Position numbers and translations under genes: made by a program. The notes beneath the pieces are model-generated. The model was not told the DNA's origin. It saw only the letters and a program-made list of their open reading frames with translations, and ran no database searches. Shown in pieces: positions 1 through 41,571 of a stretch of DNA of 41,571 bases. The DNA is taken from contig WIXG01000538.1 of assembly GCA_009869945.1 (NCBI GenBank), positions 1 through 41,571 of the forward strand, given 5' to 3'. Position 1 is the first letter of the stretch, and every line of letters starts with the position of its first letter. This DNA comes from Mesaphorura yosii (lineage: Eukaryota; Arthropoda; Collembola; Poduromorpha; Tullbergiidae).

Positions 1-58
1 ATGCAAGTTGACGGTCATTTCTTCCTTCGGGTCGCGAGCATGTTCGGGCTTGCGACGT

Positions 59-656
59 TCATTCAACACGTCCATTATGCGCCCCATAGAGAAGTGCACC
101 TGATGAAGGAACCCATTTTTCGTCCCAGATCAAATCCTTCTTACGCCCGATGCGAAGTCCGTCGCGCGATGTTTTCTCAAGAGCCTTCTTACTGGCTTTC
201 CACCACTTACTGGACTGGCCCGAATTCTGTACCCCTCCACTTCCAGTCGCGTTCACAACACCCACGTCTTCATGGTTGAAGGAATGATCCAAGTTGATTA
301 GCAAGGGTTGTTGTTGGAGTTCATTGTTTAGCTCTTCACCTTCGTCCATACTCTCTTGACCGCAAAAGAGATCAATATCGGAGGCCAGTGGTTCGATGTT
401 TCTGTCATTCTGCTGCTCTGATGTAGAAGACGATGAGGATTCGGCATCTTCACCGTCTGGGCTCCAGCTCATTGAACTTACATCGCTATTTTCATCAACT
501 GCTGACTGCTGGCTATAGTTGTCCAGACACCTGGAGAAAGGACTGATATTGTGTCAATGCCACCATGTGCTAGTACCAATATCGGACCCCGAAACAAAAA
601 AGTATTCACAACTTTATTTAGACTTGAACTTACTTGCGAATTTCTTCGGAGTCCAT
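59..656 (-). CDS. Unknown acidic, serine-rich protein (2 exons)
   Basis: Exon 1 is 656-634 (ATG at 656, encoding MDSEEIRK), followed by a GTAAGT donor. Exon 2 is 530-59, after a CTCCAG acceptor, and ends at TGA. The join is in frame and gives 164 residues. The N-terminal half is acidic with a serine run (SSSSSTSEQ), the middle has a QQQ tract, and the C-terminal third is basic (SKWWKASKKALEK, RIGRKK). No signal peptide or TM segment is visible and I recognise no family. Alternative 3' splicing is possible: a different frame stays open from about 107 down to 1 and reads as protein-like sequence (RIMDVLNERRKPEHARD) after a good TTCCTTCATCAG acceptor, so the gene may continue beyond the window edge. 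Exon structure is moderately supported; function is unknown. Confidence 0.5.
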
Positions 657-1961
657 GCCCAGCCGACCTTAGTGAAATTAAGAACACGAGCACAATGATA
701 GATACTTCCGCCTACTTCCAAAAATATGTTAACCTTAATTTTGTGTTAATGCAGTGTACGGTTTCTGTGTAGTTGAAGAGTTTAGAAATAACTGGGGCAA
801 TTTGGGACTCTCGCCACCTCTGTGTCGGAGTGAGAGTTGGATGGCTTTGTAAGGGGCTGCGTGTACGCAGCGTGGTCTCTCTCTTTCTCTTTTGTCTCTT
901 TGCTCAGGAGAGCCACCCGTACTGCGCATAAGAGCGCGACCTTCAGTCGCCTCTGAGCCTGCACACGCACTGCTTCGAGTACAGCAGCAGCATAATTAAT
1001 TTTTTTGTAATTCGCCAATTTAAAATAAAGAAGCGCTGATAAAGTGCATCGTTCGGGGTCATCATCATTTTAAGGGACAGTCCTCTCGCTGGCAACAAGC
1101 CGGCTCATTCAGGCCGAACATGCAGTTAAATGGGGAGGGAGGACACAATTTTCGCATTAACACAATGAAAGAACTGAATCTGACGAACTGGTGAACAGAA
1201 AAACTCTTCTGAAGCTGGCCCCACGGCACGCCGTACTCGCGACAATTCTTTTGGGCTCTTGTGAAGTTGGAACGTCGTTTAATACGTCTCATAGGTTTTA
1301 TGTATGTATTTTTCTTGATTGCCATTTCTGCCGTTTTTGCCGGCACAAACTATTTCTGCCACCGGCTGGCAGTTAAGGTTTCTGCCAGGCAGAAACGAAA
1401 CCCTGGTGTAAATGGTCTGACTCATGTCAACCCTTGCAACTATCTTCAAAGTTCCATTTAATCTCTGAACCAGAACTTGTGTCATTCTCCTTGTCGCAGT
1501 ACATTCAAAATTTACATACTAGACACAAAATTGCAATCACAAGCATTTACTGAGGCTTTGTGAACTTAGCACCAATCTAGCTATTATTAGTACTGATCGA
1601 AAGTACAAACTGTACACTATATTGTCTGTTATAGCAAAGTAAGTCGTCCATGGCAACGCTGTACATGCTTGCCGCTCATTGCGTGTAATAAGCGGATGTA
1701 GTGCAAAAGAGCAGTTGAAGCACCATTCTAGCTTAGCCTACATTCGTACTCGGTTTATGGTACTCGGAACTAGAACCTTTCTGTTAGAGCAACGTAAGAT
1801 TATCTGTTGACAGGGAAATAAATAAAATGAAATCCACAAGAGCGTAGCTGATTCAATTCTGGATGAATGAACTTTGAACCGGCACTTCGTGGCGAAGGCA
1901 ATACTCACAGACACGTCAAAAACCACATGTTTACTGACTCATTCACTCAGTATTGCATGGC
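657..1961. other. Intergenic region, no supported gene
   Basis: About 1.3 kb between two minus-strand genes. Open frames are short, mutually shadowing and low in protein character. A 53-codon plus-strand frame at 1300-1461 begins with a hydrophobic stretch (MYVFFLIAISAVFAG) but has no other support. The 5' leader and promoter of the first gene should lie just above 656, but no clear TATA box was seen. Confidence 0.5.
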
Positions 1962-3633
1962 TCATGGCGGCACCGAGGCCGAGGGCAGCAGGGCACAAAC
2001 GGACTGCGACGTGGTGCGAAGTGAGTTCATCGCAGTGGGCGTGGGACTGGAGTTTGAATTAGCATTTCTGAGGCCATCGCGACCGGCTTGGCTCGAACTC
2101 GAAGCCGAAGCAGCAGCAGCCGTCAACGGCAACGCCGAGGGCGCGTGCACGTCAGGCACGCGCCGATGAGCCGATAACGGAAGCAAGGGAATTGACTCGC
2201 CGACGCCATACTGTTGGCGTTGACTTCCGGCGTCGTGGGCGTGATATTCGTATTCGTACTCGTACTGTTGCTGCTGCTGCTGCTGTGACTGAATTTGAGC
2301 CGGAGACCCGGTGCCGCCGCCCGCAAGCAGCTGCTGCTGCTCCACTTTGGTCCCGATGTACTGCTTGCAGATCGGGCAACACATTGACACCCGCAGCGTC
2401 CAGTGGTCAATACATGAAATATGAAATACTGGAAAATGCGAGAACGAGAATAAAAGCCTGGTCAGCTGGTCTGCGTGATCGCGAAAAATTTCAAACAATC
2501 GAACGTCGAATCTCGTATTTCATTTCGCATACCGTGAAGACAGGGCAGAACTCTGATCTGATCCGCCGTTCCAAACTCCTCCAGGCAAATTATGCAAGCA
2601 TCGTTGTTCTGGAACGGTCCGTCGGCGCTCCACTGGCGGACAATCGTCTTCTTGGCGAGAAAAGCCTGGAGCAGTTTTTGTTTTCGTTCTTCTTCCAGTC
2701 GCTCAATACAGCGCTGGCATTTGCAAGTGTCGTAAATCTGCGCAAGTCCAAAATGAGTGCTAAGTGCTTAAATATCATCAAGACCCGAGAAGAGAAGGTC
2801 AAAGGCCAAGTCATGTGAACTCACCCACGTCGCGCAGAGAAGACCGACGAAGAGACTCGTGATTGTGAAGCAAATTAGCATCAAATGGTACAGGACGTCA
2901 ATGAATACGAAAGAATTCTCCTCCAGCTCGACGAAGAAACTGTAAGGACATCTTATCAGTGACAGTTACAATGCCTTATAAGATGCTTATCAGTGACTTG
3001 CAATGCAAGGCAGCGGACTTACTCGTTGGGGTAGGCGTACAGCGATCTGAGCAAGAATCCGTCCGTTGCCCCAACCGAACTTGTGTACACTGCAGTTGCA
3101 GGCGCCTGCGCCTGCATTTGCGTCGGGTCCACGCTCACGAGCGGGGGCTCATCCGAATTCGGGCTATACACGACCAGCGCCTGAAAACCCCGCGCCCCAG
3201 CATTCTGGATTTTCGTTGCGTAGTCGCAACCGAGGTTGTCGACGAGGAGTATCCAGTCGCCTTCGTACGGCGGCGGGGGCACCGCGTCGAGGGAGCAGCC
3301 ACTTGTATTCGCATTGCTGTTGGCGTTGGGGTATGCGGCGATGAGGCGGCCTTCGACCTTGTGGGCGTGTTTTGACCCTGGCTGAGAGTTTTGCTTTGAA
3401 CTGCTGCGCCCGAGCCTCCTTGGGACGAGGACAGCCGGCTGGTAATTTGTTACGTACACGGGGAAGATGGCCGACTCAAAATTACGGGTGGAGCGTGCGT
3501 AGATGGACAGCACACCCTGCGGTGGGATGAGCACTGAAAACGGACTGGCAGAGGAGCAGCAGGGACCGAAACCAACGACGAGGGCGACGGCGAAACACAA
3601 CCAAAACATGAAGTCTTCATTAACTTGTGGCAT
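1962..3633 (-). CDS. PA-TM-RING E3 ubiquitin ligase (RNF13/RNF167/Goliath type)
   Basis: Four exons, 3633-3023, 2939-2825, 2737-2533 and 2428-1962, all with GT/AG ends, join in frame to give 465 residues. In order: a signal peptide (FWLCFAVALVVGF, about residues 9-30); a protease-associated luminal domain (WILLVDNLGCDYATKIQNAG and LVVYSP); one TM segment (about 213-238, FIDVLYHLMLICFTI); a basic juxtamembrane part; and a RING-H2 finger with all eight ligands visible, C290, C293, C308, H310, H313, C316, C328 and C331. A low-complexity tail follows with poly-Gln, alternating YEYEYEY and Ser/Ala runs. Family members sit in endosomal or lysosomal membranes with the RING in the cytosol and ubiquitinate trafficking cargo. 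A start 18 codons upstream (3687) is open, but 3633 places the signal peptide near the N-terminus. Identification of the class is strong; the exact orthologue is not determined. Confidence 0.88.
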
Positions 3634-4872
3634 GACTCTTATTTGAGAACGAACCCTTCTAAATTCAAACGGCCGACGAGCCGACAACGACGACGACGAG
3701 CTTTCAGCTCAGCTGGTTGCTGGAATTCTGGCAACCGTATTTTCCGTATCCAGTTTGCAAGGATTCAACTCCAACCTGGAGCTGGAGCTGGTTTTCTAGT
3801 CAATGTCAATTTAACTCAGAAAATAATGACTAACTGTTCAGTCTTCGTGCTCTTGCAAGCTTCCAGTCTTCCAGTCGCAGCAAAGTCCATTTGTGGTTTT
3901 CTTCGCCGTGTTGTGCTGAATTGTGCTGTGTCTATGATAATTAAGCAATTGGACCCCTGGTACTTAGAAATCAAAATAAAGACCAAGACTTCTGCTCTGT
4001 GCTGCGCTGCACTCGGTAATTGAATACTCCAGCATTCCAGCGCTCAGAAGGCAGACCAAGCAAAGAACTAATCAATCGCTCTTCAATAAAATTGCTGACC
4101 GCAGATTAAGCTCGTGGTTTTTGTTCTGTTCGATTTAATTGGGCATAAATCCGGGCCAGACTAAATACTCGGGCAGCGGAGCGGCGACCACAGCCAAGTC
4201 AACCGAACAGGGAGCCTCTCGTCTGGAATGCGTGCGGCAGCGAGCCTTTCGTCTCTTGTAGTGCTATTGCCAATTTGTTCCTGATTCCTCGCCCTGGAAG
4301 GCTTGGCGACTTGGTTCCTTGTTCCGGGAAGGAAATGTACCCTCTCACTTCAGTATTAATAAGCAAGCCTTCCTTAATGCTCCATGATAATTATAAATTA
4401 GGTAGGTCTTTCTGTTTCCTTAATTCAGGTTGCATGCTGCATTCTGATTCCGATACCAGCTTCACTTCGCTCCATCGCTGCAAGTTCAATGTTTTTTACA
4501 TTTCCTATTTTCTTATCACCTATCACGCGTCACTGTTAAAATGCAAACAAAGCAATCACAAGCTGCCTGTTAAATTCACAACAGGCGCTAATGTCCGTAT
4601 CCTTCTTCGTATGTGCGCTGCTTCTTCCAGTCATCGTTAGAATGAGCATAGTGAATGCTCGCTCGTAGGTTTATCCTTATCGAATTTCCTTATTAAGAAA
4701 TTCGGCGCTGTTCTTAATTCTTCAGTAGCTTAATTTTAATTAAGGTTAAACTGTATCCCTCTTGTGTTTTATCGAATTCGTCGAATTCGTCGAACTTGTG
4801 TGTCGAATTTTAAAGACGTGAGCGTAACCTGTGACTTGTGTCTTTGGTGCGAATCAGCAGGCGAGGGGAGCG
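3634..4872. other. Divergent intergenic/promoter region
   Basis: About 1.2 kb between the minus-strand RING ligase and the plus-strand Tudor gene, so it probably holds both promoters. It is AT-rich towards 4650-4800 with repeated TTAATT/AATT words and a GTCGAATTCGTCGAATT short repeat near 4776. The frames in it do not look like protein. Confidence 0.5.
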
Positions 4873-6856
4873 ATGGCGCTCGCACGTGGACGTGGACGAG
4901 TTCGGGCAGCAGCACCGCCACGGGGAATTGGCACGACTGGCTCTTGGTACTGGAGCGACAGCGACGAAGACGATGAGAAACGTGGAGAAGGACAGAAGGT
5001 CATACCACCTCCGCCTGCGCCTCGACCTCGGCGACTTCAATCTTTTTCTTGGTCTGAGGACGAGGACGAGGAAGAACACACAGATGAAGTCGCCGGAGCT
5101 GTCAGCGAGCCGCACTACCTCAAATTAGAAGCTAAACCGATTCAAGTAACTGCAACAGCAACTTCGGTCTCAGTCAGCGAAATGTCCGGCTGGACAGGCT
5201 GGACTGAGGACGAAGCTGGAAATGAAGATAAAGACGGCGATGGACAAAAAGACAAAGACAGACCCGTCCAACTTGCAACCGACGAAGACGAAAACGGCGA
5301 GAAGGTCGTCACCCTCGACACCTGGAATCCTCTCGAATCCCATGCCAAACTGAACCCTCCCTTCGACGAGCACGGCGACCTTGACATGGTTCATCTTCTG
5401 ACGGGCGCACCGCTCCGAGAAGATCTCTTCTGCCAGTTCCCCATCGTTGTGGGGACGGGCATGTGCTGGAAAGGGAATCGGTGCCGTCACCCCCATCGTG
5501 ATCCCGATCGTCAGCGGGTCGTGGGCGTGTCCGGCCTCCTCGCAGCAGACGACGACTACGAAGATGTCGTACCGAAGAACGACTCGGGAAAGATGGAATC
5601 AAGACCAAGACAGTACGACGGGCTACCCCGCCAACGGCGCTGCCCACCCGGCATCATGTTCAAAGCCAAAGTCGTGCATGTCGTCGACCCGGAAGAATTT
5701 TACGTAATTCCCTGCACAGAATTCAAATGCTTGTGCAAGCATTATGATAACGATAAAGATAAGTTCAGCTCAAGTAAGCCAAATTAGCATAAAACGCTCT
5801 TACCTTCGCTAATTTGAATATTTATGTGGCTTGATCTAAATCTTCAGAAGAATTCCCGGAAGAATTTGCCAAATCTCGCGTTGGCCTGCGCTCTCACGCC
5901 CGAATGCTGGAAGCGATGAAAGAAACCCTCAACGCTTTGCCGGCAGCCGCAGCTTCAACAAAATACTACCCGATTTCTGAAGTGGTGGCCTGCCGCCATC
6001 ATCACCGCGTCGGGCGTGCGTGTGCATGGGAGCGCGCCGTGATCACGAAACCGTCCAGCTTCGACTTTGACGTCAACCCGAACGCGTTCTCGACTCCAGC
6101 GTTCAGCTTCGGCTTCAAGCCAGCCACAGCTTCGGTGGGCGTCACGCTTTTGGACACTGGAGAAAAACTCACAACGAAAGCGACGGACCTCGCCGTTCTG
6201 CCTGCTGAGTTTCTCGACTACGCTCCATTCGTAAGCTTAGTGGAATTGGCAATCAGTTTGCATTTGCATGGGAGACAAATTTACAAGCAATTTGGGTATC
6301 GGCACGATTTTTGCAATTTCTTTTCTTGCGTTTCAGGCCTACAAATGCCGACTGCATGGAATTCTTCCGATTGTGCCTGGATTCTGGAGTGCAAAGACGA
6401 AGGAGCGCTTTCAGGCGATGGTCGACCAGAAGGAAGTCTTTGTGGAAGTCAGGAGATCGTAAGGTTTACTCTGATTTTCTCTTTCCCTTGAAGACTTGAG
6501 CCTTTTAAGCCTGAGTAAGCATTTTTTAATTTTTTCCACAATTTGCATTTTGCAGTGTGTTTGCCAACGCCGAAGAAGCCCGGAAGGGCGTGCACTCGGA
6601 GCGGCCGTACGGAGTCAGCCTCCGCACACATATTGGCGGTGGCGTTAACGTTGATGCAACTGGAATCAAAAATGAGCCTGCAATCGAACAGCAAAAGTAC
6701 GTGTGCGTCGAACACGAGCTCTGCAAGACGTACGAAGCCCTAGCTGCTGACCCTCGCGCCATGGAGTACGAATACACCCAAATGATGAATCAGGAATTCA
6801 TGAGGATGGAGAACGCCACGAAGAAGGCAGAGGCGCAGGGCCGTCCGCGCCCGTAG
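4873..6856 (+). CDS. CCCH zinc finger plus Tudor-domain protein
   Basis: Exons 4873-5773, 5848-6230, 6337-6458 and 6556-6856 join in frame to 568 residues. The N-terminus is RG-rich (ARGRGRVRAA), a typical target for arginine methylation. An acidic region follows with a thrice-repeated Trp/acidic motif (WYWSDSDEDD, FSWSEDEDEEE, WTEDEAGNED). A CCCH-like finger is at C187, C198, C204 and H208 (spacing C-x10-C-x5-C-x3-H, first gap longer than the usual x7-8). An extended Tudor-type domain spans about 258-430 (AKVVHVVDPEEFYVIP, then VTLLDTGEKLTTKATDLAVL and AYKCRLHGILP). The C-terminal 130 residues are charged. Tudor domains of this extended kind bind dimethylarginine, often on Piwi proteins, so a germline/piRNA or RNP role is plausible but inferred. 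ATG 4873 is the first in frame and sits in a GAGCGATGG context. Confidence 0.8.
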
Positions 6857-7068
6857 AAAGAAATTGGTTGAGTTTTCAGGCGGAATTCGCTGAATTTGAC
6901 AATCCAATTCAGTTGACGAAACGATTCTTTTAATTTCTTCTCTGATAGCAGCTTTTCACAATTTCTTTAATGGTTGTTCCTTAATTTTAGTCTCGTTATC
7001 CTGAATTATCTTAATTCTGAGTTTTCTCTCTTAATTTTAATTAATCCTTGGTTTTCGGTTGGCTGTAC

Positions 7069-7074
7069 AATAAA
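7069..7074 (+). terminator. Possible poly(A) signal, Tudor gene
   Basis: AATAAA about 210 nt downstream of the Tudor-gene stop. No closer canonical hexamer was seen on the plus strand. Confidence 0.4.
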
Positions 7075-7094
7075 ATTAGAGACTCGTTGTCATC

Positions 7095-7794
7095 TCAAAA
7101 CAGCACGGTCAACGTGTACAGGGTCAAATGGTTGAGGGTAAACTGCCCGGAAGCCGGAAAGGCGCACAAGAGCGAAATGAGGGAGTCAACGAGGTTATCA
7201 CCCAGATTCAGTGGAGAGTGTCGGTCGTATACCAAATAACGGCCCACATAAATCTATATCGGAGCTACGCTTCGGCACTTCGCTCGCATGTAAGCCGACT
7301 GTGCCGCCATCTCCCCACCGGCAGCGCTACTGCTCCGCCTAACGCTGCAAATTTCGTCCCGTAGTTTCAGCAACATATTCGCGCCCTCACAGCCGGCTAC
7401 CATAAACACCCCGAAATTCGCAACCCCTCCACTCAGAGTTAGGGCGATAAAAATGTGAAAAGTGCCGCAAACGAATCAGGCAAAAGGTCAAGAAAACCCC
7501 GCCTGAGCCAAACATGAGAAGATATGCGGGCAGGAGGCTCCGGATGACGTCACTCAGAAGCTTTGCGTAGCAACGAAGAGTTTCGTACAGTTGAATCAGT
7601 TGCCCGGGGCTGCGGAGGTCCAACCGGAGGATCACGTCAGCGTCCCGAAGGTCACGAACGACCGAGACGAGGGTCACGACGGTGTTCAAGCAAGTTGTCT
7701 CTTTCAAGTTGGTAAAGGGTTCATCCAAAATCAAAAATGCCGGACTGATTCCAGTTGGCCATGCAATTACCACTAATCCAATAGAAGCCTTTGA
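7095..7794 (-). pseudogene. Decayed seven-TM chemoreceptor (gustatory-receptor-like)
   Basis: A minus-strand reading from about 7794 gives a membrane-protein segment (RDADVILRLD, LLPAYLLMFGSGGVFLTF). Near 7450-7480 the sense shifts by one base into a frame with HIFIALTLSGGVANFGVFMV. It then reads LLKLRDEICSVRR, hits an in-frame TAG at 7256-7254, and continues with VDSLISLLCAF to a TGA at 7095. The C-terminal pattern (a PI motif, then G, then a hydrophobic end) matches the C-terminus of the intact receptor at 21191-22378 (PIHVKHGNFFAP, LDKIVSIVLTY). The N-terminal half is missing. One frameshift plus one stop in a receptor-like reading makes a pseudogene the simplest call; a shifted exon boundary cannot explain the TAG. 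Confidence 0.6.
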
Positions 7795-7947
7795 CCCTCA
7801 AAACCTTGATTGACTATACTGTGGGTCTTGGTGACAATTATTTGCGTAACCGCTAAATTATGTGTGGTGGTGTGGGGGAAAGAGGGTAGGTTTTGGAAGT
7901 TAATACTGAATTATCGGTATGACGAAGATTTCTATGCTTGAAATTAT

Positions 7948-7953
7948 TTTATT
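7948..7953 (-). terminator. Poly(A) signal, cathepsin gene
   Basis: TTTATT on the plus strand (AATAAA on the minus strand), about 55 nt after the cathepsin stop codon. Confidence 0.6.
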
Positions 7954-8005
7954 GATTAAACAGATAAACTGTTCATATACCAAAGTCATAAGTCAAAGTA
8001 AAGGG

Positions 8006-9096
8006 TTAGTTTGCAAATGGAAAGTAGCCGTAATCGGCCAATCCACACATATTAGATCCAAGTGCCATTCGAATGAATCCATTCTCACCCCAACCAGTAC
8101 CCCATTGATTCTTCATGATCCAGATCCCAGCATTTTCATCATAACCAATTGCCAAAATACAATGATTTGTATTTTGATAACAACCTTGAATATTCATGAT
8201 ACCACCAGCGTATGATTGGAAATATCTAGCATCCAAACAGACTGACGTGGGTCCCTCGTATGCAACCATCACTTGAAGTGTGGACTCACTTCCGCCATTA
8301 TTTGCAATGCTACTAATAGGGACACCAGACCTTGGAAGGTTCTGGCAGGTACCTGCCGTACCTGAATTACCAGCGGTATATGGATATGTTTGTTCCGTAG
8401 GTATTCCAGCACTCTGTATGAAATTCATGGCTATGCTTGGCCATCCTCCATTACATCCCCAGTTTCCATTGCTACCTGTATTGCAGTCGACGAGGAACTC
8501 TTCACTCAGCTGAATAAGCTGACCATTTCCATAAATTGCATTCGACGCCTCCAGTGCACCAGTTGTCGAAAAAGCCCAGCAAGAACCACAACCACCTTGA
8601 TTCTTTACTGGAGTCACTTTACCTTGAGTTACCCAATTGGCTGTTGTTGGAAGTGCTCGGGTTTGCATTCGATTGAATTCAGAATATGCTTTGGTGCCTG
8701 AATTTGGCTCGGATGGAGGAGTTGCACCCAAGTAAGTACTCATGAATTCCTCACTAGTCAAGTCCGAGAAGATGTTGACGCCCTTCGTCCACGTGTTGCT
8801 TGAGTCTGCGTTGTGTGCATCGATTTCCAACAGCAGGGCAGCAAAAATTTGGTACCGTCGAAGTTCCTCCTCAACACTGTCATACGTTTTGTTGAATTTT
8901 GTCTGAAAGCAAAAGGAAAAGACAATTTCCTTTAGGTTAGGTTAGGAAACCATTAAAGTAGGATATCACTTACTTTAAACGCTTCCCAGGCAACGTTGTC
9001 ACCGCCTACGATTCCTAACCCGGCTTCAATCGAGAGAGACGAACCTTGGCCCAAGACAGCCAAAATTACAAAGGCGCAAATGAGTTTCATCGACAT
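8006..9096 (-). CDS. Cathepsin L-like papain-family cysteine protease
   Basis: Exon 1 is 9096-8974 and exon 2 is 8902-8006, giving 339 residues, normal for the family. A signal peptide (KLICAFVILAVLG) is followed by an I29-type prosegment (WEAFKTKFNKTYDSVEEELR). The mature enzyme starts near residue 126 (LPTTANWVTQ). All catalytic elements are present: oxyanion Gln143 and Cys149 in NQGGCGSCWAFS, a GCNGG motif, His288 in NHCILAIGYDE and Asn306 in KNQWGTGWGENG. Asn306 is followed by Gln where the family usually has Ser. It is expected to be a secreted or lysosomal endopeptidase; in arthropods such genes are often digestive. The intron (8903-8973) contains three perfect TTAGG units. A TATA box and a poly(A) signal are correctly placed. 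Confidence 0.93.
8932..8946 (+). repeat. Three TTAGG units (telomere-like) in an intron
   Basis: TTAGGTTAGGTTAGG, the canonical arthropod telomere repeat unit, inside the cathepsin intron. Similar short runs occur at 22987-23001 and 30753-30764. Confidence 0.8.
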
Positions 9097-9163
9097 GTTT
9101 CAGTTGTTCAGCTTCAAGTCAATTTCAATACTCAAGTGAAGAAGATAGAGAGAATCGAAAATG

Positions 9164-9170
9164 TTTTATA
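9164..9170 (-). promoter_or_regulatory. TATA box of the cathepsin gene
   Basis: TATAAAA on the minus strand, about 70 nt upstream of the ATG at 9096. This leaves room for a start site near 9135-9140 and a short leader. Confidence 0.6.
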
Positions 9171-11073
9171 CACACAGGCTACGTGACTGAGTGTCCTCCA
9201 CGAAACAAATGCTAGACAATTTGGAAAGTTCGATTGTAAGAATAACCACCAGACATCTGTATTGATAAACTGTGATCGATAAAACATTCTCTGGGAATTC
9301 CCACTCGTAAATTTGCCCTTGACAACTGACAACCCTGACTGACAATAGCATTTAGGTAGGTCAGATCCCATGTCAACAGTCTGTGGCTGTGGTCAACTTC
9401 CTTGAACGTAAGGAAGATTCATGGAAAATGAAATAAGGACAAAATTCTGACAGACCGAACAATTTTGAGAATTTATACGACATTAATAATTAACTTCAGA
9501 CAGTGACACATGGATTCCCTGTCACTTGCACCAGTCTGTGACCGTGAACAAGGTTCGTAGAAGTGTATCTGGTGCAATAGTTTACCGCAAATTACAGATG
9601 GAAGAGGTTAGATTTTAGTTTCCAAGTTCCAGTGCTGAATTACGGGTCTTCGACCGTATTCCACGAAAACCATCGGCCATGGTCGACTTTCACGGTCTCA
9701 CCAGTTGAACGTTGATTGTTACCCCTCTCGTAGGCGATAAATGGAGAACAAAAGAACCTGGGGAAAGATAAAACACTCCTCTTATAGCGATAAGCACGGA
9801 AGGATTCGAACTTAACGAGATGAGGAAAGCAAGGTTTGTGGCTAGATGCGTGAGCCCAACCTCACGATGTATGCAATTGCATACAGGTTGCGTCTTCTGG
9901 ACTACAGAGGAGCCACTCCATAGTCCAAAGTATCCAGAGTCCGATTCCGTTCCATGGGGTTCGCCATGAGCTCCAATCCCTGCAGATAAACCAACTGCCC
10001 AACGAGACATTTCTCTGCATCTCAATGGTACATGTTGATTATGCCCATGCCAGCCACTGTGCTTGCAATCGGCACAACGAGCAACTGTGTGGGCCCAACC
10101 AACATTTTGTACCGGGGCCCGAAATTTTTAGTTACGCCACTGCTCACGAGTTCCGACATGGATGGACCGTATGAATTTTTATCGGTTGTGTACTGTGTTG
10201 GTGGCTATGAGTTCCCGTCGGTTGTAAAAGTGGACAAAGTCTTGAGTATCTCTTTTCATTTGAGACTGCTGTCCGAATTTGAGTATGCACTACGTTCCAA
10301 AGGAAATCTGCCACTTCGAATTAATTGCTGCGGTTGGCAGCGATGGAGACCTTGTAGAGTGGAGCAGACAGAAAGCCAGGTAAAGGACAGAGGCAGAAGT
10401 AGACTGAAAGTAGAGGGACACGAGACTGTCTTATCCAGGTTTGGGAATGCTGCCCAGAGGCCTTGAAAGCCCAGTAGGAAAAAACTCAAGACCACAGTCA
10501 TGTCAAGGCCAAGGTCAAGGTATGTGTCAGTCCTAGTGGTCAGCATGAGTTGTATCACTGTGACTTACGTGCCAAGACATAATGAAGGTCAGCAATGTGA
10601 ACCAGAGCCACAACTACTCGAGGCAGTGGACACGGACCGATCGAAATTCGAAGTTAGAACGAGCCAAGGTGCCTGACCAACGCTGAGTGAAGCAGGGGAC
10701 GGGGGATTCGGAATCGGACTCTGAAGTTGCTAATTTGCATGTACACCGCCAACGGCTCCCACTTCCACGCGAATTAAGGCGCTTAAATTATGCCAGCGAG
10801 TCGTCCTGAGAAATTGAATTTGGTGCTCGGGGAGGCAGCATTTTATCTGGATTGCATTCAGGGACACTGGACACACAAGAAACGTCAGCTGCTGGTCACT
10901 GAAGGAGAGGAGTTTATGGGTTCAGTAGCCAACATCTTTCTGTCTAAGCCTGGAGGTCAAAGATATCAAATTAGCATTTCGAGGTTCGCAACACGAGAAA
11001 AAATTAATCTTCCGTCTCACCAAAGGTTCTCACGACTCTTTGCTGACTTGTTTTGTCCTCTGTGAAGGGGAAC
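9171..11073. other. Long intergenic region, no supported gene
   Basis: About 1.9 kb. A stretch at 10115-10142 (GGGGCCCGAAATTTTTAGTTACG) resembles words I associate with arthropod transposon debris, but I see no terminal repeats. A minus-strand frame at 10256-10558 is partly hydrophobic, with a possible tiny exon (ATGTCTTGGCAC followed by GTAAGT) near 10570-10590. A plus-strand 91-codon frame at 10790-11065 has no recognisable features. None is strong enough to call. Confidence 0.4.
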
Positions 11074-11637
11074 TTAGTTAAGAACCATAAAATACGCACC
11101 AAAAACAGACGAAATATACAAGAATGTCGGCCAGGAGGCCGTGCTCAGGGACAAACTCGAGTGGCTGCTCAATCGGGCCCGCGTGACCTGGCTCATCGTT
11201 GTCGTCGCCCGGCGGTGCCCTGAAGTCCATCGTCTCAAACACGTACAGCGTGTTCGACCAAAATGGCTGCGCAGTCTGACATCATAAACCTCCACGGTGT
11301 AGACAAGAGGCGTGTCGCCTTTCGCGTCTCGAGCGTTGACGTTGGAGCCAGCCTCCAGCAACACGGTCACGCAGTCCTCGTTTTTGGCAGTGCAGTTTTC
11401 ACAACGGCAGCCACTATCGAGGACGGTGTGGAGTGGGATCCGTCCGTGCTCACTCTTCTCGACAGCGTTGCACAATTTGGCCCGACCGCGTGCCGATCAC
11501 ACACACACATGCGACAAAATGACATCACGCATTTATTGCAATTCAGGTCGGCCGCCATGGGGAGCAGCGTAGCCTTCGAACTCTTCGGAAGTGGAGAATG
11601 TGTTGAGTCTCTGCCACAGCGCTTTCCTGTTGTCGGC
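11074..11637 (-). pseudogene. Ankyrin-repeat fragment, broken or incompletely resolved gene
   Basis: On the minus strand, 11490-11270 reads as ankyrin-repeat sequence (GRIPLHTVLDSG, then VTVLLEAGSNVNARDAKGDT PL). The frame then loses sense; in the neighbouring frame 11262-11074 gives QPFWSNTLYVFETMDF and EFVPEHGLLADILVYFVCF up to a TAA. Upstream, a short exon-like block starts at 11637 after an ATTGTTTCAG acceptor (ADNRKALWQRLNTFSTSEEF) and stops by 11540. The pieces could be exons of one gene, but I find no splice sites that join them in frame, and a TGA lies just upstream of the ankyrin part. A decayed gene or an intricate splice pattern are both possible. Confidence 0.35.
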
Positions 11638-11663
11638 CTGAAACAATTCCTCGTAATCCGACT

Positions 11664-11669
11664 TTTATT
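11664..11669 (-). terminator. Poly(A) signal, LITAF-like gene
   Basis: AATAAA on the minus strand, about 35 nt after the LITAF-like stop codon. Confidence 0.5.
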
Positions 11670-11703
11670 CAATTTCAACTGATTATTAAAAGGATACATA
11701 AAT

Positions 11704-12168
11704 TCAGTATCTAACAACAGTACGGTAGCGATCCCTGCGATCCAACTCGTCTTTCCCGTGGCTAACTCCGAGTGTCATTCTGCACTCTGGGCAATAATGC
11801 GTCACATCTTCAAAAGTACCCAACGATTGATGGCAGTACTTCCACACGACGGCAAAGGCCCCCATGACCACCGGACCGCCCCCAGCTACCAGCCACAACT
11901 CGCTCTGTCCGGAGTAGATGGCGAAGGACCCAAAGCCCAGCAGGCAGAATACCATTGAGAAAACCACGAGCAACAGACCGCGCCTGCTCAGAAATGAGTT
12001 GACATCTTCGTTGGGTGTGGATTCAATGAGTGTGCGAATTGGAAGGTGGCAGTAGGGGCAGACGCCGGAGACTGGAGACCGACCGTTAATCGCGATTTGG
12101 GAGCTTATTTGCACCAGCGCGGCTACGTCAAGCTGCCCACCATCTCCTGCTGGCACGGGTTGGCTCAT
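11704..12168 (-). CDS. LITAF-like zinc-binding membrane protein
   Basis: A single-exon frame of 154 residues starting at MSQPVPAG. It has a split zinc-binding knuckle, CPYC at residues 37-40 and HYCPEC at 125-129, followed by LG, as in the LITAF/SIMPLE domain (CxxC, hydrophobic insert, HxCPxC). The intervening hydrophobic part is longer than usual and has two stretches (about 64-87 and 92-110) rather than one hairpin. LITAF proteins are monotopic on the cytosolic face of late endosomes and lysosomes, where they contact ESCRT factors and Nedd4-type ligases. The PPxY and PTAP-like motifs common at LITAF N-termini are absent here. The frame is open 43 codons further upstream to 12297, but that part is not LITAF-like. 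Confidence 0.72.
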   Translation of the reverse strand: MSQPVPAGDGGQLDVAALVQISSQIAINGRSPVSGVCPYCHLPIRTLIESTPNEDVNSFLSRRGLLLVVFSMVFCLLGFGSFAIYSGQSELWLVAGGGPVVMGAFAVVWKYCHQSLGTFEDVTHYCPECRMTLGVSHGKDELDRRDRYRTVVRY

Positions 12169-12597
12169 GGCTGAGTGAAATAAATCAGCCTCAGGTTGTT
12201 GTACACACTGGCCTACAATTTGAACTGAACTGCAGAGTGGGTGTCCACAATTTGGCATTGAGCACACAACTCGAAGATACAGAGAACTGAGATTCAAATC
12301 TTGAACAATTTAAAATTTAAATGTGATTTTGCAATGGCACGATGGAGAATGCAAGTCCTTTACATTTGCCCAAGTTGAGCAACCAATTTTCAGCTACCGA
12401 GCACTCGAATTTTTTATCTCTTTCTGTCACAACCACAACCTTTGCTTTCACAAACTGAATCCCATGATTAGCATTTAAATAAATTGAAATAGAAAATGGA
12501 TTGACAATTATGGGAAATCATTCCAAACTAATACGCAGAATTTCGCCGAATTCGCCCAAAACGCTGCTCGATCCGTGCTTCGCCTTCAACACGTGAC
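12169..12597. other. Intergenic, no feature seen
   Basis: AT-rich gap between the LITAF-like start and the end of the first dehydrogenase. It should contain the LITAF-like promoter, but no clear TATA box or gene is visible. Confidence 0.5.
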
Positions 12598-13464
12598 TCA
12601 CGTGACCAAAAGTCCTTGATCAATCGCCAAAGCTGTACCCGTAATCATCTCCGCGAGCGGGCTGGACAAGAAGAGGGCTCCATTCGCGATGTCGGCCGGC
12701 TCCATCGCTCTGTGCTTGAGTAAAGTTCGTGTCTCTGACCGTGTAGCCATTAATTGCATGAAATCCGGTTCGACTTTCGCATCCTCCATGATTCTTGTGG
12801 CCACCGTTCCAGGGCAGATGCAGTTTACACGAATTGGAGGCGTCGTTAACTCTCCGAATTCGAGCGCCATCGACTTCGTCAGCATCGTTACGGCTCCTTT
12901 GCTCGCGCAGTAGACACCCATGCCAAGCGCGGCGCAAGTGTCACTCTAAAAACATAAGAAAACAGTCGCTATAGGTTATATTAAGTAATTGAAGGTTAAT
13001 ATTAGCCAATCTACACTTACAATCGAGCTGATATTCACAATCGTTGCTTCTCCACGCCCTCCGCCTGAGCCGTGCTCGAGAATTCCCTTCACGAACGCCT
13101 GGCTCACATTCAGCATCGCCTTTACGTTGACTCCAATGACTTTATCAAACGACTCTTTCGTCGTCTCGTGCAACGGGCTTACGTCGAGCACTCCAGCGTT
13201 GTTGACGAGGTGGTCCAGTGGAGCCAGCGATTCCACGACGCGACGGGTTTCGGCCCAGTCCAGCAGATCCACGCAGATTGTTGTGATTGAGGGATACTCC
13301 TTCTTCAGGACGGCGAGCAGCTCTGCGTTCCTGTCCAAGACAAACACGCAGGCTCCGTCGGAGTGGAAAGCGATGGCGACTCCACGACCAATGCCCGAGG
13401 CGCCGCCAGTCACGAGAACACGACGCCCGGCGAAAGAATAATGCAGAGAAGGGAATGGAGACAT
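12598..13464 (-). CDS. Short-chain dehydrogenase/reductase, L-xylulose/carbonyl reductase type (copy 1)
   Basis: Exon 1 is 13464-13021 and exon 2 is 12945-12598 (263 residues). This is a classical SDR: cofactor motif TGGASGIG (T19-G26), NNAG structural motif, catalytic Ser in NISSI (about 144-148), and Tyr160/Lys164 in YCASK. The C-terminal part reads IRVNCICPGTV and ALFLSSPLAEMITG. The N-terminal FAGRRVLVTG and VDLLDW stretches most resemble L-xylulose reductase/DCXR-like carbonyl reductases, which reduce dicarbonyls or sugars with NADPH in the cytosol. An Asp (LDRNAE) after the second strand leaves NAD/NADP preference uncertain. It is a tandem paralogue of the gene at 13790-14632, with the intron at the same place (after NISSI). 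Confidence 0.85.
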
Positions 13465-13789
13465 TCTTGGTTCTTAATCGATTGATGGCAGTGGCACCGT
13501 ATCGTCTGAATTTAGATGGCTTTTAAGAGGTGTTGACTTTATTTAAAGGACTGCACAATGTATTAGACTTTCTGGACCCTCTCGAACATAAAACTTCGCA
13601 GATTCTTGTGAATTATGGTTTAGAATTTCAAAAACCGGTTTCCGTTTCGCAGGCACGAGGCAAGGTCTTCTGGTTTCTGGATTCTTATTCAATCCATCAA
13701 GTCAATTGTGTCGGTTGACCCAATAGCTTTATTTTCAAGTCAGATTAAAGATTACGCTCAGATCAAAAAGAAATTTCATGTGCGTTAAA
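13465..13789. other. Intergenic, between tandem dehydrogenases
   Basis: Holds the promoter of copy 1 and the 3' end of copy 2, with a minus-strand AATAAA at 13728-13733 about 60 nt after the copy-2 stop. No gene is seen. Confidence 0.5.
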
Positions 13790-14632
13790 TCAAGTTACAC
13801 GGACGCCGCGGTCCACGACCAGCGCCTCGCCCGTGATCATCTCCGCAAGCGGGCTGGACAAGAAAAGTACAGCGTTCGCGATGTCAGCCGGCTCTATGCA
13901 GCGATACTTGAGAATGGAACGCGTCTTAACCCTTTCCAGGAACTTCTCCATGAATTCGGGGTTTACATCGCCAAGTAGAGCTGTCGGCACGAGTCCTGGA
14001 CAGACACAGTTGACTCGAATGCGCTTGCTGTTGTTGAGCCCGACATACGCGTACTCCAGCGCCATGGATTTTGTCAACATCGTCACGGCGGCCTTGCTCG
14101 CTCCATAAAATCCGCAGCCGGCGACGGCGAGCCGGTCGCCCTGCAGAAAAAAAACATGCTGGAAAAGAGAAAACTGGAGCATTGTGTTTGGACTTACGAT
14201 CGAACTGATATTGACGATTGTCCCTTCGTCCGCCTTCTTGCTGTCGACGATTCCTTTCACGAACGCCTGGCTCACGTTCAGATATCCTTTCACGTTGACT
14301 CCAAACGTCTTGTCAAACTCCTCCGCCGTGGCCTCGTGCAGAGGGCGAGTGATGAGAATGCCCGCATTATTCACGAGGTGATCGAGTGGGGCCAGCGCTT
14401 CGACGGCCCGCTTCGTCTCGTCCCAGTTCAGAAGGTCGACACAAAGCGTGCTGGCCTTCGGCAGCTCCTTCTTCAGCACGGCGAGTAGCTCAGCGTTGCG
14501 ATCCAGGACATAAACGATGGCTCCATCGTCGTAGAATTTCTGCACAATTCCTCGACCGATTCCGGACGCGCCGCCGGTGACGAGCACACGGCGCCCGGCG
14601 AAAGAGTAATGGAGCGAGGCGGAAGAAGCCAT
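13790..14632 (-). CDS. Short-chain dehydrogenase/reductase, L-xylulose/carbonyl reductase type (copy 2)
   Basis: Exon 1 is 14632-14198 and exon 2 is 14140-13790 (261 residues). It has the same architecture as copy 1: TGGASGIG near residue 20, NNAG, NISSI, then Tyr157/Lys161 in FYGASK, IRVNCVCPGLV and ALFLSSPLAEMITG. The 57-nt intron happens to be in frame and open, so an unspliced reading continues through it; the GTAAGT donor, TTCTGCAG acceptor and the matching intron in copy 1 show it is an intron. The start is taken at MASSASLHYSF, aligned with copy 1 (MSPFPSLHYSF). An upstream in-frame ATG region (to 14743) is open but unlike the family. Probably a cytosolic NADPH reductase. Confidence 0.85.
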   Translation of the reverse strand: MASSASLHYSFAGRRVLVTGGASGIGRGIVQKFYDDGAIVYVLDRNAELLAVLKKELPKASTLCVDLLNWDETKRAVEALAPLDHLVNNAGILITRPLHEATAEEFDKTFGVNVKGYLNVSQAFVKGIVDSKKADEGTIVNISSIVSPNTMLQFSLFQHVFFLQGDRLAVAGCGFYGASKAAVTMLTKSMALEYAYVGLNNSKRIRVNCVCPGLVPTALLGDVNPEFMEKFLERVKTRSILKYRCIEPADIANAVLFLSSPLAEMITGEALVVDRGVRVT

Positions 14633-16466
14633 AGAAGACAAGACTGTGAAGTCTGAATAGTGCGATTGAAGACGAGGTGAAACGGCACTCGGCCGATCTG
14701 ATTCAAGCAAATCAAGAAAGCAATGCATTGCACTGGAGCCCAAGCCAGTCTGCTTCGCCGTGACCTTGATGGGCTCTGTCTCTAAATTAATTAATGTAGT
14801 GAGTAGTCTAGTCTTAAAGCTTAATTGTTCATTGCATACCTGAATTAATCAATCCAATGCATTGATGTGTTTACGTGTTGATTTGACATTTTTGTCATTG
14901 GCTTTGTCGTTGGCTTTTGGTTGACCCAAATTGACCAGAAACTCTTTCTGGGCTTGACTGGACTCAGACTTAACGAACTGGAACCGGTTTCAGTTCCCTG
15001 CCCTGCCTGTGCTTCGTCCTCCTTCTCCAGTGACAGTGGCCTGCTTGGCAACCTGCCAGCAAACAAAATATTATTATTGCTATTCCCATAAATAGAAGGT
15101 TGAGGAGTCTGGAAAAGAATGCAGCAATGCCAGTCCAGAGTAAGTCAACCCTTTTGTCCTTTCTTCTCTTCGTGTGGCATGTATTATTGCATTGTTGTGG
15201 ATAACTGAACTGACTGCGGCGTGCCACAACAATGGACAATACGATTAGGATTGTAATCCAACAATGTCTTGTGTGTGAATGTTTAATGTTTTGATACCCC
15301 AAATACAGGTGCTTCGCTGGATTGTAGCGGACACGCACGGGTTGATAAATTACTCGTGGTCGAACACCTTGAAAAACTGATGCTTCAAGTGCCTTAACGC
15401 CTAAAGTGAACTATGCATTATTGCCTTGCACTTTTGCTAATGGCTCGCATAATTTATTACCGAGAGCTGATTGCTGATAACACAGCCACGGCAGCAAATG
15501 AGTGCAAACTGTTAAAACACATTGCGAAAGGTGAAGGCGAAATAACGGTAATTTCAATTACATTAATTAAAAATTGCGTTGCAAATTGCAAATGGCAAAG
15601 ATTGCAGCCTAAGAACTTGGCATGGCCGTTGTCATTAATGTCGAGATAAGGGCGCGCAGTTAATGGCTAATTGAATTTTGAAATTACGTCTTTTCAGGTG
15701 AAGCAAGTAAAGTTGGTACATTTCGCATTTGGCATTGGATCGAAGAATTCTTGGAATTCCAGACTGTAAATAGTAAATTGGTCCCCAGCCACGCCAGAAA
15801 AGCCCGAAACTGATGAGGCAAGGTAACGAGCTGGAATTTCAGCGTCGAGTCACAGGGCCATGGAGTCAAAAGTCAAAAAGTAGATCAATTGGTCTCGGCG
15901 GACGACGCAAGAATTCAGCGCTCAAGGAACCTAAGAGAAGAATCACTGCAGTGTGGACAACAAAAATGACACGAAAATGAAAGTTATCGCACCGTCAACG
16001 GACGAGGGATGAGACAAGAGGATTATTGCTTTGGAATGCTTTTAACAACATGCCAATGTCATAATCGGCTGACAAGACACAAGAAATTATCTCCTCTTGC
16101 GACTTGTCTTGCTGCTCTTTCATTTGCATTGCGGTAACCTTGCCTTTTGACTTTTGCTGCTGCCTTTCTCTGTAATTCGATAATCCGCTCTTAACACTTA
16201 ACACCTACGTGACTCGTGTCGTCTCTCGTTCTTGTTGCTGTTATTAGGTCAGCTAGCGAACGAACGGGACCCTTGCCGGACCTTCACGCGTCGTCAATTC
16301 AAGTCTGCAGTCTCTCACCTGCGATCGATCGAAGAAAACGCATAACAAAATCAACGTCAACACACAGCGAAGTGAAATTTCTCTGCGCCTGCACTATTAT
16401 AGATTTGACCAATTCTGTGACTGGTGATTTGTGACATTTGACATGGTGACTTGACGAAACGAGAAA
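14633..16466. other. Large intergenic region upstream of the ZP gene
   Basis: About 1.8 kb. Short frames include a minus-strand one at 14970-15338 with a hydrophobic run (LLNLLFMGIAIIIFCLLAG) and a plus-strand one at 15413-15649; neither has family features or clear splice partners. The segment just upstream of 16467 should contain the ZP-gene promoter and leader. I see no convincing gene. Confidence 0.45.
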
Positions 16467-19400
16467 ATGAAGAGACGCGCTAAAAACGTACGACTTGGAC
16501 TTTTGCTGCTGCTGCTCGTCAACAGTTTGTGCTTCGTGGAGTGTCTGTGCGATGACGATAAGGAGAAGGACAAGGACAAGAAGGCGGCAATAGTAGCAGC
16601 CCCACCGCTAACGCCGGAGCTCCTGCCCCTGCCTCCGTCATCGCCAGCGACGTCCAGCCTTCAGCAGCGTCTGCAAAGAAGCAGCGACTCCGCAACCGCC
16701 GGCCGCTTCCCCGTTTTCCCATTCCGGACGGCTGCGGGCGTCCTGGACTCGACGCTGCAGGGGAAGGTGAGAGTCATCGAGAGAAAGGCGCCTACGCCCG
16801 CGGCGGCGGCTACCCTGACAACAACCGCCAAAGGCCTGCGAGAATCCAATTCTTCGGCGCCCTTCGATCTGAAAAAGGCCAGCTCGACGGAAGCGTCGAT
16901 CACAGAACCTGAAAACCTACCCGAGTCGGAGTCGCCACTCAGCCCCACAATCCGTTCCCTCGCGGCCAGAGGCCGCTCCATAGAATTCACGACAGAAGAC
17001 GTCGACGTCGCCAGCGCCTCCTCCGCCACGGCCAGCGGCTCAGACGTGAATCTGCTGCCCGCGAGTGACGAGCCGTTCTTGGACGGTGAAGATGACAGCA
17101 AATTCCAGGTGCAGAGACGTTCAAGATTTCCAGCACGTGACGAAGACGACGAACGCGAAGACGCGGACGAAATGCAAACGGCCGACGAGAGCCGCTCCTC
17201 CGTCTTCTCAGGATCCAAGTTTCAGAGCCTCAAGTCGGCGATTAAGAACCTGAAGGTTCTCTCGAAGGGCCAAGGCTCAGGGTACTCGAGGTACTCCGGG
17301 ACAAGCAACAAGTACAGACCGAGTGGCTCGGGCGGCGGCTCTGGAAATTCTGGATTCACGTCATCGAGGCCGACGGCAACGAGCAGTACAGGCGTTGTGG
17401 GGCCAACGACGGTGGCGATCCTCGGGACGGGCGGAGGCGGTGGAAGCACGGGAGGAGGCGGATTCGAAGATTATGACGATGGCGGTGATTTTGGTGGAGG
17501 CGGCAGCACAATTCCACCATTTCCAAGCGGCGGCAGCAGCGGCTCTGGGAACTCGGGCTCAGGGCGGCCAAGACCAACGACTTCCCCGAGCAGCAGCAGC
17601 TCCTCCGGCGGTGCCGGAGGCCAAATCGTACCCATTTTGACACCAGGAGCAGGCGCCCGTCGCAGCCAGACACGCGCTCGCACGGGTGCGGGATTTGGCT
17701 CGAGCTCTCGCTTCGACGTGGACCTTGACGAAGACGAGCGCCAAGACCGAGACTACGACGATGAAGCGGAAGCAGAAAATCAGCGAGTTCGCGAAGAAGC
17801 CGAGGCCCCCTTGTCTGTGTCACTGCTGCGGGCCACCGCCCTGCCTCTGAGCCTTGCCCGTGCCAGCACAACGGCGGCTACGGCAACGAGCCTGCGATCC
17901 ACCGGCGGCGCCGTCGGGCGGGCAGGCCGTACTCGGACGAGAATTGTTGGTGTCGGCTTCAATCCAACTACGACCGCCAGCAGCAGAGTGTCATCAGCAT
18001 CGGCGTCGTCGTCAGCGGCAGCGGCGGCTGCCGTGAAGCCCATCAGGCGGCTTACGATTGGTGGGACGGTGCCCTCAACAACGGCGAGGAAAACGACAAT
18101 CAGCTCTTCACTGTTGAGCAGATTGGCGGGGCGGGCAAGCACGGGCACCGGCGCCGCCGCTGATTTGCGAAGCGTGGACGTAGACGACGTGGACGGCGAT
18201 ATAATTCGTGGTAAGTGCGGGAAATTCATACAAGCGTCAGAATCAAGGATAGAATTTAATGCCAAGGACGGTGCAATGAATTTGTGCGTTTTTCTTTCAG
18301 ATTTTGCCTTCTCAGACATTCGTTGCTTTCGCACGCGGTCCCGCGAGTATTTTGGCCTGACAATCCACGCCCAGCCGGGCGCCCAAGCAGCCCCGTATAT
18401 CCGTTCAAGACCCCAGGACCCTCTGAGCAGCAGTAGCTGCCGGCTGGAGGCTGGCTCCAGCAGCATGCACATGACTATCACGGATCTGAAAGCGTGCGGG
18501 GTCGAAACCTGCGCCGACAACCAGCTCTGCCTCACGCTCGTCTTTCCCCGCCTCCCGACGCTGGCCATGGCCGAAGACCAAGTGACCACGGTGAAATGCA
18601 CACCGCAGCAGCAGCAAATCAGCCAGATCACGTCCATCAGCTTCCAGGGCGACAGTCTCGACCACCGACGGAGTTCGTCAACCGTCGACGGTGGCGAGCA
18701 GCAGTTTGCAGCGGAGGTGGGCGTCTTCCGGCAGAGTCCCGGCTCCAACGGTCTATACGTGAAGCGGGTCACGTCGGGCGGCGCCGTGAAGCTGGGAGAA
18801 CCCTTGCAGCTCCGCTCCGTCGTCCGAGGCGGGGACGGCTGGGCCTACTCGCGGCTGACGGACGTGCAGGTGTGGAGAATGAAGTCGGGCTACCGCCATA
18901 CGCGAGATTCGCTCAATCCGTCCGACGCAGCGGAGGTGCTCACGCTTGTCGACGCGAGAGGCTGCAGGAACCCGGAGTACAGGCTTATTGCGGAGGCGCA
19001 TCCGACCCGCGACCCGCGCAATGACCTCGTCTACCACTTTGGATTCAGCGCCTTCCTCTTCAGAGGGCAAGGAGCGTCGGAGCCGCTCATCGTCACGGCA
19101 CGTGTTGTGGCATGCCAGGAAGAGGATTTTTGTGGGGTGCCCGAATGCGATCAGACCGTCGGGAAGGGAAGGGCGCTCGACGATGACCTGGGCGCAGACT
19201 TGGACGACGAAGATTTTCTGAAGGACGCGCCAGCAGCAGCGGCGGAAGCAACGTCAAGTGAAACCAATTCCACGCTCGCGGCTGAGGCCGCGCCAGCGCT
19301 CGACGAAGCATCGGCGCCTACGCTGGCTCGTGTCAGGCGCACCCCCATTGAAGTAAAGAATATGAGCAGAATTGTCCACGACTGGAACACGCAGATGGCG

Positions 19401-20849
19401 CTGAGAGTCTTGGGGCCTGGCGACGAAGTGAACCCCGCGGACGCGGAAGACTATCAGGAGGAGTACTCCCACGGGCCCTTTGGCCGAACACCCCAGCCAG
19501 GCTGCACTGGAAAACTCGTTGGAGCCACTCTGCTGGGCGCCTTTGTGATGCTCGTCTGCTGCGCCGTCGCACTCGGCGCGGTTGTCCTGTGCAGAGGGCG
19601 AGGAGGAGGATGCAGGCTACTTCGATCCGGCGGTGCGGGCCGGGAAGAAGACGAGGAGCAGTTTGAATTCAGGAAGCCCGCCCCACGATCGCGCCAACGC
19701 CAGACAGGCTCGACGAGAGGCGCGGGAGCGGCGGGCAGAGTGGCTAGGAGGCAGCAAGAAAACCAGCAACAGCATAATGAAGGAGGAGCGGCGCCAAACC
19801 GAAAGAAACCGAACCTCCCACCTCTTCCCCCGATTCCGGATTCACGGGACCGCGAAGGGCACACACGCGGGGGCGGCCACTCGAGCAGAGGGCGAGTGCG
19901 CGGAAAGACAGAACGGCAAGAAGATCCGGACGTCAACAACAATCAGGATCAGGGCTCTGAGTACGAGTGCATTGAACACCAGCAGCAGCAACAACAAGAA
20001 CGGAGCCGTGGACACGATCGCCAAGAGGAGGACGACTCGCCCTCGCGTTCGTGCAGTAGCGGCAGTGGCGACGAAAACGAAGAAGACGTGGACAGCATTG
20101 GACTCCAGCGTGAGGATCCAGGAGAAAGCGTACGCGGACGCCACAGCTCTAGATCACAATCACGCTCTCGTTCACGCACACGAGACAAGGACTGCTACAT
20201 CGTTTACTACTGCGGTGGCGGCGGAGGTCCCGCAGGCGGTAAGAAGGCGGCCGTTCGATCGACAAGCGCCCCACCGTCAATGCGTCGGCGAGTCGTCGCA
20301 AAAGGACGTGTGGGACAGTCGAGCAAGGCGCTGGCGCTTGAGGAGTGCATTGCAGCGGTAGCGAAGACGGCGAGGGCGGAGGAGGAGGAAGAAGAAGAGG
20401 ACGACGACGGGGGCGAAGGCGGGTGGGGTGCTCACAGCCGGGCCAGGCGAACTGTGCGGAGTGTCAAGGCGGCGAGGAGGAGTAAGGGCAAAGGCGGTAG
20501 CAGCGGGGGTGCTGGCGGGTCTTTTCCGTCCAGAAGAAGTTTACAGACACAGGCGCAGATGCCGGTGGGGCCTCCGCCGATGGCTTCGAAGCCGAAACGG
20601 GTGCGGGTCGTCCGGCAGCAAGAAGACGGCACGTCCTCCGACTCGGCATACTCTGGTTCGACTTCGGCGACTACAACAACACCGGCCAGGACAAAGGCGC
20701 CAGCCGCACCGGCTCGTGGTCACGGTCGTGACCTGCTCACCGGCACAGACTCGAGCCCGGACGACTCTGTTTCCAGTTCACTGACTCATTTCGTGACGAG
20801 GAACGAAGGCGGCACACAAATTCTGATTATTCCGGAGACGAACGTTTAA
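16467..20849 (+). CDS. Large ZP-domain type I membrane protein
   Basis: Two exons, 16467-18210 and 18301-20849, give 1430 residues. The 90-nt intron is in frame and open, but it has a GTAAGT donor and a TTTCTTTCAG acceptor. In order: a signal peptide (LGLLLLLLVNSLCFVEC); about 550 residues of Ser/Gly/acidic low complexity; a ZP module from about 582 to 910 with ten cysteines in the expected order (IRC, SSC, KAC, ETC, QLC, VKC, then RGC, VAC, DFC, PEC); a furin-type site RVRR at about 925-928; a TM segment at about 988-1010 (ATLLGAFVMLVCCAVALGAVV); and a roughly 420-residue cytoplasmic tail of Arg, Gln, Glu and Ser runs. The last residues, ETNV, fit a class I PDZ ligand. ZP proteins polymerise after furin cleavage; arthropod members shape apical matrix and cuticle. 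That role is inferred. Confidence 0.87.
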   Translation: MKRRAKNVRLGLLLLLLVNSLCFVECLCDDDKEKDKDKKAAIVAAPPLTPELLPLPPSSPATSSLQQRLQRSSDSATAGRFPVFPFRTAAGVLDSTLQGKVRVIERKAPTPAAAATLTTTAKGLRESNSSAPFDLKKASSTEASITEPENLPESESPLSPTIRSLAARGRSIEFTTEDVDVASASSATASGSDVNLLPASDEPFLDGEDDSKFQVQRRSRFPARDEDDEREDADEMQTADESRSSVFSGSKFQSLKSAIKNLKVLSKGQGSGYSRYSGTSNKYRPSGSGGGSGNSGFTSSRPTATSSTGVVGPTTVAILGTGGGGGSTGGGGFEDYDDGGDFGGGGSTIPPFPSGGSSGSGNSGSGRPRPTTSPSSSSSSGGAGGQIVPILTPGAGARRSQTRARTGAGFGSSSRFDVDLDEDERQDRDYDDEAEAENQRVREEAEAPLSVSLLRATALPLSLARASTTAATATSLRSTGGAVGRAGRTRTRIVGVGFNPTTTASSRVSSASASSSAAAAAAVKPIRRLTIGGTVPSTTARKTTISSSLLSRLAGRASTGTGAAADLRSVDVDDVDGDIIRGKCGKFIQASESRIEFNAKDGAMNLCVFLSDFAFSDIRCFRTRSREYFGLTIHAQPGAQAAPYIRSRPQDPLSSSSCRLEAGSSSMHMTITDLKACGVETCADNQLCLTLVFPRLPTLAMAEDQVTTVKCTPQQQQISQITSISFQGDSLDHRRSSSTVDGGEQQFAAEVGVFRQSPGSNGLYVKRVTSGGAVKLGEPLQLRSVVRGGDGWAYSRLTDVQVWRMKSGYRHTRDSLNPSDAAEVLTLVDARGCRNPEYRLIAEAHPTRDPRNDLVYHFGFSAFLFRGQGASEPLIVTARVVACQEEDFCGVPECDQTVGKGRALDDDLGADLDDEDFLKDAPAAAAEATSSETNSTLAAEAAPALDEASAPTLARVRRTPIEVKNMSRIVHDWNTQMALRVLGPGDEVNPADAEDYQEEYSHGPFGRTPQPGCTGKLVGATLLGAFVMLVCCAVALGAVVLCRGRGGGCRLLRSGGAGREEDEEQFEFRKPAPRSRQRQTGSTRGAGAAGRVARRQQENQQQHNEGGAAPNRKKPNLPPLPPIPDSRDREGHTRGGGHSSRGRVRGKTERQEDPDVNNNQDQGSEYECIEHQQQQQQERSRGHDRQEEDDSPSRSCSSGSGDENEEDVDSIGLQREDPGESVRGRHSSRSQSRSRSRTRDKDCYIVYYCGGGGGPAGGKKAAVRSTSAPPSMRRRVVAKGRVGQSSKALALEECIAAVAKTARAEEEEEEEDDDGGEGGWGAHSRARRTVRSVKAARRSKGKGGSSGGAGGSFPSRRSLQTQAQMPVGPPPMASKPKRVRVVRQQEDGTSSDSAYSGSTSATTTTPARTKAPAAPARGHGRDLLTGTDSSPDDSVSSSLTHFVTRNEGGTQILIIPETNV
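18211..18300 (+). other. In-frame 90-nt intron of the ZP gene
   Basis: GTAAGT at the start and TTTTTCTTTCAG at the end. It is a multiple of three and stop-free, so it is easily mistaken for coding sequence. Removing it joins DIIR to DFAFSDIRC. If retained, it would add 30 residues containing two extra cysteines ahead of the ZP domain. Confidence 0.75.
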
Positions 20850-21190
20850 CTGAATGACTAAACTGACTAATCTCTATTAAATCTCGTATCTGTCATTGCC
20901 CAAATACTTTTCTGTATTCTGCAATTCTGAATCTACTTTTATGCTCCTCTTTTCAAGTACTGAATAAATTCCATATATTTTGCACTCAGCGAGGTGTTTT
21001 TGAGACTGATTCCCAGAATTTGAGCTGGAGTCGAATATGAGTCGAGCGAGCCAAATAATTGAACGTACATCTTTTCAGCGCAAACTATTTCGACCTTACT
21101 GTCTTTCCGATAAACGGCTATGTTGCCCAATACTTTGGAAGCAGGAGCTGGTTTGATTGATTGAAACATTCGTGGGTTTCTCGAATGCAG
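20850..21190. other. Gap between ZP gene and chemoreceptor
   Basis: ATTAAA at 20876-20881 is a likely poly(A) signal for the ZP gene. A minus-strand 76-codon frame at 20939-21169 is AT-rich coding-like sequence without recognised features; it could be 3' UTR of the receptor gene. Confidence 0.45.
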
Positions 21191-22378
21191 TCAATTACGA
21201 TATGTCAGCACAATTGACACAATTTTGTCCAAAATGTTGTCCAGCACAGCCAGAGTGCTGCTGGAATTCGGGGCGAAGAAGTTTCCGTGCTTCACGTGAA
21301 TCGGCTGAAGACAGAGGACCCGCATGCTCAGCTCGGGACTTTGTCGACAGCGTTGATGGAGCTCCAGAATCAGTTTCTCGGAGACTGTCGTGACAGTGCG
21401 GTACATTGCGAACATGCAGACGAGGAGGAGCCCTTGTCCCAATGCGTACTCCAGGCACAGGAGCACCGCTCCGTTGTCGAGCTGCATGTGGAACAGAATC
21501 AGAGCCGAGGTTGGTACGACAATCAGCAGGACGGTTGCGAAGAGCTGAAGGGGCAGGAAGGCGGGTCCGAAGCAGCGGTCAAAGACGATTGCAAACACCT
21601 GCAGTTCCTTGTACGCAACGATGACGTTGGACACCTGTCTATTGTCTCGGATTTCCTGTACGAGAAGTGTGCTCCAGTCCATGAGGAGCACCACTGGCCC
21701 CAGTAGTGCTTGGAACATCAGCATGACCGTGAAAGTGTGCGGGACCACGACCAACAGAGTCGCCGAGGTGAAGGCGGCCCGTCCAAGGAATTTGGACAGC
21801 GTCCACTCTTCAAAGCGTGACGGTCCGCCCTCCTCGAAGCAGCTGTACAAGTTGAGAGTGCCGTCTTGCATCATGAGAAGCGCTGCTGTGGCGGGAAAGG
21901 CCCCCAGCACGAACGCCGCGTACGCGGCGCCCAATTCGTAGAATTTGTCCCACGCTGGTTCCTTGTACCGCTGACCAACGTCCGCTTGAGCCGCAATCTC
22001 GATCTGCTGTCGCAGTCTCTTGTTCGTGGCCAGCAGTTTGTTGACCACGTCGCAGAATTCTGTGGCGTACACAAAGTACAGGACTTTGATGGCCATGGCG
22101 AGGTAGAAGGCGCAGAGGACGAGGCTGGTGATGAGGCGCTCCTTCAAGTTGAACCCGGAGCCGTTCGCGCTGCTGCATTGGAGGGAGTAGCCGACGGTGA
22201 TGGCCACTTTGAAGCAGAACTGAAACAAGGTGAAGGCCATAACAAGAAACCTCGCTCTGGGCTTCATCGGGACGAGAGCGCAGTCCGAGTCCGTAATCCA
22301 CCCCAGCGGGATTGCGGAAACCATGACCGCTGCCCTTGTGGTCAGGGTTAATATGGTGATGGTTCTTTCGGTCAACAT
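21191..22378 (-). CDS. Seven-TM chemoreceptor, gustatory-receptor-like
   Basis: A single-exon frame of 395 residues with about seven hydrophobic segments (for example FLVMAFTLFQFCFKVAITVG, LVLCAFYLAMAIKVLYFVY, FVLGAFPATAALLMM, LLVVVPHTFTVMLMFQALL, FATVLLIVVPTSALILF, LLVCMFAMYRTV). The C-terminal part, with PIHVKHGNFFAP, LDNILDKIVSIVLTY and a short tail, fits the insect-type gustatory/odorant receptor superfamily, which forms ligand-gated cation channels with a cytosolic N-terminus. An intronless coding region is seen in lineage-expanded chemoreceptors. A decayed relative lies at 7095-7794. The ligand cannot be predicted. Confidence 0.72.
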   Translation of the reverse strand: MLTERTITILTLTTRAAVMVSAIPLGWITDSDCALVPMKPRARFLVMAFTLFQFCFKVAITVGYSLQCSSANGSGFNLKERLITSLVLCAFYLAMAIKVLYFVYATEFCDVVNKLLATNKRLRQQIEIAAQADVGQRYKEPAWDKFYELGAAYAAFVLGAFPATAALLMMQDGTLNLYSCFEEGGPSRFEEWTLSKFLGRAAFTSATLLVVVPHTFTVMLMFQALLGPVVLLMDWSTLLVQEIRDNRQVSNVIVAYKELQVFAIVFDRCFGPAFLPLQLFATVLLIVVPTSALILFHMQLDNGAVLLCLEYALGQGLLLVCMFAMYRTVTTVSEKLILELHQRCRQSPELSMRVLCLQPIHVKHGNFFAPNSSSTLAVLDNILDKIVSIVLTYRN

Positions 22379-23301
22379 TGTACTAATCTGGCGTCGTGGC
22401 TATCCTGTTCTGGGTGAACTCTACACTGGTCAATGTGTTGATTCCGATTCCGCCTTGGTTCTCCTTTAAATGGATGGCATTTCCGTTTTCCATGACCGGA
22501 ATGCACTTAAGCATGAATTTGAACTAAAAGGAAGAAAAATCATTTGACAATCATTTATTCAGTGCCAATTTAGAAGATTGAATAGTGTACCTAATTCATT
22601 ATTCAGACAATTAACTTTCAGCGAACAACTTGTGATTCAGCGTAATTGCATTTTATATCCGAATTCTCAACTAATTTGATGTCCACTCCACTCGATTGCT
22701 GTGTTTTGGAGAACCAAATAATATGAAAAATTTCGAGATCCTCTGCTATTCCATCAGGAGGCACTGACACACTCTGCAGAGCCCCCTCCTCGTAGAGTAA
22801 CTCGGAAGGTCTCTGGACATGAGACCTGCAGCACGAAACAATTCCATGCCATTCATTCGCATCGCTGTGCATTTGAATTTCATGACTTTCATTTCGATAA
22901 ATCCGCGGAGACGAGGCATCAAGGGATTTCGTGATCTGAGGATTGCACGACGAATTTGATTTCTGTGCGCACGAGGACCTTACGAACCTAACCTAACCTA
23001 AGCAGTATTAACCCCCGTAATTATGCACATGTTAATTAGCCAATTAAATACAGTTAAACCTAAAGGCATGCCATTGACGTCATCCAGTCATGTATTAGAA
23101 TATAGAATAGTTACCACCAAATTTGATATCCATGAATTGCACAGTTGCTATTTTTAAAGAAAAACTTAAATTTATCACTCTTCCAATCGCTTAGCAATAC
23201 GTTTGGGTCACATTTGCAGCACGAGATGTAAGCGGCAATGGCAAGGATGCCCCAAATGTGAGCAGACACTCCAGCCGGACGCCAAACGAGAGAGCACTCA
23301 C
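22379..23301. other. Intergenic, with CCTAA repeats
   Basis: Upstream region of the chemoreceptor. A minus-strand 84-codon frame at 22618-22872 (FHIIWFSKTQQSS) is unrecognised and unsupported. Three CCTAA units lie at 22987-23001. Confidence 0.4.
22987..23001 (-). repeat. Three TTAGG units (telomere-like)
   Basis: CCTAACCTAACCTAA on the plus strand. Second of three such short runs in the window. Confidence 0.8.
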
Positions 23302-23690
23302 GCCGGTAAATGCGCCGCCAAGCCCTGCAGCATTTGCAGCGACTCCAGCTCGCCATACACGACCAATTTAGTCACGGCTCCGCCCCCATCGGCATCTTCA
23401 GCCTGTCCCACGCGCTCAGCCGCAGCCGCCCTGCACCCCGTCGACTCCATTCCATCAGAAGCTCCAGGGCTTCGCTTTCCAAGCTCCCATTGTCGATGTT
23501 CAGCTCGGAGAATGACGGGCGTGCGGTCGGGTTCTCCACCAGAAAGCGCAGGGAGACGGTGAGGCAGAGACGCAGGTCGATGGGTTCCAGGCTCGTCGCG
23601 GCCCGAAACAAGTTACGAGCCGACAGCGAAGAAGCGGTCGGGCCGCAGAAATGAGTTCGGGAACAGTTTGGTGGTGACGCTGACGGAAGA
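23302..23690 (-). pseudogene. F-box/LRR-like relic, frameshifted
   Basis: The minus strand is GC-rich and protein-like but moves through three frames. One has TTKLFPNSFLRPDRFFAVGS, the next NLFRAATSLEPIDLRLCLTV and FSELNIDNGSLESEALELL, the third VTKLVVYGELESLQMLQGLA. Read together they look like the F-box-to-LRR transition of F-box proteins, ending at a GTGAGT donor near 23301. The two frame changes with no splice sites at either suggest a degraded gene. The F-box assignment rests on general pattern only and is tentative. Confidence 0.35.
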
Positions 23691-24175
23691 GATGGAAAGA
23701 AGCTAAAGAAAAAGTAAAGCTGTTGAATAAAAAAGTATTTTGCGTTAATTCATTTTGTTGTTTTCGACTCGATTTAATGCCCAGGAGGCAAGAAGCATAT
23801 TTTTCTTTAATGTCTTGATTATGAAAGTTTGAAACTTATTTCTTATGAGTTACGAATCAGTCAAGGACAGTATGCTCATTTTCATGTTTTCTCGTTATGT
23901 TAATGCCTAGCGGTAAATAGACTTTGCCCCCATCATTTTTTGATTCAACTTTTTCCGGCTTTCATTTTCACTCCATTTGATCTTCATCTCTGTGGCTCCA
24001 TCGGCTCTGGCTCTCACTCTTAACAGACTTGTCAGTAAAACCCCATGGTGCATGAATCATCGGAATTGTGTTGCGTATTCTCTTTGCACTTGTTCTCCAG
24101 CATCTGAACTCTGAATGTGAGAAACCGCATCTCAATAGCCGAGATTAGTTGAAGGTAACAATCGGCGGCAGCAAC
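23691..24175. other. Intergenic/promoter region of the LAPTM-like gene
   Basis: AT-rich; no gene is seen. It probably contains the promoter of the following plus-strand gene. Confidence 0.5.
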
Positions 24176-25007
24176 ATGGCTGAAGAGAAGATGTGCTGCT
24201 GTGGGTATTGCTCAGTTCGAACCGGAACAATTATCATTGCAGTCATTTGGATGGTGAGTTGACTTCTTGCTTCAAGTTGAGATTATGTTTTCGTCACACT
24301 GTTTTCTGCTATTTGTTTAGCTGGTATGCACCATGAACGTTTTAGTGTTCCATTCACATTTGAGAAAGATGACTGGAGACAAGCAGTACGATCCGGTCGC
24401 ATTGGCTAATAGCTGGATTGCCATTGGAGAGCTGAAAGAGACGTTGGCTGAAATGTACGCTAATTGGAGTGAGTAAGCCCAGGTGCAATGCGTTAACTGT
24501 ACAAAGACCTCCGTTCACCATTAGTCAATGTCGATCTGTGCAGGGGTGTTCATGATTCTATGTACGCTCGTGATGTTAGTGGGGGAAGCAGTGGACGCCG
24601 TGCTCAGTGCACTGCTTCTGATTGCAGCTATTAAGGTAAGCCTTCAGACTGGAATGACGACCACGATTCTAAACTCTAGAACTATATTTTACGACCCACA
24701 GAGAGGCCCAGCTCGATGGTTCGTCCCTTGGCTTGGTTTTAACATTTGCTGCGCTGTCTTGTCGATTCTATTCAGTCTGTTGGTTACATTCTGCATGACA
24801 ATCAAGTTTGGGGGCGCGTTCGGACTTGCCATGCTTCTTGGGATGGTGGCCGTCTACTTTACTTACTTTCACTTGCTCCGTGTGGTGTACTATTACAAGC
24901 AAGAACTACAGCAGGACGCCGCGGGTGAGCAGCTAGAATTCAACCAATTTGCGGTCAGTCTCGTAAGAAATGTCGTCCGTGTGCCGGTCCCACCACGAAG
25001 CACCTAA
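24176..25007 (+). CDS. LAPTM-like four-TM protein
   Basis: Exons 24176-24253, 24321-24468, 24544-24635 and 24702-25007 join in frame to 207 residues. The N-terminus MCCCGYCSVRTGTII matches the Cys-rich-CxVRTG lead-in of LAPTM4-type proteins. Four hydrophobic segments follow (about 18-35, a second at VFMILCTLVMLVGEAV/ALLLIAAI, a third at LGFNICCAVLSILFSLLVTF and a fourth at GLAMLLGMVAVYFTYFHLL). LAPTM proteins sit in lysosomal and late-endosomal membranes and bind Nedd4-type ligases through C-terminal PY motifs. No PPxY is present here (the end is VPVPPRST), so it is a divergent member or another tetraspan family. AATAAA at 25055-25060 closes the gene. Confidence 0.7.
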
Positions 25008-25054
25008 GAAAAATAGTTCCCCGTGTGATTTGAACCGTTTGGTCCCATTTGTCG

Positions 25055-25060
25055 AATAAA
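25055..25060 (+). terminator. Poly(A) signal, LAPTM-like gene
   Basis: AATAAA, 48 nt after the stop codon. Confidence 0.6.
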
Positions 25061-26149
25061 AACCACTTGCTGTACTTGTTATGCTTAAATGCTTGTAAAT
25101 AACTGGCAACCCGCACGATGACACATGCATGAATTTTGGAATGTGCAAGCAGAATTCAGGGTGAATGATCCATGACTCTTTCAGAAGCGAATTCTTTAGT
25201 ATTTTACAGGTACGGCTGATAGCAAAAGTTTCGTACACAATTCTTCACTCCAGTGATAAATTGAGCTGTGGTTCAGCATTACATCTCATCTCATATATAC
25301 GTCGTTTCCCAATAAAACTGGCAAGGAGTACATATTCATGGATAGTGGTGTGAGTGCGAGCAGGAGTCAAGGTCAAGACTCTCGTTTTGTACTATCTTCA
25401 GCGCCGATAGTCTAGGTTCTATCATTCCATCTCATTTCATTCATTCTAGCACTTCAATGAAAATGTTTGACTTTTACTTTAAATTCCGTAGAGAACGTTC
25501 AATATCAATAATACTTTCACCTCCCACTGACTTGTAAAGCTGCTGCTCGTTTTCCTTTCATTTCCTGCTTTCTTTGAAACATCAAAATCCATTGAACTAT
25601 TGTAACTCACAGATAATGCAGCGAGAGAGCTCCCTTGCCTCCATTGGTTCTCTGGCTCTACTCACTTGTAATATTGACAACTATAAACCCTCACACCTGG
25701 GACTTCGAACTTTTTTTTCAGTGTGGTAAATGAAGTTTTACATTAATTCTTACCCCATCTTTCGAGATCACAGCCAACCAGTCATTCCACGTTATACAAT
25801 GGCATGTGTGCTACAACATGGCATGAAAACTTGGTTCACCTTTTTCCGCCATTTTTGACCCCGGCATTCCATGATAACCCCATGCAAATAAGGTATTGTT
25901 GGAAAGCACTAGTCATGAGCTTTCCAAATCTGAAAACCGCAGGTCCCTTCGATGTCTAGACCCCGAGATAATCGAGGTCAAATGTGAAAGGTCGAATATT
26001 GTCCAAACCCAGAATTTTTCAAAATCTGACTTTGGATTCGGACTCAGCGCCGAAAAATACATAAGAAACAGAAAAAACGAACCAATTAAATTGACAACGC
26101 AACCGAGTTACGACACCTGACTTCGTCCGCCCTTGACCAGCAGCATCGC
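25061..26149. other. Intergenic region with possible dispersed repeat
   Basis: AT-rich with no supported gene. The part at about 25890-26110 (GAGCTTTCCAAATCTGAAAA, CCCCGAGATAATCGAGGTCA) has higher complexity, a small inverted motif (CCCCGAGATAATCGAGG) and no codon sense. It looks like dispersed-repeat sequence, though no second copy is visible here. Confidence 0.3.
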
Positions 26150-26525
26150 TTGACAGCCACGTTGGTTGATATAGTCTCTTACGCTGACTTTGCGCTTGCC
26201 CGCCATCATTCCCAATCACAAATACCATTGCTGGCCTGGTCACGAGAACGCAGGAAGATCACTGCGATCGCCTATATTCTACTAATCTTTCTCAACGAAC
26301 TCGGAAATCACAGTCTGGATTACATCCTGATACGAGAAGGTCGGCCTACGATGCCTGATGTCTTCATTGACAAATCACTTCATGAGTACATCTATGATAT
26401 TGTGGTCACACAACCGAGCGATATTGCGTTTGTGTCCTGCCACGCTCTTTCGGTCGAAACATTCGAAGTATACGTAAAACCTTTTGATTTGTGGGCTTGT
26501 ACCTGGATTTTAATCAGCCTTCACG
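26150..26525 (+). pseudogene. Ionotropic receptor (IR) fragment
   Basis: The plus-strand frame contains DIVVTQPSDIAFVSCH, then TFEVYVKPFDLWACTWILIS. This matches the end of the first ligand-binding lobe and the pre-M1/M1 junction of arthropod ionotropic receptors (aromatic, KPF, then W and a hydrophobic helix). The frame runs out right after M1, with no pore, M2, second lobe or M3 following, and the next 800 bp are occupied by a relic on the other strand. It is therefore a truncated copy. Confidence 0.5.
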
Positions 26526-27415
26526 GAAACGCTGCAGGAGTTCAAACTCAATGCCGCCCAGCACGAAGCCTGGATTCAAAGCAGCCGCTGGCACCTTGGC
26601 TTTGGTGATTTTCCAGAAGTACAGCGTCACCATGGCAGTGATTAATAATAACATAGCTCACATGACCCCGAGCAAGATCGCGGTCCAATTAGTTCCACTA
26701 GTGCGTTTTTCAACCTTGACGTGCACCATCTCTCGTACAGTTGTGTTGCCGTCATAGCGAGGTGCCAAGCAAACGATCCGGTCCATCCTCTCGTCCGCAA
26801 TCGCGAATTGGCCTCAGTGAATGAACATGCCCGTGATAAGTGAATGGTTATCCGTCCGTTGATGCGAAACTGGGCTACCTTGGTTCAAAGTGTTGACCAT
26901 CCGGCCCAAAGCTCAAAAGTGAGGTTCTTGACGAAGAAGCGCTTCGACGCGACGCATTTCACCCGCACTTCCAATCCCCCCAAAAGCCCCTCCGGGTTCC
27001 CATCAGGTTTAGGGCGATGAGATCGGTTTAATTCTAATCCAAATCTAAAACACGATTACGATGATCGCTTAGTCACTCAAGGAGCTGATTACTGATAAGG
27101 AAAATTGCATGTTCGTATCTAACTCAATTGACCATTGATTGTCTTGGCTGCCTGGTGAAAATAAATTGTCTCATTCACATATGCGCCACTGCAAGACAAT
27201 GCTCCAGATACGTCCTTCAAGTGCACCGTGATCGAAGTCTCGTTACTGGCAAACTGCTTAGGGATTTTGGCAAGGTTTCTAGGGCCTGTGAGTCGCTGAA
27301 GCATAGCTGCAAGAACTGACATTGTGTCATGAGCTCGCAGAGAACGTAATAAAAATTGAGATGGTCCGTGGCCTGCGTGAAGCAGGCCACAGTGCTCGTG
27401 GAGTCGAAAACAAGT
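26514..27415 (-). pseudogene. Relic of an unknown single-TM membrane protein
   Basis: Minus-strand sense sequence in several frames: STVACFTQATDHLNFYYVLC; then SNETSITVHLKDVSGALSC and GAYVNETIYFH in a second frame; NPEGLLGGLEVRVKCVASKR and KNLTFELW in a third, ended by a TGA. Further on, RIADERMDRIVCLAPRYDGN and a TM helix are interrupted by TGA at 26660-26658, then MLLLITAMVTLYFWK and a short tail ending at 26514. N-glycosylation sites (NET, NLT, NTT, NWT) and paired cysteines suggest an ectodomain. Several frame breaks and two internal stops indicate decay. Family unknown. Confidence 0.4.
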
Positions 27416-27719
27416 CCAAGATTAATTAATTAAATATTTAATTTCGTAAACGTATCGAAGCTTAACCAAAATTTTGTGCACTGAATAAATTCAGTTTTCT
27501 TGAGTTCATAAATTCAAGTTTTTGTGAACTTCGTCCCTTTCTTATTACATTTCTGCGATTATCTCCCCCTTTTGGGCTTGGACTTTGGTTTCTTTGTGTT
27601 ATTTGTAGCTTAATCCTTTTGAACTGCCCTTCGTGAAAAGCCTTCAAGCCCAATTGCTTGAAAAAGGTTCTTATTTCGTTCCACGCATTCATCCTGTTAA
27701 GAACGATCGAATCGAAATC

Positions 27720-28459
27720 ATGTTCAAGTTTCTCATTTCTTCGCTGGCTCTGCTTTTCGCCCTCTTAACCACCGAAAACGTCGTCGCGTCTCGCCAAAAG
27801 ATCCACCTTTTCGAGTACGGTGGGCAACTGGGCAACGTCCTCACCATCACACGAAAAACACCTGAGTTGGGGTCCTTGAAGAGTTTCACCGAGAATTCAC
27901 CTGAATTTTGTGTCGAAGGATGGTAAGACTTGAACCATTTATTAGCTAAACTGTGTACACTCGATTAATTCCTAATTCATTTGCATTGGTTTTATGCAGG
28001 TGGAAAGTGTACGCTGACCCAAACTATCGTGGATTCTCCATGCAAGTTGATAACGACTTTGGCAGCGGCTGTTACTCCTTCACGCTTCCTTTTATGGATT
28101 CCCTCCGCCATTTTGGCCCTCCAGACACTGCCACGCCAGCGGTCACGTTGTATTCGGCTCGGGAGTACGATGGAGATGAACTTGTCGTCAGCTACAAGGC
28201 TGAGCCGGCGGTACCCTTTCATACTGGTTCGGCGTTCGTGACTGGCGGCGCAAATTGGACTTTCTTCGACCGCCCGAATTACGCTGGAGCTTCGTACTGT
28301 TACGAGTCGGCCAAAGGCGTGGAGCTGGTGCGAGATATCAAGTATTTGGAATGGGGACTGGCGACAATTGGTTCGGTGAAGCAAGGATGTGAAGAAATGG
28401 TTTGTGTGGAGTGGAAACCGGCGGTGGCCGAAGTGGATCCGGCCGAAAATGAGGTGTAA
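27720..28459 (+). CDS. Secreted beta/gamma-crystallin-like protein
   Basis: Exon 1 is 27720-27922 and exon 2 is 28000-28459 (220 residues). A signal peptide (KFLISSLALLFALLTTENVVA) is followed by two beta-sandwich-like repeats of crystallin type. The first runs from IHLFEYGGQLGN through WWKVYADPNYRGFSM and the second from VTLYSAREYDGDELV through WTFFDRPNYAGASYCYE, with regular Tyr/Trp corner residues. Six cysteines lie in the mature part (FCVEGW, SGCYSF, SYCYES, QGCEEMVC). Secreted proteins of this fold occur in several arthropods, and function is usually unknown (calcium binding, matrix or defence have been proposed for the wider fold). The start is set by the signal peptide. AATAAA at 28495-28500 follows. 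Confidence 0.72.
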
Positions 28460-28494
28460 AGGCTTAAATTTTGCGAATTTTGTCGATTTGATTA

Positions 28495-28500
28495 AATAAA
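28495..28500 (+). terminator. Poly(A) signal, crystallin-like gene
   Basis: AATAAA, 36 nt after the stop codon. Confidence 0.6.
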
Positions 28501-28929
28501 GAAATGATTTACTTTTGGCATTGTTTTTGGGTGGCAAGTGGCATTTTCATAGCTTAAAGATTCCTGGATTAAATTAAATTGGTTTTCGTGCAAAGATTTC
28601 GGGTTTCTTGATTAATTAATTACATCGAAGCCATTAATTGAGGTCAGGTCACGCACAGTGATGTCCAAGAATACCGTCACAGCGAGGGAGTAGAATTGTG
28701 CTCGTTCTGCCAGCGATGCGCCATGTGTCACATCGAACACTCTGCCAATGCCGTGCACACCCCCCAATTTGTATGGCAGAGTGAACTAGAGCCAAAATTG
28801 CACATAGTCTCTTTCGGCGGCGGCCATTCAGCTCAAGCCGAACACCCACTGAAGAAGTGAACACTTCGATCGTGGGGGCAATGTGACAGCAACAGTATTT
28901 ACTACTTGGTTTGCACACGAGCAAAATTT
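28501..28929. other. Gap between convergent genes
   Basis: 3' flanks of the crystallin-like and CARD-scramblase genes. No gene is seen, and no canonical minus-strand AATAAA close to the CARD-scramblase stop. Confidence 0.5.
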
Positions 28930-30469
28930 TCAAACTTCAAAATCAGTAGTATTTGGCCATGAAGTGCCCTGGGTGACTTTACTCGTCAAGACAGTAGGAA
29001 CCGTAATTCCTATGGCCACCACAAGTGCAAGCACAATAAGTATCATGACCATTGTGCTTCTTGGGGTCCAGACCCCGTCATAAGTCCGCAAATCAATCTG
29101 GCAAAGAGGCAGATAAAGGGTTCATTATTCTAGTAGCGGTATACCAGAAAGGTTCCGGATTTCCAGCTTACGATCATGACGGCAGCGCCGAACAAAAGCA
29201 TTCGGTCATCGGGCGTAAGCCAAGCAGTTGCTTCCGATTGGAATTTAAGCTCGAAACTCTTCTCTTTGGTTTCTTTGTTCTTCACGCTACATCCGAATTT
29301 ACCCACTAATTGCCCGCGGTTTACTTCTGAATTCGTCCTAATAATGAAATGACCACTCCAAGTGCTCATGATACGGTACAAAGGGTCGTCATGCCTATCC
29401 AGCACCAAATACCCACCGATGCCAAAGCGAAGGAGGAAGTTCAGGCAGCTGTAGCGCTGGATCCTGCCCCAATAATTGCTGCCAATTCGGATATCCTGCA
29501 CGCCCTACAACGTGAATAACAGACGGACAAAAGAACTAGAAACTGACACGGGTTGACCAACATCTGCCCCTGTGCGTACCCATTCCGTGTTAACCTCCAT
29601 AATCGTGGTGCCGATCAGATTCTGACAAATTCGCGTCACACCAATTTTACTTGGGCAAAACATTTCACACGAATTAGCTCTTAAACCAGCAATTTGCAAA
29701 CCCTGCAAAAAAGAAAAGGATTTCGTTTAAATTATCGGCACCATGTGCAGTGCCACCCACTTACTGAGCCCACCGCCTTCCAGAGTAAGAAAAACAAAAC
29801 TTTCCCGTCGCCATCCAGTACAGTGTACTCGGTCAGTATGGGTAAAATGCCCAATTCACCTGCCATTCCATTTATGCGGAGATAAAACTCGCTTGTAGTG
29901 GACACGACAAAGTTGAAACTCTCCATTTCATGAATCGCTGCTCCAAGCTTTGGTGCCCTCTCAATACTCAACTTGAGTAGGCATTCCTTGAAGGACTGGC
30001 TCGCCTCTTCGGCAGTCAACGGCTCCATCAGCAAGTCAGCCATGTGATCATTTCCTGACTTTCGTAGAGCGGCCAGAAGGTGGTCAAATGCTTGCTGGCC
30101 CTTTGCCAGCGTGATTTTACAGATTTCAATTGTTCGATCGTAGTCACTTGCTTCAGCCAACTACAACAAACGAAGAGCAATGCAAATCAAATCCTTGGAA
30201 TATATTTCGCCGTTTCGTGATTTTACGTACGCACAACTTACAACAATATCCCTCTCTCGCCATTGAAGCACACCTGTACTCACAAGCTCAGCCACGATTG
30301 CCTTGATATTGGTCGTTTGCTCAGCAAACGTCGGCAATCGTATGATTAGCTTCTTCTTTATGGTGTCGCCAGATTCGGCACCGGTTTTTGTGGCGGCAAC
30401 AGTAGGCTGAAGTGTCACCACTACAGTAGATGGAACTGGTTTCTCACCTGACGTCCATTTCCAATCCAT
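28930..30469 (-). CDS. CARD domain fused to phospholipid scramblase domain, C-terminal TM
   Basis: Five exons, 30469-30242, 30160-29765, 29702-29580, 29504-29172 and 29097-28930, give 415 residues, all joins in frame. Residues about 52-124 form a CARD-type death fold (IKAIVAELVSTGVLQWRERD, then GQQAFDHLLAALRKSGNDHM, ADLL). Residues about 185-360 match the scramblase beta-barrel: EYTVLDGDGKVLFF, IRIGSNYWGRIQ, YLVLDRHDDPLYRI, GQLVGKFG, FELKFQ and a central hydrophobic strand (RMLLFGAAVMI). The last exon has a TM helix (about 376-397, VMILIVLALVVAIGITVP) and a short tail. CARDs assemble signalling complexes in apoptosis and innate immunity; scramblase-family proteins are palmitoylated membrane proteins with contested lipid-moving activity. 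The usual Cys-rich CCxxCC run is reduced to SCEMFC. The exon 3 donor (GTACGC) is chosen to give a 75-nt intron; an alternative GTGTCA donor would add ten residues. Confidence 0.75.
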
Positions 30470-30752
30470 TTCGACGTGTGATGATCGATGAACTAAATGA
30501 ATTGACGCTTTTTATCACCAGTTTATATTGCAGACAGTGCACTGTACGATGTTGCCTTGAAATGATAGATCTGAGGTTGCCGGTCATTGTATTCTAATTG
30601 TTTTCTGAGTTGTCGTACGTTATCTCTTTGTGTAGATAAGGCGCAGACCTGTTGCGGCGGTGTGACCACGATCACCGAGCGGTGCGCCTGGATGAAGCGA
30701 TTCCGGTGCTGTTCATATCGCGGCTGGCGATTGTGTCGTTTTCATATAATTC
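30470..30752. other. Upstream region of CARD-scramblase gene
   Basis: Contains GATAAAAAG (minus strand, near 30511-30519), a weak TATA candidate for the CARD-scramblase gene. Confidence 0.35.
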
Positions 30753-30764
30753 CCTAACCTAACC
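30753..30764 (-). repeat. Two and a half TTAGG units
   Basis: CCTAACCTAACC on the plus strand. Third short telomere-like run. Confidence 0.7.
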
Positions 30765-30789
30765 GACTATATCGACTCCCTCCCCTTCA

Positions 30790-31184
30790 GTTTTCTGCCA
30801 CTGTCCACATTTGTGGGGGCGAACTGCTTTCTGGCGGTCGACTGCTACCTGTACCATGACACTGTTTCAGCATCCGGATCAAGAGTAAGTGCACTTTGAC
30901 TCTGACTCGCGTACAGACTCGCTATTCTGTGTCTGAACAGCGCCTACGTCATCGCTTTCGTTCTCGTTTTGAGGAGACCTCTTTCATTTCCTGCCGTGAC
31001 TCGCCTTTTGTTCGAGCTGGTTGGCTTCGTCACACGGATCTGTCTCTGGCTAGCACTCTCTCGACCCGTGCAGTTCAAAACGCGCAGAAAAGTTGGGACC
31101 AAGCTCGGGTTTGCCGTGCTCTGTAATCTCATGGCAGCGGCCATGAATATCGTAGTTTCACATGTTCGTTATTACATTTACTAG
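30790..31184 (+). pseudogene. Multi-TM protein fragment, unknown
   Basis: After a CCCTTCAG acceptor at about 30790 the plus strand reads FLPLSTFVGANCFLAVDCYL up to a GTAAGT donor near 30882. Only about 30 nt later a CGTACAG acceptor leads into CLNSAYVIAFVLVLRRPLSF, LLFELVGFVTRICLWLALS and KLGFAVLCNLMAAAMNIVVS, ending with TAG at 31184. Several hydrophobic helices are evident. The intron would be shorter than any other in the window and no start exon was found, so this is a fragment or a degraded gene. No family recognised. Confidence 0.35.
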
Positions 31185-31229
31185 TAAAAATATAAGAAGT
31201 ATTTATCGTATTTATCACATAGTTTAGGT

Positions 31230-31576
31230 TTACTTTACTCCTTTTTCCTTCCTCCCGTGAACTTGCCGCACGTGGTCCCGGAGCATCGAACCCAACCCGA
31301 ATCGGTACCCACAGTACTCGCGTCCGTGTGGTCTCTCTTTGGGCGGGACGTGCGCCCACAGGCTGGCTCCCCACACTTGAACTTCCGCTCTCCGGTGTGA
31401 GTCGGTTCGTGGCGGATAAAGTTGGCCTCCTCCGAGAAACTCCACGCCCAGTGGCTGCAGTCGTAGCGAACGCGGCCTCGTTGTTGTATTAACGTCATTC
31501 GAACCCCGCTGCTGAGCCGTTTCCTTGTCTCTCCACTACTGAACGAGTCTCTGCAGCAGTTGAACAAAGAGCACAC
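31230..31576 (-). pseudogene. Broken C2H2 zinc-finger gene
   Basis: One minus frame reads YDCSHWAWSFSEEANFIRHE, PTHTGERKFKCGEPACGRT, then loses sense. The adjacent frame resumes with EYCGYRFGLGSMLRDHVRQV, HGRKEKGVK and stops. Linkers (HTGER) and His spacing are typical of C2H2 fingers. The first finger has lost its second Cys (CSHW instead of CxxC) and a frameshift separates fingers two and three. A decayed zinc-finger gene is the best reading. Confidence 0.5.
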
Positions 31577-31803
31577 AGAGCTTGGTTGTACTGCAAAGAA
31601 CGCACAACACGAGCGGACCAGCGTATAAATTGCATGAATTGGCGATTATTAAGAGCCGCACAAAAAATTGTCCTTGCCCATTAGTGATATTCATTGGGTT
31701 GGTATTGTATTGCATAACACGTATGGGCTATATTTAGCAGAGTGCCAGAGCTGAGAAATTTCCAGTCTTCATTTAATTGTGTAACTGAACTCGAATTTCG
31801 AGA

Positions 31804-32552
31804 ATGTCGAAGCCTGTGTACGGATACTGGAACGTTCGTGGGGTAAGTATGCAGTACATCTTATCACTTATCAAAGTCCAATCTGATTTACGACTGCGGG
31901 AAAGCAGCTGGCTGGACCAGCCCGCAATCTGCTCCACTACGCTGGAGTGGAATACGAAGAGAAGGTGTACGAGCTGAGTCCAAAGACGGACTTGTCCAAC
32001 AACGCGTGGACGGCGGAGAAATGCAGTCTTGGACTCGAGTTCCCGAATTTGCCGTACTGGATTGAGCCTGGCCCCGAAGGAGTGAAGCTGACGGAGTCGA
32101 AGGCCATTCTGAAGCATATTGCACGTGCCTATGCTCCTGAGCTGATGCCTAAAGCGGACCAGCTTGCGGAGGTCCGGCAGGCCGACATGCTCGAGAACCT
32201 CGTGGTGGACGTGCAGACGAGACTCATTTACTATGCGTACTATGCGCCCTCGGAGGAGGCTGGAGTCCAGCTGGAGGAAGTCGCTAAGGGGAAGTTTGAG
32301 ACTCTGGCCAAGCATCTGACTATGAATGGCAAAAAGTGGATCACGGGAGCGAGTCTGAGTTATGTGGATTTCCTTCTGTACGACACGCTCTTCTTCTACA
32401 AGGCCTACAAGGCGGCGATGATGGACCCCTTCCCTGTGCTCGTAGGCTACATGGCCGCATTTGAGGCGCTCCCGGCCATTGCCAAGTATATGGCTAGTGG
32501 GGAATGCATTGCTTTGCCGTGCGTCTCGCACGTATTCGCCAAGCCGTTTTAA
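31804..32552 (+). CDS. Mu-class glutathione S-transferase
   Basis: Exon 1 is 31804-31842 (MSKPVYGYWNVRG) and exon 2 is 31908-32552 (227 residues). The N-terminal thioredoxin-like half carries the mu-type Tyr in GYWNVRGLAGPARNLLHY and the glutathione-binding LTESKAILKHIAR (TES in place of the common QSN/QSM). The helical C-terminal half includes ITGASLSYVDFLLYD, the conserved N-capping/hydrophobic staple region of GSTs. Cytosolic; conjugates glutathione to electrophiles. The intron after the first RG dipeptide is common in mu-class genes. AATAAA at 32609-32614 follows. Confidence 0.9.
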
Positions 32553-32608
32553 TTCTGTAGTTATTTCATGCACGAACAAAGTAATTGCAGTAATTGTAAA
32601 TAACATTC

Positions 32609-32614
32609 AATAAA
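32609..32614 (+). terminator. Poly(A) signal, GST gene
   Basis: AATAAA, 57 nt after the GST stop codon. Confidence 0.6.
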
Positions 32615-33278
32615 TCTGGTTTACTGCTTTGAATTCTTCTGAAGCATACGATTCAGACATTAAGGACAAGAAAAATGACGCACTTAACCATGATAATGCG
32701 TACAAGAGATGGAATTTTCCAGTGTTCAAAATATTGCGAAACTGCGTGCTGGTTTCTGTTGCCTTGTTAATAACGTTCATCTATGCAGGGCCTGGTTTCA
32801 AATGTACTGCTGTTCACGCCGCCGGTGCCAGACTCTGCCGCACTGGCATTTGAATTTTCACGACTCTGCAATCAACCACTAGTTGCTAAGTCGAAGGTGG
32901 ATTCCAAAAACAGGCCTCATTCCTACAAAGTTTCGTTTCCGAGTTCACAGTGCGCATATCTTCCTTACTTGTATTCACTTAAAATCAGTGGAACTTGATC
33001 GAAATGAGTACAAATTATAAGTTTATCGGTGAGCCGGTGACGAAGGGATCCCTCCAGGGCTCGAAATCTCCGTCTACAAGAGCGCACTTTACTGGCATCA
33101 AGTTCAAATGGGGGATTGATACAAATAGCAACGTTTTTATGAGGAAAGTAAAGGAATAGAGAGTGGGAAGCTCTGACTCTCATTTCGAGTATTGATTTCC
33201 CACAAAATGCGCTGAGAAAATGGCCAAGCTTAGTTCGCTTTCACTTTGCACTGATCTGCAGTGCAGTGCAGTTCCTCG
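32615..33278. other. Intergenic before the PPxY array
   Basis: No supported gene. The last 40 bp contain a GCAGTGCAGTGCAGT short repeat just before the first array member. Confidence 0.45.
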
Positions 33279-33787
33279 ATGGATTCGCCAGGTCTCACAC
33301 TCTTGGCAATATTTGTAAGTTGGCTTTTCCCATTTCTGTTTTCAATTAATGGTAATAATATATGTCTTTGCATTTGTCACAGCCTGCGTGCTCTCGGTCG
33401 TTTGTTGTGTGATTTGGAAGGAGTGTCTACCCGGAGGTTCACCGCAGGTTCAAGCACTGGATAATGTGCCCAGTTCCCAGGGGCATGGCTACGGCCAACT
33501 CGTGCCAACACCCACGTCGGGCTACGGCGCTCCTCTGGCCGGGACTTGGTATCCATAGCTTTGGTATCCTTCACAACCGCAGCCGCAGCTGATAGTGCTC
33601 GTGGTCCAACCGCCCAACGGCGGCGGAGGGATGGCCCCCAAAGAATCTGCTCCCGCTTCCTCTCCTAATCACAGTACATCACCCCTCGTCCCTGCGACCG
33701 CCACAGTGACGGCTGAGGTCGTCCGCAGACGAGGATGATCCGCCAACGTACCTCGAGTGCTTGTACATGAAAAATACTGGACAATAA
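33279..33787 (+). pseudogene. PPxY mini-membrane protein, copy 1 (broken)
   Basis: Exon 1 is 33279-33314 (MDSPGLTLLAIF, GTAAGT donor). After the CACAG acceptor at 33382 the family-like frame (ACVLSVVCCVIWKEC) is one base out of phase. The frame then meets TAG near 33556, continues as QPQPQLIVLVVQPP, and shifts again before the tail DEDDPPTYLECLYMKNTG. The anchor-linker-PPxY layout is clear, but two frame breaks and a stop make it a pseudogene unless the assembly is faulty. Confidence 0.6.
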
Positions 33788-33955
33788 ATGCGACTAACTT
33801 CAAATTTGCTGAGTTCAATGAAATTCCATATTTTTGTTGTTTGTTTGTGATATTCTGCATTTGGCAAAGCATTAATGACTCAGAGCCATGGGACTGGTGC
33901 GCGTACAAGTGCATGCAACTGCACTCCGAACTTTTCACCAAACTGTAAACAGGAA

Positions 33956-34095
33956 TGACGTACGAAACCAGAGACGCATTTCGCATTTGGCATAAGAGGT
34001 TGAAAGCCTGCCCTACTTTTGCAGCTATTCCATAAAGTGAAAGAACGGAATACACGGTCTATTTTTAGCATTGATCTTTTCACCACCAGTTGCCC
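33956..34095 (+). promoter_or_regulatory. Conserved upstream module of copy 2
   Basis: TGACGTACGAAACCAGA at 33956, then CTATTTTTAGCATTGATC TTTTCACCACCAG at 34059-34090. The same ordered words precede copies at 37231, 38475 and, weakly, 39179. TATTTTTA may act as a TATA-like element; TGACGT is a CRE/ATF-type half site. Confidence 0.5.
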
Positions 34096-34227
34096 TTTAC
34101 CATGACTAATCCCCGTCACGGGTTTTCGTGTTTACCATTTCATTTTCACCACACCGCAGTCGAGCTCATGGTTCAGTTTCTCAACATACTCGGCATTGCT
34201 ACGACGTTTCGACTTTCGCGTGCGCTG

Positions 34228-34696
34228 ATGCCGTGGACAATTTGGTCGATTGTGTGCATTGTGTATTTTGGTCTGATTGTAAGTTACCAAGGTTCGGCGT
34301 GATGGCGAGATTACTTGTTGTTGCTATGGTTGCTAACTTGAATTTGTGCCCGTCCAGATTCTGGCCTTCCTCCTCACAATTGGTTGCTGCCTGTTGCAAG
34401 CCGTCTCGGAGCGTGTTTTCGCGACGCAGTCTTCAGATTACAGGGTGCCACATATCCTCAGGAGGGACACCGGAGATCCACGCTCCTATCAGCTGCTGCG
34501 ATGGAGTTTGAACTCGGGCAGCCCCTGCTCAAGCAACCCCGAGGCATGGGCAGAACACGAGAGGCTAAATTTTGTCGTACTGCCCAACCCGACTCCGTCG
34601 GCGCCCGTGGATCCCGAGCTTGGCGCCCGCGATCCTCCAAAGTACGAGCCTCCGCCCTCGTACATGCAGTCACTGTTTCTCAAGTATTCCCGGTAA
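34228..34696 (+). CDS. PPxY mini-membrane protein, copy 2 (intact)
   Basis: Exon 1 is 34228-34278 (MPWTIWSIVCIVYFGLI) and exon 2 is 34358-34696; 129 residues. Exon 1 plus the start of exon 2 (ILAFLLTIGCCLL) make one long hydrophobic N-terminal anchor with a CC pair. A polar linker of about 75 residues follows (YRVPHILRRDTGDPRSYQLL). The tail DPPKYEPPPSYMQSLFLKYSR has two overlapping PPxY motifs. PPxY is an established ligand of WW domains in Nedd4-type HECT ubiquitin ligases, so the tail is expected in the cytosol. The start is chosen by comparison with the other copies; an upstream in-frame ATG at 34168 would add 20 residues. Paralogue closest to the copy at 38475. Confidence 0.7.
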
Positions 34697-34745
34697 CACA
34701 AACTCACAAAAGTTATGCAGAGCCACTGTGAATTTCCTGGTGCCA

Positions 34746-35100
34746 ATGTCATTGACTGCTTTCAATCTTTACCTCGACTCCGTCGTAAGTTTTTCTCGGT
34801 TAAGCATAAATGCGAAATCTTAATTTAGACCAGAATTTGGTTGCAGTTGGTTACAATCTGCTGCTGCGAACATGTGAAGCTCCTGGTGCAGGACCTCAAG
34901 GAGACCGCCAAAGAGCGGACGTCCATTCCAGCAAAGCGGACTACTCGAGCAGCATCAGCAGAGGAATGGGTTTGTCTCGGTTTGAACCACCGCCGCTGCA
35001 CCATTCAGCCGTGGAGGAGCCCAAGCAGGAGCCTCCGCCTTACGAAGCTCCACCGATGTACCTTCAGTGCAGTGAAAGATTCACCGAAGTTAAATTGTGA
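34746..35100 (+). pseudogene. PPxY mini-membrane protein, copy 3 (frameshifted linker)
   Basis: Exon 1 is 34746-34784 (MSLTAFNLYLDSV) and exon 2 starts at 34847 after TTGCAG, reading LVTICCCEHVKLLVQDLKET in frame. Somewhere between about 34920 and 34980 the family sense moves to another frame (GLSRFEPPPLHHSAVEEP), giving the tail EPPPYEAPPMYLQCSERF and a stop at 35100. Unshifted, the first frame ends in unrelated sequence at 35164 without PPxY. No GT-AG pair bridges the shift. Either a pseudogene or a one-base assembly error. Confidence 0.5.
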
Positions 35101-35127
35101 ACTTACAAACTCGGTTATATATCAGAA

Positions 35128-35133
35128 TTTATT
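35128..35133 (-). terminator. Poly(A) signal, copy 4
   Basis: AATAAA on the minus strand, 44 nt after the stop codon of copy 4. Confidence 0.5.
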
Positions 35134-35176
35134 GCCAAAATTAGTACCTCGCTGTCATTCGTAAAGCTTTCAAACT

Positions 35177-35651
35177 TCAAGAAAAGAGCAAATAAAGCGA
35201 TTCGAGGTAACTCGGCGGCGGCTCGTACGGGGGCGCCAATTCTTCCCTATGGGCTTCCTCCTCTACCGGCGGCTCCTCGGCCTGTCTCGCTTCCTCAGGC
35301 ACGCGAATTGTGATATGGTCCGACGCCACGGAACATGGAGTGTCCCGCCAGCTCTGAAAATTACTGTACGCTCTTGGCTCTTGTTCAGTTAAACTTTCAC
35401 AGCCTCCGCGCCATTGATTTATGGGTCTTCTCGTAAGCGGCTCCTGGACACCGAGGTGACGGACCTTGTCGATCCATCTCAAAATCCGGATCATGAGCAG
35501 TATGCAGGCAAGCAGCAACATCTGTTCAAGGAATGGAAACCAGTGCAACGCAAGAAACACTTCTTTTTAAGCTGTGTAATTGTCTTACTAGAAATCCGAG
35601 AAGTATGACAAAATACTGGGAAAGCTGGCGATTCCACTCCCCACGGTCCAT
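35177..35651 (-). CDS. PPxY mini-membrane protein, copy 4 (intact, minus strand)
   Basis: Exon 1 is 35651-35589 (MDRGEWNRQLSQYFVILLGFL) and exon 2 is 35521-35177; 135 residues. The anchor spans the splice site (YFVILLGFL then MLLLACILLMIRIL). The linker is arginine- then glutamate-rich, and the tail LAPPYEPPPSYLESLYLLFS carries two overlapping PPxY motifs plus YLLF, which also fits a Yxx-hydrophobic sorting signal. The intron is in the same phase-0 position as in plus-strand copies. A minus-strand AATAAA follows at 35133-35128. The copy at 39777-40145 has a nearly identical end. Confidence 0.72.
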
Positions 35652-36085
35652 CCACCACGGATGTTATTTGTAAACCTGAATCAGCACCAGGAGACGAAGA
35701 TATCAATACTGAAGACAGATATCGACTATACTATATGAATCAGCTACCGGTTAGGTGGGTGTGCTTTTCTCCGAGTAAAAACGTAAACAGTAAACGAGTC
35801 GCAACGTAGTCAGTTCGCGTCACATGTGAAGCTCTTGCGGCTCTGGCTCTGAGTCAGGAAACCCAACTTGAAAACACGGTCGAGACAAAAATACAACTCG
35901 TGTGGCAATACGTGGGCGGTGACGAGTTTTTCTTGGTATTGCTTATTCAGCTGCTGCTGCTCAATGTCGTGTGCTCTTTGCTTTCTCTATGACGTCCATG
36001 GCAAGCCGGTGAAAGGGGTCCTGATGCCGAAGCCGGGGCTCATTTAGGCTGAAAATCTTGCCACATTCTAAATTTCTCGGTACCA
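35652..36085. other. Spacer between divergent array members
   Basis: Divergent spacer carrying the promoter of copy 4 and relics of the duplicated unit (CTCTGGCTCTGAGTCAGG resembles words at 37910 and 40490). No gene is seen. Confidence 0.4.
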
Positions 36086-36562
36086 ATGCCGTCAACTTCT
36101 AGCGAGTTTGATCTCACCATCATCATAAGTCTTCGCATTACATTACCCCAGCGCTATTGTTTAAACCGAAATCTTAATTTTGCCAGAATTCGATTGCAGT
36201 TTGTCTATTGCTTGGTCTCGTGCTGCTGTGGATGTCTGTGGTCGCCCTTCAAGACCTTTTTGAGTTTTTGAGAGCCCCGAGGGGCTCAATTCGCCGACGC
36301 CCGCCACAGAGCGACAGTTCACTAGAGCGGCAGTTCGGGTTATCCGTTTCAGGGATCAGCACCTGGTCCGCTCGGAATCGTCACTTGATTCTCTAAGCTC
36401 ACTCTAGCCAAACCAGCCGTCGGATTTTATCATCGTGATCATCAAGCCGTCGTCTGCTCCAGCCATGGCCTAACCCCTCCCTAGATCAGTCTGAAACTCT
36501 TCGAATCCGAACTTCCACCCTAGAAAGCTCCTCCAACGTACCTGCAATAATTGTACCTCTCG
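36086..36562 (+). pseudogene. PPxY mini-membrane protein, copy 5 (heavily decayed)
   Basis: A start-like ATG at 36086 has no GTAAGT donor downstream (ATCATAAGTC where others have GTAAGT). Exon 2 follows GATTGCAG at 36199 (LLLGLVLLWMSVVALQDLF, then SSLERQFGLS, comparable to SPERQFTQT in the copy at 39179). Later fragments give SDFIIVIIKPSSAP and the degraded tail ESELPP-stop-KAPPTYLQ-stop-LYLS near 36508-36562. Multiple stops: a clear pseudogene that still aligns along its length. Confidence 0.65.
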
Positions 36563-36600
36563 TTCGGAAGATAATCCAAAGTTTGGTATTGATTCTTTAA

Positions 36601-36867
36601 ATGATTAAATTAAATACTCTTGAAAATGCACTACAGGCTTGTGGTTGCATTCCTGACGCGGAGGAGCCACCTGAGCAACGGCACGGCCACGTCCCAGTCA
36701 TTTCAAGGCCTCAGTCACAGGCGCAGCCGCAGCCTGGACCATCGCCCTCGGCCGCCGATACTATCGCAACGAAGCCACCGCGACCGACCTACGACCCTCC
36801 GCCGACTTATTTCGAGTCACTTTACCTCAAATTAATAATAACAGATAATAAACAAGTCAATTATTAA
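36601..36867 (+). CDS. PPxY protein, copy 6 (short form, anchor not found)
   Basis: An open frame of 88 residues with a possible acceptor (CACTACAG) at about 36637. It reads CGCIPDAEEPPEQRHGHVPV, a Pro/Gln linker and the tail KPPRPTYDPPPTYFESLYLK, followed by IITDNKQVNY. The linker and double-PPxY tail are intact, but no hydrophobic exon precedes it at normal distance. It may be a truncated copy, or exon 2 of a gene whose first exon lies within or beyond copy 5. Confidence 0.4.
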   Translation: MIKLNTLENALQACGCIPDAEEPPEQRHGHVPVISRPQSQAQPQPGPSPSAADTIATKPPRPTYDPPPTYFESLYLKLIITDNKQVNY

Positions 36868-37011
36868 ATGTTGAGCACGGCAATAGGCAATCATTGAAGT
36901 TCCCCGTCATTGGTCACGCACCGTTGTCTTCTCTTTACGAGAACAATGGCCACGGATAACAGGAAACGGCAAGGGATGAGTCATTGAATTCCCCAGCCAT
37001 TGGTAGGCATA
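36868..37011. repeat. Downstream block shared with 38130-38260
   Basis: After the copy-6 stop, TCATTGAAGTTCC, GTCATTGGTCACG and TTTACGAGAACAATGG recur after the remnant tail at 38070-38129 (GTCATTGGTAATTG, TTTACGAGAAG, AACAATGGG). This marks a duplicated unit boundary. Confidence 0.5.
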
Positions 37012-37104
37012 TGACGTGCAAAAATAGTAGATGCACTCGTACAAATACGTGGGAAGAGAGCTATTTTTATATTTTTAGCATTTAGTCTTTTCACCACCAG
37101 CGGC
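37012..37104 (+). promoter_or_regulatory. Conserved upstream module of copy 7
   Basis: TGACGTGCAAAAATAG, then AATACGTGGGA, CTATTTTTATATTTTTAGCA and TTTAGTCTTTTCACCACCAG in the same order as upstream of copies 2 and 9. Confidence 0.5.
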
Positions 37105-37230
37105 ACGATGACTCGAAGACCATTGCCATTGCTACTTTCGCTCTGACGCCCATCGCATCGGCGCTCAGCTCGTGGTGAAAGTAGTACCAAGCTTATTTTC
37201 ATCGCAACTCTCTCCAAAGTGACAACCCCA

Positions 37231-37728
37231 ATGCCGCCTGCCGATAGCCTTGCCTGTTTTGTAAGTTTTTTTTTAAACATTACAGTGTCCCAAATCGAAA
37301 TTTTAATTCTTTCCGTCGCATCGTTCGGATTTCAGTTTGGCTGCTGCTTGCTCTCCTGCTTCTGTCGTATTCTGGAACACATCATGAGCGTCAAGGACGA
37401 GAGAACCGAGGAGCCGACCGCCTCCCCACGGCGGGAGCCATTCAGGGGCGGATATGCTGCCTGGCTTCCGCCAGATCAGGGAACGCCGCCGCTAATCAGT
37501 TCCAGATCGTCGTGGTCGTGGTCATACCCGTACCACGATTCTACAGATTCACTTCATTACGAGCAGCAGACCGAGTTTGTCGTCGTCGAGCCGCCGTTCC
37601 CCCTCAGAAGCCCCCAGCACAGCCCCCTCGCGGGGCCCCCCATTGTAGTTCCGGAGCCCGTTCCACCGGAATCCGACCTGCCGCCTTACGAAGCCCCTCC
37701 GTCGTACCACCAGTCGCTGTACCGGTGA
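37231..37728 (+). CDS. PPxY mini-membrane protein, copy 7 (intact)
   Basis: Exon 1 is 37231-37260 (MPPADSLACF) and exon 2 is 37336-37728; 140 residues. The anchor is short and Cys-rich (CFFGCCLLSCFCRILEHI), suitable for palmitoylation. The linker contains EFVVVEPPFPLRSP, shared with copies 5 and 10. The tail is LPPYEAPPSYHQSLYR, with two PPxY motifs. The 75-nt intron is in frame and stop-free; its translation is hydrophobic (VSFFLNITVSQIEILILSVA), so intron retention would lengthen the anchor by 25 residues. Expected topology: N-terminal membrane anchor, cytosolic tail binding WW domains. No signal peptide. Confidence 0.7.
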   Translation: MPPADSLACFVSFFLNITVSQIEILILSVASFGFQFGCCLLSCFCRILEHIMSVKDERTEEPTASPRREPFRGGYAAWLPPDQGTPPLISSRSSWSWSYPYHDSTDSLHYEQQTEFVVVEPPFPLRSPQHSPLAGPPIVVPEPVPPESDLPPYEAPPSYHQSLYR

Positions 37729-38069
37729 AATTTCACATTCCATTTCTGTTTCTGTAGGACTGATCCGGGTGTTGACCCAAAATCGCCGAGAAGATCGATA
37801 CTAATCGCACATGCAGAATATCACGTTACAGTTCGCTTTCTCTGAACTCTCCGAATCATGAAATCGTAAAAGGTTTCGTACATCCTCTTGAAATCTGTAA
37901 GTGCAATGTAAAGGTCGAGAGCTCTGGTGTGTGACTCTGAGTCATGAAACGTGTTTGTGTTTTTTTCCTGAGTTTTGATGCTGTTGCCGTGTGCTGTTTC
38001 GCCAAGAATTCTCTTGAATAAATCAAGGCCAAGTCGAACTGGGGGGGCACCCAGTACGAAAACCTGCAC
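37729..38069. other. Spacer duplicated upstream of copy 11
   Basis: GGGTGTTGACCCAAAATCGC with GAGAAGATCGATACTAA and TTCTCTTGAATAAATCAAGG resemble 40316-40350 and 40530-40550. No gene; duplicated non-coding sequence. Confidence 0.4.
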
Positions 38070-38129
38070 TGGACTTATTTCGAGTCACTGTGCCTTAAAT
38101 TTTTATTGAATCAACAGAAAAATTATTGA
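38070..38129 (+). pseudogene. Remnant PPxY tail (copy 8)
   Basis: Reads WTYFESLCLKFLLNQQKNY then TGA, matching the end of copy 6 (TYFESLYLK ... NKQVNY). The PP before TY and the rest of the gene are missing. Confidence 0.55.
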
Positions 38130-38295
38130 TGCTAAACAGTAAGAAATAATTGAAAGCCAGAGCTTGTGCGTCATTGGTAATTGTTTACGAGAAGACAAGC
38201 CAGGGCTTCAATAACAATGGGTCAGACAAGCAACTGGTCATTGAAATCCTCTGCAGCTGCATAGGAAAACGTGCAGACGGTTCCTAACAAGCAAA

Positions 38296-38387
38296 TGACG
38301 TACAAAACTAGATGCATGTATACGAATACGTGAGAACCGGACTATTTTTGACCAACCAGACATTTGATCTGTTCACCACCAGTTGCA
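38296..38387 (+). promoter_or_regulatory. Conserved upstream module of copy 9
   Basis: TGACGTACAAAACTAGATGC, GAATACGTGAGA, CTATTTTTG and ATTTGATCTGTTCACCACCAG in the same order and similar spacing as at 33956 and 37012. Confidence 0.5.
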
Positions 38388-38474
38388 CCATCTGCTTGTA
38401 CTTTCACTTTGGCCTCGACTGCAATTGGATCAGTTTCTAAACACCTCTGCAACTACAATCACTGCACCCGGGCC

Positions 38475-38940
38475 ATGTCATTCGCGTGGCTGTTGGCTGT
38501 GTGCCTTGGACTGATGGTAAGTGGTCACTCCGCAACAACATTTGGTAACAGTTACCAAGACCAGTAAAACCGAATTCTAAATGTGTGCTCCTAGCTTCTC
38601 GCCTTATTGCTGACAATTTGCTGCTGGATTCTCCAAGCCTACCAGGAGCGTGTACGCCTCAACAAGCAGAGAATGGCCTACCGGGATCCACAAATCCTGA
38701 GGAGGGTCGACGGGGATTCACGCACATATAAGCTGCTGCGATGGGGCCTCAACTTTGGAACGTGCAACCCAGGCCGCTCAGGTGCGAACTGTCGCGACAT
38801 TTCGCCGTGCTGTCCATTCTGCCGCTGCCACAGCGACAGCAGTCGGCTCCAGGGGATCCTGAGCTTGACGGCTCCGACCCTCCAAAGTATGAGCCTCCGC
38901 CAAGCTATATCCGATCACTGTTTCTTGAGTCTTACCAATA
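38475..38940 (+). pseudogene. PPxY mini-membrane protein, copy 9 (frameshifted linker)
   Basis: Exon 1 is 38475-38516 (MSFAWLLAVCLGLM) and exon 2 starts at 38595 (LLALLLTICCWILQAYQERV), close to copy 2 (same QILRR/HILRR, TYKLLRWGLN/SYQLLRWSLN). After GLNFG the copy-2-like sense continues in another frame (SAPGDPELDGSDPPKYEPPP SYIRSLFLESYQ, stop at 38940). The first frame instead runs into Cys-rich sequence (CCPFCRCHSD) and ends at 39017. No usable splice pair bridges the change. A recent frameshift or an assembly indel. Confidence 0.55.
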
Positions 38941-38978
38941 ACCCCAAGTTGTACTGCAAAATGAGGAGCGTGTGCGAG

Positions 38979-39021
38979 AATACGTGGGGAGAGACGAGCA
39001 GGTGTTTTTGGTGGTGATCTT
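38979..39021 (+). promoter_or_regulatory. Degenerate upstream module of copy 10
   Basis: AATACGTGGGGAGAG and GTTTTTGGTGGTGATCTTTC are weaker matches to the modules at 33956, 37012 and 38296; TGACGT is not preserved. Confidence 0.35.
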
Positions 39022-39178
39022 TCTGACAACATAAACAGAAGTTTTCGCCAATGCTTGTCAGTCCTCAGCCGTGTTTTTGTTTACTTTCACTCTGACGTCC
39101 TTCGATTCACACCGCTCGGCGGTGGAAGTCATGAATCTCATTTACACTGTAAAACTCGCTCAAGTCGCACCATCCCGA

Positions 39179-39720
39179 ATGGCGTCTGACAATAGCGAGA
39201 TTTACCTTGGTCTAATTGTAAGTTTTTACAATCCACGTGTCCGGCTCCGGTCGTGTAATTTGAAATTTTAATTTTTCCATCATTTGGATTCCAGTTTGTG
39301 TGCTGCATGTTCTCCTGGTGCTGTCGATTTCTGAACCGCCTCTTGAAATACCTGGAGGAGACCACCAGGGGGCGCGCGCCCTACCCCATGCCGACGCCGT
39401 CCCCAGAGCGACAATTCACTCAAACTGTGCAGCGAATCACCGGTGGTGGAAATCAGGGCAGCGGACTGCGCATGCAGCGGCCAACGCACTCGAGGTAATG
39501 CCATGATTTTCGAGTTTCGCACCAGCAACATCGATCCCACTTCGTCGTCGTGAGCATCGAGCCGTCGTCCCCACAGGAACCCCTGGCGGCGCTGCAACCC
39601 GTGGCCGTGGCGCAGTCCTCAGATGCTCCGGAGCCTACCGAATCCGACCATCACCCGCCGCCTTACGAAGTCCCTCCGTCGTACGAACAGTCACTGTACT
39701 TGGCTTTCGGAAGACAATAG
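39179..39720 (+). pseudogene. PPxY mini-membrane protein, copy 10 (one in-frame stop)
   Basis: Exon 1 is 39179-39217 (MASDNSEIYLGLI) and exon 2 starts at 39295 (FVCCMFSWCCRFLNRLLKYL), a Cys-rich anchor. The frame stops at TAA (39496-39498) after HSR. The same frame then continues with no other break through HFVVVSIEPSSPQEPLA and the tail HPPPYEVPPSYEQSLYLAFG to a final TAG at 39720. The continuation aligns with copy 7 at HDS/HDF, FVVV and PPYExPPSY, so the TAA replaces one residue near the aligned Tyr. Nonsense mutation or stop readthrough. A GTAATG...CCCACAG splice would remove the TAA but break the frame. Confidence 0.6.
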
Positions 39721-39737
39721 ACTAAATAAGGGAAATT

Positions 39738-39743
39738 TTTATT
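39738..39743 (-). terminator. Poly(A) signal, copy 11
   Basis: AATAAA on the minus strand, 34 nt after the copy-11 stop. Confidence 0.5.
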
Positions 39744-39776
39744 GTCATTCGGTTTCTCGCATTGACCGCCACATTT

Positions 39777-40275
39777 TCAAGAAAAGAGTAAGTACAACGA
39801 TTCAATGTAACTTGGCGGCGCCTCGTACGCGGGTGCCCGCTCCTCCGCTACTTGAGCGACCTCGATTGCGACGTGTGCCTGTGGCAACCGCCCCTCACTC
39901 GTGCTGTTCCCATTTGGAAGCTCACTTCGCACGTTGCTCGGTTCTGGCTGTGCCGAACCGTTCGGAAATTCCAAAGGAGTGTAAGCGGAGCTCTGCTGCT
40001 CATGGTTCACAAAATTTTCATAGTCTCTGCCGCGTCCGCGTGGACGCCACCGATTTCGGTTTCTCGTAAGCGGCCCCTGACCGCGGCCGTACATTTTGTT
40101 GACCCACCACGAAATCAATGTCATTACGATGGCAAACAGCAAAATCTGAAAGATTTTCACAATAATTATTAATGCAGGTGTCTCGAATTTAGGATTCTTA
40201 CCCCAAATGAACACGACTACGCCAAAGTACTGCCGATTTCATTGTCGATTCCAGCGATGTATCCACTGGTCCACT
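39777..40275 (-). pseudogene. PPxY mini-membrane protein, copy 11 (5' end disrupted)
   Basis: Exon 2 (40145-39777) is fully open: ILLFAIVMTLISWWVNKM, an Arg/Gly linker and the tail APAYEAPPSYIESLYLLFS, nearly the end of copy 4. In exon 1 the aligned frame reads WNRQ-stop-NRQYFGVVVFIW (copy 4: WNRQLSQYFVILLGFL). A TGA replaces the expected residue, and the donor phase is off by one base. The 56-nt intron, if retained, keeps this frame open. Translation could still start at an internal Met. The first PPxY is degraded to PAYE, the second (PPSY) is intact. Confidence 0.5.
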
Positions 40276-40300
40276 TCACAATTTAGATTTTCTGTACAGG

Positions 40301-40307
40301 TTTTATA
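40301..40307 (-). promoter_or_regulatory. TATA box upstream of copy 11
   Basis: TATAAAA on the minus strand, a good core-promoter candidate. The promoter looks preserved although the coding start is damaged. Confidence 0.5.
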
Positions 40308-40563
40308 GAGCTGGTCGGGGTTTTGACCCGAATTCGCACTCGAGGAGATCAATATTGCAAACAGACAGAGATTCAGTCACGAGATGTATATGCTTTCTTT
40401 TCTCCGACCGAGCGAGTCGAAAAGTCATCGGCCGTTCGAGTTTCGTATGCCACTCGTGCGAATTTGTAAGTGCAGATCTCGTGCATCTCGTTGGCTCTGA
40501 GTCTGAGCCCGAGCCTGCAGCCCCCGAACATTTCTTTTGAATAAACCATAGCCAAACTTACAA

Positions 40564-40569
40564 TTTATT
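40564..40569 (-). terminator. Poly(A) signal, copy 12
   Basis: AATAAA on the minus strand, 17 nt after the copy-12 stop. Confidence 0.45.
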
Positions 40570-40585
40570 TCAGTTTGTGTTTGTG

Positions 40586-40919
40586 TCAGGCGTACAACAG
40601 ATAAAGCGGTTCGAAATAAGATGGTGGTTCCTCATACATCGGGAGCTGCTCCTCCGGGGCGGGGGCGCTGGCCTCGATTGGCGGCACCTCTAAGTGTCAC
40701 CCTCACCTGATCACGTGCCCTCGAAATCGCATCAATGTCAGCAAAACTGGGAGCACTTGCAGACGGTGTCGTCAGAGTAGGAGCACGCAGTACAAAAATC
40801 GGAACTGGCGCACCTCCTGTTGGGTACATGTACATTATGTACAGAGATAGAATGCAACTCGGTGGCCGGTGGAGGCAGCCAATGTTAGTTCTGGAAAACC
40901 GGCTCGTGCCGACCCCCAT
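40586..40919 (-). pseudogene. PPxY mini-membrane protein, copy 12 (frameshifted, partial)
   Basis: The last part on the minus strand reads EVPPIEASAPAPEEQLPMYE then EPPSYFEPLYLLYA and stops at 40586. Just upstream, across a one-base shift near 40690, the sense is in a neighbouring frame (SFADIDAISRARDQVRVTL), comparable to SDHITIRV in copy 4. The anchor is weak (LSLYIMYMYP) and no first exon is identified. One intact PPxY (PPSY) remains. Confidence 0.5.
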
Positions 40920-40955
40920 GTGCGTCCTTGTACAATTACATGGACTTGCGTGAAA

Positions 40956-41571
40956 TGGCTAGACTCTCGGCAAGGTAGACAGAGTTTTCCTATTCAGTCG
41001 TTAATTCAGGGCAGGTCACTTGGAACGGCAGCATGTGGAGTCCGTGGAACATGACTTCTTTGATTTGATAGTGGTCGAATCTCTCCCACAGCATTTCGTC
41101 CTTCACGAGGGTAATGATGGTTTACCATGATTTGCAGATGCTCCTACGGGTCGCGGCTCAACCTGACTACGTGTTGCACTAGTCGATGTACTGTGACCTT
41201 TCCCAGGTAACCAACAATGGAAAACCGGACAAGAAGCATCAGACTCGGTTCCGTGTGATACTCAGATATTTTAAAGAGAAACAGTCCACTGTCCTTATTT
41301 AGGTACGATAGCGACATTATCAGTTGTCAGGAGTTTGTCTTATTTTGCACTACAATGAATATTACTGTAAACATACACATGATAAAGAACTACGATAAGT
41401 AAAATAAAAGTGACCACCGTCGTGTCGGGCAAATTTGCTTCTTGATGTGCTTAATCATAATGAATAAAAATATCTACTAATTATTTTTCGGATCACAAGC
41501 AGAGTCGCTCAAATTATGTGCCATCAGTCTCGGGCAAATGACATTGGTCTCAAGTCTCCCCTCTCGCGTTC
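40956..41571. other. Window end, no supported gene
   Basis: AT-rich with short frames only. No PPxY tail, splice-flanked exon or RNA gene was recognised. Confidence 0.5.

Follow-up and report, generated by a model that had tools for sequence, protein, structure and literature searches.

A multicopy family of small, putatively membrane-anchored double-PY proteins in the springtail Mesaphorura yosii

Results

The window, which is the whole 41,571-nt stretch of contig WIXG01000538.1 (assembly GCA_009869945.1) analyzed here, harbors 12 copies or remnants of a double-PY gene family on both strands between positions 33279 and 40654 (Table 1), in agreement with a preliminary description that counted about a dozen. 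Three of the 12 are intact according to our gene models; the other nine are disrupted by stops or frame changes, lack the anchor, have a degenerate first exon or consist of a tail alone. The strict tail pattern [PLA]P.YE.PP[ST]Y occurs seven times in the array and not once in the rest of the window. Chance was considered as the origin of the array tails and rejected, since 200 mononucleotide-shuffled versions of the array gave no match to the tail pattern. Some elements of a block upstream of copy 7 are also found upstream of copies 2, 9 and 10.

Table 1. Members of the double-PY array in the window, with the block upstream of copy 7
Feature	Position	Strand	Details
Copy 1, remnant	33279-33787	+	Exon 1 33279-33314; exon 2 with in-frame stop; half tail PPTYLECLY in another frame
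Copy 2, intact model, 149 aa	34168-34696	+	Exon 1 34168-34278, intron 79 nt, exon 2 34358-34696; second ATG at 34228; tail PPKYEPPPSYMQSLF; no AATAAA within 400 nt
Copy 3, broken	34746-35100	+	Anchor frame differs from tail frame (PPPYEAPPMY)
Copy 4, intact model, 135 aa	35177-35651	-	Exon 1 35589-35651, intron 67 nt, exon 2 35177-35521; tail APPYEPPPSYLESLY; AATAAA 43 nt after stop; public relative P0002
Copy 5, broken	36086-36574	+	Stops and frame changes
Copy 6, linker and tail only	36637-36867	+	Tail RPTYDPPPTYFESLY; search for an anchor found none
Copy 7 upstream block	37012-37142	+	TGACGT, ATACGTG, TATTTTT, TCACCACC, TACTTTCGCT
Copy 7, intact model, 140 aa	37231-37728	+	Exon 1 37231-37260, intron 75 nt, exon 2 37336-37728; Cys-rich anchor; tail LPPYEAPPSYHQSLY
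Copy 8, tail remnant	38070-38102	+	WTYFESLCLKF
Copy 9, broken	38475-38941	+	Anchor frame differs from tail frame (PPKYEPPPSYIRSLF)
Copy 10, interrupted by in-frame stop	39179-39720	+	Tail PPPYEVPPSYEQSLY
Copy 11, exon 2 open, exon 1 degenerate	39777-40145	-	Tail APAYEAPPSYIESLY
Copy 12, tail remnant	40592-40654	-	LPMYEEPPSYFEPLY

The family is larger than this array: the 93-Mb assembly contains at least 17 further copies or remnants on five other contigs, and 13 of the 29 counted in all are intact. These 13 two-exon models follow one plan with phase-0 introns. The short first exon, the phase-0 GTAAG donor and the anchor exon described earlier recur in the modelled copies, although the first exon reaches 37 codons (range 10-37, or 10-21 if copy 2 begins at its second ATG); for copies b1 and e1, as for copy 2, the start was chosen among several. 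In eight of the 13 models, the stop is followed by AATAAA after 12-53 nt.

In all 13 intact models, a single strong hydrophobic segment (KD-19 1.71-3.23) follows the first 4-27 residues. The charges flanking this segment do not decide its topology, and it might be cleaved off as a signal peptide instead of serving as a membrane anchor. The linker behind it, previously called variable, holds a recurring hydrophobic motif that none of 60 shuffled sets reached under equal sampler settings. More than 15 residues beyond the segment, the models together contain 6 Lys versus 84 Arg in 1173 residues, and nine of the 13 have no Lys there at all. Shuffling the DNA of the post-segment stretches gave an expected Lys share of 0.17 (P = 0.0035); relative to base composition, the scarcity of lysine is a modest effect. 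Inspection of the C-termini by eye revealed no endocytic YxxΦ or acidic dileucine signal common to all copies.

Near the C-terminus, 12 of the 13 intact models carry [PLA]PxYExPP[ST]Y, with the two PY motifs exactly two residues apart; the remaining model, b2, has lost both canonical motifs. In contrast to the earlier consensus, PPxYExPP(S/T)Y, the first motif is often LPxY or APxY. Among the 12 tails the gap length is constant and other positions vary. The linker motif, the lysine-poor linker and tail, and the two-residue PY gap are the putative family traits that are new here.

Selection on the tail, as proposed in the preliminary description, is supported by several comparisons. Pooled over the 12 tails chosen as intact, pS was 0.71 versus a pN of 0.19, a comparison in which pairs are not independent and b2 is left out; 12 other tails, b2 included, gave 0.73 and 0.29. 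Remnants 1, 5 and 8 and two broken copies on contig C482 are in neither count. Tail omega was below that of the preceding region in c1/c2 (0.05 and 0.50), w4/w11 (0.15 and 0.65) and d2/b1 (0.05 and 0.48). However, it was not clearly lower in four of the eight pairs: w7/a1 (whole-length omega 1.34; three nonsynonymous and no synonymous changes in the tail), w6/a2 (1.40 over the whole length, 9.33 in the tail), b3/w7 (0.42 in the tail, 0.25 before it) and d2/d3 (0.61 and 0.62). Protein searches gave three close public relatives, all of which have the two-residue-gap tail; their last 20 residues were changed at 0 of 60 positions, compared with 28 of 292 in the rest of the protein (Fisher P = 0.007). 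The intact copies look like real genes because their introns are phase-0, AATAAA lies near the stop in eight of 13, tail residues are fixed over saturated synonymous change and the tails of the public relatives are unchanged.

Judging from these protein searches, the family is likely lineage-restricted. A homologue search with b3 found no protein match, and PDB gave none at E up to 1. In Pfam, 12 members matched five families, each by one member (best E 0.012), without a convincing match, and five array reading frames gave two weak matches, both to one frame (best E 0.058); being scattered and weak, these were taken as noise. The Comm family PF15957 was unmatched at E up to 5 among 12 members (a set without a1), and the NEDD4_Bsd2 domain PF10176 matched 0 of 12 members. 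In the genome itself, the best of three matches to PF15957 reached 17.2 bits against a cut-off of 27 and the single match to PF10176 reached 19.5 against 24.7, in searches where split exons can hide genes and 14 control genomes provided no positive control. A coarse KD-19 test and Pfam did not reveal the Shisa-like/CYYR1/WBP1 layout of signal peptide, Cys-rich domain and separate span. Viral and prokaryotic origins were both considered and rejected: three matches to one peptide pattern in viral contigs yielded no relative by tblastn, and 24 pattern matches in genome contigs yielded none in the prokaryotic case.

Regarding candidate WW partners, HECT and WW matches lie together on contigs C62, C940 and C9 of the same genome, on one strand, in order and in register; on C940 and C9, part of the WW letters was read directly. 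Further WW matches occur elsewhere, including a domain on C47 that we take to be Yorkie-like. The WW pair on C3 was rejected as a KIBRA/MAGI tandem, since on reading it looks PRPF40-like; the pair on C292 is presumably TCERG1-like. The WW pairs read on these two contigs thus revealed neither a KIBRA nor a MAGI gene.

Discussion

The double-PY family may recruit to membranes either enzymes that tag proteins or scaffolds that control growth. Binding of WW domains by the tail is in itself quite probable. Our preferred reading, to which we give slightly less than even confidence as a whole mechanism, is that of one-pass membrane adaptors in a birth-and-death family that recruit Nedd4-type ligases. 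The short N-terminus would lie outside or in the lumen, and the long remainder would be disordered and cytosolic. The tail would capture WW domains, most likely those of the Nedd4-family HECT ligases found as domains in the genome, and the ligase would be brought to membrane clients whose choice depends on the variable anchor and linker, in the way that Commissureless acts on Robo1. With few lysines, such an adaptor could hold a ligase yet escape tagging itself. A Nedd4-type adaptor had been suggested from the array; the anchor, the constraint on the tail and the WW/HECT matches on three contigs agree with it, but the two-residue gap fits KIBRA/MAGI at least as well. Nothing in our findings speaks for the ESCRT-dependent budding suggested alongside.

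A possible, though less favored, explanation is that the proteins, anchored in the membrane, bind with high affinity to a WW-tandem scaffold of the KIBRA, MAGI or Yorkie type. The tail would then clamp both WW domains at once, and the growth-control or polarity protein held in this way would be either positioned at the membrane or sequestered. The genome has the presumably Yorkie-like domain on C47 and further WW matches, but the pairs on C3 and C292 look like PRPF40 and TCERG1 rather than KIBRA or MAGI. The invariant gap, kept while other tail positions change, points in the same direction as a published rule for ligands that the WW tandems of KIBRA and MAGI2/3 bind very tightly, the two-residue-gap consensus ΦΦxYxxΨPxY (PMC6744271), which fits 12 of the 13 intact models and all three public relatives. 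Against this, the small PY membrane proteins in a literature set, itself selected with Nedd4, act on Nedd4-type ligases. We consider doubtful a broader proposal, in which a lysine-poor flexible arm of these tiny membrane proteins would present the two-residue-gap double PY, the WW-tandem ligand class with the tightest binding described, together with a second, previously undescribed docking motif. The proteins would serve as membrane addresses that can replace one another, or as competitors, and so position both WW-tandem growth regulators and Nedd4-type ligases, their anchors and linkers turning over under conflict.

It is unlikely, in our judgment, that the family consists of decoys or antagonists that occupy WW domains and block or destroy a ligase, as CYYR1 lowers WWP1 (PMC11399591) and herpesvirus proteins lower Itch (PMC5849660). 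Fast copy turnover would then mirror conflict or dosage competition, in line with the birth and death of copies, and w7 and a1 differ at 52.2 of 298 nonsynonymous sites, no less than their upstream regions do (326 nt, 88.3% identity); yet one pair of recent origin does not prove diversifying selection, and the linker motif suggests a second binding partner that would be superfluous for a pure decoy. Least probable is that most copies are decaying descendants of a single old PY membrane gene and that the set has no present function. The nine broken window copies and the whole-length omega above 1 in w7/a1 and w6/a2 would suit such decay, whereas tail residues fixed despite synonymous saturation in 12 intact copies, tails unchanged in the public relatives and the AATAAA shortly past the stop in eight models argue against it.

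Small PY membrane proteins are already known from unrelated groups, namely Comm, Ndfip-type adaptors, CYYR1 and herpesvirus proteins. Here a single genome offers thirteen intact natural variants whose tails hardly differ and whose linkers vary freely, a comparative set for what a WW-ligand adaptor must keep. Because the two-residue gap is constant, the question of the partner is testable with short peptides.

As to build, Comm is presumably much longer than the family's proteins, Ndfips have three membrane spans, in the wider Shisa group the span is preceded by a signal peptide and a Cys-rich domain, and PTPN14, Dendrin, AMOT, JCAD and USP6NL are large soluble or cytoskeletal proteins, not tiny one-pass array proteins. 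Like the putatively membrane-bound proteins of the family, Drosophila Comm is short and carries two PY motifs (cytosolic in Comm; predicted to be so here), and its second PY runs into an xEAL-type extension resembling the family's xxSL (LPSYDEAL; motif named in PMC12101832, following letters from a primer there). Unlike Comm, the family is multicopy, has its tail near the extreme C-terminus and does not match PF15957. Comm raises Robo1 ubiquitination only with its PY motifs present (PMC12101832). Ndfip1/Ndfip2, TMEM127 and SUSD6 are likewise membrane proteins whose PY motifs recruit Nedd4-family ligases; NDFIP2 depends on several such motifs, and these adaptors disinhibit the ligases singly or paired (PMC12720080). 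Ndfips have the NEDD4_Bsd2 domain, which none of 12 family members matched; the intact models have one strong KD-19 segment each. CYYR1 and Shisa-like proteins resemble the family in their cysteines, single span and C-terminal PPxY motifs, and CYYR1 acts through these motifs on WWP1 at late endosomes, but a signal peptide and a Cys-rich domain come ahead of its span (PMC11399591), where the family has one strong hydrophobic segment. The herpesvirus proteins UL56, ORF0, UL42 and U24 are also PY-motif membrane proteins and bind Itch (PMC5849660), but they are viral, and viral contigs held no relative of the family. PY motifs exactly two residues apart are shared with PTPN14, Dendrin, AMOT, JCAD and USP6NL, and in the same study other aligned type I tandems, including ITCH, bound PTPN14 PY12 or LATS1 PY23 very weakly or undetectably (PMC6744271). 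This poor fit of ITCH and similar tandems to close-spaced ligands, together with a gap of two residues versus five in Comm (220-223 and 229-232), speaks against the Nedd4-adaptor reading. The family matches neither the Comm nor the Ndfip profile, yet on the best reading it would work like them as a WW-recruiting membrane set.

Tandem array and dispersed copies

The tandem array in the window is real and comprises 12 copies or remnants of tiny genes for putative membrane-anchored proteins with a C-terminal double PY motif (the tail), lying on both strands as the preliminary description had proposed. A pattern scan for the strict tail, [PLA]P.YE.PP[ST]Y, gave seven matches in the array and none elsewhere in the window; 200 mononucleotide shuffles of the array sequence contained none. 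By gene models, three of the window copies (w1 to w12) are intact, and these are exactly copies 2, 4 and 7, picked earlier for RNA-seq; the other nine have stops or frame changes, no anchor, a degenerate first exon or a tail remnant, and the models of w3, w9 and w10 are broken.

The window corresponds to contig C538 (bases 1-41571) of the assembly, which has 93.0 Mb in 1127 contigs. Three proteins and three tail peptides, used as queries, located further copies on contigs C734 (4, the a-copies), C482 (5, of which 2 broken), C785 (2), C725 (3) and C85 (3). Search counts being lower bounds, the family totals at least 29 copies and remnants; C641 adds one weak candidate match (E 0.07). Two stretches of the window resemble C734 and would reflect either block duplication or haplotype divergence.

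Coordinates of features in the window and of a candidate locus elsewhere
Location	Positions	Strand	Feature
Window	33279-40654	both	Array, 12 copies or remnants
Window	36632-37945		DNA 82% alike to C734
Window	38367-39138		DNA 85% alike to C734
Window	31887-32552	+	Glutathione S-transferase reading frame adjoining the array (PF14497, PF02798)
Window	12976-13473	-	Presumed short-chain dehydrogenase-like frame; DNA 71% alike to its neighbour below over 436 nt
Window	13790-14848	-	Presumed short-chain dehydrogenase-like frame
Window	1962-3708	-	Frames presumably resembling a protease-associated + RING membrane E3 ligase
Window	21191-22399	-	402-aa hydrophobic frame, presumably resembling an arthropod chemoreceptor
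C308	81618-82000		Candidate WW-tandem gene

Gene models and protein anatomy

Intact two-exon models number 13 (w2, w4, w7, a1, b1, b2, b3, c1, c2, d2, e1, e2 and e3; letters a to e mark copies on other contigs) and encode 112-159 aa, exon 1 and start codons being predictions; a2, which may be intact, was left out. The two-exon plan with a phase-0 intron described earlier is present in all 13 (41-79 nt, acceptor AG), while the GTAAG donor applies to part of them, GTGAG also being used. AATAAA, with a background of 0.26 per 400 nt per strand, lies 12-53 nt past the stop in eight models (w4, b1, b2, b3, c1, c2, d2, e3) and 218-307 nt past it in w7, e1 and e2; none was found within 400 nt in w2 and a1.

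Scanning the first 60 positions with Kyte-Doolittle windows of 19 detected one strong hydrophobic segment in every model (score 1.71-3.23), preceded by 4-27 residues; C-terminal of it, the best window stayed at or below 0.81 except in e3, where it reached 1.29. We only infer a membrane anchor and a cytosolic tail, because the flanking charges fit no single topology clearly and the segment may instead be a cleaved signal peptide.

The Pro-rich linker before the tail had been called variable, but it holds a recurring motif, approximately hhVxIxPP (for example FVVVTIEPP, HILVTIEPP and HITIRVPEE), starting 10-43 residues ahead of the tail. The motif sampler, which forces one site per model, reached 12.81-13.10 bits in four runs, whereas 60 shuffled sets at equal settings averaged 11.73 (s.d. 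0.30, maximum 12.46); leaving out the near-duplicates a1 and c2 gave 13.26 versus 12.00 (s.d. 0.31, maximum 12.72). Position 4 is aliphatic and position 6 is I, V or M at 10 of the 13 sites, eight of which have Pro at positions 7-9; w2, w7 and a1 match only the first half.

More than 15 residues past the hydrophobic segment, the models are poor in Lys, with 6 Lys to 84 Arg among 1173 residues (no Lys in 9 of 13), compared with 140 Lys to 232 Arg among the 3604 residues of nine long, uncurated window ORFs (Fisher P 9e-10). From shuffled DNA of these stretches a Lys share of 0.17 would be expected (P 0.0035 for at most 6 of 90), and base composition accounts for part of the scarcity. Lysine deserts are common in disordered ubiquitin-system proteins, according to PMC10169902. 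The two PY motifs are separated by exactly two residues in 12 of the 13 models and in all three public relatives. This spacing, the linker motif and the Lys scarcity are absent from the preliminary description.

Selection, relatives and upstream elements

Across 12 intact tails (b2 excluded), codons vary but the residue is always the same at the second Pro, the two Tyr, the Glu, the second PP and the Ser; pooled pS was 0.71 and pN 0.19, from non-independent pairs. Twelve other tails including b2 gave 0.73 and 0.29. The proposal that the tail is under selection found support from omega in the tail versus the part before it in four of eight pairs, and the other four show no clearly lower value in the tail. 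Upstream of w7 and a1, 326 nt align at 88.3% identity, so the coding part of this pair evolves no slower than its flank.

Omega in pairs of copies
Pair	Tail	Before tail	Whole	Clearly lower in tail
c1/c2	0.05	0.50		yes
w4/w11	0.15	0.65		yes
d2/b1	0.05	0.48		yes
e3/b1	0 (synonymous saturated)	0.46		yes
d2/d3	0.61	0.62		no
b3/w7	0.42	0.25		no
w7/a1	3 nonsynonymous, 0 synonymous changes	1.24	1.34	no
w6/a2	9.33	0.83	1.40	no

Protein-level homologue searches among 5.8 billion sequences returned three public relatives, all on short ENA contigs, and none with b3 as query. P0001 differs from d2 at 5 of 128 positions, P0002 from w4 at 9 of 114 and P0003 from c1 at 14 of 110, with 0 of 60 changes in the last 20 residues versus 28 of 292 elsewhere (Fisher P 0.007). 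Viral contigs and genome contigs yielded no viral or prokaryotic relative, PDB no sequence match and Pfam no convincing match for family members. On these searches, the family is likely lineage-restricted.

Upstream, ATACGTG occurs in 6 of 20 regions (w5, w7, w9, w10, a1, b3), [AG]ACGTGGGA before b2 and e2, and TATTTTT, TCACCACC and TACTTTC[AG]CT in some of the 20, the start position being approximate for w1, w5, a3 and d1. Such elements precede window copies 2, 5, 7, 9 and 10 and a1, b2, b3 and e2 elsewhere, which suggests that the copies may be commonly regulated.

Candidate WW partners and known families

The tail probably binds WW domains. Because C62, C940 and C9 each carry HECT and WW matches in order and on the same strand, the genome likely has at least three WW+HECT genes. 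We take the WW letters on C940 and C9 to resemble Smurf and Nedd4, the WW domain on C47 to be Yorkie-like, and the matches on C3 and C292 to be PRPF40-like and TCERG1-like, on which reading the latter two were rejected as a KIBRA/MAGI gene. On C308, two closely spaced WW-query matches, one above the WW cut-off, were listed with no HECT match.

A Nedd4-adaptor mechanism is the favoured reading, at slightly below even chances. A WW tandem as partner is the less likely of the two. The tails fit the ligand consensus for KIBRA/MAGI WW tandems, PhiPhixYxxPsiPxY, of PMC6744271, and no KIBRA or MAGI gene was identified among the WW matches whose letters were read. The two readings are mutually compatible, because the PY motifs of LATS1, AMOT and PTPN14 are also reported to bind NEDD-family ligases, as noted in PMC6744271.

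In agreement with the earlier statement that no described family of this exact layout is known, full-text literature on springtail PPxY, tandem PPxY/WW small membrane proteins, Nedd4 and WW-domain work in Collembola and lineage-specific PPxY transmembrane duplicates, with most subscription papers outside its scope, held no description among the matches listed. The one springtail PPxY match has an unrelated title, the one on tandem PPxY/WW proteins deals with AMOT, and none of the 8 papers listed out of 903 on Nedd4 and WW domains mentions Collembola. By the profile and hydropathy comparisons, the family does not show the defining features of Commissureless (Comm), Ndfip and Shisa-like proteins. 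Comm offers a model for how a protein of this kind may act: its PPCY (220-223) and LPSY (229-232) motifs are reported to be required to raise Robo1 ubiquitination (PMC12101832), and five residues separate these PY motifs, whereas two do so here. If the proposed topology holds, the family would work like small PY membrane adaptors.
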